Below, piece by piece: positions 1 to 64,000 of a DNA stretch of 64,000 nucleotides. The notes under the pieces are model-generated. The model was not told the origin of the DNA. It searched no databases and saw only the letters and a program-made list of their open reading frames with translations. Position numbers and translations under genes: made by a program. Within the stretch, counting starts at the first letter, position 1, and each line of letters begins with the position of its first letter. This DNA comes from Amylostereum areolatum (Eukaryota > Basidiomycota > Agaricomycetes > Russulales > Stereaceae): positions 124,001-188,000 of the forward strand of contig SAXG01000066.1 of NCBI GenBank assembly GCA_012932865.1, given 5' to 3'.

Positions 1-153
1 CTGCGTCGGGAACGGTGTCCGATGCCGTTGCGACCATTGGAGTATCTGCCCCAGGTCCGCCACTTCATGCGCAAGTTGTACAGGATTCAGTTCACGGCGT
101 CGCCCAGCCCCGAGGCGTTCTTCGGGCCCGACCTGGCGACTCACAGTCGATAG
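1..153 (+). CDS. C-terminal end of an unknown protein (partial)
   Basis: An open frame enters from the left edge and stops at TAG 151-153, giving about 50 residues that end in FGPDLATHSR. The mix of charged and hydrophobic residues (for example the stretch YLPQVRHFMRKLYRIQF) is protein-like, but I recognise no family. The start and any upstream exons lie outside the window. It could also be a transposon relic. Confidence 0.3.
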   Translation: MRRERCPMPLRPLEYLPQVRHFMRKLYRIQFTASPSPEAFFGPDLATHSR

Positions 154-745
154 GTTCCGCGCGCTCTATGTCAAACCGTGGATGTTTTTGTCGTGCTATG
201 TGTTGCGCTTGAGCGTGGCGCGATTGCTGGTGTGCATCTGCGCTTGAAGTCCTCCATGCGGGCAGCAAAGAGAGACATCGCACAATGGAACGTGGTCATG
301 GGCGACTTTTGGAAGTCCTCGACGATCACGGTGGACTACGCGCAACTAATTCGCTCCGGAGGGTCTATCTTACGTGGCTATGCCACCATAACAGCGAGGA
401 CTGCGAATACACATCATCATGATTCAAAGAAATGTAAATAACGGCGTAAAGTACAACGATTCACGGCAGGAACGGATACAACAGATCAGAGTTTGACCAT
501 GCAAACTCCAGACGTGATTTATGTGTTACAACGACAACGGCCGCCACCAAACAGGTTCGAGAAGGATCGGAGCGTATCGGAAAGAGAAACAACGACATAT
601 GGGGGGTCCATAAAGAGAGGGCGCAAGGCATGAACTTGAGTATGGAAGGAAGTGACAGCAACAATGGCGCCACCTGTGTGTGCGGTCAGGCAAATGTAGT
701 GCGAAAAAAGAGAACTGAGTTACCGAGTATACCATGAAACCATGA
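154..745. other. No recognisable gene
   Basis: Short open frames only, none protein-like. It lies between the end of the partial gene and the 3' end of the minus-strand gene, so it probably holds 3' untranslated or spacer sequence. Confidence 0.5.
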
Positions 746-1450
746 CTAGACGGCAGGCTTGACGGAGAGGTAGACTTCATCCACTTTACGATACTCGAAC
801 GTAGCGTTGGGATCATCCCGGGGCCTAACCGCCAACCAACCCCCCTGGTTGTTGTTGTTGTCGTCATCGTCGTCGAGATCGTCGTCAAAATTGGCATGCA
901 TGGAAGGGATGATAGCTGACACAGCATCTACGGGTTTGTTGGGGCTGCAGCTTGAGCCGTTCGGGAGGTAGGTCACGAACTTCCCATTCACACCCAGGAA
1001 AGCTCCGCTTGGGGCGGTACGGCTGGGAGAAGATGAGAAGACAAGGAGAGGGACGAGATCAGTGATGGTCGACGCAATTTGCTCGGGGAGGATGTTCAAG
1101 GAAGTTGGAACTGGGTCACCAGCGATGGTGCACCTGTCCACCGCCTGCTGGAGAACTTTGTCATAGATGGCATGGGCCTGGGCAACATCCAATGGTGCAC
1201 CGCGGGGGGCGAGCTGGAAGGGAGACAAAACAGGCGGTGTGGGGCGAGATGTTGCAGGGCTGGCAGACTGAGACCGCAAGATAGTAGGTGAAAATCGACC
1301 AGGCGCCTTTGTGGGGGTCCAGGTCAATGCTCGCGACGGTGACTCTGTCGTCGTCTGGTGTGTAACTTGTTAGCTAGATTTCGTCGTTGAAGGGTACGAG
1401 AAACAAACCCAGGACGTTCCACGCGAATAAGAAACCATCGTCGCAGACAT
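746..1450 (-). CDS. Unknown two-exon protein, about 216 aa
   Basis: I read ATG at 1450, exon 1 to 1409, an intron 1408-1355 (GTTTGT donor, CTAAC branch, ACCAG acceptor) and exon 2 1354-746. The intron removes a stop codon and both exons join in phase. The protein starts MSATMVSYSRGTSW. Its middle is Pro/Ser-rich, a possible folded part begins near GAPLDVAQAHAIYDKVL, and an acidic Asp/Asn run lies near the C terminus, encoded by a GTC/GTT triplet repeat at 846-890. I do not recognise the family. Seen directly: splice signals and phase. Inferred: that it is expressed. Confidence 0.55.
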
Positions 1451-2081
1451 GCTTCTGGTAGAAAATGAAAAGTGGGTAAGGGGGATAGGTCTATTGCGTG
1501 CGGATGAACTCCGTGGATACCCAAGCGAAGTACATAGCAGGATCTGGTATTTGCTACTATTTGGTACTACCCTCACTGCCCCTGGAGTATTATTGTGCCG
1601 ACCGGTGCGGCCGTCACCGGGCGGCATTGTTGACTCGACCATTCTTCATCGCTCTTTGGTTCCACGCACCGCCTCACCGCTTGTTTTGCCACCCTCAAGC
1701 CTCCACGTCCAACGACTTCAAATCTGGCCATCATTCGCATGTCGCGCGACCCTCCGGAGGGTGAGTCAAGCTCACAACATCATGTAGTAATCTTCTCACG
1801 TCTAGACAGTGTTTAGCGTAGGGCGCACACGACCGACACGGTGTCCACCGAAGCGCTCACACGAATATATTGTCAACGGCGACGTTCCCATGTCATGTAC
1901 GGCAGAGCATGGCAGGCGCAAAACTTGGCTAGGCGCTCGCAACGTCGCGACGCGTTCTGCAATTGGTCCGTCGCGGATCCTCAAGATGCGTACAAATACC
2001 CTCTGCCCAACGTTTTCCCTCTTCCCTCCTAATGGCCATCTTCGCCAGTCGACCCCCTCCCCTTCCCCCCACGCCACCACT
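1451..2081. promoter_or_regulatory. Bidirectional intergenic region
   Basis: About 630 bp between two divergently oriented genes (start codons at 1450 minus and 2082 plus). A C-rich run (about 2018-2075) directly precedes the plus-strand ATG, which is common in fungal leaders. No clear TATA box was found. Confidence 0.35.
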
Positions 2082-3384
2082 ATGAATGTCAACCTTGTCG
2101 CACCTCAACCTGGGGATGCCAACCAGGGCGCCCGGAACTGGCAAAATCACAGACAGCCCGCGTGGACGGCGGCTGACTTTGGACCAGGTGAGTGTGACCG
2201 AGTTGCACGTCACGTCGTTATAGCTGACCTTCCCCTACAGGTTGCCAAAACCGTGATCCAATACTCACCGCAAGCCATGGGAGCTGTTTTCTGTCAGCGG
2301 TACTCGTGACCGCGCAGTGCGGTGTGCTGAGCTGCCTCTCCCATGCTGACCAGAATGCGTGGGCCGTCGCCTGGGACGAACGCAGCACCCACGTTCCAAT
2401 CCCTGATCAATGGAACAGGGCGAACGTCATCAGTACGTCCTCATTGTTTTGTATACTATCAAATCTGACCTGTTCTTCAAGCTCATCTCGCGGACCTGCG
2501 TGCGCACAACTATGACCCCGTCGCTGACTCGTACATGCTCTCGGTATGTCGTCCATCCATTCCTAACTTGCACATGCTGACGCCGCCGATTGCCCAGCTC
2601 AACTCCAGAATGAAGAGGACATTTGTTTCGCTGGGGAACGGCGTCAAGACATACATGGGGATTGAGCTCTTCCACAAGGATCGCGCCACATTCGACGCGT
2701 ACAACGCCCTCACCAAGTTATGGACGATCATCGACAACGTCCCCCACTTGAACGCTGTGCATGGAGCCGAACTTCTTACCAACTCCTTGATCCTCTCGAT
2801 CGACGTATACCCCCCCTCCCTTCATCTGTGCCATCGCATGCTAACCTGCTGTTTAGTGCACACAGGGCAACGGCCTTGCCCCTGGCTCGCATCTGCTTTT
2901 GGGCAGCATGCCCCGCGTCGTCCTGTGGCATTCTGTGTTCCGCCTTGGCAACCTCATTGGCAATCGCTATGTGGAGATCCGTGAGTGGGTCGGAAAGGAG
3001 GGAAGCACACTGGAGGACCTTTGGGTCCTCCAGTGTTGCTGCGTACGTGTCTGCCTCCTATCCTGCTTTTTGAGCTAACCATCGTCGTAGACCATCCTCG
3101 TATTGCGCGAGCTCCTTTGGGAGCACAGCGGCAGGATCGGCCCCCCTCCCAAGATCAACCCAGCTTCCGTCCACGCTGTCTGGCGTGACTTCCGGCCCAC
3201 CTTCGATCAGTACGCTCGTCTCAACCCTGGGTTCATCGCTACACTTCGCCTTGCCATCAGGCATGAATTCCGCTTCGTATGTAACTGTTTTTATGTTGCA
3301 GACAACATTACACTCACACCCTTTCAGGGGCAGCGCCTCACGCCCGTCGAGTTCGTCGGCGCCCCTATCCAGTTGGTTGTGTAA
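2082..3384 (+). CDS. Unknown intact seven-exon protein, 331 aa
   Basis: Exons read as 2082-2187, 2241-2432, 2482-2543, 2598-2804, 2857-3042, 3091-3276 and 3328-3384. Every junction has GT-AG ends, introns are 48-54 bp, CTGAC/CTAAC-like branch sites are visible, and all seven exons join in one frame to TAA at 3382-3384. The ATG at 2082 follows a pyrimidine-rich leader. The protein begins MNVNLVAPQPGDANQ and contains RMKRTFVSLGNGVKTYMGIE and a hydrophobic stretch GSHLLLGSMPRVVLWHSVF. No family is recognised and no catalytic motif is evident. The unbroken phase across six introns is strong evidence for a functional gene. It could belong to a lineage-specific mushroom family. Confidence 0.8.
3008..3035. 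repeat. Perfect 12-bp inverted repeat inside an exon
   Basis: Arms CACTGGAGGACC and GGTCCTCCAGTG are separated by TTTG within exon 5 of the gene at 2082-3384. The DNA or RNA could fold into a 12-bp hairpin. It encodes part of an LEDLWVLQ stretch, so it may be chance or a codon-constrained palindrome. Confidence 0.7.
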
Positions 3385-3674
3385 GTTGGATGGTGGTCGC
3401 CCTAGCTGGCCTGGTGGACTATCGCTGTAATGTACTTGTTATCCGCATGTTTCGTACCCGCCGTGTCCAGATGCTTTTTTGTTAGCATGTTTTTCTGATT
3501 TGTATGTACTTGTAAAAGCTGTGCATTGTATGACATCATCTTTTGCCTCTGTCATCGATTTTGTTTTTTTTGCCCTTTTCTTTTGCTCGTTCTCTCGTCG
3601 AAATCACATCAAAATTTGTTACATTTCTTCTCTACCACGACTAACAAAATGAACAACGGCCTCGAAATGCTAAC

Positions 3675-4885
3675 TCACGTGTGCACGGTTTTGTGCTTGG
3701 TGCGGTTTCCCGCGTCGTCGACGATCACCACGTCGTCCTCCCCGTTGTGTTTCCCGTCAGCCGGTCGCAGTCCTTGACGAACGCCTCGGTCTCCCGCTCC
3801 TGATTGGGTGCGCGAAGGAGTGCGCGCACGCGCGCACTGCTTGACGTCCTCCGCGAGCATGCCGTGCCCCCTAAGCATGTGGATTCTGATCGCGTCGAAC
3901 CCGAGCCGCCCCACCTCGGTCAAGTGAGCCTCGAGGTCCGTGAGCGTCTTTGGACTCTCCTTCTTCCCACGCCGGTTGGCGGGTTTCTTGAGGTAGACCG
4001 CGTCCGCCTGCTTGACCCAAGCGTCCGCCCGCGCAACGGACTTGGCCAGGTTGGTGGCCTCGGGCAGGACGTGGTGGACGTCGACGGTGTCGTTGACGAG
4101 CTTCCGGAGCTGGGTGAGCGGCGGGGTCGCGATGACGTCCCCTAGCTTGGTCTTCCACTTCCTCGGCGCGTCCGCGTCCGCCTCCACTTTGCGGAGGCCC
4201 TCGAGCAGGCTCTCGTCCGAGAACCGCTTGCGCAGGACATGCTGCTCCATTGTGCATTTGCAGAGCTGGTCCGCGTGGTCGACGTAGGTGACCTTGTTAG
4301 TGTAGCTGTAGGTCACCTGCGAGAGGTAGTAGAACACTTTGCGCGCGGTGCACCAGTACTGGTCTTCGCCCTGATCATGCTCCTCGAGGACCTCTGTGAG
4401 GCGCAGCGCGCGGTTCTCCATTTCACGGTCGGTCATTTCCTTCAGACTATCCTTTAGCCTGGCAAAGGTCCGTCAGTCCACGATGAACATCAGAAGAAAA
4501 GGACGGCGGGGGGAAATGTACCATGGACCGGCGGTCATAGACTTGGGTTGTTCCGTGATGGCGATGAGCAGCTCGTCGTGAGAGAACACAGGATGTTTGC
4601 GTTATTCGCGGTAGCGTTGGATGTACTGCCGTCCGAGAGGGAGCCAGTCCGGAAGCGCAAATTTGACCGCCTCGTTGAAGTTGAGCTGCCGACGTAGAAC
4701 CACCGTCAGCCGAGGCCCTTCAACTAACAATGACAAAGGCGTACCCCGTGGTTGAAGCCGGCGTGGTACGCCTTGGGATACGTGAGTACGAACTCGCCCG
4801 CATGGTTGCACGAGTACACGCGCACGCCGGCATCCTTGATCTGTTGGGGGTACAGGTTGGGAGCCTCGCGTCGAAGCTACCAGTC
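3675..4885 (-). pseudogene. KDM5 (JmjC/PLU-1) histone demethylase fragment
   Basis: Reading the minus strand from about 4885: REAPNLYPQQIKDAGVRVY, then CNHAGEFVLTYPKAYHAGFN, an intron with GTACGC donor, then LNFNEAVKFALPDWLPLG. This is the C-terminal half of a JmjC domain including a probable iron-ligand His. Next come FSHDELL, a C5HC2-like zinc-finger region and a PLU-1-like helical region (RKWKTKLGDVIATPPLTQLR). The family demethylates H3K4. It is broken: an in-frame TAA interrupts it just after QRYRE (about 4600), the N-terminal JmjN, ARID, PHD and first JmjC half are absent, and most zinc-finger cysteines are replaced. The retained intron shows it is not a processed copy. Confidence 0.75.
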
Positions 4886-5658
4886 CTGCGGAGGAGATAA
4901 CGTGCGTGCGGGTAGCCCTCCTGCCGTGGGGATAATTGTGTAGCTCGATGCAACCCAGATTCTCGTCCCTAGCAGAAAGGTGAGTTTTCTCAAGCGGTTG
5001 AGACAGCGGTTCACTCGCCTCCAAGAATACCGACTATACCGCAATCCCTCCCTGCGGCATGAACAGCACGGCGCGCACCACTTGTCCTTGGGCGGGAAGT
5101 GGGACAGGGAGATGATGAACAAGTCGGTTTTCATCTCTCTCCAGCACCTGCGCCGTCCTCGACGGCGACGTGCTCCAGGTGTGGCCCCAGAGTAGGAACG
5201 CGCAGAGCAGCGCCCAGGCGTCGCCGGAGGTCAGGAGGGGCTGCGGAGGTTTGGGGAGACACGATAGTGTGCGCGCGTCGAGCTGGGCGCCGGTGCCGAT
5301 ACGTGTTCCCGCGAGCTCGAGAGGAAGGACGGCGGACCCGGGCGGGAGGTGGATGAGCGAGGCTTGGGGGTTCATGCGCTTCGGGGGCCATCTGAGGAGG
5401 GAGACGAGTCTACATGGGGGCATGTATTGCTTAAGTCGGTGGCCTAACGCTGGCGAGAACCCGATTTTCATCAGTCCGAGAGTTCGGGAAGAGACTTTGG
5501 AGGACATACCTGTAAGAAAAAGAGGAGAAGGGGGGGCCGAGTCGCTTTGTGCGCTGTGCTGTAGTCTTCGGGCGTGAATCACCTGTTGAGTGTGGCGATG
5601 GTGAGATTCTTGGGGTGGTAGCGCTGTGCATAGCCTGTGCTCCATGGCATCCGCATGT
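4886..5658 (-). other. Unassigned sequence between the KDM5 and AHA1 fragments
   Basis: GC-rich, with a long minus-strand open frame containing stretches such as ASLIHLPPGSAVLPLELAGT and PPQPLLTSGDAWALLCAF. It could be a piece of another gene, but I cannot assign it. It matches neither the missing AHA1 C-terminal half nor the missing part of the KDM5 JmjC domain. Confidence 0.35.
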
Positions 5659-6215
5659 TGCGAAGGCGAGGAGCGCGTTGGTGCTTGGGGGTGCATCCGA
5701 GGTGAGGGACCGTTCGTACTGCGGCGTGTTACACACAAGGAAATTGAGGTGAGCGAGGGAGAGGGGCGTACCACGTAGTTGGAGAGCCCATCGAGGGTGA
5801 TCTCGTGAGAGACCTCAGGGATGACAAGTTCACCCATCGCCTCTGTGCCGTCCGTCGAAGTCCCCTTCCAGTGCAGAACCACATGGCAGTCGTAGATCGT
5901 GATCAGCCTACAAAAAACCCCATCGCACGGTCAGCTTCTCCCATCACCTTCACACACAAACGCCCCGCGGTCGACAAACAGCCCCGCAACACCACGTAGG
6001 AAAAAAGGGACGGGAACCCACTTTGACTTGCACCTGCTGAGCCCCACGTCGCCCTCGACCTCCGCGACACGCTTGGCGATGATCTGCGCGCCCTCCGGAG
6101 ATGGTCCATGCACCGACACGGCGACAAGCTCACTTTCGAACCAGGATTTGGCCCACGGCGTCACGTTCTTGTTCTTCCAGTGCCAGTTGGTCGTGCTGTA
6201 AGGCATTGTCGTCAT
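5659..6215 (-). pseudogene. AHA1 (activator of Hsp90 ATPase) N-terminal fragment
   Basis: Exon 1 (6215-6022) begins MTTMPYSTTNWHWKNKNVTP and contains WFESELVAVSV and VAEVEGDVGLSRCKSK. An in-phase intron (6021-5908) leads to LITIYDCHVVLHWKG and ELVIPEVSHEI (5907-5772). A second intron leads to SLTSDAPPSTNALLAF (5718-5659). This matches the N-terminal Hsp90-middle-domain-binding domain of Aha1. The homology stops near 5659 and the C-terminal AHSA1 domain is missing, so this is a truncated copy. Both introns retain splice signals. The first ~130 codons are still open, so a short protein could be made. Confidence 0.75.
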
Positions 6216-6970
6216 CTTTGGTGAGAGCTTTTGAGATGATTCACAGAAGGTTGCAAGATCGCAAAGTGTGTGATGAGAAGGGCGAGAGAGAAAACCGAGG
6301 TAAAGCGAGGTTCAAACAGACGAGGTGGGGATCAGAGGAAGAGGCGTGAGTACGCGTGAGTGCTCGAAGCCTGTTCAGGGAGCATAGCACCCTGAATGAG
6401 CCGTGTATGCGCACTAGGAAACGCGCAGAGAGACGCACCTTTGCCCCGGCCAGGGCGTCAATCTCGCGATAGCCCGCCCGCCCGCCCATCCCTTTCTTGA
6501 TCCCGCTGCCCCCGTCCGATGCTATCCTTCTAAACGAGCATGGCTGCATAGAGATTGGGGCGTTAGTCTCGGTCGGGTCCAGATGAACAGGGAAAAGACG
6601 CACGTGGCCATTGGCCTTTCCATCACCGAGGGCGGGAAAGGGTGCCCGCATACAGGGGACCGCACATGCATGCAGCTTGGATGCGGGCCGACAAACGGCA
6701 CGGAGCATGATCGACGACAGCGCAGACGTCGGCCGTTGTCGCTGTCACCTACGGCGAGCACGGGTTGCGTGCCAGGAGGGGGCAAAAGCAGGGAGCGGAA
6801 GCGGGAGCGAACTTGAAAGTGGTTTGTGCATAAAGGTGGCGGACACAAACGAACAACTTGCATCTGATGCGTCAAAGAGCCTATCACGTGATTGGGTGGG
6901 TGGGCTCGCAGTTTCCAACGCCGTTGGGTCATTCATTGTTTGAACCCTGTCTCTCACACAGTCGCACAAC
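6216..6970. other. No recognisable gene
   Basis: About 755 bp between the start of the AHA1 fragment and the start of a Plavaka-type gene on the other strand. Only short unrelated frames are open. It may include promoter sequence for either side. Confidence 0.45.
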
Positions 6971-8985
6971 ATGCAGGCAAACCTGCCACAAGGGTATCCT
7001 AAATGGTGTTGCAATCGTTCTTTCGCAAGTCCGGCAGCATATGCCAAACATCGCAAGTCCTGCTCGACCTCGCAGAGTAAATTTTCCGGCGCGCTCACTT
7101 TCCTTCGAACGAAGTTCACCTCCAAGCGTCTTCGAACTAATATCTCCACTCTCGCGTCAAAAATGTCCTCAAGTAGCAGAAAGAAATCCCCGACTCCAAT
7201 GGAACATGATGACAGTGAGGAAGGGGAGGACTCGGCAGACGAGCTGGTACGTTTTCCTCCAATTATGCGAGTATGTTGAAGTGCGTTGTGCTGAACCAAG
7301 TATATTAGCCTCACAAACAACCTTCCATGGCGATGCAAATGGACATCGACACGCCCGTCGTTGAAGAAGAATTAGGAAGATCGAAACACGCTAGACAGCT
7401 ACCTCGACGTTATGTTCAGGACGATACCCCCGCACCCTCTGCCCCGCTGCCTCCGCCACACGTCGCCCCTACTCGTGCTCTTGTAGACCGCCACCGGAAC
7501 GATCAAGACGCCGTTGATTCCCCTCGCAACATCTTCGGCGTGTTTCGTCGGTTCTTCTCATCTACCTTTCCAACACACGATCCCGAAGAACATGTTCAAG
7601 CTTCGGACCTGTCGAACTCCGCCGCTCTTCCCTCACTACCCAAACCTGCTCACCCAGAAACTGTTGATCCGTCTCGTCCACCGCCGCCATTCCCCAACAT
7701 GAACGCCTTTTGGCTCTGGCACTGGTACAACAACGGGTCCATTCAGAAGACATGGAGCGATTTTAAGCGACTCATAGGCATCGTCGGCCATCCTGACTTC
7801 CACCCAGAGGACGTGCGTGATGCAGCCTGGATGGCTATTCGATCGCAACTCGGAAATTCAGCTGGAGAGGGTGACGAAGGAGAGTGGGTGGACATGGACA
7901 ATGCCCCTGTAGGAGACGGCTGGACGGAGGCTCCCGTGTATGTATCAATTCCTGTCAAAAATCCTACAGAAACCCATAAGTCCGCGGAGTACTATGCCGG
8001 CAACTTTTACTATCGAAACCTCACGGCGACAATCCGCGAGAAGCTTACCGATGCTTCCTCTCACGAGCAGTTTCATTATGAACCATACGAACTCCTGTGG
8101 CAACCACATTCCGATTCTCCCCCGCAGCGCCTGTATGGTGAACTTTATACGTCGGAGGCCTTTCTCAAGGCCGATCGGGAGTTACAAAACAGTGCACGAG
8201 AAGCCGGATGCGACCTTCCCCACCACATTGTCGCAATGATGCATGGGTCAGATCAGACGCACCTGACTGCGTTCGGGGACGCACAACTGTGGCCTGGTTA
8301 TCTTTTTTACGGGAACGAGTCAAAGTATCGTCGCGGCCGCCCATCATATCACCTCTGCGAGAACATCGCATATTTCATCCGAGTATGTTCTTGATTATCT
8401 CCTCTTGCTTGATACCATCTCACCACACTTCTAGCTACCGCCTGATTTCAAAGATTTTGCCGTCGACGAGGCGGGTTGGATCAATCCGGACAACTCTGCC
8501 TTTCTGGCGCACGTTCGCCGGGAACTCTTCCACGCACAACTCCACATACTCTTTGACGATGAGTTTGTCGAAGCCTATACACACGGCATCGTCGTAGAAT
8601 GCCCTGATGGCATTTTCCGCCGCTTCTATCCAAGGCTCTTCACATATGCGGCTGATTATCCCGAAAGGTCTGTAATGGCCGTTTATCTATTGTTGTTGTT
8701 GTTGTTGTCCACTGATGAACCCTCCTATCATTCAGGGTTATGCTTGCGACGGTCCGGAACAAAGGACAGTGCCCATGCCCGCGATGCTTCATTCGCATGG
8801 AGGATACCCACATGCTTGGGACGGAGAGTGACATGGCTTTTCGGGTGTGTCATCAACGGGTCGATGGTGTGCAGCAACAGAAAACGGTTACAGCAGCGAG
8901 GAAGCTGATTTACAAGAAGGGCTACGGGGTCTCGAGTGCGGCAGTAGAGAGACACCTGCAAGAAAAGTCATTGGTTCCAACAGAG
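6971..8985 (+). pseudogene. Plavaka-type transposase, truncated N-terminal half
   Basis: The first exon encodes a zinc-finger-like start (CCNRSFASPAAYAKHRKSC), followed by a disordered region and the Plavaka hallmark order: FWLWHWYNNGSIQKTWSDFK, then YGELYTSEAF, an ATPase-like DQTHLTAFGDAQLWP segment, RRFYPRLFTYAADYPER, and the CPCPRC zinc motif. Exons are about 6971-7246, 7310-8385, 8435-8668 and 8737-8985, joined at GT-AG introns. Frames stay open, but the second half of a Plavaka protein (compare the complete copy at 59774-63257) is absent after HLQEKSLVPTE near 8985. The copy therefore cannot encode a full transposase. The family acts on DNA transposons of the CACTA-like Plavaka group in basidiomycetes. 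Confidence 0.7.
8686..8710. repeat. TTG trinucleotide microsatellite
   Basis: About seven TTG units in a short intron of the truncated Plavaka gene. Confidence 0.8.
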
Positions 8986-8989
8986 GTGA

Positions 8990-9303
8990 GTTAGGTCTCA
9001 TTGTATCATTCTCGGACTGACAGGGCTTCTAGGGTAGTGCAACGTGCGCTACAGTACCGTATGGCGAGATGGACAGTCTAGGGAAAAGGGAAGAGAAACA
9101 CTGTCCTTATATACAAGTGGGAACGATGGTGCGATGCGATGCGATAGTGGTGCGAGCGGGGGGAACAATAGGAAAGGAGTCATGGGGCGGAGGACGAAGG
9201 TCCGGAGCAGTGATGTCATAGATAAGGATGCGGAACCCCGCTCGGAAGTCCGGGCAATGACGTCATTGAAGCATGTGATGCAAGGGAAAGTCATGTGCCG
9301 TGA
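8990..9303. other. Junction region between Plavaka and TOM1 fragments
   Basis: Purine-rich sequence with no recognisable coding content. Plavaka homology ends near 8985 and TOM1-like reading begins near 9304, so a breakpoint must lie here. A degenerate GCGATGCGATGCGATAG repeat occurs near 9131. Confidence 0.4.
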
Positions 9304-10977
9304 CACGTCGCGTGTACGAGGTCTGCAAACGAAGAGAGAAATGGAGCGATCCGTGACAAGCTCCTTCTCACGAACCCCTTCCGCTTTCACCAACCCCCTC
9401 CACCGGCTGCCGAGCCCGTAGTGCCTGCATCTAATACCACTGCGATGGGTGAGGATACGCCAGCTGCAAGCGGCGACAACACACCGGCCCCTGAAGCGAC
9501 GGCCGAGGCGGTAAATGATGCTGTTACCCCGGATGCTGAACCAACGTCAACAGAGAATCCTGCCCCCACAGATGCAGAAATGGAGGCCGAGGTAGAGACG
9601 GAGGCAGGAATGGGAACAGCCGCAGACACAGAACCACAACCCAAAGGGCCCAAAGAGCCTGTCAAGACCGCAGAACAGTGGCGAGAGGAGCTCAACGCCG
9701 CCAGGGAGCCCCTGAAACTGGATATTGGCAGTCTTGCCTTGCGTTTGGTCGACGAGCACCCCTCTCTCATTTTCGACGTCCACAATGTGTTCATCGGCCG
9801 TGTGGACGGCTTCCAGAAAGAATCCATCAAGCTATTGATTCGCGATGTCAAGGCGTTCTCGCCTCACGCTCACGATGTCCAAGAGCAGCCGCTTGCTGTT
9901 CGATGCAGACTTCTAGCCCTTGTGTTGAATGAGGCGCCTACATCATTTGCACCTGTCATTGCCGGGGAAGAGAAGGAATTCATGGACATGCTTTTGGCCC
10001 TTCTCCTATCTCACCCGTTGAGTGCAGAGGGTGACTGCCCCGTCGTTCCCAAATGGCTGGCTGCATCGTTGCTTGTGTCCGAAGCATTGTTAACAATGGG
10101 AGACGACATCCGTCCGATCACGTTGCCGAAGGAGGGCGACGCCGTCGACTCTCAAGAAATCTTCATCGGTCCCCACTACCCCGGAGCTCGCACCGTCCTT
10201 TTTGATTTCTGCATGCGTCTTCTCGCTCTCCCAGGCTTGCCCAGAGATGACTTACTTTCATCACTCCGCCTTCTCGTAATCATCACCCGAGATCACTCCA
10301 TGGCCCGAGTTCGTGAAGCGTGGCGGCGTCCAGCTTCTGTTCCAGAGTCTCAAGTCATCTACCGGGGGCGTTGGGGGAAGCCAGTCATACATCACTATCA
10401 TCCTTTGCCATGTTATAGAGGATCCCTCCACGGTGCGCTCCATCATGCGTCAAGAAGTCCAACGGTTCCTCTCCCACCTTTGCTCCCGAGTCGTAGATGT
10501 GCCAACGTATGTCCGCGCGAGCAATGCACTCGCTTTACGCGACTCGAAGGCCTTCCTCGAGGTCACGGACTCTCTCGCAAGACTGGATCGTCCATTCTCT
10601 ATCCCTAACCACATCATGCTCAAGGACGATGTCGCGCCCGCCTCCAAGAAAACAGAGTTGGAGCCTTCTCCGGATGCCCTTCTCAACGCGCCGATGTTGG
10701 TAGATCAACCCGTTCTCGGCTCTCTCTCGTCTCCCCCGGAGTACCTTGAGAGTGTGGTCCATTTCCTCATCGGAGAGCTAATGACGAGTATCAAATCCCC
10801 CTCGTCCCAGGCAACGGAAAACACCGCCTCAGGTGCCGGCAACTCTGGGATTTCAGTCCTGACGGGCGCCCAAGCAAGTTCAAGTGCAGACACTCCCAAG
10901 GATGCGACTGCTCATCCGCAAGATAGCCTGGACTTCTACTATTGTGGCTTCTTAATGCAGTGCTTGACAGAGCTCCT

Positions 10978-11435
10978 TGTCATGAACGGTCTATAATTTT
11001 CTTTGTTACTTTACATCGGTTACACACTTTAGGACTTATCCGCTTATCACCGGTCCGGCTCCACTTTGGCCCGGACCCGGTTCATCTATATCCCACCCAG
11101 GCCCACGTGACTCATCTCGGCCCGGGTCTGACTCCTTTCCCCTGACTCATGCTGTACAGTACTGACTCATGCTGTGCTCTTTTACATACGACTGCTTACT
11201 TATACTTGGTCTGCTTACTGATCGCTGTGTATTGGTTGCTTACCTAAGTCTCTCTCCTCTCATGTATATAAGGCTCCCTCTCGCTGTACATATTCCCTAT
11301 CTCGAGCTAGTCAATTCTACCGACTTTGCTTGCTTTCCCTCGTCTGTCGCCGTGTCTGATCGGCTCCCCTCTGTCGTCCTCTTCCTCTGTCAGCTTTGTC
11401 GTAACTTGGTGCTGTCGCACTAGTCGTTGCTGACA
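10978..11435. mobile_element. Solo LTR inserted in the TOM1 pseudogene
   Basis: The 458-bp insert begins TGTCA and ends TGACA (perfect inverted ends) and is flanked by the 5-bp duplication CTCCT at 10973-10977 and 11436-11440. Removing it and one CTCCT restores continuous TOM1 coding across LTELL. It holds a TATA box (TATATAAGG, 11265-11273) and three TGACTCA sites (11108, 11143, 11163). No internal retroelement sequence remains, as expected after LTR-LTR recombination. It is unrelated to the 541-bp LTRs of the nearby chromovirus. Confidence 0.88.
11108..11169. promoter_or_regulatory. Three TGACTCA (Gcn4/AP-1 type) sites in the solo LTR
   Basis: TGACTCA occurs at 11108-11114, 11143-11149 and 11163-11169, about 100-155 bp upstream of the LTR TATA box. 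This heptamer is the known Gcn4/AP-1 core, so amino-acid-starvation control of the element is possible. The last two copies sit in a duplicated TGACTCATGCTGT unit. Confidence 0.55.
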
Positions 11436-12417
11436 CTCCTCTTCTCTTACAACTCGTGCAAGGTTGCCTTCCTTGTACTCGCCCAAAAAGAAGTCAACGA
11501 GCTTACCCAAGGAAACACCGAGAAAGCACCGGAACGTGGCCTTGCAGTTCCTGCTGTCGGAGATCATCACATTTGGCACGCTGAACTCAGAGTCCGGGCC
11601 CGACTCTCGCAACCACATCCATCTTTGCAATTGGGCCATGTCCGTTATTGTAGCGCTCTGCGTGGACACGACAACAACTCCGGACTCCAAGGACGTTTCG
11701 CCTGAGCTCGTCTCTGTTCGCAAGTTCGTACTGGAGGGTGTTAGTAGGGCTATCAAAGACCCGTACCATTCCGACTCGGTCGATGCAAGATACGGACGAC
11801 TGCTCGCATTGGCGGATCTATGCCTTCGTCTGCTCACTGTGCGCTTCAACGTCAGCTCAAACGCACGCAAGCCAGTGGAGGACGTTCCGACTCATCTAGC
11901 AAAGATCATGCTCGAGAAGAACTTCGTGGCCACGCTTACCAACGCACTGGCAGAAGCTGACTTGGATTTCCCCAACATTCGTGGGCTCGTGGCTTCGGTC
12001 CTAAAGCCGCTTGAGTTGCTGTAAGTCCCCGCCCTCCTGTATGATTTTTCTTGTTATTATAACCCTCTTTATAGGTCCAAACTTGCCGTCAAGATGAGCC
12101 GGGCATCGGACAAGACCAAAGGGCCAGAAGATGCAAATGTCAAGGGCGAGGACAAGAATATGTCAGACGAAGATGACGAGGACGATGAGCACTCCAACCG
12201 TGAGGAGACTCCGGACCTTTATCGCGATGAGGAGGAGGGATGGCAGGACGAAGATGAGGATGAGGACAAGGATATCCTGATGGAAGAGGAAGAAGCGCCT
12301 GCTCATACGCATGTTGAAGAAGATGACGATGACGAAGCTCTCTGGGAGGTGAGCCATCTGTTTCCATTTACCACTTTCCCTTCCTAATATGTTTTGTTAA
12401 ACATACGGCACCGCTAC

Positions 12418-13668
12418 AGACCCCGGACGACTCCCTTCAACCCGATCCATATCAACGCCTACGTCTTTGCGGACCACGCCTCTCTTCCTGGCACGATCGC
12501 CCATGGCATGTGGTCGTAAATGTCCACTTGCCGCTTCGTCGACATAGGCGCAACATATGCTTCGTCGACGTGATCCTCCCCGGCGACATGTTCACCGCCA
12601 TGCTCAAGCACCCGCCATGCTCAAGCACACCCGCATGCGCGAGGGTAACATGGTCGTCGAGGCCTCGACTTCCAACCAACGCGGTGGGAAGGTTTTGAAG
12701 GCCATCACTGAGGTCGCGCAGCCGCCTACAATCTACATATCTACGAGACAAGGATCCCAGGAACCCGACATGGGCACGGATTTTTACAACAAATCCCTTC
12801 CCGCCCGCACGGTTTGGGAGGGCGTGGACGAGCTCTTGCTCGCCATCTACGGCTTCTCCATCGGTGACATCGACAACACGAAGAAGACAATTCACTTTGG
12901 CGGTATCAAAGATCAGACTATCCGTCCATGAAAATGACCTACAACATGGGACGGGAGCATCAAGACACTTCACCTGTTTGCTGACATGTGCGGGCACCTC
13001 AGTACACCTCCAACCAGTCCGCCGATCCGCTGTTCGCGACCCAGCTAGCCCAAATCGCGTTGGTCGTCACTGAGCGTGCGGCGCTCAAGAGCATGCGCTC
13101 CAGGGGCCTCGTGCAGAAAATGTCTTACTGGCCACTCGCTCGGAGCGTCCTTCACCCTTGTCAATCGCGAACGTGCTACTGATGGCGTCCTTGTCGACAA
13201 CATTTTCTACCGTGGTATCAGGACGCAGCGCGCGGTCGAGGTCACAGCCGGACGAATTACGCCATGTGCACCGTCAACCCCAGCTGGACCTAAGACGCTC
13301 GACGATACGGTTCTCCGCGAGGCTAGCAGCATGTGGATGACCAGTAGGATCGCTATATCAAGGTGTTTTGCCACAATCCCCTTGCCTGGCATCGACGTGC
13401 CCTTCCACTCGCTGTGCCTCTGGGCTGGGGTGTCATATCACTCCGTGCTTGTAAGTATCCTTCTCCCATCCTTTATTCGATGACCAACTGACCTGCCCGA
13501 AAGGCCTCTCAAAGAAGGTGAATCCCGCCTAGCTCAACCCCAACATGCTCGATGGCAAATACGTGCCCCCAACTTTATCGCTCAGCCGTTCGCCGTCACG
13601 AAGGAGTACACGTAAATCATCCGTGACCAGTCTTCATCCCACTTTCTCAAGATATTCAACAGGCATGG
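12418..13668 (+). pseudogene. Fatty acid synthase fragment (dehydratase/MPT region), left of the retrotransposon
   Basis: In shifting frames the strand reads NPIHINAYVFADHASLPGTI, EVAQPPTIYISTRQGSQEP, VWEGVDELLLAIYGFSI, YTSNQSADPLFATQLAQIAL, FATIPLPGIDVPFHS and NMLDGKYVP. This order is that of the hotdog dehydratase-like and malonyl/palmitoyl-transferase regions of fungal type I fatty acid synthase. Several frame changes and stops break it, including TAA at about 13615. The transferase GHSLGE motif is destroyed. The sequence continues after the retrotransposon at 23920, so the element landed in this already related sequence. Confidence 0.8.
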
Positions 13669-14209
13669 TGTTACAACTTGTCCAAGGTACTTCATTTTCC
13701 ATTGCCTTATTAGGAAGGACGTCGCTAAACGATGGATTACGACTGTGCCCCAGTTCGTAACTGTCTCAACGACGCAACAACGACAGTGCCACAGATCGTC
13801 ACCGTCCCGACGACAGTGCCACAGATCGTCACCGTCTCAATGGCACAGCCGTGACGGTGCCACAGTCTCATCCCCGTAGATACTTGATGCGACCGTCGCT
13901 CAATGTACATATATTTACTCGACCTCCTTTCTTATAAAAGGAGGCTCATCGAACGAGCCATTCCTCAGCTCGTTCTCTTTGTAAATACAGGACTGTTCTG
14001 AATAAGAACCTCCTCTTAAACACTAAAGAGAATCCTAAGCATACTAAGTCGATAAGACTCGCCTAAGTCTTCCGCGAAGACTTACTGCTTCGTCTATCGA
14101 CCTTCACCTTCGTATAAACCGAGACGTCTGGATCACCTGATCCCACCTCTCACGCGTAAGAGTACTGTAGCCTGAGCCGCTTGTCACGTGATAAGGACCG
14201 TCCTTAACA
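13669..14209 (+). repeat. 5' LTR (541 bp)
   Basis: Begins TGTTACAACTTG and ends CCTTAACA. It contains two 26-bp near-identical units with the core GACAGTGCCACAGATCGTC (13782 and 13812, 30-bp spacing), a TATA box TATAAAAGG at 13933-13941 and an 8-bp inverted repeat GAACGAGC/GCTCGTTC at 13951-13975 around the likely start of transcription. Confidence 0.95.
13933..13941 (+). promoter_or_regulatory. LTR TATA box
   Basis: TATAAAAGG. About 26-34 bp downstream lies AGCTCGTTCT (13967-13976), a plausible transcript 5' end. The same box is present in the 3' LTR at the corresponding position. Confidence 0.75.
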
Positions 14210-14211
14210 CT

Positions 14212-14221
14212 AGAACGAGCT
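14212..14221 (+). other. Candidate self-priming primer-binding site
   Basis: AGAACGAGCT starts two bases after the 5' LTR. It is the exact reverse complement of AGCTCGTTCT (13967-13976), just downstream of the TATA box where the mRNA should start. Tf1/sushi chromoviruses prime reverse transcription with the mRNA 5' end in this way. No tRNA-type site starting TGG is seen next to the LTR. A TGGCGCAGAGCGTC string at 14250 is an alternative but is 40 bp away. Confidence 0.55.
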
Positions 14222-14279
14222 CTCCTCTACACTAGCTCACCCTACAGTTTGGCGCAGAGCGTCAAACGAAACACCCACC

Positions 14280-16331
14280 ATGGAGTCAGCGGAACAACCC
14301 GCTGAAAAAAGACCATCAGATTTTGAGATCCCTCAACTCCAATCAAACGGCAGTCGAGACTTCCCTAATGGAAACGAAGATCATCGCTGGACATTTGACC
14401 CCTATCATCTCCTTTTTTACTACGACGGAGCCCTCGTCGCGAAAGAAAGCAAAGGGACATACGCATACCAGTGGAACCCACCCATATACAGATACAACCT
14501 TCCCCCAGCAGCAGAATACTTCAAAGATAGATCCAAAAGAGAAAAGGAAGACGGAAGCTACGACAATTCACATTGGAAGCGCCCAGATTATTCAAGACCT
14601 CATATCGGGCCCCTCTCATCAGAAGAACTCTGGAAACACCCGGACGCACAGAAAATCGAAGAGAAACCTTACACCGGGAATATTAAGGACTACTGGGAAT
14701 TTGATCCCGATACCGACACAGCCGATACGACAACCGAACCACAGAATCCTCGAACCGAACTCCAGCATCCTCAAGAACCCGCAACAGCCGCACCACCTCC
14801 AGAGGAAACCGCGCCAGAACCTAAGAGAACTATATCAAACCCCCAAATTAAGTCCGATTCCGGAGGAAGTCGAGAAAGTAGCCCATCGAGCGCAGCAAAA
14901 ACGGAAGAACATACAGAGAACCCAACAAGATCCCCATCACCCGACGACATCTTCGGAACCACAAGAGGAAGAAAAGGAAATCTATTCGGAAAACCCGAAA
15001 ACATCGCATCAATGGGAGACACCGCCACCTCGATACCCAACCTCGCCACCGCACTTGGCAATGTCCCCCCTGGAGAGACTAATGTACCGCGCCAGACGCC
15101 TGCAACTCCAACACCAGCCGATCCCGCAAAACCGAGACATGAGACTCGATTCTCCCTAGGATTTGGCACGACCGACCCAATAAGATGGAGAACGCTATCA
15201 CCACCATCACCATCACTTTCCAACCGATCAATAGATAACAAGAAAGGAAAAGAAGTTCAGGACTACGTCTTCGGAAGAGGAGCAACTGCAGATCTTCCGA
15301 AAGGATCGAAGTATCCACCAGGGAATTCCCCACCGGGAGGAACAGGAACAATCGGATCAAAGCCCGACGACAAGGACAAAGGATTCAAGTTAAACGCATT
15401 AGGAGTATATGACGGAAGGGATCGGGCAAAAGCAGCAAAGTTCGTAGAACAATGCGTACTTCGCTTCATAGCATTCCCCAACGCATATGCTGCCAACATG
15501 CGTAAGATAACCTTCGTGCTCTCACATCTCACCGATGGGCCTGCCCTTCACTGGGCGTCCCTTTTAATAAGCAAAATCGATAAGATACGAGATCGCGGCC
15601 TAGATCCAGAAGCGTACCTTCCATGGACGGTGTTCCGCGACCACTTCTTAGAGACCTTTGGAGAAATAGACCCCGGAAGGGACGCTAGATTCAACATACA
15701 GCGCCTGGAACAAGGCACTATGGACACCAAAGATTACATCACGATTTTCAGAGACTATGCCATGGAAGCTGGTTACGATCATAAAGCATTGATCGACCAA
15801 TTCAAGAGAGGACTGCGCAACGATATCGTAGTCGAGATCCTCAAGAGAGATCACATCTCGAACGATATTGAAGAATGGTATGAACTCGCATTGCGCATCA
15901 ATAATAACTGGCGAGAAGCTCAAGCATTCCAACGGCATTATACGAGACCAATGAACCCAACGAGCGACCTCACCCTCCTATACAAGAAACCACAGGCGTA
16001 TGTTCCATTCCGAAAAGGAAACGGAAACAAAGGAAACGTTACCACCGCCAGAGCCGCTCAGACCGGAAACAACGGCCGAAACTTCAGACGCCTTACCCCG
16101 CAAGAACGTACCGAACTCCAGAAATCAGGATCATGCTTCTATTTCCGGAAGCCAGGACACATCTCCAAGAACTGCCCAGAGAAACGTACCCAGACAACGA
16201 TCAATGCACGAACAGCGAATCTAACAGAGGAAGAATCCCCGATTGATCAGATCACCAAGCTTGTGAACAAGATGGACAGTGAAACGTTCGCACGCACTGC
16301 CAACATTTTCAAGAACAATCAGGATTTTTAA
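14280..16331 (+). CDS. gag: Gag polyprotein of the chromovirus, 683 aa
   Basis: ATG at 14280 is the first ATG after the leader. The N-terminal ~370 residues are Pro/Ser/Glu-rich and probably disordered. Residues ~375-560 form a Ty3-type retrotransposon gag domain (for example HWASLLISKIDKIRD, YLPWTVFRDHFLETFGEID, RLEQGTMDTKDYITIF, LIDQFKRGLRND). Near residue 619 is a CCHC-type knuckle, SCFYFRKPGHISKNC, in which the second cysteine (residue 622) is Phe, so zinc binding is probably impaired. Gag forms the particle and packages RNA. It ends in TAA at 16329-16331. Pol lies in another frame. Confidence 0.92.
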   Translation: MESAEQPAEKRPSDFEIPQLQSNGSRDFPNGNEDHRWTFDPYHLLFYYDGALVAKESKGTYAYQWNPPIYRYNLPPAAEYFKDRSKREKEDGSYDNSHWKRPDYSRPHIGPLSSEELWKHPDAQKIEEKPYTGNIKDYWEFDPDTDTADTTTEPQNPRTELQHPQEPATAAPPPEETAPEPKRTISNPQIKSDSGGSRESSPSSAAKTEEHTENPTRSPSPDDIFGTTRGRKGNLFGKPENIASMGDTATSIPNLATALGNVPPGETNVPRQTPATPTPADPAKPRHETRFSLGFGTTDPIRWRTLSPPSPSLSNRSIDNKKGKEVQDYVFGRGATADLPKGSKYPPGNSPPGGTGTIGSKPDDKDKGFKLNALGVYDGRDRAKAAKFVEQCVLRFIAFPNAYAANMRKITFVLSHLTDGPALHWASLLISKIDKIRDRGLDPEAYLPWTVFRDHFLETFGEIDPGRDARFNIQRLEQGTMDTKDYITIFRDYAMEAGYDHKALIDQFKRGLRNDIVVEILKRDHISNDIEEWYELALRINNNWREAQAFQRHYTRPMNPTSDLTLLYKKPQAYVPFRKGNGNKGNVTTARAAQTGNNGRNFRRLTPQERTELQKSGSCFYFRKPGHISKNCPEKRTQTTINARTANLTEEESPIDQITKLVNKMDSETFARTANIFKNNQDF

Positions 16332-16369
16332 ACCGTCCTTCAAACGCGGCTGTTGAAAGGACACAGACA

Positions 16370-19300
16370 ATGAACTTTTCAAGTCGATCTTCTGTACAGG
16401 ATATAGAAGATGACATAAATAGAACAGTGTATATAAGGTCATACCAAGACGGAGCAACACACGCTCCATCAATCCATATACCTGTTACGTTTCATGGAAA
16501 GCTCCGTAAAGCCGCCGCAAAAGCACTGCTAGATAGCGGAGCAAGCAGCACCCTGATCCATCCAGATTTCGTACGAAAACACAAGATGAATCTGATCCAA
16601 CTGAAGAAGCCAATACCGATATACAACGTTGATGGATCTCGGAACACTCTAGGAGAGATCAAACAGAAGGTGTACCTTCCAATGACGATGGAAGGGATCA
16701 ACGGAGAAATTCACCGTGAAAACTTAGGATTGTTCGTCACAGCCCTGGGAGGAGACGAAGTAATCTTAGGAACCCCTTGGCTCAAGAAACACAATCCTCA
16801 TATCGATTGGAGGAAGAGACAGATTACACTACAGACATGTCCAGGTACGTGCTCCACTACCAGTAAAACAATGATCGTCCAGGGAAAAGACGAACACTCT
16901 CTACAATCATTCGAAGAACAGAAGATCAACCATCACGCAACGATAGAAGAACAAGAAGACCCCGAATTCAACTCCGATCTCGCCGATATCAGGATAGTCA
17001 GAACGTTCCATGGAAAGACTGACGTAGAAACAATGCCGATTGCAGAAGAAACAAACGAACCCGGTATTTGGATAACAGCAAGAGCAACCAAGGCACAAGA
17101 ACTCGCAGAAAGAGCGGCCATAGGAGAAAAGAAGAAGACACTCGAGAAGATGATTCCGTCTAGTTACAGACAGTATCAGAAGGTATTCGAAAAGAAAGCG
17201 TCAGAACGCTTTCCAATCAGCAGACCTTGGAATCACGCGATAGACTTGACTGAAGGATGGAAACCTCGAAATTGCAAAGTGTACCCAATGACGGTACCAG
17301 AACGGAAGGAACTGGACACATTCATAGATGAACATCTACGAAAAGGGTACATCCGAGAATCAAAATCAGAGATATCATCACCCTTCTTCTTTATCAAGAA
17401 GAAAGACGGATCTCTTCGACCAGTACAGGACTATCGCTATCTTAACTCGATCACGGTCAAAAATGAATACCCGATACCGCTCATCTCAGATCTCATCGAC
17501 AAATTAAAAGGCGCTAAGATCTTCTCAAAGCTCGATCTCCGATGGGGATACAACAATGTTCGAATCAAAGAAGGAGATCAATGGAAAGCTGCATTCAAAA
17601 CAAACAGAGGCCTTTTCGAACCAATGGTAATGTTCTTCGGACTAACCAACTCACCCGCAACATTCCAAGCAATGATGAACGCACTGTTCAAAGAATTAAT
17701 AGACACCGGAAAAGTGGTGGTCTATATGGATGACATACTGATATTTACAGAAACACTCGACGAACATAGGAAACTGATGAAAGAAGCCCTCCAACTTCTA
17801 GAACGGAACGATCTATTCCTGAAACCAGAGAAGTGCTTCTTCGAACGACCATCGATCGAATACCTAGGCGTGATAATCACACACAACAAGGTACAGATGG
17901 ACCCAGTCAAAGTCCAAGGGCTAGCCGAATGGCCCACACCGAGGAAAGTAAAAGAAGTCCAATCATTCCTCGGATTTGGAAATTTCTATCGACACTTCAT
18001 CAAAGACTATTCTAAGATCGCCAGACCCCTATTCCAGCTCACAAAGAAAGACCACGAATGGAACTGGACGACCGAATGTGAACGTACCTTCGAAAGACTG
18101 AAACGAGAATTCACGTCGTCCCCAATCTTAATCATGCCCGATGAAAACAAACCATTCCGCATAGAGAGTGACGCCTCCGATTTTGCGTACGGAGCTATCC
18201 TATCGCAGCCGGATGAGATCGAAAGATGGTATCCGGTCGCGTACCTATCCAAATCACTGTCTCCCGCGGAACAGAATTACGAGATATACGACAAAGAACT
18301 CTTAGGAGTAGTGAAAGCCTTAGAACACTGGCGACACTATCTAGAAGGAGCGAACCACAAAGTCGAAATCTGGACAGATCATAAAAATCTAGAATATTTC
18401 ACAACAGCTCAGAAACTCAATCGACGGCAAGCACGATGGAGCTTGTATCTGTCCCGTTTCGACTACACCTTGGTGCACAAACCAGGAAGTACAAACAAGG
18501 CAGATGGACTTTCTAGAAGACCAGATCATAAGGAAGACATTCCAGACAACGACGACCGCATCCTGCTTCACCCTTCGGTTTTCAGGGCTAGAGCCACCGG
18601 AAGAGGAACAGTCGAAGCAGTCGGAGACAAAGAACTTCTCAAAGAACTAAGAAACTTCTCGCACCTAGATGATGAAGTTTGGACAGCGTTAGATACAATC
18701 AAAAGATCGGGACCGCGCACCCTCGCAAAAGGAATCGAAGATTGGAACTTCGAGAACGATCTGATCATCAGAAAAGGAAAGATCTATGTGCCACAGAATC
18801 TCGAACTTAGACGCATGATCCTAAAATCGCATCATGATCTGGAAACGATTGGACATCCAGGCGAAATGAAAACTCTGGAGCTGGTACAAAGAAACTTTTG
18901 GTGGCCAAAGATGATTTCCTTCGTAAAAGGTTATGTTCAAGGATGTCCCGTATGCCAGTCAACAAAGAATGTCACGCATCCGGCAAAACATCCATTACAA
19001 CCTACGGAAATACCAGAACGACCATGGGAAACAATCACATCAGATTTCATTACAGATCTTCCGATCTCCAACGGATTCGATTCGATCAACGTAGTCGTCG
19101 ACAGGTTCACCAAAACCGCAGTATTCACGCCGTGCCTGAAGACGATCAACGCAGAAGAAACAGCTGATCTTCTGATCGACAATGTTTACAGACGATTTGG
19201 ACTATGGAAAAGAATGATATCGGACAGAGGCCCTCAATTCGCATCCAAAGTATTCCAATCCATCTGCGAAAGCCTCGGAGTTATCTCGTCGCTCAGTACA

Positions 19301-20215
19301 GCGTACCATCCCCAAACGGATGGCGAAACAGAAAGAGTGAATCAAGAGTTAGAACAATATCTTCGAGCATTCTGCAACGGAGATCAAACGAATTGGGCAA
19401 AACTTCTACCAAAAGCAGAATTTGCACACAATATAAGACAACATTCAGCTACGAAAGCTTCCCCATTTGAACTCCTACACGGGTATCAACCGGTTTTTAA
19501 CCCGGCAATACCAACCGATCCGCGAATACCGACAGCCGAAGAAAGAATAAAGAACTTTAAGGACGCATGGGACAACGCAGAAGCAAGTCTGGAAATAGCT
19601 GCCAAATTAATGAAAATGCAGCATGATCAAACGTTCACACTGCGAGATCAACTCAAACAGGGTGACCAAGTATGGTTAGACGGGAAAAATCTTAACACGG
19701 TATACCCGAAAACTAAACTAGCACCAAAGCGATTCGGCCCATTCAAAATCGAAAAAGTAATAGGACCAGTAACCTATCGCTTAGAACTACCGGCGAAGTG
19801 GAAAATACATCCGGTATTTCACGCGGCACTATTAATTCCGTTCAAAGAAACAGAACAATATGGAGAAGCTTACGAAAAACCGCCTCCGGAACTAGTAAAC
19901 GATGAAGAACTCTACGAACTAGAAACAATAATAGCCTCGAAACTAGACAAACGATATTCCGAACCATTACATTATTTCGTAAAATGGAAAGGCTACCCAG
20001 ATTCCGGTAACACATGGGAACCAGCATCTAATCTCGAAGGATCAAAAGATGCGATCGCAGAGTTCCATCGGAATAACCCCAAGGCACCGAAGTTGCCACC
20101 ACAGCCAATCAGAGATACCAACACAGAAGCCACTGATCGTGACGAAACCGACGCAACACAGCAAGAACAAAGACCAACGAGACGAAAGAAACGCAAGACG
20201 AAAGTAAGACATTAG
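16370..20215 (+). CDS. pol: Pol polyprotein: PR-RT-RH-IN-chromodomain, 1281 aa
   Basis: Protease has LLDSGASS (Asp ~55). Reverse transcriptase has the YMDD box (~452). RNase H has ESDAS (~600). Integrase has an HHCC finger around HHDLETIGHPG and CPVCQ (~820-865), then a DDE core (SDF ~891, SDRG ~950, ETERVNQE ~990). A chromodomain fills ~1181-1236 (YELETIIASKL, YFVKWKGYPDSGNTWEP). All motifs look intact, so enzymatic activity is possible. The frame is open upstream to 16283, overlapping gag by ~49 nt. The first ATG is at 16370, 39 nt after the gag stop. Expression must involve frameshifting or re-initiation. A Lys/Arg-rich tail ends the protein. Confidence 0.95.
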   Translation: MNFSSRSSVQDIEDDINRTVYIRSYQDGATHAPSIHIPVTFHGKLRKAAAKALLDSGASSTLIHPDFVRKHKMNLIQLKKPIPIYNVDGSRNTLGEIKQKVYLPMTMEGINGEIHRENLGLFVTALGGDEVILGTPWLKKHNPHIDWRKRQITLQTCPGTCSTTSKTMIVQGKDEHSLQSFEEQKINHHATIEEQEDPEFNSDLADIRIVRTFHGKTDVETMPIAEETNEPGIWITARATKAQELAERAAIGEKKKTLEKMIPSSYRQYQKVFEKKASERFPISRPWNHAIDLTEGWKPRNCKVYPMTVPERKELDTFIDEHLRKGYIRESKSEISSPFFFIKKKDGSLRPVQDYRYLNSITVKNEYPIPLISDLIDKLKGAKIFSKLDLRWGYNNVRIKEGDQWKAAFKTNRGLFEPMVMFFGLTNSPATFQAMMNALFKELIDTGKVVVYMDDILIFTETLDEHRKLMKEALQLLERNDLFLKPEKCFFERPSIEYLGVIITHNKVQMDPVKVQGLAEWPTPRKVKEVQSFLGFGNFYRHFIKDYSKIARPLFQLTKKDHEWNWTTECERTFERLKREFTSSPILIMPDENKPFRIESDASDFAYGAILSQPDEIERWYPVAYLSKSLSPAEQNYEIYDKELLGVVKALEHWRHYLEGANHKVEIWTDHKNLEYFTTAQKLNRRQARWSLYLSRFDYTLVHKPGSTNKADGLSRRPDHKEDIPDNDDRILLHPSVFRARATGRGTVEAVGDKELLKELRNFSHLDDEVWTALDTIKRSGPRTLAKGIEDWNFENDLIIRKGKIYVPQNLELRRMILKSHHDLETIGHPGEMKTLELVQRNFWWPKMISFVKGYVQGCPVCQSTKNVTHPAKHPLQPTEIPERPWETITSDFITDLPISNGFDSINVVVDRFTKTAVFTPCLKTINAEETADLLIDNVYRRFGLWKRMISDRGPQFASKVFQSICESLGVISSLSTAYHPQTDGETERVNQELEQYLRAFCNGDQTNWAKLLPKAEFAHNIRQHSATKASPFELLHGYQPVFNPAIPTDPRIPTAEERIKNFKDAWDNAEASLEIAAKLMKMQHDQTFTLRDQLKQGDQVWLDGKNLNTVYPKTKLAPKRFGPFKIEKVIGPVTYRLELPAKWKIHPVFHAALLIPFKETEQYGEAYEKPPPELVNDEELYELETIIASKLDKRYSEPLHYFVKWKGYPDSGNTWEPASNLEGSKDAIAEFHRNNPKAPKLPPQPIRDTNTEATDRDETDATQQEQRPTRRKKRKTKVRH

Positions 20216-20260
20216 TGAGACTCAACGGCATTCAGGCGAATGCACTGCCAACAAGGGGGG

Positions 20261-20270
20261 GATAAAAACC
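20261..20270 (+). promoter_or_regulatory. TATA-like box upstream of the extra gene block
   Basis: GATAAAAACC follows a G run between the pol stop (20215) and the first downstream ATG (20298). The same GATAAAA core precedes two later start codons of the block (22605 and 23101). Candidate internal promoter. Confidence 0.4.
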
Positions 20271-20358
20271 CTACGGGTTCAACAAGACAGATCACCAATG
20301 TCCACCACCCCAAACGCAGCCAACACTTCCTCCACCAATCCGATCGTCTCATCTAGCA

Positions 20359-22137
20359 ATGTCGACCACCTCCGCCTCGTCTGCAACCGAGTTCACCACT
20401 CTCAACAGGAACACGCCCTCTGTGGAGACTGCTTCATCGCTCGATCAGCAGCAATCCTTGCAATTAAGTCAGTACCTTCTCCGCCTAGGTCAGGACCAGA
20501 CGGAAGAACAGACAGAAGAGCAAGGGGTAAGCCGCTTAGAAGCACACAGAAGAACCCTAACTGAAGCACCCGGATTCCTCACAGGTGCTAATGCAATCCC
20601 CGTGGCCCGGAGCAGCGGAAGTCCCAACGCCCGATTCCCCGATACTCGAGAGTCAGATAGCCCGCATGATAGCCGGAGTAGCACTCGAGCAGGCCAGACA
20701 GTGGATCGACGACCTCAGGAGGGAGTCGGCCGACGTCCAGGACATCCTGAAGAACCACGTCAAGATGCTCGACGGAGAACTCCGCCAGCTAGACTCGAGG
20801 TACCTGACGCTCTCAACCGAGATGGAGGAGCGAGAGGTCAAGCTTCTTCGACGATTCCGGAAGCTAGCGCAGCGGCTGTACTCAATGTCGCAGAGCTCCG
20901 GAGATTCCTTACTGAAGTCGGACACAGAGTCAACTGGCTCAACTGGGAAAGACACACCTTCCGCGCCGCCTACGAAGGAGAAATCCTCCGCAGACGAATG
21001 GAAACTACCGGAGTTCCCCATATGTCGTCACGCGGCGGCCCCGACATCGACCTCATCTTCCATGGACATCACATCTCCCCGGGCTATACTGTTCGACCCG
21101 ATCCCATCGCATCCGCCCTCGCCAGACCCCCGTTCCTTCCTAACGCCCCTCCACGACCCGTCACCGCTCCCACCCCGCCGGGATCCATACCCATCCCCGG
21201 CCTCACCCACATTAACCCCATCCGACCTCCCGTCGCTCAAAGCGGAGTACCCGGAGAGCTGTTCAGACAGCCCCTGCCAGGAGAGCTATCGGGACAGCCC
21301 CTGGTCCTTCCAGAGCTCGGACAACCGACCGGACGACCGACCAGCAGTCCGCGACCAGTACCTAGGACACCTCCTCGGCTGCCCGCCGTGCCTAGACCGC
21401 CAACTCCATTCCCACTATCTGCTGGCGATGCTCCCATGCCGTGGCACGGAGGCCCCGCCCCCTATCCCTCGTTCCTACGTCCGCACCCCGACCACGCTCG
21501 AGATCCCGTCACCCAAGATCCCCGAGTCACCGCACAGCGACGTAAACATGATTCTGTCGACCCCGACGGAAGACCGTTCAAGCGAATCAGAGAGCTCAGA
21601 CTCCCCGATGCATCGGGTGAGGAAGAACTTCGAGGAGCTCCAGAAGATAGTCGATCGGATGATGGAAGACCGCGCTCGCCGGAGACAGGAACTCAACCTA
21701 ACGGACGAGTCGGACAGTTCAGCGAACGAATCGGACAGTTCGGCGGACAAGGCGGAAGAAACGGCCGAGAATCCCTCGGACCAGTGGAGCAACGAGCCGA
21801 CCACGTGGACGCAAGAGAAGTGGGACGCAATTCCCTCGAAGCCGCGGAAACGCTGCTGGAAATGCGGCAAGCGAGGCCATCTCCGCCGAGATTGTCCCCG
21901 TCGCAAGGACGCTCCCCCTCACTTCCCCCGATCTCGGTCCTGCTATCCCCTCCGACCACAGACTCCTCTTCCTCACCCTCGCCCGAGCCGTCCGGATATC
22001 AGTTACGGTCCAGGAACACTGATGTCCCACCCCCACCTCCGACGTACCGACGCTACCGCCCGCGCCCACAGGCAGCTTCTGGGATTCCTCACGCGACGCG
22101 AGAGCCTGACGCACGAAGCCGCCCAACACGCCACTGA
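20359..22137 (+). CDS. Alternative unspliced frame of the same locus, 592 aa
   Basis: If the intron 20527-20584 is retained, translation from the same ATG (20359) stays open for 592 codons. It overlaps the spliced frame for 1.55 kb in a different phase. The product is Pro/Arg-rich but includes folded-looking stretches (VAELRRFLTEVGHRVNWLNW, HTFRAAYEGEILRRR, FHGHHISPGY). It could be a genuine overprinted protein or an accident of GC-rich sequence selected for the other frame. The TGA at 22135-22137 is followed in the same frame by 132 more codons that include a membrane-like segment. Confidence 0.4.
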   Translation: MSTTSASSATEFTTLNRNTPSVETASSLDQQQSLQLSQYLLRLGQDQTEEQTEEQGVSRLEAHRRTLTEAPGFLTGANAIPVARSSGSPNARFPDTRESDSPHDSRSSTRAGQTVDRRPQEGVGRRPGHPEEPRQDARRRTPPARLEVPDALNRDGGARGQASSTIPEASAAAVLNVAELRRFLTEVGHRVNWLNWERHTFRAAYEGEILRRRMETTGVPHMSSRGGPDIDLIFHGHHISPGYTVRPDPIASALARPPFLPNAPPRPVTAPTPPGSIPIPGLTHINPIRPPVAQSGVPGELFRQPLPGELSGQPLVLPELGQPTGRPTSSPRPVPRTPPRLPAVPRPPTPFPLSAGDAPMPWHGGPAPYPSFLRPHPDHARDPVTQDPRVTAQRRKHDSVDPDGRPFKRIRELRLPDASGEEELRGAPEDSRSDDGRPRSPETGTQPNGRVGQFSERIGQFGGQGGRNGRESLGPVEQRADHVDAREVGRNSLEAAETLLEMRQARPSPPRLSPSQGRSPSLPPISVLLSPPTTDSSSSPSPEPSGYQLRSRNTDVPPPPPTYRRYRPRPQAASGIPHATREPDARSRPTRH

Positions 22138-22297
22138 GCAGTGGCTGTACTGGGAGGACGCAATGCTCCGCACTCAGCGAGAACCCCCCTCGCGCTTCAA
22201 TCACTCCTGGCGCGTCGACGATCTCTTCTGGAAGGAAGAAGATTGGGACTTGCAGGAAGCGGAGGAGTCGAAGGATCACTGGCCGGAACCCTGGTAA
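20359..22297 (+). CDS. Spliced extra gene of the chromovirus: coiled-coil, CCHC-knuckle protein, 626 aa
   Basis: Exon 1 20359-20526 (56 codons, MSTTSASSATEF...), intron 20527-20584, exon 2 20585-22297. The 58-bp intron has a GTAAGC donor, CTAAC branch site 24 nt before the acceptor, and CACAG acceptor. Exon 1 ends on a codon boundary and exon 2 continues in phase. Residues ~75-150 are rich in heptad-like patterns (QARQWIDDLRRESADVQDIL, EVKLLRRFRKLAQRL). The middle is Pro/Ser-rich. Residues ~480-493 are a canonical knuckle, CWKCGKRGHLRRDC. The layout is Gag-like without a recognisable capsid domain, so an RNA-binding accessory protein is a reasonable guess. Lying downstream of pol, it needs its own or a spliced mRNA. 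An ATG at 20298 in another frame could interfere. Confidence 0.7.
20527..20584 (+). other. 58-bp intron acting as a frame switch
   Basis: Donor GTAAGC, branch CTAAC (20557-20561) and acceptor CACAG match the consensus of the host introns in this window. Splicing gives the knuckle protein; retention gives the 592-aa frame. Confidence 0.7.
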
Positions 22298-22539
22298 GCG
22301 CGCGGACAGACTTTACCCATCATCATGCACTCGGACTTTCTCTCTCCCCCCATCGTTACGCTCTCGCATCTATCGTCACGATACTTCTCGGACTGATCAT
22401 AGACTGCGCCCTCATCCGCACGCATATTTTCCTCGGACTTCTCTACTATACCGGTTTCTATCGCTATGAGGAAGGCGAGACACTTGATATTCTCTCCGCG
22501 ACGCGCTGGACGCGTCGCCTGCTTACGACTCAGTTTTGA
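22138..22539 (+). other. Open stretch with a membrane-like segment, no ATG
   Basis: In the frame of the 592-aa product, after its TGA, 132 codons are open and lack any Met. They contain YALASIVTILLGLIIDCAL and FLGLLYYTGFY, which look like one or two membrane segments, then a charged tail. It could be joined by readthrough, by an unrecognised splice, or be non-coding. I found no acceptor that joins it cleanly to the knuckle protein. Confidence 0.3.
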
Positions 22540-22604
22540 TTATGTACGAATCATCGCTTACGATTGCTGGCAATGATTACATCATTGCCCCTCCGCATCG
22601 TAAG

Positions 22605-22613
22605 GATAAAAGG
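22605..22613 (+). promoter_or_regulatory. TATA-like GATAAAAGG
   Basis: Lies 73-81 bp upstream of the ATG at 22686, followed by an A/C-rich leader-like stretch. Confidence 0.4.
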
Positions 22614-22685
22614 GAAAGCTACAAAGACCACAACACCCTCAGACATCGTCTAAACAAACCCACTCACACCACCCACACCAACCAA

Positions 22686-23069
22686 ATGTCTTCCACCCTC
22701 ACCTCCTCATCGCGCAACCTCTCCACCACCGACCACACTCCCCCTACCACTCCTCCTCCCTCGCCCGTCCTCTCGCGCACTCCCACGCCTGACCCACAAG
22801 ACGAAGAACTCCTTCGTCATCTCAAGAGAGTCACGGAACTCCTCAGCCGTCCGGACGTCACTCGCGCCACGAAGAGGCCGAGAAGTCTAGACGAAGAAGC
22901 CATGCGGGAGTCGAAAGGGAAATGCGGCATTAGAGGGGTATTCCGGAAGCACGGCCCCCGGTTCAGAAGCCCGGACCACACGACGACGGCGAGGATAGGG
23001 CATCGGCTAGGGTCTCCCACGATGGACGGGGAAGACGTAAAAGTAGTGGAGGCGTTACTGAAGCGGTAG
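22686..23069 (+). CDS. Small unknown protein of the chromovirus, 127 aa
   Basis: ATG 22686 follows an A/C-rich leader and a GATAAAAGG box. The N terminus is Ser/Thr/Pro-rich (SPVLSRTPTPDPQDEELLRH), the C-terminal half is basic (RATKRPRSLDEEAMRESKG and KCGIRGVFRKHGPRFRSPDH). No domain is recognised. It sits between the knuckle gene and the membrane-protein gene, so it is part of the non-standard 3' block. It may be an accessory protein or a leftover of an older gene. Confidence 0.45.
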   Translation: MSSTLTSSSRNLSTTDHTPPTTPPPSPVLSRTPTPDPQDEELLRHLKRVTELLSRPDVTRATKRPRSLDEEAMRESKGKCGIRGVFRKHGPRFRSPDHTTTARIGHRLGSPTMDGEDVKVVEALLKR

Positions 23070-23100
23070 AATAGAATTCTATCGCTCGATTCCGGATAGG

Positions 23101-23109
23101 GATAAAAGG
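23101..23109 (+). promoter_or_regulatory. TATA-like GATAAAAGG
   Basis: Third copy of this box, 35-43 bp upstream of ATG 23144 (and 16-24 bp upstream of ATG 23125 in another frame). Confidence 0.4.
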
Positions 23110-23143
23110 AGTGAACATCAAAACATGAGGACTCAGAAGCGTG

Positions 23144-23584
23144 ATGCAGCCCACTCAATCGCCCGATCTCGCGATTTTCAATACGCCTACTCCACGCTGG
23201 CTCATCGCCGTCATCAGCATCATCGTAGGACTTACGATCCTCATATTCCTCGCATCAACAATATTCCTCCTCCAATGGCGAAGAGCGAGCGATCGACAGC
23301 ATGTTCAAGAAATCCCTCTAGAACCGCTTCGATTCAGGAATCTACGAGACGTAGATTCTAGAGAGGGGGATAGTGTTACAACTTGTCCAAGGTACTTCAT
23401 TTTCCATTGCCTTATTAGGAAGGACGTCGCTAAACGATGGATTACGACTGTGCCCCAGTTCGTAACTGTCTCAACGACGCGACAACGACAGTGCCACAGA
23501 TCGTCACCGTCCCGACGACAGTGCCACAGATCGTCACCGTCTCAATGGCACAGCCGCGATGGTGCCACAGTCTCATCCCCGTAG
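23144..23584 (+). CDS. Small single-pass membrane protein running into the 3' LTR, 146 aa
   Basis: After a short polar start (MQPTQSPDLAIFNTPTPR) comes one clear membrane segment, WLIAVISIIVGLTILIF followed by LASTIFLLQW, then a basic stop-transfer RRASDRQ and a polar tail. The last ~70 codons read into the LTR repeat units, giving a CHRSSPS repeat. An Env-position gene with a membrane segment is reminiscent of env-bearing LTR elements, but I see no signal peptide, fusion motif or cysteine pattern, so I do not call it Env. A competing ATG at 23125 opens a 78-codon frame in another phase. Confidence 0.45.
   Translation: MQPTQSPDLAIFNTPTPRWLIAVISIIVGLTILIFLASTIFLLQWRRASDRQHVQEIPLEPLRFRNLRDVDSREGDSVTTCPRYFIFHCLIRKDVAKRWITTVPQFVTVSTTRQRQCHRSSPSRRQCHRSSPSQWHSRDGATVSSP
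23360..23370 (+). other. Polypurine tract
   Basis: AGAGAGGGGGA ends three bases before the 3' LTR, the usual position for plus-strand priming. Confidence 0.75.
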
Positions 23585-23914
23585 ATACTTGATGCGACCG
23601 TCGCTCAATGTACATATATTTACTCGACCTCCTTTCTTATAAAAGGAGGCTCATCGAACGAGCCATTCCTCAGCTCGTTCTCTTTGTAAATACAGGACTG
23701 TTCTGAATAAGAACCTCCTCTTAAACACTAAAGAGAATCCTAAGCATACTAAGTCGATAAGACTCGCCTAAGTCTTCCGCGAAGACTTACTGCTTCGTCT
23801 ATCGACCTTCACCTTCGTATAAACCGAGACGTCTGGATCACCTGATCCCACCTCTCACGCGTAAGAGTACTGTAGCCTGAGCCGCTTGTCACGTGATAAG
23901 GACCGTCCTTAACA
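23374..23914 (+). repeat. 3' LTR (541 bp)
   Basis: Same length as the 5' LTR, with three differences found by eye, all C/T or G/A at CpG sites. Ends CCTTAACA followed by CATGG. Confidence 0.95.
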
Positions 23915-23919
23915 CATGG

Positions 23920-25360
23920 GAGGAATGGCCTTGGGACAATGTCGAGCACTGTCAGAAGCTTGTGTACACCATCCTCGGCGAGCTCCTCGCTTGTTGTTCC
24001 ATGTCTCTTGTGCGGTGGATCAAGACTCAAGACCTCCTCTTCACGCACTCCAAGTTCGAGCGCTCCATCGAGATCCGCCGATGCTCACCGGCATCGCGTT
24101 TTTGCGTCACTCTTTGCGACTCCAAGAACGGGAAAGGGATCCATTACCAGTTCAAGGACGATCCTGAGGCTCTTGCAGAGGTGGAGGCTTCCCTATCGCC
24201 CCTCCCCACGCTGCGCCCGCTCCTTCCGACCTTGTCTCCACCGTCGAGGACTTCCAAATCAAGACTATGGACATCCTCGCCGTGGTTGTCGCTCAGAAAC
24301 CCAAGAAGCAGATCTCAGAGGTGCCGCTATCTGCAAGTCGATCCTGGAACAGCAAGGACGCTCCAGAACGAGATCCTTGGTGACCTCGGTGCCGAGTTCA
24401 GGTCGCCTTCGGAAATAGACGAGAGCTCCCCGTCGAGGAGCTCGGCGCGGCCTTGTGTTGGGCCAACACGGTGCGCGTATACTCTGGCCTCATCTCACGT
24501 TTGGTCGGTGGCAAGATGCCTGGTGGTTTCAACATATCCGCAATCTAGGCTCACCGGCTCACCTCTCGAAGATACAAAGCGCTTGGAGCCCTCGCACGTT
24601 ATGCCATGCTCCTTCTTGAAGCGTCTGACGTCAGATGCACATGAACAGCAAGGGGTTCCCCAAGAGTTCAAGGTAGAGCAAGAGCTCTTCGCCGGCCAAC
24701 AAGTCGAACTGAACATGCGGTACCTCAAGGCCTCAAGGGCGACACCCGTGCCGGCAAAAGCGCGGCCGACAAGCACAAAGACAGCGCGGCGCTCCTCCAG
24801 GCCAGGCTTGGTAGGATCGTGCGGCACTGCAACACGCGGTATCCAGCCCTCGCTCGACGCGCTTAGGGCTCCCCATCTCTACTCATTGTGGAACCGAGCT
24901 CGTCAAGACGTTCTCCTTATGTCCTACGACATCATCTTTCGACCGCGAAATCACCACCGTGCGGACCTCGAGCTCATCACGCACATGTAGTACATGATCG
25001 ACCAGGTGGAGAAACCCGAAGGCGACTCATACTCTCCCGCAAAGAAGCCCGAGCAGCAGCTCATCGACAATGGCCGCGAATTCGTTGGGCAGCCGCCGTT
25101 GGACAAGGACGGTATACACTTTCCTCTCGTTCTTCTTTTCCCCTTGCTAATGCGTCCATTTTTCAGTGACCTTCCCACGGGCAACGTCATTTCTCTATGG
25201 TCACCTGCGAAACCTCCCGTGAGCTCCAAGCGTATGTCGAGGAAATGGCAAATACGGACATCTCTCTGGCTCTGGCTCCGTCACGGTATCATCGAGCTCT
25301 GAAGCTCTGGAACGGGCTCAGGTCTCGACCGAGGATCAGAATAACCCCATCAGGGCTGTG
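23920..25360 (+). pseudogene. Fatty acid synthase fragment (MPT end, ACP, linker), right of the retrotransposon
   Basis: Continues the left half: EEWPWDNVEHCQKLVYTILG, RWIKTQDLLF, then ILAVVVAQKPKKQISEVPLS and LQNEILGDLGAEF (acyl-carrier/phosphopantetheine region), SRLVGGKMPGGFN, YDIIF, KPEQQLIDNGREFVGQPP and LQAYVEEMA. This spans the end of the transferase, the carrier and the region before ketoreductase in fungal FAS. Several frame changes and stops occur (for example TAG at about 24546). Continuity of transferase into carrier suggests descent from a fused single-chain FAS, as known in some basidiomycetes. Homology fades near 25360. Confidence 0.8.
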
Positions 25361-25839
25361 TACGCTCGGACTCCACTTGAACTACATCCTTCCCTTCGCC
25401 TCTGTGCCCGAGAACGCCCGCAAGATCGACGGCCTCGACGACAAGCACGGATTGTCGTGGTATCGAGCTAAAAGCAAGCCAGTGGTAACTTCCGGATTCC
25501 GCACCGCGTGCATAGGCCCCGGCTACGACGCTAGGACAGGTCCACCAGCGAAGGCTCATGCGAGATCCAAAGTCGAGTCCGTGAGGGTGATAATTTGGCG
25601 ATCGGACGAGGACAACGCCGTCAATGACATCGAACGAGAGGTTGCGAAGGCGATTTTAGCGGTGTTGGCATAATCCTAACCCTAGAGCCGCTTTCATCCT
25701 CAGGTACTCTGTCGACCCACCCACAGCGCAAATTGTCTCAGGGTATATAATTGCTTGTTTTCGTATAATGCTGAAATTGACGCGGATGAGAAACGGCAAG
25801 AAGCGACAAAAATACGATACGTCCCCATATACAAGCCAT
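25361..25839. other. No clear gene
   Basis: A plus-strand frame to 25673 reads KIDGLDDKHGLSWYRAKS and EREVAKAILAVLA, protein-like but unassigned. The remainder is AT-richer spacer. Confidence 0.3.
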
Positions 25840-26401
25840 CTATATGACCTCTCTGCTGCTGGACGCCCTCCCCCATTGTTTATCACCTCGATCCACATAG
25901 GTCGTGCAGAACAATCCAATGAATTTCTCCTTCTCCTCCTCCATGGCATCTGCCTCGACACTGAGCGGAAGCAGAATAGCCTTCCCTCGCACATGAAGAG
26001 GCAGCTTCCTCAGCGAGGCGTTCCTTGCGTTTTGGGAGGGCTGCAAGACCACCTCCCTCATCTTCTTCATTGTCTCCTTCTCTATCACCTCGGCCCCCCA
26101 ATCGAAACGGATTCCCATTGCCCGCTCATCTCTCGCGTCGTTCGGCCAGGCCGGGCGGCCGGGTTTGGGGGACGACACATTGCTAGCGAGGTCAGGAAAG
26201 CCCTTCGCGAACATCAGGCCTCCGTTATCCCGTGGAAGAAGAGTGCAAGAGGAATACAAAACAGAAGCTCACCTCTTGAAGAGCGTCCAGCACACCCGAT
26301 TTTCTCAAGTCCGACTTCGAAAGACGCGTCTTCCGGCTGTCAAAGGCAGGCTGAGGTGGTGCAAACGATGCCTGGGCTCTTTTCTGCTTGTTGCGGGGCA
26401 T
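25840..26401 (-). CDS. Unknown small basic protein, two exons
   Basis: Exon 1 (26401-26273) encodes MPRNKQKRAQASFAPPQPAF and RKTRLSKSDLRKSGVLDALQ. After a GTGAGC donor, a second exon (about 26220-25840) encodes GLMFAKGFPDLASN, EVIEKETMKKMREVVLQPSQ and RKLPLHVRGKAILLPLS. The style resembles small conserved fungal nuclear or ribosome-biogenesis proteins, but I cannot name it. The only acceptor I see (GGAG near 26220) leaves the exons one base out of phase, so either another acceptor is used or the copy is damaged. Confidence 0.5.
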
Positions 26402-27063
26402 TGTGGAGGTGCAGTTAGATGATAAAGCAGGACCTTGGATTTGTAGAGGGTCGAAAGTCGAAAAGTGCAAGGTGGGAATCGGACGGACAGTCGACGACAG
26501 AGGAAAGATCGAAAGAGATGCCCCCGTCAACATCCACTACCATGAGATCAAGGTGTTTCCGTCGGCCTCTCTTCAACATTTTCGGTCCTCTCACCCTCGC
26601 TGGAAGCCCAAAGCTCAAATGCGCGTCCTGTTGATCTCTCACGCACGAATACGCCCGTATCCCGCCGCTAACCATCGACACCTTAACGCGAAGATGCAAC
26701 GTCCCAAGCATCGTCGTGTCCGGTGCTTCGTGTCCATTTCTTTTTCGGACGCTTGCTCGCAACCATGTATAGCCCACCAGGACCAAGTATCGCAAGGTGT
26801 ATCAGCCCGTCGGCCAGGGCATCTCGACCATGGGTGCGTGACTTGTAGTGCCGTGGACGACGCATTCTGACCTCCTTTCCCCAGACGGACCTACCACCCT
26901 CCGACTTCGCCGCCCCTCCTCCGCTCGCAGCTCTCTCTCGCTGACGCACCTTGTTTCCTGGCTTTGGTTTCCCACCCAGCTTTGCAGTCCCCAACCCGCC
27001 ATTTCCCGCCGTTTCATGCTTTGTCGTTCGACATCCCTTCCTCATCTCGGTCTAATCACGACG

Positions 27064-28302
27064 ATGAACTCGTCCGTCCTGCGCGTTCGCCGTCCAGTCA
27101 GCAATCGCCGCCCCCTCCTCATTTATACCTCCCCCTCCGATCCCAATCGTCCCATCCGTCTTCGCCCCTCACGCTTTCGCAGGCCAATGTCCAGCACCGC
27201 CGCACCCGCCAGAGACGTCTCTGCCCAGTCTGACATCACGCGCCTTGACCAGCGCACCAACCCCGATGGCTCCTTCAATCGCCCCCCCTCCATCTTCCGC
27301 GACTTCATCGCCCCCGGCGGAAAGTTCGCCCCCGAAGCTGGTGCGTGCTGCCCCCTTTCTCGTGCCCGGGAAACACTGACGAGAACAGTTCATGCAGGGC
27401 GGTACGATCTCTACGTCTCCTTGGCTTGCCGTGAGTTTCTTCATTGGCTTCACGTGGGGCTGGATTTTGATGAGAGCGCTGGCTTTTCTTAGCGTGGGCC
27501 TCGCACGCGCTGATCATGCGCAAGCTCAAGGGCCTCGAGAGCTTCATTGGTGCGTCGCCTCGTATGTGTACCCACCGGTCCTTGACATCCTCCTCCCCCC
27601 TCACCCCGCAGACGTCACCATCGTTTCCCCCGCACATGAGCCCCTAGGGCTGGCCCTTCGCCTCCGTCGACTCCTTCCCCGGCGCCGACGTCGACCCGCT
27701 GCACGCTTCCGCCCACATCAAAGACCTCTACCTCCGCGCGGACACGTCCTACGCCGGCCGCTTCACCGTGCCCGTGCTCTGGGACAAGACCCTGCAGACG
27801 ATCGCCAACAACGAGTCCTCGGAGATCATCCGCATGTTCAACTCCGCGTTCAACGGCCTGCTCGAGGGCGAGTACCGGGAGCGCAACTACTATCCGGAGG
27901 ACCTACGGGCAGAGATCGACGCGGTGAACGCGTGGGTGCACGACAATATCAACAGTGCGCGTCCTTCCTTTAGGGGGGGGAGAGAGGCTGACCGCGCCCG
28001 CAGACGGGGTGTACAAATCCGGGTTCGCGACCTCCTTCGACGCGTACCGCGCCGCCGTGGTCCCGCTCTGCGACACTTTGGACAGGATCGAGGGCATGTT
28101 GGCCGGAAAGACCTACCTTATTGGCGACCGCCTCACCGAGGCCGACATCCGTCTCTACCTCACCATCGTACATCCCTTCGTCGTCGCAGTTTACGAGCCC
28201 GGACCCCGTTCTGGATGGTTCAGATCCGCTTCGACCCCGTCTACATCTCGCACTACAAGTGCAACCTGCACATGATCCGCCACGGGTATCCCAACATCCA
28301 CA
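27064..28302 (+). pseudogene. Glutathionyl-hydroquinone reductase / omega-class GST-like, broken
   Basis: Exons 27064-27340, 27398-27430, 27493-27549, 27612-27954, 28004-28168 and 28225-28302 encode DGSFNRPPSIFRDFIAPGGK, a CPWASHALIMRKLKGLESF active-site motif (Cys-Pro-Trp typical of the Ecm4/PcpF family), IIRMFNSAFNGL and GDRLTEADIRLYLTIV. The family reduces glutathionyl-hydroquinones and dehydroascorbate using glutathione. The copy has a frame change near 27625 and a TAG just before GWPFASVDSFPGADVD (about 27650), and it lacks the conserved C-terminal region after GYPNIHT. An alternative start at 27187 would drop a possible targeting peptide. Introns are retained. Confidence 0.75.
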
Positions 28303-28481
28303 CGTGCGTGCTCCTCCCCTCTCCCCCTCTGGCCACATCCCTCACGAGCGACCCCGACCCCTATGCACCAGCGCGCATCCTCGACACCCGCATACGCTTG
28401 AACAACCCACCGACTAGCGATATCATCTACAACCCTATTGTCACCCTGCGGTTAGCCCGTCGCCCCAACGCTACCTCCTCT

Positions 28482-29339
28482 ATGCCGCAATACAACCTAC
28501 AGGATGCCCGAGCGCCCGTCCGTGCCGCGACAATTGCCAGGTTGGTCAAGGACAATGTTTCCCACCCACACTGGTTGGCGGCCAACGGGATCCTGAACCA
28601 AGGGTGGGCCCCTGACCCATTCAAGGGTCCCTCGGAGGTGAATGGGGTATGGATCGTTGAAGGGAAGGCGCAACAGGTCGGCCCCTCAATGCTGGTGGAA
28701 GCGGCAACAGAGACGGGATATCGCTATTATGCGACGGTGGGCGAGTGTCTAGGGAGCGACGGCCAGAGCGCCATCTACGTGGGATGGGTACGCAACCACG
28801 CCTACGCCCGTACGTCACCCCTCCCCTCGTGCCAAACTTGTGCTGACCCGCAAACAGCAATGATAGTCTTTATTATCTGCAATGTCAACTGGGCCCTCCC
28901 GCTTAGCCCCAAACTTCCTACTTCTTCCTCCATCGCTGCGGACTGGTATTGGGCATTCAACCTCCGCCTCGGCACCCTCATCGCCCCTCCCTCTCTCGTC
29001 ACCAAGAACATTGCTCGCATTGTGGACGCCCACCTTCCTGCCATGTTGCACCATGTTGTAGGGCATGAAGGTTACTCCGTCTTCATATTCCCCGAGTGGG
29101 GAAACCTGGCGCCCATGCTGACAGAGGACCCCTGGGCACTGCTTAGCGATGTGGTGGAATATCTGGCCCACGTGCGCCATGCCATCTATCCTTTCTCCTA
29201 CTCAGCAGTAGAGCAGTCGCTCTACAAGCTGATCGCGGAGGTGCGCGAGGTGTCGGCTCAGCAGATCTCGCACGAGGTACAGGAAAGGGCCGCAGCCATA
29301 GAGAAATGGCGGAGGGAAGGGTTATACTTACGCCAGTAA
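28482..29339 (+). CDS. Unknown protein, two exons, about 269 aa
   Basis: ATG 28482 opens MPQYNLQDARAPVRAA. An intron 28810-28857 (GTACGT donor, GCTGAC branch, AACAG acceptor) joins AYA to PMIVFIICNVNWALPLS in phase. The rest includes DWYWAFNLRLGTLI and an acidic-helical tail (YKLIAEVREVSAQQISHEVQ) ending at TAA 29337-29339. No family is recognised. The frame upstream of the ATG is also open into the preceding pseudogene, so the start is uncertain. The LTR-like block 380 bp downstream suggests it may belong to a retroelement. Confidence 0.5.
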   Translation: MPQYNLQDARAPVRAATIARLVKDNVSHPHWLAANGILNQGWAPDPFKGPSEVNGVWIVEGKAQQVGPSMLVEAATETGYRYYATVGECLGSDGQSAIYVGWVRNHAYARTSPLPSCQTCADPQTAMIVFIICNVNWALPLSPKLPTSSSIAADWYWAFNLRLGTLIAPPSLVTKNIARIVDAHLPAMLHHVVGHEGYSVFIFPEWGNLAPMLTEDPWALLSDVVEYLAHVRHAIYPFSYSAVEQSLYKLIAEVREVSAQQISHEVQERAAAIEKWRREGLYLRQ

Positions 29340-29719
29340 GTGAGAGCAGCTAGGCTAGTGGGAAGATGGTCGTCTTCCTGCTGTTGCCTGCACGTTCTCC
29401 ACTTCACTTTTCCTACCGCCCTCCACGTTGTCACACGTTATCTCGTATCGCCCCATCGAAATGACCCGTTACCTTTGTCCTACCTATGCCGCTTGTCTCC
29501 TGTTCCCCACGTTGCTTACTGTTGTCTTCCCGTTCTGATATCCCTTGGTCTCCGCTATTGCTACAATCACCACCCCCCCCCGTCTCCATGTCATGTTCCT
29601 AAACGCCCGCCTGTACGTATACCTGCATGATGATTGTTGATCCCCCTCTTTACCTGTTATCTCTACCTATTCTATCCAGAGCTACAGCAATCCGTCCCTC
29701 AAGTCCTCCTAGCCCAAAG

Positions 29720-30312
29720 TGACACAGTCGTGCTGACTGTGCGCTCAGTCATCCGATCAATGCACAGTCAAGTGACTGTGCACTCAGTCATCCATGACAG
29801 AATGCACAGTCACTAGACAGAATGCACAGTTCATTGACTGTGCGCACAGTCCATTGCACAGTCGATCCAACGCATGAACAAACAAAGGGCAAAGAGGTAT
29901 TTAAGGAGAGCTGAGTGGAAGAGAAAAGAGGGAGACTGCCACCGAGACAGACCCCACACGCACGCCCTACTGTAAAGCTTACTGTAGCTTACTCTAGAAA
30001 CCCCAGCCCACTGTTCTCATACACCTTGTAGCTACTTACTGTAGTACCTACTCCGTGTCACGAATAAACGCATAACCCCAACGCTTCTCTCATAAGTTTC
30101 GTTTAGACCACCCAGAGCGGTGTCTAGCGTTGCTCCTCCCCTCTCACACACACCCCTGAAGGCGTAGTACTCAGGCTTCTGACGTTGTGCGAGCAACCAC
30201 AAACCTTGTAGACGCTTACAACAACCTCACTCGAACACCTAGGAAAATCCGGGAAAGAGGAAAACCCGATTGACTTAGTTTCAAAAAGACCTTAACCCCC
30301 TTTTCGCTTGAC
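29720..30312. mobile_element. LTR-like block with promoter and polyadenylation signals
   Basis: A 150-bp cluster of GCACAGTC/GACTGTGC motifs in both orientations (29722-29870, including a 10-bp stem with 2-nt loop at 29761-29782) is followed by a TATA-like TATTTAAG (29899), a purine-rich start region, repeated CTTACTGTAG strings and AATAAA (about 30063). This is the order of U3, R and U5 in an LTR. I could not fix TG/CA ends or a target duplication, so a host promoter or a MITE remains possible. Confidence 0.35.
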
Positions 30313-30780
30313 AACGTGCGCGAAGGATAATGCCCTCTGGGGTCAGTGGTCGCGGGCAAATGTTGTCACACACAGCCAGGTCACCACTGCTCGTAGGATG
30401 AAGTACGTGGTTGGTTTTCTTCTGTCAGATCATGGTTTCTTACACCTTGACGTAGCAAATACATCCTTTAGTTCTTGGGACAGTTTATATATTCACACCA
30501 TCATGTACTAGTAGGAATACAAACAAATGTTGTGGCGAGGAGTGGGGACATGATACACAAATCTATGAACGTGACGGAAATCTGGGTGGAGCCGCCGCAT
30601 TGAGCGCGTTGGCCACGGGAGAGTGCCCGACGCACGTACCCTTCGCGAACTCCCAGCCACTCCAACTCGCCATCGCCGGATATGTTCAGTCCCCGGACCA
30701 TGACGCAGGTGTGTTCACCCGTGAGCTCGCTTTGGGTTTGACGCACGTAGAGAGGGACGTGGCCGGCGTGTTTCCAGAAT
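30313..30780. other. No recognisable gene
   Basis: Spacer between the LTR-like block and the 3' end of the truncated KRE33 copy; the break in KRE33 homology lies at about 30810. Confidence 0.4.
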
Positions 30781-32085
30781 CTACGGGGTTGACGCGCACG
30801 ATGGCTGCGCGAAGTCATAGTTGAGGTGCTCTTCGTAGCCAAGCGCGTCCATACCCTTGAATATGAACTCGAACAGTGTCTTCACGTTCTCCGGGCTCGG
30901 ACTTGTCATGAACATGTTCGAGTAGCCATGCGCGAGCGCCACAGCGATGGCCAGGCCAAGGGCTACAGACTTGCCGCGACCACGTCCCGCGGTGAGGGTC
31001 ACGGTCGAGCTGAGCGTCTTCTCTGCGATGGCGTCGACGAAGGTGAGGATCGCTTGTGCTTGGTCGACGGTCTTGGCGAGCTTGATGAGGTCCCCGACAG
31101 GCTTGGTCTCGGCGAGGCTGTCTTTGAGGTCTACAAGCGCCGAATGCTCCTTGCTCTTGCCGCGGTCCTCCTCGACGGCCTTGATGTCCTTGCCGCGTGA
31201 TATGGGGAGAACATTGAGCTCGTCATCCAAGACGAGGCAGTCGTCGCAGGAACCCAGGGAGAGGATGAAACGTTCGTCAAAACGGGCGACAACGTCGTCG
31301 TGTGAGGAGGTCCGATACCGAGCGTGTACATCCTGTGAGATGGTCAGGCCGTTGACCCAATGTGACATGCAGGTACGTACCATGGTCATGTTGTACAGTT
31401 GTCGAAGGGAGGTCATCGTTTTGAGCAGGAGTATGATCAATCCACCGCCCTCGACGGTCTCGATCGTTCGCGCAAGTAGATTGGGCGTGACGGCCTCAAA
31501 GTTCTGGAGAATGAGCATGCCGTAGGGGTTTCCGAGAATTTTGTGGGACTCCTTGCAGTACCTACGGGGAACGATGAGGGTTTTCGGGGATCGGATAAGG
31601 ACGGAAACACACGTATAGCGGATGTCGGTGACGGTGTCGAAGGGGCTTTGTTCGTTGGCCTCTCGAAGGCCACGTTTGACGTCTCTTTTGATTTTTTGAA
31701 CGTGCTTCACGCGATGACTGCATCAGAGGTGGTCAGCATGCGTCGCGAAGAAGCAGCCTTCAAGCACGACCGCAGCCGCTTGGATCGTGAAATCAACATC
31801 CCGAACGGACACGTCTGTGAAATGAATGCCCGTCCAGCAGAAGTGTGAGGTGTACTCCAGGAAAAGGGAAAGGACAAGACAACCTCACCTCGTGAAGCTC
31901 AAATCCTTCTTGTAGCACCAGAGGACGGAAGGGCGCGCGGAAACACGGGCCTGGGAGAGGAGGAAATGGAGGTTGACGACCTGGTCGCGCCCCTTGTCGC
32001 CGACGAGAACTACGAAGGACCTGTGGTTCTTTGTGACATTGTTGTTGATGAGGATAGGGATGCGGGGGTCGAGCTGCTTTCGCAT
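30781..32085 (-). CDS. Truncated KRE33/NAT10-type RNA acetyltransferase, 344 aa
   Basis: Exons 32085-31889, 31717-31613, 31561-31381 and 31332-30781 join in phase at GT-AG introns. The protein begins MRKQLDPRIPILINNNVTKN and includes FVVLVGDKGRDQVVNLHFLL, KIKRDVKRG, ARTIETVEGGGLIILLLKTM, FILSLGSCDDCLVLDDELNV and a P-loop TAGRGRGKS. This is the N-terminal domain and start of the helicase of Kre33/NAT10, which acetylates 18S rRNA and tRNA. Homology ends at EEHLNYD (about 30810) and a stop follows at PSCASTP. The Walker B, GNAT and tRNA-binding parts are missing. Unlike its neighbours it has no internal break, so it could still be translated, perhaps as a non-catalytic fragment. Confidence 0.8.
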
Positions 32086-32289
32086 TGCGCTTTTTGGATG
32101 GGCGAGGCCACGGTGGACGCGGAAGACGTGAACCGGATTCAAAAGTGTTGTGTGCGTACGAAAAGCGTGAGTATATCCGGGGTAAAAGCAAGAATGAGGA
32201 GGAGAAGCGGAGAAGGAGGAGAGCGGTTGGCTTGAACGCGCGAACGGAGGAAACTTTTGGACGGCCGAGAAAGATCGAACAATGTCTTG

Positions 32290-32436
32290 ACCGAACCGTC
32301 AGCGAGAGCCTCGGCGGCAGGATACCAGCGCGCGCTAGACATCTGAAGACCATTGGGAGAGTCGTACCAGTCGCATTCGGGGCTGTCGACGAAACCTTCG
32401 CAGGGAGCGATGATACGGATGGCCTTCCGGTGATGA
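32290..32436 (-). pseudogene. Glyoxal (copper-radical) oxidase fragment
   Basis: One frame reads KAIRIIAPCEGFVDSPECDW, then YDSPNGLQMSSARWYPAAEA and LADGSV. The ECDWYD...RWYPAAEALADG block is characteristic of the glyoxal-oxidase N-terminal beta-propeller. Flanking frames do not continue the family, so only about 50 codons survive. It lies directly upstream of the KRE33 fragment on the same strand. Confidence 0.65.
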
Positions 32437-33799
32437 TGGCGTCGCGACCGGCGTGGAAGTCGGGGTACATGTCACGATCGATGGGGACCGCGGGGTTGAT
32501 TTTGAATGGGGTCATCGACGGCGGACGGAGCAGGGACTTGAAGAGGGATATTTGGAGAGGAGCGTAGATGTTGAGGGTGATGAAGATATGGCAGCGGCGG
32601 TTGATGGAAACGCGGGTGGGGACGTAGAAGACAAAAGGGATCAAGAGAGAGTTGGGGCGTGGAAGGCATTGGAGACGTCAGGGGTGCCGCTGCGCCTGCG
32701 CATCGGGGCCTATGAGCACGACGGGCTCGACATTGAGCGCGTCGATGACCAGCAGCTCTCGTCGTCGTCGTCAACGGCGAGAGCGTGTTGGCATCCGATG
32801 CCAGGCAGGCACAACAAGACAGAGACCACGAGATTAGATCGGGACCCCTTTCAATCTGTTGGATCTCGCAAAATCCAAGGGAGTCCCGATCCAATCTCGG
32901 AAGAGGCCGGAAATCGACAGTACCGTGACCTAGTGACACCTACGGAGTTGGGCAATGGCATGACTCGTGACGCGTGAGGCCTGAGGCCTTGAGGCTCATT
33001 GTTGAGGGGCCGAGGAGGGAAGAGAGCCCGAGGATAGCCACAAGAACGTAAGGATATGTGCAGTAAAAAGATGTATTCGGGAATAAATGCGGGACGAAAA
33101 GTTTTCGGGAGTGAAAGATGTGACGAAAAGGTTTGAAGTTGTGACAGAAAGTTTGAATTTGTGACGAAAAGAGTTTTGACGCGGCGAAAGTTCGGGCGGT
33201 ATTTTTGCAACGTCTCGACCGCCATATGTACAGTACCATCACAGCTCTGCAATTCTATGCACGTCCCCAACCGACTAGAGCCATCCAAAGCGTAGGAATA
33301 TTGCTTTTCATCTTCGAAAATCTTCTTACTGTTTTCGAGACCACGTACAACTTCGTTGCAAATCGACAATCATCGTGCAGTCTACGAATGTTCTACAAGC
33401 TTTGATGTAATTGCAGCCAGCTTGGCTCAACGAAGATCGCGATATAGGAATCTCACCACCCCTTGGTCCTCAATAATGTCTTCTGGAGGGATTACACTTA
33501 CGCCGCGTTGTGGCTTCCGGGGACTCGCCGTTGGTTCGGATCAGGTCAGATGGGGTCAGTTCTTGCGATACCAGCCTGTTTGGAATCCAACTGCTCACGC
33601 CACCATCAGCAGGGATCATCTGCCCATCCCAGCAAGAATAGGGACCGACGGGTCGGTTCCTTCGCCGGGTAGACTTCCCAGGTGCGCACGGTAAGTGAGG
33701 CGAGCATAGGCGCTGCGCTAACAAAGCCAAACAAAGAGCTTTCGTATTCCAGAATCCGAGGCAACTACATCATCCCCCACCTTCCCCTCCGCCACAGCC
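32437..33799. other. No clear gene
   Basis: Minus-strand open frames upstream of the glyoxal-oxidase fragment are not assignable. The 33.2-33.8 kb part precedes the plus-strand gene at 33800 and may be its promoter; the ATG is preceded by a C-rich leader. Confidence 0.35.
33084..33182. repeat. Degenerate 20-21-bp tandem repeat
   Basis: About four units built on GTGACGAAAAG(G)TTTGAA, with drifting sequence. No coding role seen. Confidence 0.55.
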
Positions 33800-36280
33800 A
33801 TGGATCCAGATATTTCCAATCAAGTCCCCTTATACCTTCTTCTTTCTGAGGGACTCTCGGATCATAAACGAGGGCAGCTCTTGTTGGCGATGAAGAATTT
33901 TTTGAAGGGCTTCGAAGGGAGGAGGCGGCAGGTAAGCAGTCGAACCTTCGAATCAAAGTACTTTCTGACTGTCGAGCTTTGACTTGTAGTTATGGCCTAT
34001 CGCATACCCCTTTCTCAAGATTGCCGTTATTGGCCAGAACTCGGCTGCGTGCCCCGTGGATTCCTGCCCCGGAAACGCACAAGACAAGCAGTACATTTTC
34101 AACGGCAAAACGACTAACTTCGCCAATTCCTTACGCGTAGAGGCACATGTACGCGACGCCCACCCTGAGCTGAGTGTTTATTCGAGTACGTTCACATTCG
34201 TAACATTAGTCGCCACTGAAACCCGTCACAGGTAGATACCGAATAGAAGAACTCGTGTTCTTTTTCCAGCAGCTTCCTCATCACGCTCATATCCTGCCCA
34301 TAACGGTCTTTTTCCCCCCATCTGAACTCTCGGTGGGAGGTAACGAGGTCCATCCTAGAAACCCATTTGACGTCGTGTACTTTCGACGCTTGGAGTGCTG
34401 GCTTCGTCACATCGCTCGACTTGAGTATAATGAGCGCTGGGATCCTATATGGCTTTTCGTGCTTCATGAGAGCGCCCGCGGCAACCTCAAGATCCCCCGT
34501 CTCGTAGAGAATGGCCCGGCCTGGTGCGATCATTTTATCATCCGCGAGGATACTACGTAGGCTTCCTATAACCTGCCTTAGGAGGGAGACAAACATTGAT
34601 TCGCAACTTGGTAGCCAGGTATGTCTGAAAATGTTGTGAGCAGGAGGCCATTTTCTGACACAAGCCGCGACTGGACGGTAGACTTGCCGCATATGGGTGG
34701 AAGAGCAAATATTCACGACGAACAAGCGCCATTTAATCGTGAGCCAGATAACGAATACAAGCTCGTATCAAGAGATTGAAGAGGTATTTCCGTGTACTCG
34801 TTTACCATAAACAGAGACTGATTGTCTATTGCATCGAGACACCGAGAGTCTCATCTGTAGACGAGCCCTCGCCATCCACCGTGCAACTTGACTTGTTCAC
34901 TTCGCAGGCTGCCTTACCCGTCTCTCCAGAGAATGGGTCTCAGCTATCACGGGTAAGATGTCCATCTGTCAGAGTGGTGCGTTTCCATTGATGACACTTT
35001 CCGCTAGGACGATAACAGCACGGCCAATCATTCGGATGCTGCCCAGCTAATGTTGGGTTTTGACGAAGTAGGCGCACTGTTGGAATATTTACTTATACTA
35101 AGGTTTTCTTTGGATAGTACGAAAATCGGGGAACGCGCACTGAGGACGACATGACATCGGAGATAAATGGAGACGAGATAGATAGCGATCTGACGGTACG
35201 CATTGGCATCATGCTTCAGACTGGATTGGATTAGAGAGGTCAACAGGAGCTATCTCCAAGTCCACTGCCAATCGCGAGATCAAAGTCGTCTTCGCGAAGC
35301 CCCGTTGCGATGAACGTGGACCTTTTCACGGTGCTAAACTTCACGCGCACATCTATCATCGTTGCTGACCTTGTTCTCACTGGTTTTTGAGGCCACGATC
35401 GGACAAGAGTTCAGTGCTAGCTCGTTTGACACCAACTCCGTCGTCGCCTTGGACTGTCTTGTAAGTTCTCCTTCCATCGTATCTACGTCATTTTTCAACC
35501 GCGCTTCTTGAAGATAGACACGACTCGCGCCGAAAACATCTCTCAAGAAGAAAGCTCACATGTCCAAAATGTTTTGGATCCAGGACCTCCGGTACCGCCT
35601 GTGAGAGTCGCGGCGTGCTAAACGTTAAATAAACCGTTGGCACTTGCTTACTATTTTCTTTATTGACAGACAGGCATCGAGCGTGAATCGTCGACCTCGG
35701 ATTCGGAGGTGGCCGAGATACGATCGCCGGTAAGCACTTAGACGTAGACCATTCGACACAGACCGGACCAACTGTTTTGATCAGACCGTACTTCACCTCC
35801 GTTCGAAAGGGTGGGGGAATGCGGAAATGTTCAAGGTGAGCGCCCGTCATGCAGGGCAAGTCGTGAGCCACGCTGAGCGTGACACTGTAGCGGATGCTTG
35901 TCATCTTAGACCGGGTGGCCGGCTTGATTAAGTCGGGCCAGTTGGAAAGCCACCTTCAAACCCTGCAGCTTGCAGTACGAACCAACGCACTCAAATCCGG
36001 GAGGAAAAAACAGCAACACTTCAAAGATACGGCATGTGCTTTCCCTCTCGACCCCCCCTCTCCTGTCGGACCGAAATTTGAGACGGCATACAAGTACCGG
36101 CTTCAGTCTCAAGCACGCTATGCAGCGCTTGTTGACGGCCTCCTGTTCCGATACATCCCTTCGAGATTGGATACGTCTGAGCAACTTTTTGAAGAACTCG
36201 GATGGAGAAGGGTGGGCGCTAGCGAGACGGTCGAGAATAACTGGCAGGAATGGCGTCGTTTTATGACATCGTCTCTGTAG
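33800..36280 (+). CDS. Unknown intron-rich gene with a C2H2-like motif
   Basis: First exons 33800-33931, 33990-34185 and 34232 to about 34555 are in phase: MDPDISNQVPLYLLLSEGLS; CPVDSCPGNAQDKQYIF...NSLRVEAHVRDAHPEL, which resembles an atypical Cys2His2 finger; and EELVFFFQQLPHHAHILPIT. Many short exons follow, separated by GT-AG introns: LDLFTSQAALPVS, DAAQLMLGFDE, YENRGTRTEDDMTSEI, ATIGQEFSASSFDTN, IDTTRAENISQEESS, GIERESSTSDSEVAEI and a final exon (about 35891-36280) starting RMLVILDRVAGLIKSG. If splicing at 34556 is skipped, TAG 34558-34560 gives a 218-aa product. The family is unknown; a DNA- or RNA-binding role is only suggested by the finger. Confidence 0.6.
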
Positions 36281-36912
36281 GGCTGGACTCCAAACACTTT
36301 TTAGTATCGAAACGCTCCGACACACTATGCGCCAATACATGTTTCTTACCGAAACTGCTTACATCCCGCCCGTGACCATTCCCCAATTTTTAATATCTCT
36401 TGTGCTTGAACCGGGTGTCGAGGCGATGAATATACTTTCCGTGATGACTGTCATGAAGGCCCGAGTCGACGCAGGGCCGCGTGGGCAGAAGGGATGGGGT
36501 GAACCTGCCTAAAGCACATTTCACGGTTATTCAAGTTTACCCTGTCGCAACGTGTTATGACTACGAGACCAGTGAGCGAGTGATGGTGAGTCGGTTTACG
36601 GCTCCGGTGAGGGCAGATTTGGGCCATGTCGACTCGGACTTCACTTGAGTCACACACTCGGCAAGGGGCTACTAAGACGTTCGACAGATAGTAATTCGTC
36701 GAGGTCAACTCAATACGGTAGATACATCGAAACGCGCGGGCAGTCCGAGCAGACATAGTGAGTATAATGGAATAAAGTAGCGACATCGTCGAGACCATTG
36801 CGAGCTCGTAATGACAATGGCCCGAGAATAAAGATAGATAGCTGAGATGGGAAGACGGAAAACTTATAGCAGGGAGCAGAGAAATCTAACACCCACCGAC
36901 ACGTACCAAGCA
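36281..36912. other. No recognisable gene
   Basis: Convergent 3' ends of the plus-strand gene (36280) and the minus-strand gene (36913); no coding content is seen between them. Confidence 0.45.
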
Positions 36913-38101
36913 CTAAAATGACGGGATCACCCTGCTCTTACCCTTCTTCGAGGCATTCAAGGAGGACGTCAAGGCTTTCAGTGACGAATATCCGGCCCTC
37001 AGAGACGTGACAATATCGGCTGCAAGGACAGTCTTCTCCTTCTGCAGTTTGTTGGGACCGGCGAGGTCGACGTTGAAGGGGCCCTTTCCGAGGTGATTAT
37101 TCTCTTTCCAGAAAAGAGAAGCCTCCTCGAGCGTGAAGAACCGGTGCGGTGGCGGGAAGGGACCCGCGACGAGGGGTAAGACAGCGTCCCTATCGAAGTA
37201 TACTATGAGAACATGAATGTCACGGTACGGATAGAAACATACCAGCGACAGTGGAATATACCCCTCTTGTATCCCTTCAGAACAACGTAGAAGAAGACAT
37301 CGCGCGGCCCCCGTTTCATGACGTCGTCAGGCTCAACGGCATTGGCGACATCCCAACTAAGATGGTCGCCAGACGACTTGTAGCGAACGGCGGCCAGTTC
37401 AACCTAGAAAGAGAGGCGTGAGTGAAGCGCGGAGAAATATGAAAAGGATAAATTCAACGTACGTAGTCTCGGGCGTGACAAGCGGGGCAGAGGAGCTTGC
37501 CGTCGTGACTGAGGACGTACGTATACCGCCCGTGGTTAGTACATCTAATCACAAAGCAATCGAGGGACACTTGAGGAGCGAGATGAGCGAGGGAGGGAGT
37601 GAGCGAGGGAGTGAGGAAGGGAGTTTCCTCCTGGTCGTATTGCGTAGTTTCCCCACCGTGAGGAGTAGAGATGGAGTGCTGGAGAGAAGGAGGGGCCGGG
37701 ATAATCTCAATGGAATCTACTTCGCCACGAACGTCGACCGTGACCTTGGTGCCATCTTCGAGCTCGACGCGTCTCGTGCGGCGGACATAAGAGCGCTCGT
37801 TGGAAGGGCCGGCCTCGTCTGGGGAGATGGGGGTAGCCGGTGCAGGAACGGATGACTCTTCGTCGGCAGAGCCGATTTTATTGGCCACCGCGAACAAAAT
37901 GCGGGGCGTGGCCCAACCGGGGGCTCTTGACTGGGCTGAAAACGGCTTTGAAGGGTCAAAACCTGGGTCGTGCTGGATTTCGTAATTAAGGGTGCTGAGA
38001 GAGTCGCGGACGACAGAGTTCCCAGCGTCCGCGAGTGAATTTGCAGTGATAAGGAAGTCGTTCCAGATGTCGAACACCTCATGGTGCGAGTGGCATCGCA
38101 T
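36913..38101 (-). CDS. Unknown protein with viroplasmin-like region, 358 aa
   Basis: Exons 38101-37463, 37403-37243 and 37189-36913 join in phase at GT-AG introns (59 and 53 bp) to TAG at 36913-36915. Residues 1-130 have no known motif. A Cys/His pair pattern, RCTNHGRYTYVLSHDGKLLC then PACH, near residue 200 may bind metal. About residues 250-300 read FFYVVLKGYKRGIFHCRW followed by FFTLEEASLFWKEN. That pattern resembles the RNase H1 N-terminal / caulimovirus viroplasmin fold (Y-V-V-x-K-G-x-x-x-G-I-F...F-x-T-x-E-E-A), often seen in mushroom proteins and thought to bind RNA-DNA hybrids. The assignment is by eye. The gene is complete. Confidence 0.65.
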
Positions 38102-38636
38102 TTTTAGACCGTGGGTGACTCCAGCGACTGAGTTGTGGGCGGATGTGCTGAGAGATGGGCGTTAGCGACCTTCACGAGATGCCGAGGAATTTGAGTACGC
38201 ACTAGCCAGCATGAACCCCACGCTTTTCCCCGATGAACACAACATACGACTCTACATTCTCTGCGCACGGTATAAAAAATAAGACACTGCCTGGGAAGCG
38301 AAGGGCGCTTACGGGGTGAGGGAGGGGGAATATTGAGTCCGGTGGGAGCGGAAGAATAGGACTTATTGTATAGAGGAATGGGGAAAGGAGCGAATGGGGG
38401 TCAGAAGCAAGAGTGATGCCGGTCATGATAAGTAGACTGTTTGTATATTGTCAGCTTCCGCGAGAGAAAAATTTCACGTTGAAGTCTTACGGGATGGAGC
38501 AATGATGGTTAAGGGATCAGGTATCTTGTGCGGTGCGGCGTCGCCGCGGATACCCAGGAATGGCTTAGCACGAGAAGACGCAGAGTATTTGCAGAGACTT
38601 CGTATGCGAATGGGTCGGCGTTGCGCGACAACTTAG
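38102..38636. other. No recognisable gene
   Basis: About 530 bp between the unknown minus-strand gene and the HSP70 fragment; only short frames. Confidence 0.4.
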
Positions 38637-39330
38637 TAAAGCAGTGGGTCTTGACGGCGGTCTTAAGCTCCCTCCGCTTGTCCTCGTACTCATCCCCATG
38701 GCACTCCTGCGACACATGCAGCCGCGCGATAACATCGTTCATGGCAGTCTCAAACTTAGCCTTGTCGCCGCCCTCGAACTTGTCATCGCCCAGCGAGTTT
38801 CGGAGGTTGTGGGCAAATAATTCGAGGCTGTTTGTTCTTCGACGTGATGCGGGCGGCGGCAGCTTCGTCCCTACCGGCTAGGGATAGATCATCAGCAAAA
38901 CAGTTGAGGGATACCATAGTAGAGAGTGACAAGAGACTGATTCACGTACCTCCCATTGTTGACCATGCGCTCCATAGGCTCCTCATTCGACATTCGATGC
39001 TTGTCGCTCGTCGCTCGTATCGATATCGAAAGTGAATCTGATCTTGGGAGCGCCGCACATCGTTGGCGGGACGCGGGTCTCCGAGAAGTCTGTCATTCTT
39101 TGCCCTCGAAGAACTTGATGAGAACTCCATGCTAATTGGCGGAGTAGGTGGAAAAGGTATCGGACCTTTTGGTCGGGATGGTCGTGTTGCAATTGACGAG
39201 TACCGTCATGACACCGCCAGAGGTCTCAATACTAAAATGGCGTCTTTAAAGTGGCAACCCGAAACGAAACTCGCGGAATTACCGGAGAGGGAAGCAGCAT
39301 CGAGGAGGAGGATATCTTCGGGACGCATCA
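38637..39330 (-). pseudogene. HSP70 substrate-binding-domain fragment
   Basis: Minus strand, in order: [43 protein letters not shown], stop, HGVLIKFFEGKE, RVPPTMCGAPKIRFTFDIDT, SNEEPMERMVNN, DEAAAARITSKN, LELFAHNLRNSLGDDKFEGG and AKFETAMNDVIARLHVSQEC. This follows the C-terminal peptide-binding domain and lid of cytosolic HSP70. It is dead: TAG replaces a conserved Gln after TYSAN, TGA follows FFEGKE, and the frame shifts after ITSKN. The ATPase domain is missing. Confidence 0.75.
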
Positions 39331-39660
39331 CCAGACGATATGGTAGCCTCACAGCAGCGGAGGCTAGGCTCGAGAGAGACGCCAAGTCAGCGCCTTCCTT
39401 TGGGGTTGCGCAAGAATCGGAACGGGGTTCAGAACTCTTGGGCTCCAGTGTCGAAGTCCTCCGTACGTGTGAATCCTTCGTTGTCATAGTCGTACTTGAC
39501 GTCTGAGTCCATGTTTTATTCCCTCGAAATTATCTTACAAGATAGATTCATAACAGAACAGCAGAGCACAACGCAGCCCTACTATACCTATGATCCCGTA
39601 CGACGCGTCCACCCTGATCACACTTCAAGCTTTTTCCTCGCATCCAACGCCACTGCGGCA

Positions 39661-40090
39661 TCACCATCTATTTGGGCGAGTGACCCGGAAAAACCTTGTG
39701 AGGTCCAGAAGCAGGTCAGTTGTTAGACGGAGGGGCCTCCGTGCGAGTCGTGCGAGATGAATCTTGCAGTCGCGAGTTCTTGCGATGTCCGCGCCGCCGG
39801 GGCGCGGTCGCATAATTGCACGTAGTGTGGTTCCGAGCACACCGTCTATTACAAGGTGACAGGTCAGCAATGGATATCTAGTGAAGAGTGAAATCAAAGG
39901 GAGGCCGAAGTTGGCGCAGATAGTAAGGAGTAGGTGGGCACAGGTCACAGGGTATGCCGGGATCGCATGTGCCAGGGCCAGAGAAGAAACCAAGGGATAC
40001 GATATGAGGAACGTGACACCAACACGGGACGGCGAGAAGGTGCACCTGAGAGGCTCGGCGAGAACCTCGAAGGGGTTAGGGAACACGCGA
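39661..40090 (-). other. Open frame with hydrophobic segments
   Basis: Reads VGVTFLISYPLVSSLALAHA and CAHLLLTICANFGLPLISLF, then a basic tail. It may be a downstream exon of the regulator at 40275-41239 or a membrane-protein remnant. Splice linkage was not resolved. Confidence 0.3.
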
Positions 40091-40274
40091 TAGAGACGGA
40101 ACGCGACGTGGGCGCCGGCCCCTTCCCCCTCGATGTCCTATCCCATGTGAGTGTGCGACGCAGCGACCTACTCATTCGGATCTCCTCTTCCCTGACCACT
40201 GATCGATGACCTCCCATCACATCATGTCTCCAACCCACCGAGATGAAGAATAACAGTAACGGTGATACACTTAC

Positions 40275-41239
40275 TCGCAGGTCTTCTTGTTTGCGGACCT
40301 GTGGCATGCCCTCTTGCGCTGTCGACACTGATTACATGCGGTCACCAGGTACACGGGGGTACAATCCTTCAGGTGTAGCTTCATGATCGAACGACGGTGA
40401 CGCCTGATCGTGGCGTACACCGCGGCAACATCATCATCTTTGGTGATGTCATCCTCTATGGTCACGAGGAACGTGGTTTGGCCTGTGAGCAGAGTTTCCG
40501 AATTGTCGTGAGTAGAAGAAACCGGCGGTGGGCTTTGCAGCTCGTCCGAGTCTGTGGTGAAGCTAGACAATGGTGTGACAGCGCTCGGCGCTGGCATCTC
40601 GGGCTGGAGGAGTGGAGATAGAGTGTCCGCCGTGAGGCTGCTGCTGCTATAGCCACGGTGCTCCAGGCCATCATACGATGCTGGCAGGATCCCGTCGACG
40701 GTTTCCGTCGTTGTCTGTGTGCAATCTTCAGCATCAATGAAGAATAGGCAAGTGGAGTGAAATGGCTACTTACCACGTAGGCAGCAGAGAGGCTCTGTGC
40801 CCTACCCTGCCCTGCGGGGTCATACCCTCCTTCATTTCTCTTGGTTGGGAGTGGTGCTGAGAATGGATCACCGTCCGACGCGGAGGGGTACAGCATGTAA
40901 GGGTACGGAATGTAAGGGTGTGGAATGTAAGGGTGTGGAATGTAAGGGCTCGGAATGTAAGGGTACGGGGGATATGCATAGTAAGATGAGTTGTCGGGGA
41001 ATGGTGTGGACTCGGCCTGAGGGAAGTGAGACTCTTGCCAGTAGACAGAATGGACGCATGGATCCTAGAACAGGTTGATACACACCTCTCACTTAAAGAA
41101 AGTAAAGATATCATACCTGATATGCATCGCAAGTTCTCAAGATTCCGTCAGCATCTTGAGGTACATTGTCTGGCTGTGGTTGAAAGAAGTCATACGGCAG
41201 AAATTCTGGTTGAGGTTGGACTTGGGAATGATGAAACAT
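40275..41239 (-). CDS. Zn-cluster (GAL4-type) regulator, 5' exons
   Basis: Exons 41239-41117 (MFHHSQVQPQPEFLPYDFFQ), 41064-40774 and 40714-40275 are in phase at GT-AG introns. The second exon holds a PYIPH-type repeat. The third is Ser/Thr/Pro-rich and ends VTACNQCRQRKRACHRSANK KTC, matching the first four cysteines of a fungal Zn2Cys6 DNA-binding domain (C-x2-C-x6-C-x8-C). The last two cysteines should lie on the next exon, after the donor at 40274, but I could not find it convincingly. The gene may therefore be truncated, or continue in the frame at 39661-40090. Predicted nuclear transcription factor if complete. Confidence 0.55.
40898..40972. repeat. 15-bp coding minisatellite (about five units)
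   Basis: Units of GTAAGGGTGTGGAAT with minor changes. On the minus strand they encode PYIPH/PYIPS/PYIPY in the regulator's activation-like region. Unit number could vary between strains. Confidence 0.85.
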
Positions 41240-42202
41240 GAATGTGTGGCGTGCCAGGACGTCGCAACACGGAGTTGAGAGGTAAGAGGGACGTGGCGGA
41301 GGGCGGGCGACAAGTTCAGTACTACTTATGTACTATAGTTGCAACTGGAGCGCCTAAATTTTCGTCGTATATACGGACCCGCCCACGCTTTGACGACATC
41401 AACCACACCGTGCTAAGTACACGAGTACTATGTCCTGCGAAGCGATACATATCACACAAACTGACTCGGTTGTAAATGATTGATATTTAACCTGCATACT
41501 GCCATTTCTCGTTCCAACTTGAAGGTATCATCAGTCGATACCTTGCGGCTCGGAATATTATTTCCCGGCCTCCCTCAATCCTCCGAACCCCTGCCAGGGA
41601 TAAGAGATACCATCAGGTACTAGCCAGCGATACGAAGAACTGAATACATTACGGGATCTGTCACGGGCCATCGACGGACTACTAAATGCCTCTTGTCGAC
41701 CCTTCGAGCAATCAACTCAGTTTGACACCCTTAAATCTGTCGGTCATCACCCCACTGTCAGGAAGCGAGGATCCCTACATACTAGCAGGTACTACCTAAC
41801 AACCGAACGTGCATCCCTCGATAGTCTCAACGTGGCTAGTCACCGGTTCAATGTTCAACGTTCACTACCGGAAACTTAGGCAGCTTGTTATTACTGTCAG
41901 ATATTCAAAAGAATGACAGGCGTGCGGATAACTTGCCAATTTGCGGCGTTGTGTGAGCAACGGCGATCATAGAAACCTCCCAAATCTAGCTATGACCTAA
42001 CTATGAACTCAACGTACTCAACGTACTCAACGTTCAACGTGCACCAGCAGTCGATCATCGTAGTCCTTTTTCCTACTGATGCACCTGTCGAGACTCGAGA
42101 CTCGAGAGGTCGGGGGAGATCGGTAAGTTCCGAACCGACAGCTGTGCCGAACGGCGCCGAGCGCGCAAGTAGATGTAAAATTGTAAATAATCTAAATCGG
42201 TA
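41240..42202. other. AT-rich intergenic region, no gene
   Basis: Upstream of the Zn-cluster gene start. Short repeats of CAACGTACT at 42010-42030. Nothing coding is recognised; part may be promoter. Confidence 0.45.
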
Positions 42203-42492
42203 ACACAGCACTGAGCAAACACGGGGTCGTTGGCCCTGACGGGAAAGGCGAGGGGAAAGAGTGATGGAAAAGGAAAGGATTCCCCATTTGATTGCACAAA
42301 GGGGGAAAGGCGCAGAAGTGCATATCCCGATCGGGAAATCTCCACATTTCCTTGGAGTGCGCCTTTCCCGGTTGGGAGTTCCCCGAATATACGCCGTTCC
42401 CGCTTTGTGAATCGTTCGGGATTTTCTTTCTTTCCCTTCACCCTTCCCCCCGCCTTTCCCCGTCAGGGCTAATAGCCCCAGGTTTGCTGTGT
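42203..42492. mobile_element. Foldback / MITE-like element
   Basis: The left arm (ACACAGCA... then CCCTGACGGGAAAGGCGAGG from 42234) is the imperfect reverse complement of the right arm (CGCCTTTCCCCGTCAGGG to 42468, ending TGCTGTGT at 42492). Complementarity extends through AAAGGAAAGG and CACAAAG blocks, so almost all of the ~290 bp can fold on itself. There is no coding capacity. A clean target duplication is not visible. Likely a non-autonomous DNA element. Confidence 0.65.
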
Positions 42493-45400
42493 AAGTACTT
42501 AAAATACAGGAGAACGGCCCTCCGAGGGGCCCGATTATTACTGACTTTTCTCCTCCGCATCCTCCTTTACCGTGCTCAGGCTCCTTCTCGGTTTCATCGC
42601 CATTCCGAAAGCCTCAGATCATTCTGACATCTAAAAGGCACGCACACAATCGCCGGTACATCAAGCCAACTCTCGCACAATCCTCAGAAAGTTGCACCGC
42701 GGTTGGATCTCCCCGTCGGGATCGCCATCTCATGGTTTTCTTGAGGAGTAGGCGCCACGCAAGATCGAAGATATCCCTAGCGAAGAAGCGGCCGATTTCG
42801 CGTTGAGAAAGATATGCTTTTGGCTCACGAAGTGAGTAATACTGTCCTAAGCTTCTCAATGGGCGACCTCCTGCGCGACCTGCAAGCCAAGTGCCCCTTC
42901 GTCAGCCTGCTTCGAATTCTCACCGCCATCATATACAAGAGGAACTTCGGCCTCCCCCAGATCTCAATTCTTCCCCTTCTCAACCGATGTAGACCACTTC
43001 GCCAGATCAGTCCCGTCGGGATCAGGCAACAACTTTTATCGCGACCCGTTCATGGTGCTGCGTGCGTATATCGTCGTCGGTTTCATCTGCTCGTCCTACT
43101 GACCCTCTATCTCAGATGGTTCTCTCTACGATTCTCGTGGTTTTGACCGCGCGTGACTGGCAGTTCAATTTCTCCCAACGGAGCGTACTTAGGAGTTTGG
43201 ACTTTTCTTGTTCAAGACGTCAACGTTCGATGTTTCGTGTTTAATGATTAATGGTAGAAACTCTGCGCCGAATGGGACAATAAGACTAGGATGACGCCAG
43301 CAGAAACATGCGCCCTCGCCGGTGTATTTCTCGGAAGATGTCGAGAGGCGGCTGGGGTCGGACAAAATATGGGGGGCGGGCGTGAAACTACGAAATGAAG
43401 GGTGAGTTTAATGCGTGAGTTGACACACGAAGCTTGAAGTTTGAAGAGCACTGTCACGTTGATAACGAGACGGGATCTCTGCACTAAGATATCTTTTCGG
43501 ACCCTCTGTAAGCTTTCCATGTCCCCAGAAGCAGGATCGTGATACGCAGTCTTGGCGGATGGCATTCAGTTGTTCATCAGCGCAACAGCAACACCGCTTC
43601 GTTTCAATCCGACAACAACCTCCCTGAATTGCATAGACCGCATCTGTGTAACGTGCGTGTAAGGAAGGGTGACGACTCCGGTAATCAGAGGGGTGTGAGA
43701 GTGGGTGAAAGAACGTTGGTAGCGTCGAGAAGCGTAGTCGACGACTGCAAGTCTCGACGTTGTCCTTCGACATGTCTAGCGTTAGGGTTCCCTCCCCACA
43801 ATATATCCGAAGTCTGGACATCGACAATCTAGCAAGCTGATGGCCCGGGCATATTACAGAGGAGCGCATCAAGAGCCAACTCAGAGCGCACATGGTAGAA
43901 CCCAAAACGTACCCGTCGCAGCTAGACATCCGTCAGTCGTTTCATACTTGCCCCTCACCGTCCCAACTCTCAGAGGTAGAGCATCGAAACGTGATGTTAT
44001 ACTACACCACGAGCCACCTAAAACAAAAAACCCGATAGTGAACGACGTTCAGGAATCAGGATCGGACCTTGTAGGAAACGAGAGTCTTCCACGGCAATCT
44101 ACGGGACCTAAGCGGCGCGCGGATGCGGGATCTCTCAACACGTTCTCCGCGCTCAAAAGTAGCCCACCCGTCTCGCAATTGTCCCTCTCTTTCTTCCAGG
44201 CAAAGAACTGGACACGCCACCGCGCTGTGGACATGTCGTCCCCCCAGTGAATGGACGCGACGTACTCGCCTACCTTTGACTCGTCCGAATCACTGGATGA
44301 TGGTCCCGACCACGCTGCAGGCTCGTCTCCGTGGGCGTCGGTAGGAAAGAGATGGTCCTGTTCAAGTTGACCCATGCCAGGATGACGTCTTCCAGGATTG
44401 CCGGAGCATCTGTTGGAGGGGACCAAGGTTAGGGTTCCACCCCCCAAGTACGGTATTTTGAAATCTGGGGGGCCGAGGAGGCGAACAGCCGGTTAGAGAT
44501 TTCAGAATGACAAGCGTCATACTGCGATTACACTTTCCTTGCCGAAATATCGACGTGAAAGCCTGGTATCTCGCGATCCAGGTCGGCAAGTGTGTTCCCA
44601 GGGCGTATCGAGAATGTCGGCTGGTGGCGATTCAAGGCAATAGATTGGATGCCTCCCCATGGTTTCCTAAAGGTGAGTTATAGTTGGGAAGAATGTATGA
44701 TGGCAAGAATACGCATTTTCATCCAGAGGATTTGAGCTGCGAAGGCCCTGGTATGGGAGGGGAGGTAGACTAGGATGGCTTATTGGATTGGACGGATACT
44801 TTGAGAGCTCAGTTGCGAGCATGGAGATGGAGACCATGTCGGCGGCCATGATATCGGATGAGAAAAAGTCTGGTAACTTTACTTGCCGCATCGACCAGGT
44901 GCGTGTCGAGAGCGTTCATATCCTTGACTTGTGACAAGTCGACCCTAACTCTAGCCCTCATCCTCACCTGACTTAAGTCCTGTAGGCGTCGTCTAACTGG
45001 TAGCACAGATCTTCCACCATAGGAATTGACACCGTTAGCTCAAACCCCTTCGAAGATTGTTGCCAGAAGCTCACGATTTACGACGAACGTAAACGCGTGG
45101 AACTACAGCCGTCGTCTTGAACGCATTCATCGCGTTCGCAACATCGTGTGTCGGTTCGAGTACGATCTTTGCCATGTGAAAGATTACAAAGATGATTGAA
45201 ACAAGAGAGTAGAATGTTCGACGAGTTGTAGCGAGCCCGGAGCGCCTACCAACGAGTGCCCACGGGTCAAAATTATATGCATGTAGAGATCGAGCCGATG
45301 AACGCACTCGTAGAGACCGTGTAACTCAATGCCACTATATCCACAAATCCGAGACGGGCAAGTTTGAAGAACGGATGCGCGAAGATCACGACGGTCAGAT

Positions 45401-46005
45401 TAAACGGCAAATGGCTCTAGTGTTTCGAGTTAGAAAGGAACCAGTCATGCTGAAGAGCAAAGAACGAACCAGGCATGAGCTACGCGATCCCACGCGAGTC
45501 GCGACGACCCTTGATGAAGCACGATGATACGAGCCAATCCACGATGTATCGATGCACTGCGAGAGCCACCAGAGGACAGGTCTTAAATGAGGTGGCGAGC
45601 AAGACGTAGAAGATGGGACCGTTTAGGGGGATATCGTACCAGGATCGCGAAAAGCTCACGCTACGGTTTCTGAGCCCCGGGAATACAAGGGGTGCGCGAC
45701 GAAAGAACACAAGACAAGTTGAGTCAGATTTTTCGAGTGGCTTCTCGGAGGAGGAGACTCAGGAGAGGCACTGGAAGACGTTGAAACTGCGACATGATCG
45801 CTAGTCTCCAGTCGCAGGTTCTTCCATCAGCGGCAAGAGCAGCATTGAGCATAAGAAACGCGAAGGGGTCCCGGCGCCATGGCAGTCTATGGCAGTGGAC
45901 GAAGGCGACGGGGTCGAGGAAGGAAGACGCGGCTATCAATCACCGCCGAGTCGCCGACTCTCGAGCACGATCACATGATGGTGGGAAGCTGGACGCGCGG
46001 CGGCG
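42493..46005. other. About 3.5 kb without a recognisable gene
   Basis: Many short frames on both strands (for example a minus-strand frame 44447-44049) but none matching a family or showing a chain of in-phase exons. It contains one copy of a dispersed 205-bp repeat (44428-44632). Probably decayed transposon or intergenic sequence. Confidence 0.4.
44428..44632 (+). repeat. Dispersed 205-bp repeat, copy A
   Basis: Starts GTTAGGGTTCC and ends CTGGTGGCGA. It aligns almost without gaps to 55580-55784, best over GTATCGAGAA...CTGGTGGCGAT at the right end. The start resembles a telomere hexamer. Confidence 0.5.
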
Positions 46006-46051
46006 ACTTCAAGCTTCAAGCCCAGTGAGAAGTCCGTCGAGTCGGAACGAG
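46006..46051 (+). repeat. Left terminal inverted repeat
   Basis: ACTTCAAGCTTCAAGCCCAG, then TGAGAAGTCCGTCGAGT and a purine-rich end. Inverted match to 54890-54935. Confidence 0.75.
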
Positions 46052-46303
46052 AGGAACTGAGAGGAAGCGATACGATCACCAGTAAGGTACACTCTGTATA
46101 TACAAACCTATAATCACCAAGAAACATCGAAACAACGAAAGATTATATATGTGTGTAGGTGGCAAACGAGACGGTGGATATTCTAAGTGGGCATGAAAAT
46201 TGAACTTGATATGCGCCGGCCATCTTCACCTCCTCCACAGACTGTATTATATTTATTTCCTGTCTTCACTCCCCTCTTCTCAGGCATCCTTTTGTTCCCA
46301 TCC

Positions 46304-49300
46304 ATGGCCCGTCAAGGAAAGGTCATTTGCACCTGTCTGGCTCATTGTGGCGGCAGGAAGGAAGTGTCTTGGAGCACATACGACCGACATGCAAGTGCGC
46401 GCTATGGAACACAAACTGTCCCGGGCCCATCAGCGTCTGGACTCCTACAGCAACACACATCTGTTCAGGCGTCCACTCAGAGTCGAAAACGGACGGCTGT
46501 AGAAAGTGACGGTACCATTCAAGGACCATCGAAGCAAGCTCGAGTAGGAGAAATCCTGTTAGCAGATACTAAAACATCGGTATATCTCACCCGTCCTATT
46601 CGTTGTTCTTCGGTTTCACGTCGTCCCTTGCAGAGAACGATTACACCTCCTAGCGCAGACAAACCGACGTCGCTCGACGCAACAGGGAACACTCATCCAA
46701 TAGAGCACCCATCGCGATCCAACAGCATGCAGGCAGAAGATGACCATGCGGCGGGCACGCACGCCGATATCCCGCACAGTTCCCCACCACCTCTCCCCGA
46801 CTTTGATACCTTCGAAGAGCCTGCGCAAGACCTACCGCTCCGTTCAAGCCCAGAACCTCTCCCATCTGAGAGCGCGCCGGACCCCGGAAGTCTGGATGCA
46901 TTGGCTATAGAAGACACGGCAGACGACACGGCAGACAACGCTGCAGTCTCCACTTCCGACGGTCCTTCTCTGCCGAACAACAATGCGGGCAGCACCTTAC
47001 TCTCCCCGATGTTCACCGTCCCACTGCGGAAACTTCATCATCGACAATTCGCGATATCGCTTGGGTGGAGGCGTTCATCACAGCGCTGGCATCGGCGTCA
47101 CTGGACAAGTCCATCACAGACCCCGAACTGGTTCACCTGCTTCGTCACCCAGTCGAAGGAGTACCTAACATCGAGGACAAGATGTTACGCCATTCTATTG
47201 AGGTTTTCCTTGCCGTCGGGAACACGTCGCAAGAGACTTACCATCGTGTTCGTGCGTCCACTCAAAGGTGTTTTGAAGGTTCGGAAATGTTGTCGTACGA
47301 CCAGGTCAAGCGTCGCATCTCCGAGTTGAGCGGGGTGGTCCCCATTGTTCACGACATGTGCATCAACTCGTGTCTGGCGTTTACTGGTCCGTTTGAGAAG
47401 GAGGAACAATGCCCTCTCTGCCTTCAGCCACACTTTGATCAGGACAAACTGGCTGCTAGCGGAGGTGTGCTCAAAGTTCCGCGCCAGGAGTTCCATACCA
47501 TCCCACTCGGTCCTCAGTTACAGGCCCGTCGGCGGTCACCCGAGATGGCAAAAATGATGCAATACGGAGCCCTCAGGATGGCGGAGATTCTCAAGGAGGT
47601 GGACAGCAAGGGTCGGATCCAGATCGACATCTACAACGACGTCTTCCATGGGCATGATTTGCTTGACGCTGTGATCAAGGGTGTCATCCAACCAGACGAC
47701 ACCGTCCTGATGCTGTCGATCGACGGCGCTCAGCTCTACAAGAACAAAGCATCAGACACCTGGATCTATATCTGGATTCTTTTTAACCTCCCCCCGGATT
47801 CGCGTTACCAAAAGGTACACATCCTACCAGGCAGTTTCATACCAGGCCCCAATAAGCCGAAGAACCTGGATTCTTTCCTTTTCCAGGGCCTCTTCCATCT
47901 TGCAGCGCTCCAACACGAGGGTCTCCGTGTTTGGGATGCCACCACAAATAGAGTCATCACAGACCGTCCATTTTTAGCATTTGCTACTGCCGACACTCTA
48001 GCCATGGCCCTGCTCGACAGCATGGTCGGACATCACGGGCATTTTGGGTGCCGGTTCTACTGCCCGATGCCCGGTCAACACAAGGATGGCCGACCGCAAT
48101 ATTATCCCGCCTGCCTCAAGCCGGACAACTATTCAATTGCAGGCTCCGACCATGATGACATCTCGTTGCAAACATTGGCATCAATATTCTCAGCTGAAAG
48201 TTCAACTCGGTACACATCTTTTCATTATGAAAATAAACCTTCCTCATTTACGGTGTGCGTAGGTACCGGGCAAACTTGGCATCTGTAGCAGCGTCACGGA
48301 CTGCGACCAAATACAAGCAGCGCCGTCTCGCCACTGGAATTGCAAAGCCGAGCATCTTCAGCGGCTTGCCGCAATTTATGGGCATTCCGGCCGCATTCCC
48401 CGCCGACCTCATGCACCTGGTTTCCCTCAATCTCCCCGACCTCCTCATCAGTCTTTGGCGAGGGACAATCAAATGTGAACCCACGGACAGCAAAGACGAC
48501 TGGGTGTGGCGCGTTCTCATCGGGGAAACTTGGAAAGAATTGGGGCGGATAATAGCGGCAATCGCCCCCTACCTCCCGGGCTCCTTCGACAGGCCGCCCC
48601 GCAACCCAGCCGAGAAAATGTCCAGCGGCTATAAGGCATGGGAGTTTCTGCTCCTTGTCTTTGGTCTCTTTCCTGCGCTGTTAGACGATATATTACCCAC
48701 GATCTTTTGGAAGAACTTTTGCCAGCTCGTGTTTGGAATCCGCCTTCTACATCAGCGGGAGATCACGAAGACCGAGCTCGTTGCAGCACACAAGGCGTTG
48801 GTCAAGTTCTCGGAGGATTTCGAACTCTTATACTACCAGAGGCGAGTGGATCGCCTCCACTTTTGCCGTCCGAGTGTTCATCAAACTCCGCACCTGGCTC
48901 CGGAGTCAACGCGTTGTGGCCCACTTGGCCTTTCGTCGCAGTGGCCTATGGAGCGCACAATCGGAAACCTCGGGCAGGAAGTCAAGCAGCCGTCAAATCC
49001 GTACGCAAGCCTCTCTCAACGAGGTCTCCTACGAGGGCAGGTAAACACGATGAAGGTGATGATGCCGGAGCTTGAACCAGAGCCGTCACCGATTCCACAA
49101 GGAGCTATCGAGTTGGAAGACAAGTATGTGCTTCTGCGCGCCAAGGACACATGCGCGCGCGACGTCCGTCCGTGCGAGGCTGAATACATCCGTGAGTATG
49201 TCCGTGCAGAAGGTGGAGAGTGTGAGGACACATACATGCCACAAGTGACCCGATGGGCCCGCTTACGTCTCCCTAATGGGCAGACAGCACGGTCAGCGTG

Positions 49301-49772
49301 GAAGGAGAAGCTCAAACCACTGTCCCAAGTTCACATGGCTCGTAACGTCAAGGTGACAGCTGGGTTTCTATTATAGGGAGTGTCTCTGCTCACGCACCTG
49401 TAGATCCAAAGCGGCGGCACTTGGGAAATTGCCGAGGTTCAATTTTATTTCCGTTTACGCCTCCATGAGGACGACGCAGTCCGCTCACTCGCGCTGGTAT
49501 CCGTCTACGACGAGCCAAATGCAGCACGTCTTGCAGCCTCCCACGGGACAGTTTGGTCCAGTGTATATAGAGGGGATGCTTCACTTCGTGTCATCGACGT
49601 GAAGACCATACGAACCGTGGTGGAAATGATCCCACACAACATCTTGCAACATGCGGCTGCCCTCGAGCAAGCGAGAGGATCTCTACCTGGGCACAAGGAT
49701 TTCTTGATGGAGAAGCCAGGGTTGGATATTATTTTCATAGGCATCGGCGAGGATATCGTTGATGAAGAATAG
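46304..49772 (+). CDS. TNP2-like transposase
   Basis: Reading starts at MARQGKVICTCLAHCGGRKE (ATG 46304; an in-frame ATG at 46193 is less likely). After a disordered Ser/Pro region the frame changes between 46946 and 47000, perhaps by a 47-bp intron 46946-46992. The core follows: AWVEAFITALASASLD, CINSCLAFTG with ECPLC-type cysteines (EEQCPLCLQPHF), MLSIDGAQLYKNKASDTWIY, AFPADLMHLVSLNLPDLLIS, and SSQWPMERTIGNLGQEVKQP. Introns 48210-48262 and 49353-49403 are in phase, and the last exon encodes WEIAEVQFYFRLRLHEDD to TAG 49770-49772. This order is that of basidiomycete Tnp2-like transposases, which cut at terminal inverted repeats. Apart from the N-terminal frame change the gene looks intact. 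Confidence 0.8.
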
Positions 49773-51082
49773 GATTTAACAAGTTTGTGATGTAATTTAC
49801 AAGGTACAGTACTAAAAGCCGTTGTCCACCGCTCTCTGGAGATGCACCCATGACGGCAATTGCACGGCCGCCACAATGACGAGAAGTAGGTGCACTTCTC
49901 ACTGGGTTCATTGTGAGGCATCCGCGGCACAAACAAAATGGCTCTTTGTGTGGAGGTCAGCAGGAGGATGAATGACGCGATGTCTATCATACTACGCACC
50001 TGAAACGCGTGCGGGCTGGGTCTTGCCAAAGAAGCGATGGCCGAGAACTGCATGGGAACAGGTAGGAGTGTGTTGGGTACACCTGGCGGCGGATGCTAGT
50101 TGGAGAAGAAGGCAAGATGTTCAAAGAGCTGGGGGTAAGAAAACCCGAACAACCGTGAGTGCGAACAGATTGCGTACTACTAAAACAGGCGTACGCACAG
50201 TTGTCCAGCGAAACACCACCACAACGCCCGAGTTGCGTAGGGCGGCTCTGTGTGTCGTGCACGGGTTGCGGGCATGAAGGTGCGCGATGGGGCACGCCAA
50301 CACGAGTGCCATCGGAGCCGTGGATCCATGTTGACGCTCGCGATAGTGTTCGCCGGACGGAGGTTGACAAAATGTTCCAAGCCTTTTGTCGCCCCAGGAG
50401 GGTACAGGTATGTGCGTGTTGGCGTGCTATTTTTGTGACGGGAGGAGGTGGACCAGGAGCGCGTTGTTGCGATTTCCATAGGTGGACGCCAAAGGGGGTT
50501 GTGACAGGAGCGGTAGGGGGAAATGGTGGGGTCTTCGGCGCTGTACGCGAGGTAGCGGAGGGAGACATCGAGGCGCCACCACCAAGCCGTGCACCACGTG
50601 ATCTCGGAACCAAATGTGAGACACCTTGTACCACGTACCGTACCAATGCCAGGCCAGAATGTTGAGACAGGCCAAATAAGCGGTGCGCAAAGTATTGCCA
50701 GGGAAATCCGGGAAGGGTGCGCTTGACAAACAAGCGCAGAGGTAGTGTGTGCACGGATTTGCAGCGTGTTCCGTGAATAAATGAAAGTGGGCGCTTTTGA
50801 ATGGTGCGCACAGACCACGTTCAACGGACTTCGTTCGCTTTCTCATTCCCCTCGTTATTCACAAGTGACAGTCGTCAATTCTGAGAAACCTGATCACCCT
50901 TCAGTGAGTACATGCACACCCTCATAGGGTCACTACTGCAGACATTTCCACATACTAAAAAGCTCCCACCGCTCGGCATCAACCTCACGCCCGTCCAGGA
51001 TGTCCTCAACCTCGAGCGAGTCCACTGCATGATCCGCATCCTCGCATCCTCGCGCTCGGCAGATACACTGAAGCGCTCCATT
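49773..51082. other. Region between the two element genes, no clear gene
   Basis: Overlapping frames on both strands at 50180-50850 look like shadows of each other. A plus-strand frame at 50912-51226 (GINLTPVQDVLNLERVHCMI) is protein-like but unsupported by splice signals. Confidence 0.35.
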
Positions 51083-51640
51083 TCAGGCTTGAATGGCCAA
51101 ACCCTCGAATGCAAAATCCCATTGCGTGTCAACAAAACAATGGAGGGTACCACACAGGTGCAAGTCCATTTCCTGGGCCACCTTGAGTTCGTGTTGCCAG
51201 TGCTTACGCTCTCCGTGCATAATTAGACATTCGGGACAGGCAATCCCATCCGAAGACGACTCCTGCATGACATTCAAACTGGCTATGTTCCCTGGAATGG
51301 CAGACACATGTGAGTACTCCCGTCGTGTGGCTGTCTTGATACTAAATTAAAGGACGCACCATCATGAACTTGATCCAGAGAGATGGTACAATTGTTTTCG
51401 GCTGTCGCGTTCGATGCTTGATCAAGGCCGTGGTATTTGGAGCCCGATGTGATTGAACCGGTGTTGTGAGTACCTTCCTGCGTTTTCGTGTCTCCCAGAC
51501 CGAAATACTCATACTTGACAGGCTTGTAATCATCTTCGCTCAGCCCTTCGTCACTACACCCATTCGTGCTATGCTCAGCCGCAAATCTCGACGCGAGGAG
51601 GATGCAAGTTACACTCACCAACAGATGCACCCGTCCCATC
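51083..51640 (-). other. Possible minus-strand gene piece inside the element
   Basis: Minus strand: DDYKPVKYEYFGLGDTKTQE and NNCTISLDQVHDG, then a GT-AG intron (GTGCGT donor, CCATTCCAG acceptor, about 51361-51297) joining in phase to NIASLNVMQESSSDGIACPE and CLIMHGERKHWQHELKVAQE, ending at 51083. The clean intron argues for a real gene, yet it overlaps the first exon of the plus-strand gene at 51571. Confidence 0.4.
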
Positions 51641-54346
51641 CACACCAAGGGCGTGATCCATGCGTAGATTGTGCTGTCTCTGAACGTGGTGCATGGATTT
51701 CTGACTTGGACGAGCCAACCTCTTGCGCGCCTGCTTCCATTATGGGTTACCTGAAGTGCTTGCGAAAGAGAGGACACAAAGCCACAGTGTAAGTAGCATC
51801 TTGCGTTACCTCCACTCCAATGTATTGATTTCTCTAGGATGCTTATCGCCTTTGCCTTTGCCCGGTGCGTGACATGGAGTCACTCCTGTGTTGACAAGAC
51901 AAACAAAGGCCAAAGCCTACCAGTTGTCGCGCAAAAAATTGCTCCTCCCTCTGTCCACCATCTCCAACAGCAATGTTCCCCACCCAAGTGCACCATCCAC
52001 ACAGGCCTCAGCATGTCTTCGTACCCGCACAATAGCTCTCCCTATTTGTTTTCTCAGACGCAGATCGCTCCCGAGCTTGTTCCCTCACTTAGTAACCAAC
52101 ATAGCCAAATCCTCGAAGCGAACGACGGCACCGTCATCCATAGTCAGGTCTGGCCTTTCCCCTCTGCTCGATATCGCTCACATACTTACTGTTTTCTCCT
52201 AGCCCACGCTGATCTCGTATGAAAATGCCAACTGCCCAATCCATGCATCTAGCAATGACCCTCACGCTTGTGGGCGCCTTCAAGCTGAATACGACCGGTC
52301 CCGCAAAGAGATACAAGAGCTGGAAGCCGAATTGACACGTCTGCGGTAAGCCTCACGTTCTTTTGATCCCCTGTATAGCAAGAAATTTCTCAATCTGCAC
52401 ACACAGAGTACTCGTCATCCAGCTAACTGCTATGCGTCCCGAGTTTGCCCCTGACAGTGCTGAAGGTTTTCTCTTTCTCTCTTCCCTGTTTCCACAGTCT
52501 GACCACTGTGCACTTCAGCTCGCCGCATTCAGACTGAGCAGGTGAAGATGGTGGTTGCCGCTCGTGCCATTCACGATCCAGATATGCCGCCCTCTCCCCT
52601 CAACAATGACGACTATCCTTACGTCCTGAATTGTACTCAAGCTGCTCACAAGGCCATCAAGAACGAGCAAGGGGATGTCACAACCCTATCTGGCACCGCG
52701 CATAGCGGAATCACCCTCCGCGGCGGGTCGCGCGCTGCACAAGACATCAACATACTCATGACCTATATGGTTGGTACCGATGGCACGCCTGTCAGTGGAC
52801 ATGTTGCGTCGGACATGCGCAAGTGTGCATGGGCAGCCTGGGGCTGGATACACGAGACGTGCGGCCTCTTACCAAGGACTTGGGGCAACGTCACGGCTCC
52901 GATGAAGGATGTATATTATTCTCGACTTGAGCGCGCCTTTCCTGAATTCCGCCTCTGTCACAAACATTGGAAGGCAGACCAGCTTGCAATAGACTACTAC
53001 CCATCCTGGGCTGGCTACCGCCGAGGCAAGAAGCACGCGCGGAGCCCCACTGACACCACGGAGATGCTGTCTCCCAAGCGGCATAATTCTGTGAGTTAAT
53101 CTCTTCTGTTAGATGTGTCTTCACTCAATACGGTCCACTCGGTCCAGGAAGCATTGACATCCTCGACGCCTGCGGTCACTCCGGCCACCACTTCTGTTTC
53201 TCTCCCAGGTGCTGTCAACGATCCTGCACCTCATGCGGATCATGAACATAACAACACAGATACCCCAGACAACAGCTCCTGTTTGTTCTCAGCCATCTCT
53301 GCTACCATTTAAAACTGACCATCTAGTACTTTAGCGACTGAGACTACTGTGATTCCGCCTCCTGCTGTTGTCGTTACCGAATCTCAAGAAGCCAGTGGCA
53401 CTCAAACTGAAAGTCCAGCCGCCTCCGCCGCTACCTCCGTTGGTGCTGCCTCCGCCATTACCTCGGTTGGTGCCGCCGCCGCCGCCGCTTCCATCACTGC
53501 CTCCGCCGCCGCTTCCGTCACTGCCTCCGCCGCCGCTTCCGTCGGTACCGCCTCCACTGCCGTCTCTGCCGCGACCGGTGTTTCCAATCCCCTGTTTGTA
53601 CTATCCCTATCGATTGTGATTCCGTATATACTAAACTCCTTTCTAGTGATGACCTGGACTTTGGGAGCACTCCACGTGCATTGTTCTGACATGCAACTGT
53701 GTCCATGGTACTTACACCTTCCATCAGTGCCATCTACCACGATCGACATTGCTTCTTTGAATGCAGGTGTGTACACTTCTGCACCACATATAGTCCTTTT
53801 GCTAATTTTGAACCTCAAAAGAGGATTCCAATGTGCCATCCATCGCGGACCCCACATTATTGACAGCAGCAAGCACAAGCGGGTCAGCTGGGGTGAGCAC
53901 CGCAGCCACATCGGTCAGCACGAAGACCAAGAAGGCCCCGCGTCCCTACACCCCTGGAAAAAGGGATAACACAAAGTATGTGACCTTACACTTTGGCGCA
54001 CCGAGCTGTCCTGCTCATCTGATCATGTCATCCTCACTAGGAATCTTTGCGGCAGGGAATGGAAAGTCGCAAACCCCTCTGGAATGGAGCGCGAGTTTGA
54101 AGCATACTGGAAAGAACCCGACAACTCGGCAATCCGTGAGGTACAGTTGTCGAGTCTCTTGTTGGGAGTGGAATGAGACTGATGCCACACTGGTAGCAAT
54201 TCTCCGACCGGGAAAAAGAACTGGTAGGTACTCTCGACTTCCGTTGCCGAACGATGCTGACACTACACTCGATGCTCTAGGCTGCTGCTAAAAAAGCGGG
54301 TGCTAAGACTCGCGCAACTTGTGCGCGCACTAGTACCACGGCGTAG
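51571..54346 (+). CDS. Second gene of the TNP2-like element (accessory DNA-binding-like protein)
   Basis: In-phase exons: 51571-51788, 51838-52147, 52203-52345 (coiled coil EYDRSRKEIQELEAELTRLR), 52407-52465 and 52519-53090. The last holds YPYVLNCTQAAHKAIKNEQG, KCAWAAWGWIHETCGLLPRT, FPEFRLCHKHWKADQLAIDY and YPSWAGY, a block common in mushroom transposon-linked proteins. Then come Ser/Thr- and Ala-rich stretches, KTKKAPRPYTPGKRD, and short exons NLCGREWKVANPSGMEREFE, QFSDREKEL and AAAKKAGAKTRATCARTS to TAG 54346. An in-frame TAA at 53097 must be avoided by splicing or marks a break. It may bind the element ends, like TnpA. Inferred. Confidence 0.55.
53400..53580 (+). repeat. Ala/Ser-coding triplet-rich minisatellite
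   Basis: Tandem GCCTCCGCCGCCGCTTCCGT units. They encode ASAAAS in the predicted frame and PPPPLPS in another, within the accessory gene. Confidence 0.75.
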
Positions 54347-54889
54347 GGACAACAGAGCCGCCTGCAAAACTATCAAAGGAGATTGAGTGGTACATTGTCC
54401 ATCCTCTGCCCCGTAGAACGTGTACTAACATAACCCGACTCACAAACAGTTCAACCACCCTCCGAAAAGGTGTAGTGACTTCAACAATCGGTGCCGTCAC
54501 ATTCTCTTGTATGGTTCGACATTGACATCTGTTTGGTGTATACGATTTGGCTGTGGCCTCGCTTTGTATCTATGTCTATCGCTTGTAGAGCTGGTTACTT
54601 GAAATACACGGTGTTGATCTGTATAGCTGTCCTCGAAGTGTATCGATTTGCGGTCAATGTCTGTGTCGACACCCTCTCGAAATCTATTGGTATGTATCGT
54701 TCCTTCCGTCTGGAGTCATGTGGAAATCTCTCGATCTCTATGGGACTGTATTGGTGGCTGTAGACAACCCGCAGATCGTCATCGGGGCCCATCCCGACGC
54801 GTATCACTGCCTCTCGAATTTGACCTATAATATGGTCATTTTTTGATAGACACCTATACATTTTGATCTCTCTCTCTCTCTCTTTCTCC

Positions 54890-54935
54890 CTCGATCCTAC
54901 TCGACGGACTTCTGACTGGGCTTCAAGCTTGAAGT
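54890..54935 (-). repeat. Right terminal inverted repeat
   Basis: Inverted copy of 46006-46051. Its outer 16 bp, ACTTCAAGCTTGAAGT (54920-54935), is itself a perfect palindrome. Confidence 0.75.
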
Positions 54936-55579
54936 TCAAGTTCAACATTCATGCATCATGCATCATGGGTCTTGGTCTACGGCGGCTTTACATAAGCTTC
55001 AACGTTCAACTCTTGACTCCCAGCCTCTGTCCCAGAGGCGCTGACTCCCCGACGCTGTTTGACACACTGATTGTCGCATATATTTCTCACCCATGAAGAC
55101 TGCAGCGCGAGGCGGAATTGTTCAGTGGCAGGTACTTATATCAAAATTGGGAGCGACAAGGATTTCGTATGTCCTCGCGTCTGCGCGACGCGCCGATGCG
55201 TTTTGACCGAAGTCTGCTCACAGAAGGGCGCATACGATTGCGTTGCTACCACAGAATCGCTCTTTATCCTTCCACCTGTCTACCTTCGCCACATGAGAGC
55301 GGTTGCTTTTGCTTCCGAAGACTTCACTGAAAGGTGTGCGCAAATATAATGCCGAATTTGCGCCAAAGCGTGTATTTTTGGACTTGCAGGTTGAAGCAGC
55401 CTAGACGTGCCTCCAAGAAAGAGACCCCTTTGATTGTCGTGTGAGCCCGTGGCCTCTTATAAGTACATGCACTAAACCATTCGGCGCACTTAAGAGGTAA
55501 TTTGCGTCGGACATGGTTTGGTACAACCCAACGGGAGTTCGAGGTCGGCCGTGTTGAGGTGGAAACTGACGGGTTTAGG

Positions 55580-55784
55580 GTTAGGGTTTTGCCACCCAAT
55601 CTTCGTATTCTGCGGTCTAGAAGATCGAGCAGACAAGCACCCGACCAAAGGTTTCGGCCAGACGATCGGAATGACACCATTTTCGTTTACTTGCTATAAA
55701 CGAGATGGGTCAATCAGTGATCTGGGCGTCCAGATCGCAAAGTGCTTCCCTGGGATGTATCGAGAACGTTCGTCTGGTGGCGAT
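55580..55784 (+). repeat. Dispersed 205-bp repeat, copy B
   Basis: Same span and orientation as 44428-44632. Begins inside TTTAGGGTTAGGG and ends CTGGTGGCGAT. Confidence 0.5.
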
Positions 55785-57706
55785 GCGAAAGTAGTAGGTT
55801 GTCCACCTCTCCATTCCGCACCACAAGCAAGTTAGGCCTAGCAAGAAGCTGTCATTACAAGAAGACGCACTCTATGTCCAAGAGTTACGCATTGCTTGCC
55901 CTCCGTGCCAGGCCATCCTCAGGAGGTTCGTTTATGGCTGTCGACGCGAACGTTTTTCCGCGAGCGAAAACTACGATTTGAGCACGAGAGCTTGTGTACT
56001 CTGGCAGGTCTGCTTGGTCGGAACCTCATCTACGATAGCTTGGGGAGGGAGAGACTGGGGAGGGTAAAGAGTCGGACGAACGATGTGGGCGGCTTGTTCG
56101 GTGATGGTTCACGGCTTCGCGTTGCTTTGATGAAAGGTGATAGGCTCCTTTCAATCAGTCTGCGTCATGAGAATAAGAAGGGAGAGACGGTAAACGCACC
56201 TACAACACCTGCACGCCGCGTCCGGCCACTTCTCCGCGGCCACCTCGAGTGTCTTGACGATGTGATTTCCTGAGTGATTATAGGAGAGGTCGACTTCGTA
56301 AAGCGTTCCGAAGGCACGATTGCAGGCATAGGAGAGCTGTGGATGATCGTATGGCATATCGTCGGCCATGACATTGAGCGAGCAAAAGGGGGATGGTTTA
56401 CCTCGCGCATAATGCGAACATTAACCATGCTATGGATAGCCTGGTCCAGTTGTAACTTTGTCGAAGATCAGGATGCGGTATTCACCTTTGGCTTGAGCAT
56501 GGGCGCGCCGTTCCCTCTTCCGCACGGGCTACTGGAGGCGAAGTGCAAGATCGCCATGACAGGCGTTCGAGGAGGCTATTCGAACCTTGGCGATGGAGGG
56601 CATGCCATCACGCATATTGATTCACTGGAGCGATACCTGGCGGGGATCATCCTCCAATGACGCGCGTATGTTGGGGTTAAGGATTCTTTCTGGGGCTGTC
56701 GAAAAACAGCAAGGACGCGCGTGTGAGATCTGTTGGACTGTGGCACCGAAGGACCGAAAACGCGTTGGGAAGATGGCATCTGCCAGGCGAAAGGTCGGGA
56801 GCGCCATGGGATGCCATACAACTGTTGTCGAGAGCAGCGCCAGATCAAGGGAAAAGGACTCACAGGGAAGGATGGAAAGTGGGGGACGGCGCACGGTAAG
56901 TGGCATGGGCGTGTGCTAACGAGCTCCCTGCGGACTGCGTGTTTTCAGTGTTGAAAAAAACAATGATGTAGCGCCCGCCGCCCGACGTCTCCAATTCAAC
57001 ACTAGGATCCGGACCCCGCCAGATGCCGAACATTGCCGATTGGCCCATAGACGACAGTGCCTGGTCGTGAACCCAACGTTCCCCATCGGCATGACTCGGC
57101 GGTTTGTCGGAGTCAGAAACCTGGTACCGAACGCGCTATATCGATTTGAAAACAGCTGGAAAACCTTAGCGTAGCTCGACGTTCTTCGCGCTTGCGCTTG
57201 TCGGGCAGGCGGAGCCCGCTATTTGCGGTCATGTGATGGTGAGGTGGGGAAGAGCGTTGCAGGGTCATCAGGTGGCGGCGACAGGGAGCGACGGTGTGGC
57301 CAAGCTAAATCAGGGATGGTCAGAGCCACGGGTTTAGGGATTGTGTAGGTGAGTAGGATGGAAGCACGCGTGGACGAGAGCCTGGACAGGAAATGGCGGA
57401 GGTGTTATGGATGTAAGAACACTGAACAGAACGACCATATGATAATGGTTCCTTGTGGCTGTGAAACCGAACGCTCCCAGCACCAGCGAAAGAGCTTTCT
57501 TCTGTTTCAGAACTCAATTGCGTGGCCCAGCAGTCTCAGATAAATTACACGATCGTAACGGCCAACCGGGAGGCGTAAGGTGTGTCGCCAGTTGGGCCTC
57601 CATACAGACCCATACTTACGTCTGAGAGATAGTTGGTCCTAAAATCCTCGGTCTGCTCTGCTATCGGTCTGCTGTGCCTTGATTAGAACCACGGGGTTGC
57701 CTAAAG

Positions 57707-57747
57707 GGCCCTAACCCTAAGCCTAAGGCCTTAAGGCCCTAAGCCCT
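57707..57747. repeat. Degenerate telomere-like CCCTAA array
   Basis: CCCTAACCCTAAGCCTAAGG followed by CCTTAAGGCCCTAAGCCC. Two exact CCCTAA units then decayed ones, in the orientation opposite to the TTAGGG pair at 55575. Confidence 0.6.
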
Positions 57748-57852
57748 TCTGTCTCGGACTCTGACCCACTTGCTCTCGTCCGCTTTGTACTGTGTACGAG
57801 GTGTGTTCTCCGATTTTGGTCGGATCCCCACATTTAGCATCCTCCAGAGTCC

Positions 57853-59100
57853 ATGGCTGCCACCCCCGACCCCGCCTTCTTCGCTTACTACACTGCTCAA
57901 CACTACAGTGTTGATAGTAATGGCCAGGTATGTCTCTTGGTTTCTTTTTCCCTTTCTATTCACCCATGCCCAAGTCAACCACTGTACAGCCTTCTTTCGC
58001 TCCTCAATTTCCACCCGCTTACGGCCTTAACCTCAACTCGCCTTTCAACCAGCCAGATTATTCTCAGCACAACCATCCCCAGTACCACCAGTACTACCAA
58101 CCCTCCTACGCCTACCCTCTCGCTACCCTCGCTCTCGACAACAATGTCTCCTACAATTACCACACCTACGCCTCTGACCCCGTCTTCTCATCTCTCCCCC
58201 CAGATCATCACTATCAACCCCTCGTTATTCCTCTCCACTCTCCCGTTCCTCTCTCTGGTGCCAGCCCGCCCTTCCACGTGCCTTCTCAGCCACCTTCTTT
58301 CTCCTCCCCTACCACCGTTCATACCCACTCTCACCCCCAGTCTCGGTCTGTTCCCTCCTCCAGCTCCGCTTCTGCACCGGCCGGCGTCCAGGATTCCATG
58401 GAAAACTACGCTAGCATCACTCGCGATATGTTCCCCACCCCCTCTGAGGTTCTGCCTGACATAACCCAGGCCAACCCTCAACGTCCCTCCAAGAAACTTG
58501 CTCCCGGGCCCACTGACTCCCTCACACCCAAAAGAGATGAGACCGCAAAGCGCAACGAGACCCTCCGTCAGGCTCGTCTCCGCTACACGGGCGAATCCAT
58601 TGGCTTTCTCCCTACCGATCCGTGAGTCTTTCGTCCCTACATTTTCTCACAAAAATTTCCGGCATTGACAGGATCCGCATGCCAGCGACGGCATGTCCAC
58701 CCACGACAAGAAGTGTTGTTACCTCGAGTGCTTGGAGGAATACGTCGTATACCTCCGCGATCAGGCTACTCTCGCAGGACTGCAGCCGCGCGAGCTCGAG
58801 CGCGTGTCCACTTACCGCGGCCTCAACAGCCGCTCAATTCGTGTAGGCCCTTGTATTGACACACGCGATCTCATCCTTCGCTAAACATGCTCCAGACCAT
58901 GATCGTCCATATGGAGGACAAGGTCCGCGCCATGCACCAGAACAAGCTCCAGGAGGAGGCCGCGGTACGCCCCCCCGCCCTACACGCCGTTGCTGTTTAA
59001 CTGACACTTCCTCGGCGCATAGTTCTTGGAACTTCGCGATCAGGTCCTCACAACGCTCGAGGCCGAGCAGGCGCACGAACTTCACCGTCGCCCCGTTTGA
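57853..59100 (+). CDS. Unknown basidiomycete protein with helical C terminus
   Basis: Exons 57853-57927 (MAATPDPAFFAYYTAQHY), 57990-58621, 58672-58842, 58896-58964 and 59023-59100. The second exon is Pro/Tyr/Ser/His-rich and ends KRNETLRQARLRYTGESIGF. The later exons encode STHDKKCCYLECLEEYVVYL, LERVSTYRGLNSRSIR, MLQTMIVHMEDKVRAM-type helix and LELRDQVLTTLEAEQAHELH. The helical part looks like a dimerising or DNA-binding region of a regulator, but I cannot name it. All introns have GT-AG ends. The junction 58621/58672 is one base out of phase with the best reading of the third exon, so a small indel or another splice site is involved. Confidence 0.55.
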
Positions 59101-59773
59101 ACACACCCGGAACATTTCCCACAATTTTCAGTACTTCAGTACCTGTTTGTCATTGAGGTTGCGGCACAGTGTTTTCCTTGCGCACCATTGGAGGTCCTGA
59201 CTTCGACTTTGGCCCGGCAGCCGGGAATGCGGAGCTTGCGCCCATGTTTTTACATCCATGAATTTCCTCATCCTTGTATCTATTCCGGTTTGTTTACTAC
59301 GTACTCGCTCTCGCACCGTCGCCATGCTTTGTTTCATTGTTCTTCATGTCCTCCATTTCTGATCCTCTTTCTTGATGTACGCGTGTATGTACTCGCCGCC
59401 GATCAGCAATTCCGCCCGCGTCTGGTAGTGTTGCCGCAGGTTGCCGCGAGACGAGACTCACCGCGTTCAAGGCCCACATCAGCAATTTGTCGGATTTTGT
59501 TTTGGTATTTAGAAGGGTTGAGACCATATTTGAGGTGTTGCAGTGTTGGTGCTGGTTGAGAGGTTGGGTAAACACGCACCAACTCAGACACGTACTCAAC
59601 AGAACATCAATATTGCATCAACTCGTCAAGTCTCTATGCAATAGAATAACCGCATTCACAACATGTCATCACTTACCAACATCATCAGCAATATTCCTGC
59701 AACTCGAACTCTCTCGAAAATTTCACAATGGGCACCAACTTGCCTCTCAACAAGCTCCAAGTACCAAATTTGA
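59101..59773. other. No recognisable gene
   Basis: Spacer between convergent genes; probably the 3' flank of the Plavaka element, though its ends were not found. Confidence 0.4.
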
Positions 59774-62700
59774 TTAATAAGTACAGTACAACATATCAAA
59801 ACTATCGTGATCTGCCCATTTATTAAGGTAAAACAAACGGTACCAGTTCAGCGTATCAGAAAAGTGCATGTCAGGATGAACCGGATCAGAATTGAAGATA
59901 GGGAGGATGTGTGCCGCACGGCGTATAGTATCCAAGTGAATCACTTGGACCGCGGGCCCACCGCTAGGCAATGTGTCCGGCCGCAGGACCCACATTCCTG
60001 TATCTGCATCCGGCACAGAATCAACGCGGGAAAACCACTGTACGAGTGCGCAAGGGAATGTTGTACCAGCAAACTTGAAGGAGAAGAAGAGCATTGTGCG
60101 TGCAACTTCAATACCCTCTATACCCTCGTTATTGGAGTCCACACTGACGAGGATGCAGTCACGGCGTGCCCCGTCTTTCCTCCATGATGGTGTTGACCGT
60201 ATGTACTCGCGCCGCATATCACCCAGGCCGGAAGGATCAGAAGCTGCACGGAATAGCGCCATAGCGGAATGAAACACCTGCACGCGGTCACGAAACCGTT
60301 GGCTCACACGGAGCACTGTTGCTGCGTCGGGAACAGGTTCGTCTGTAAGCTGATGGCATAGAAATGAGTATACGAGTGCGCGCAGGTTCGGAACGCCAAT
60401 TGAGTGGCCAAGGTCGTCGATCCGTTTGGGATATTTGCGCTCTGGATAACAGTAATGCGTGAGCTAACCTCCAAGGATGACTATAAGTGGTACTTACGAG
60501 GTGTCCTGGCCATTATGACCCGGTTCGTTATGTTGCGGTCTTGCACGGGCCCACCGTCAATACCTCTCGGTACCTCATCGACTTTGCCCACCGCAGGTGG
60601 ACCTCCGGATGCGGGATCGGCACCCTCGCCTATACCCTCCTGTCCCCCCTCCTCACCCTCACCCTCCTCACCCTCCTCATCCAGCGCGGCCACCATATCC
60701 TCGAGCCATCGGAATACCCATCCAAGCAGAGAACCATGCAGCATTCCCCGCTGCTTGAGGTCCACCTTCGCAGCCGCCATTTTATCGAGCCGCTGGTTTA
60801 TCAGCAACATCTGCCCAAGGGCTTCGAAGCGGTTAGAACGGCGCCATGGTTCCTTCACTGCCTTAATGTGCTTCGCCTCCGTGATTGAGGTGCACAGGCC
60901 ATTGGGCGCTCCGAACCACTCGATAAGTTCGCGGTAGTGCTTCATCGCGTGCTGTCGGGGGAGGGAAAGGCCTTCTGGACCCGGGGGACGGACACCGTAC
61001 GTCTGGAACACGGTGCGGTACTCATAAAACCGCTCGAGAGCTTTGTCGAGTTCATTGAGGTCGGTCTCCGACAACTCGGACCGTCGCGCAAGGTAGCAAA
61101 AGTCGAGGTACGCAGATATCGCGCGCACCATGTCTCTTGGGACGTGGCCTTCGATAGCATTAACGTACACCTACAATATCGTAAATTTATCAGCAACCGT
61201 AAGAGCAAAATCAAACACGGACCGCTTACCTTCATTAACGCCTTGGAATCGTCTCCGGTCCACTGCTTGAAGTTCCGTCCCTGGTGAAAGCGCCGAAGAC
61301 CCGTGAACGTTGGTGCGAGAGATATTCTTCACGAGATTGTTAGTGGCATGCAGGTAGTCCAAGTGACATATTTGTACTATATACCTTCGGTCAATGTCAT
61401 CCATGATTTCTCTTGCCTTTGCCGCCCCATGCGTGATCACTAAATACTCTCCAACCCATGTTACGAGGTGGTCCTTGAACCCCCCCTTGATCAATTGGTG
61501 TAAGAGGTCCATTGACAACAACTCGTTGATGTCGGCGCGGGGGAAGCTATCTGTGAATGGCTGGTGGTATATTTTGTTAGTGTTGTTGATGGTGTCCCGA
61601 TAAACATTACATGGGCTCACCACAATGTCCCCCACAATTCCATACCCATCCCATAGCTCGGCAAGTGACCAGAGGTCAACAGCCTTTTCGCGATGCTCTC
61701 GTGATCGACGTAGCGCCGGGCCCCCGTCTAGGTTGTCGGGAGGTGCCGTACACCTACCAAAGTCACGTCAATGATACTCCGGACCAGTCCAAGACAAAAG
61801 GTTACCTTGGGCACCAATTCTGGACCACGCAGGAGAGGAGGACTTGCTCGGGGTAATCGGCAATGTAAGGCCCAAACCCGTAGATGGCCCGACGGTAATG
61901 GCCATCGGGGCACATCACGATGTCGGGCACGGTCATATGGTGCTTGAGAGGTTCAAAGATTGCGGCTAGAGATGAATGGAAGAGCTGCCGCCAAAATTTG
62001 CGGAATAGGGGTGAATTTCCGCCCTGCCTATTGACTGCAAAGTAAGCCGGATGCCACCAGAATGATACCTGACGACACACCTTTCGGAACAGAAAGAAAT
62101 GCGGTGAGGGTAACGGAGTTACGGTGGGCGCGGCGGACGTTGTTGTGGACGTTCCCCACAGATTGATACAGCGGGTAGTAATCGTTTTGCCCCGTGGCGA
62201 CCGAGACGGTCGTCTTGTCGCTGCCGGAGATGATGGGCACGAACATGCCGCCGTGAGTTTGCGGATCTGCCGCAATATCATCCTGTACGCCGAGACGTCA
62301 AGTTAGATGTAGACCCGCCGATAGAAAACGGAAACAGCATACACATTGTTTCCATGCCCAATTTGCGGACATGAAATCCTTGAAAGTTCTCTTGCGGGGC
62401 TCTTCTCCGTCCTGGGGGTTGGTGAACTCGCGATAAGGTGCAGAGTCCCACTCGCCGTTGAAATCGGGGTTGGATATGTGTTGCCACGCGATGGTGAGAG
62501 GATTCCGAGTCCACACCTCGAACTCCTCATCCATCCATTTGGGAACATTCTCCGCTGGCCGCTCTCCCTCATAGCGCACGATGAAGCACTGCCATGGCGC
62601 ATCTCCCGCCCCGATCGCATCAATTGCATCCTCCATCGCGCGGTTGGTTGCGAAAGGCGGTCCTTTCTCCCGATCTCCACCACTAACCATGAGACATAAC

Positions 62701-63257
62701 GCCGCAAGGATTTGAAAGAGTTGGTCAATGCGGTGTTTCCCCAGCTGGACCTCCGTGAAGCAAAAGTCCGTCAGCTCATAGCCAAGGCGGTCGCCAAACG
62801 GGGTCCAGTCATCCGGTCGGTTGTCTTTCGGTGGAGGCGGAGTGTCGGGGGGAAGGTCTTGTCCATGGGCATCACACGGAGTACCTACATTGCTAAGTTA
62901 GAGAAAGTAGAAGGGCTGTGAAATGAATCGCGCACCATCGAGAATGGGGTGATACACCCTATCACGTCCAGGCAGATCACTGTCGTTATCGATGTCGTCT
63001 TGAGGGCCGATGTCGTCGTGGTCGTGCGGTCCTTCAAACATCGCTTCGAACTCGTCGTACATGTCGTCATCGTTGTCGTCGTCGCCATGGGAAAAAGGAC
63101 CTTGGGGTGGTGGTTCGTTGCCTTCGTCGGAGTCCTCCGCATTGGAGTCGTTGAAGGTTAAGTGCATCGTGTTCTTGTGTCTGGTAAGCCCGGAGAGAGA
63201 AGTAAAATCGGAACGGCTGCATGTTGAACAGGTGTAGCGGTTGTAATTGTAAGACAT
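59774..63257 (-). CDS. Complete Plavaka-type transposase, nine exons, 1009 aa
   Basis: Exons 63257-62936, 62884-62343, 62282-62082, 62023-61806, 61753-61621, 61560-61385, 61326-61230, 61170-60498 and 60441-59774 all join in phase at GT-AG introns of 51-61 bp. The N-terminal finger CSTCSRSDFTSLSGLTRHK is followed by an acidic region, WMDEEFEVWTRNPLTIAWQH, FVPIISGSDKTTVSVATGQN, IADYPEQVLLSCVVQNWCPR with CPRC, SMDLLHQLIKGGFKDHLVTW, TFTGLRRFHQGRNFKQWTGD, SLPRQHAMKHYRELIEWFG, SITEAKHIKAVKEPWRRS, and the C-terminal WFSRVDSVPDADTGMWVL and FYLNKWADHDSFDMLYC. This matches the whole Plavaka family. No internal stop or frameshift was found, so it may be active. Terminal repeats were not located. Confidence 0.88.
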
Positions 63258-63433
63258 AGTTGTGCAAGAACGTAGATCTGGAATGTGGGTGGTGAGTGTT
63301 CAGTTTGCGTTGCAAGAGCATGGGCAAATGGACTTACACAACAAAAAACACGCCTCTGCCACGTCAGGGCCTTCTCTTGACCAACACAACTCCTCACGCT
63401 GCATGTCCTCGTCGCCCACCTCCATCTTCAACT

Positions 63434-64000
63434 ATGCCTCCTAAAGCTAAGAAACCCGTCAAAACCTCTACTACCAAGACCACAGAGAGCGCTCCCTGTG
63501 TTCCAACAAAAAAATGTACCGCCCGCAAAGCTTCCTCAACGGTCGAGCCGAAGGTTACCTCTATTAAGAAGCCCATCCCGTTGAAGGTGTTGTCCAGTCC
63601 TGACATTGATGCTGATGACTCGGTCGGCGCCAACGGGCGAGCCAAACGTGGCAGTGGACAAGTGGACTACCATGCCCTTTCTGGGAAAGGGAAACGTAGG
63701 CGAAGTGGTGCAGAAGTTGCCGCTGCAAAGGAGGCAAAGCTCCAAGAAAGTCTTGATGCGGAGGCTGAGCGAGAGGCCCGAATCGACGAGTTCGCTGCCT
63801 TCGAGAGTACGGCTGAAGAACGGCATGCCAAGGAAAAGAGTGAGGCCGGAGACCCCCCCATCGTGTTCCGATCCAAAGTCACCCGTACGCCGCATTATTT
63901 GGGATCTTCAGATGATGAGGATGGCGGCGACAACGGTAGCAACGACAATGGTGGCCTGAGCGAAAAGGTGAGGTCTGTTGCACTTTCAGTTCGCAGTTTT
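63434..64000 (+). CDS. Lysine-rich protein, 5' part (runs off the window)
   Basis: ATG 63434 opens MPPKAKKPVKTSTTKTTESA, a basic N terminus, then RAKRGSGQVDYHALSGKGKR, a charged helical stretch (AKEAKLQESLDAEAEREARI) and an acidic SSDDEDGGDNGSNDN tail to about 63967, where a GTGAGG donor follows EK. It is transcribed divergently from the Plavaka gene, 177 bp away. No domain is recognised; a nuclear or chromatin-associated role fits the composition only. Confidence 0.55.
   Translation, partial: MPPKAKKPVKTSTTKTTESAPCVPTKKCTARKASSTVEPKVTSIKKPIPLKVLSSPDIDADDSVGANGRAKRGSGQVDYHALSGKGKRRRSGAEVAAAKEAKLQESLDAEAEREARIDEFAAFESTAEERHAKEKSEAGDPPIVFRSKVTRTPHYLGSSDDEDGGDNGSNDNGGLSEKVRSVALSVRSF

Follow-up and report, generated by a model that had tools for sequence, protein, structure and literature searches.

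A chromovirus family in Amylostereum areolatum carries an accessory gene block with an overlapping gene pair behind pol

We found that a chromovirus family of Amylostereum areolatum carries a block of accessory genes behind pol, in which two long open reading frames, 20359-22137 and 20585-22297, are both coding over most of their overlap. The block was analyzed in a 64,000-nucleotide stretch of contig SAXG01000066.1 (the window), and its copies were compared across the same genome. Frames, starts and splice signals were conserved, and both exon 2 frames were under selection. The best explanation, to which we assign a probability of roughly 0.7, is that one spliced mRNA with two starts gives two proteins, A and B, from overlapping frames, within a four-gene module. 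The extra block of about 3 kb noted in a preliminary description of this DNA is real: it spans 3,158 bp (20216-23373) between pol and the 3' LTR, is multi-copy, and its frames are selected.

The element in the window is a complete Ty3/Gypsy chromovirus (Table 1), and its family is recently mobile. The gag and pol genes were intact as described earlier, with both frames open and their domains found by Pfam. The order protease-RT-RNase H-integrase-chromodomain in pol, together with gag, is that of a Ty3/Gypsy chromovirus, and the LTR pair, purine tract and target-site duplication complete the structure. The Gag zinc knuckle was non-CCHC in the window copy and CCHC in 7/7 other Gag copies fetched; since those copies carry the knuckle, we dropped the idea that B substitutes for a lost Gag knuckle.

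Table 1. Coordinates of the element and its accessory block in the window
Feature	Position	Strand	Remarks
Target-site duplication	13664..13668, repeated 23915-23919	.	CATGG, 5-bp
5' LTR	13669..14209	+	541 bp; TATAAAA at 13933
gag	14280..16331	+	Retrotrans_gag 1.8e-08
pol	16370..20215	+	protease, RT, RNase H, integrase, SH3_Tf2-1, chromodomain (Pfam)
TATA-like GGATAAAA	20260..20267	+	38 nt upstream of ATG-A; exact in 38/38 copies
Gene A, 593 aa	20298..22137	+	ATG 20298 in frame 0, then frame 1 past intron; stop 22135-22137
Gene B, 626 aa	20359..22297	+	ATG 20359 in frame 1, then frame 2 past intron; stop 22295-22297
Intron common to A and B	20527..20584	+	58 nt
Spacer, no gene supported	22298..22685	+	fast changing at 22298-22395
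TATA-like GGATAAAA	22604..22611	+	82 nt upstream of 127-aa gene; exact in 23/35 copies
127-aa basic protein	22686..23069	+	net charge +7; pN/pS 0.20
TATA-like GGATAAAA	23100..23107	+	44 nt upstream of membrane-protein gene; exact in 17/34 copies, 33/34 match GAYAWAR
Single-pass membrane protein	23144..23584	+	ATG 23144; pN/pS 0.23 up to LTR
Polypurine tract GAGAGGGGGATAG	23361..23373	+	directly adjoins 3' LTR
3' LTR	23374..23914	+	3 differences in 541 from 5' LTR

Copies of the block family number well over 100 in the genome. A search with a 49-base stretch from the block start, allowing up to 3 mismatches, gave 133 genome sites versus 0 for the reversed control. Forty block copies were scored among 221 candidates; L010-L038 were the best matches among the scored copies, so close copies are over-represented. 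The 39 rows of our alignment were 83-99.8% identical and their frames were under purifying selection; the alignment excludes L042 (766 bases of the block), L049, which has an insertion, and L050, which has an internal deletion, and the fetched stretches of L039-L041, L043 and L044 end inside the block. Leaving L034, which has no exon 1, out of the intactness count gave 38 copies. In the block's coding frames pN/pS was roughly 0.1-0.45; these values were pooled over pairs of copies that are related and have partly recombined, and by themselves they carry no significance. Ratios below 1 across copies, which the preliminary description had asked for, were thus obtained within this genome.

The sense frames between pol and the 3' LTR were common to many copies and travelled with pol. 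Among block copies fetched with upstream sequence, pol lay directly upstream in 28/29 of the best-scoring ones (the exception was L034) and also in 4/4 divergent copies, L045-L048. Conversely, 6/6 pol relatives with a fetched downstream side continued into the block, L042 for 766 bases only. Within the part of the family examined, no pol-bearing member was entirely without the block; such copies would have spoken against an accessory gene set. The block was absent from two other chromovirus families sampled in this genome. L049 was considered as another family with the block. However, on the side of the break that was fetched, 855 bases match another Gypsy stretch, in L051, at 98.7%, so a nested insertion that interrupts the block at 22027 is the more probable reading.

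The GC content of the A/B region and the 127-aa gene is 0.61, against 0.44 for pol, 0.44-0.49 across pol and gag and 0.54-0.57 for the flanks. Such a difference would fit a block captured from host DNA or from another mobile element, serving its source rather than the retrotransposon. We consider this improbable, since purifying selection over many copies and pol upstream in 28/29 loci suggest that the block serves the element itself. The homologue searches made, of proteins and viral contigs, found neither a source nor a relative of A or B elsewhere. A past capture of the block is compatible with our best explanation.

A and B share ~1.5 kb of exon 2 (roughly 500 codons) in different frames. 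Over 20585-22045, frame 1 held no stop in 6/6 copies tested, the window copy included, whereas synonymous shuffles of the B codons predicted 10.4-13.0 (about 10 for the window copy); for each of the six copies, 0/1000 shuffles gave a count as low as that observed. The same test showed no depletion of stops in frame 0. Over all 39 rows, stops numbered 6 in 18,750 codons of frame 1, 2 in 18,787 of frame 2 and 889 in 18,748 of frame 0. Several copies (e.g. L013, L017, L021, L031, L033 and L037) had an early stop in A despite a full B. Judged by pN/pS, constraint alternated between frames 1 and 2 along exon 2; the A frame gave 0.15-0.22 at 20840-21109 and the B frame 0.05-0.15 at 22050-22299. Compared with changes that were missense in both frames, those silent in A were more frequent (OR 1.45, p 0.0019), and so were those silent in B (OR 1.96, p < 0.0001). 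The silent-in-A effect was gone at 22046-22293 (OR 0.78, p 0.60), the segment limits of this comparison having been chosen with the sliding windows already in view. In having two proteins in overlapping frames, the A/B region resembles deltaretroviral Tax/Rex.

We also asked whether B alone might be real, the openness and constraint of frame 1 coming from base composition or an antisense gene. The high GC of the A/B region relative to pol lowers stop frequency, and a context-matched test of A-stop avoidance was mixed (CGA 6/24 v. other CG 7/17, p 0.22; CA[AG] 0/18 v. CA[CT] 4/14, p 0.03). However, the shuffle that predicts 10-13 stops preserves B's codon usage, frame 1 pN/pS was 0.15-0.22 where that of frame 2 was 0.79-3.67, and the antisense frame with the same wobble position holds 10 stops in the window copy, so that this account is most improbable. 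Hardly more probable is a single protein whose exons switch frame several times. Constraint does change frame at about 20840, 21150, 21860 and 22045, but only two GTRNG donor-like sites occur in 20585-22290 (21617, kept in 79%, and 21820), and no unconstrained intron-sized gap was seen at the switches. Moreover, frame 1 had 0 stops at 21152-21859 in 9/9 copies, where 4.1-6.4 were expected (P ≤ 0.006), which counts against a single protein because such a gene would not use frame 1 there.

Both starts precede the intron and lie 61 nt apart. ATG-A and ATG-B were each present in 38/38 copies, as was the B stop. The intron donor was GTAAGC in 38/39 aligned copies and GTAAGA in one, the branch motif CTAAC occurred in 37/39 and the acceptor in 39/39. 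The preliminary description had proposed a spliced CCHC-knuckle gene here; the intron signals and a zf-CCHC match in B (Pfam, 1.7e-05) uphold it, but the gene does not stand alone and is half of an overlapping pair. At position -3, ATG-A has C, the weaker context, and ATG-B has G. In our best explanation, a single mRNA lacking the 58-nt intron would bear both start codons, and ribosomes passing the weaker ATG-A would begin at ATG-B by leaky scanning. A would pass from frame 0 to frame 1 and B from frame 1 to frame 2, the register between them staying constant because both starts precede the same intron. Before ATG-B, pN/pS was lowest in frame 0 (0.44) and that frame had no stop. For exon 1, double coding was only a tendency (p 0.07 in frame 0 and 0.13 in frame 1 by the MH test; shuffle P 0.18-0.30).

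The intron itself is open in frame 1 and better conserved than the exons, which brings intron retention into question: unspliced RNA read from ATG 20359 in frame 1 through the intron would give A and spliced RNA would give B, so that the first 56 residues would be common to both and splicing would be the switch. Frame 1 was stop-free across the intron in 39/39 rows, heterozygosity was 0.031 in the intron v. 0.057 and 0.082 in exons 1 and 2, and the lowest pN/pS of the intron was in frame 1 (0.29, from few changes). On the other hand, ATG 20298 was kept in 38/38 copies, and frame 0 ran without stops through exon 1 with the lowest pN/pS before ATG-B. Exon 1 transitions silent only in frame 0 (15/56) were as frequent as those silent only in frame 1 (14/54), which would be unexpected if only frame 1 coded there. 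Retention is thus unlikely, though it is the likeliest of the alternatives.

Behind A and B, the basic 127-aa protein of the preliminary description was recovered as an open, charged and selected frame, with an internal stop in 7 of 150 scored genome copies. The membrane protein follows, its best 19-residue hydropathy reaching 2.86. Its single span and selection agree with the earlier account, which had placed it before the polypurine tract; its frame instead passes the tract into the LTR. No stop precedes the LTR; the stop lies at 23582-23584 here and the end varies between copies. A TATA-like GGATAAAA occurs 38-82 nt upstream of three of the four starts and is a candidate promoter motif, although its count was not above chance. 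The 127-aa protein and the one-pass membrane protein, each behind such a box, may be expressed from putative internal promoters. The spacer has a hydrophobic stretch in frame 1 (22300-22540, pN/pS about 0.45), but we dropped it as a further gene because the frame is lost in many of the copies inspected and the needed acceptor occurs in 1/38.

A conserved accessory gene set in the env position, as first proposed, was borne out by the selected frames and the upstream pol. The position between pol and the LTR and a selected single-pass membrane protein might suggest that this protein, alone or with its neighbours, acts as an envelope. It is short, however, with some 77 aa encoded ahead of the LTR and about 18 residues before the span, and A, B and the 127-aa protein have no comparably hydrophobic stretch. 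A Pfam scan of the four block proteins matched no Env family, in line with the initial impression, and an envelope role is very remote.

Searches of 5.8 billion proteins with A, B, and the CCHC and C-terminal parts of B returned nothing at E 0.001, which is weak evidence because the fungal transposon content of the collection is uncalibrated. Against viral contigs, pol had no match, and none of B's three pattern matches was confirmed. Structures modelled from single sequences were of poor quality, with mean pLDDT values of 62.5 and 59.8; they showed two helices in the C-terminal part of B and one long helix in a conserved segment of A. We infer that the block may act as an RNA-binding regulatory module. 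Tentatively, B, with its zinc knuckle and acidic, helical C-terminal domain, might be an auxiliary RNA-binding protein, nucleocapsid-like or RNA-regulatory, acting together with A, whose charge is opposite.

Extra genes on the 3' side are known from other LTR retrotransposons. The available passages on plant elements describe additional sense-oriented ORFs that lie behind pol and ahead of the 3' LTR (aORF-3S) in most family copies, as here, with splicing reported in Bagy2; most are called env-like, and no two-frame overlapping pair is described there (PMC7264820). Compared likewise by description, Boty/BcGypsy1 with brtn in Botrytis is a fungal Ty3/Gypsy element with an additional gene, as here, but its extra ORF is listed as antisense, unlike the sense block genes (PMC8365987, PMC7264820). 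Tcn1-like elements with an 'add. ORF' are again fungal Ty3/Gypsy elements with an extra gene (PMC2864245). The available parts of these accounts describe no overlapping pair in Boty or Tcn1-like elements (PMC8365987, PMC7264820, PMC2864245). In the foamy virus, the portions available report a TATA-bearing internal promoter, tas/bet and overlapping tas and bel2; accessory genes ahead of the 3' LTR and overlapping frames are shared with our element, but the foamy virus has env and the promoters here are putative, from the TATA-like motif (PMC3798896). The deltaretrovirus pX region, in the sections available, makes Tax and Rex from one mRNA with different starts, by splicing and leaky scanning, in frames that overlap close to the 3' end as for A/B (PMC3744397). 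The conserved A/B starts and intron would fit that layout. A deltaretrovirus is a vertebrate retrovirus and the likeness is in layout only, with no Tax or Rex family found in A or B by the Pfam scan.

The available parts of the open-licence literature gave no description of an overlapping pair of this sort in an LTR retrotransposon. We put just short of even odds on the view that this cellular LTR retrotransposon arrived on its own at the layout of a complex retrovirus, with promoters of its own for the 3' regulatory genes, a short spliced leader exon bearing two staggered starts, and a ~500-codon overlap giving two proteins in different frames from one mRNA, one being an RNA-binding zinc-knuckle protein. 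Regulatory accessory genes and long overlapping frames are commonly held to be marks of viruses with tight genomes, and two genes over the same DNA in different frames are more familiar from complex retroviruses. With more than 100 copies in one genome and a long overlap under selection, this retrotransposon is a natural experiment on the origin of gene nests, and also on why an element that has no evident envelope should need such genes.

A complete Ty3/Gypsy chromovirus occupies 13669-23914 of the window, with 541-bp LTRs (TGTTAC...TAACA) that have 3 differences between them and CATGG on either flank of the LTR pair. Both gag and pol are open, as the preliminary description had claimed, and the C-terminal end of pol is a chromodomain. 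The extra ~3.1 kb that it placed behind pol was also recovered: 3.16 kb of further sequence, the block, runs from the pol stop (20215) to the 3' LTR. The block holds two overlapping genes, A and B, that share an intron, followed by genes for a 127-aa protein and a single-pass membrane protein. The Gag zinc knuckle of the window copy (16100-16200) deviates from CCHC and is intact in 7/7 fetched copies. A purine run like a 3' polypurine tract lies directly behind pol and ahead of the block (20252-20267); the element may once have had its 3' end here, or the run may act as an additional primer for the plus strand. A fatty acid synthase type I helical domain was matched at 23893-24990, in an ORF that starts in the end of the 3' LTR and continues beyond it, and the element may have inserted in or next to a fatty acid synthase gene. 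Plavaka transposase and Transposase_21 matches at 7327-8394 and 47065-48288 mark more transposon remnants. The fatty acid synthase domain and the Plavaka transposase would suit a fungal host, probably a basidiomycete.

We aligned 39 copies over 20000-23916, namely the window copy and loci L010-L041 and L043-L048 of the same genome; pairwise identity in the A/B part was 0.83-0.998 (median 0.92). The preliminary description had looked to dN/dS-type ratios below 1 across copies, and constraint on coding frames was indeed found by pN/pS in these 39 copies. This constraint switches frame within a single stretch of the A/B region. Frames 1 and 2 both remain open, with stops at 6/18,750 and 2/18,787 codons of the aligned copies, respectively, as compared to 889/18,748 in frame 0.

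Coordinates of the block, its genes, constrained segments and GGATAAAA sites
Feature	Position	Observation
Block	20216-23373	
A	20298-22137	593 aa; exon 2 in frame 1
B	20359-22297	626 aa, CCHC; exon 2 in frame 2
Shared intron	20527-20584	donor, branch site and acceptor all conserved
127-aa protein	22686-23069	pN/pS 0.20
Membrane protein	from ATG 23144	pN/pS 0.23 as far as LTR
Frame 2 constrained	20600-20869	pN/pS 0.28-0.41
Frame 1 constrained	20840-21109	pN/pS 0.15-0.22; frame 2 there 0.79-3.67
Frame 2 constrained	21200-21889	pN/pS 0.36-0.67
Frame 1 constrained	21950-22049	pN/pS 0.15-0.20
Frame 2 constrained	22050-22299	pN/pS 0.05-0.12
GGATAAAA	38 nt before A start	exact in 38/38 copies
GGATAAAA	82 nt before 127-aa protein start	exact in 23/35 copies
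GGATAAAA	44 nt before membrane protein start	exact in 17/34 copies

To assess chance openness of frame 1, synonymous codons of B were permuted within each sequence and frame-1 stops were counted. Over 20585-22045, frame 1 had 0 stops in 6/6 tested copies versus 10.4-13.0 predicted by the shuffles, and 0/1000 shuffles reached as few; in frame 0, the control, stops were not depleted. Frame 1 also had 0 stops over 21152-21859 in 9/9 tested copies (4.1-6.4 expected, P <=0.006), a segment where its amino-acid constraint is weak. The reverse shuffle (frame 2 given A, in two A-dominated segments) predicted just 0.4-1.3 stops, too few to inform. Site classes, with segment limits picked after the sliding windows had been viewed, were in agreement with the shuffle result for frame 1, since changes that were missense in both frames were rarer than A-silent (OR 1.45, p 0.0019) and B-silent ones (OR 1.96, p < 0.0001). 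Behind the constrained part of A, at 22046-22293, there was no A effect (OR 0.78, p 0.60); for B, the effect reached its maximum here (OR 7.1). Results were mixed in a context-matched test for avoidance of A stops (p 0.22 and 0.03). The antisense frame with the same wobble position contains 10 stops, which rules out a gene there.

Across the 58-nt intron, frame 0 becomes frame 1 and frame 1 becomes frame 2, so that reading from ATG 20298 (frame 0, C at -3) would continue in frame 1 to give A, and reading from ATG 20359 (frame 1, G at -3) in frame 2 to give B; both ATGs are present in 38/38 copies. Intron retention, with reading from the ATG of B through the intron in frame 1, is the main rival to this scheme because the intron is open in that frame and well conserved. 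In exon 1, frame 0 is stop-free in every row and shows the lowest pN/pS (0.44) ahead of the ATG of B. Within the shared part, transitions silent in one frame alone had the same frequency whichever frame it was (15/56 and 14/54), and transitions missense in the two frames at once were rarer (7/45), a double-coding trend below significance (p 0.07 and 0.13; shuffle P 0.18-0.30). Among the 38 copies with exon 1, B is kept to its end in 22, A is kept up to a point no more than 80 codons short of the end of the exon in 19, and both are kept in 16; an early A stop occurs in several copies whose B is complete.

We searched the genome (57.1 Mb, 182 contigs) for further copies. At the DNA level, 40 block copies were scored from among 221 candidates. 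The C-terminal 83 aa of B gave 150 scored matches out of 201 candidates (identity 90-100%; internal stop in 9/150), and the 127-aa protein 150 out of 221 (78-100%; 7 with an internal stop). A 49-base stretch from the block start occurred at 133 sites with <=3 mismatches, versus 0 for the reversed control. Pol lies directly upstream of the block in 28/29 loci from the DNA search, the exception being L034, which is without pol, and in 4/4 more divergent loci (L045-L048). Six pol relatives, chosen since no block had been listed next to them, all continue into it, one for just 766 bases. Two other chromovirus families were sampled by a single stretch each, L051 (pol 42.7% identical) and L052 (41.6%); none of the four block proteins was matched in either within 3.7 kb behind pol, and both had a purine run and the LTR-like TGTCATGA (putative LTRs) at or just past the pol frame end. 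In L010-L038, successive modules differ abruptly in how closely they match the window copy, a pattern that looks like recombination among family members during reverse transcription: for example, L026-L028 are ~87% identical in the A/B part and ~98% over 22298-23373, and L016 and L022 are 97-99% identical in the A/B part and 81-97% behind it. L050 is deleted from pol position 20139 to block position 21226, with a long open frame of 1641 aa, and in L049 another Gypsy element appears inserted at block position 22027.

The membrane-protein frame continues into the LTR, where its end differs between copies. No gene could be supported in the spacer 22298-22685. On the two strands of the window together, GGATAAAA occurs 3 times, a number that is ordinary by itself (11/100 shuffles reach 3); its placement before three starts is striking but was noticed post hoc. 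Copies without the exact sequence mostly carry A/T-rich variants. The sites suggest internal promoters and nothing beyond that.

The element is a chromovirus on every feature tested. Its extra sense genes behind pol are of the aORF type known from plant LTR retrotransposons (PMC7264820). The layout of A/B resembles that of deltaretroviral Tax/Rex, two overlapping proteins made from one mRNA via different start codons (PMC3744397), and with its putative promoters the block is perhaps similar to the foamy virus accessory genes, placed downstream of an internal promoter (PMC3798896); these are analogies, and the chromovirus is classed with neither. In listings of open-licence papers and passages from them, no description was found of an overlapping pair like A/B in an LTR retrotransposon. 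B has one zinc knuckle and a net charge of -19, and its C-terminal domain is near-invariant and was modelled as two helices with moderate confidence; A is Pro- and Arg-rich, with a net charge of +19. Judging from these sequence features, a pair with opposite charges and an RNA-binding motif in one member would fit regulation at the post-transcriptional level, packaging, or protection from silencing, and we favor RNA regulation or packaging as the role of A/B, with a probability of about one in three.
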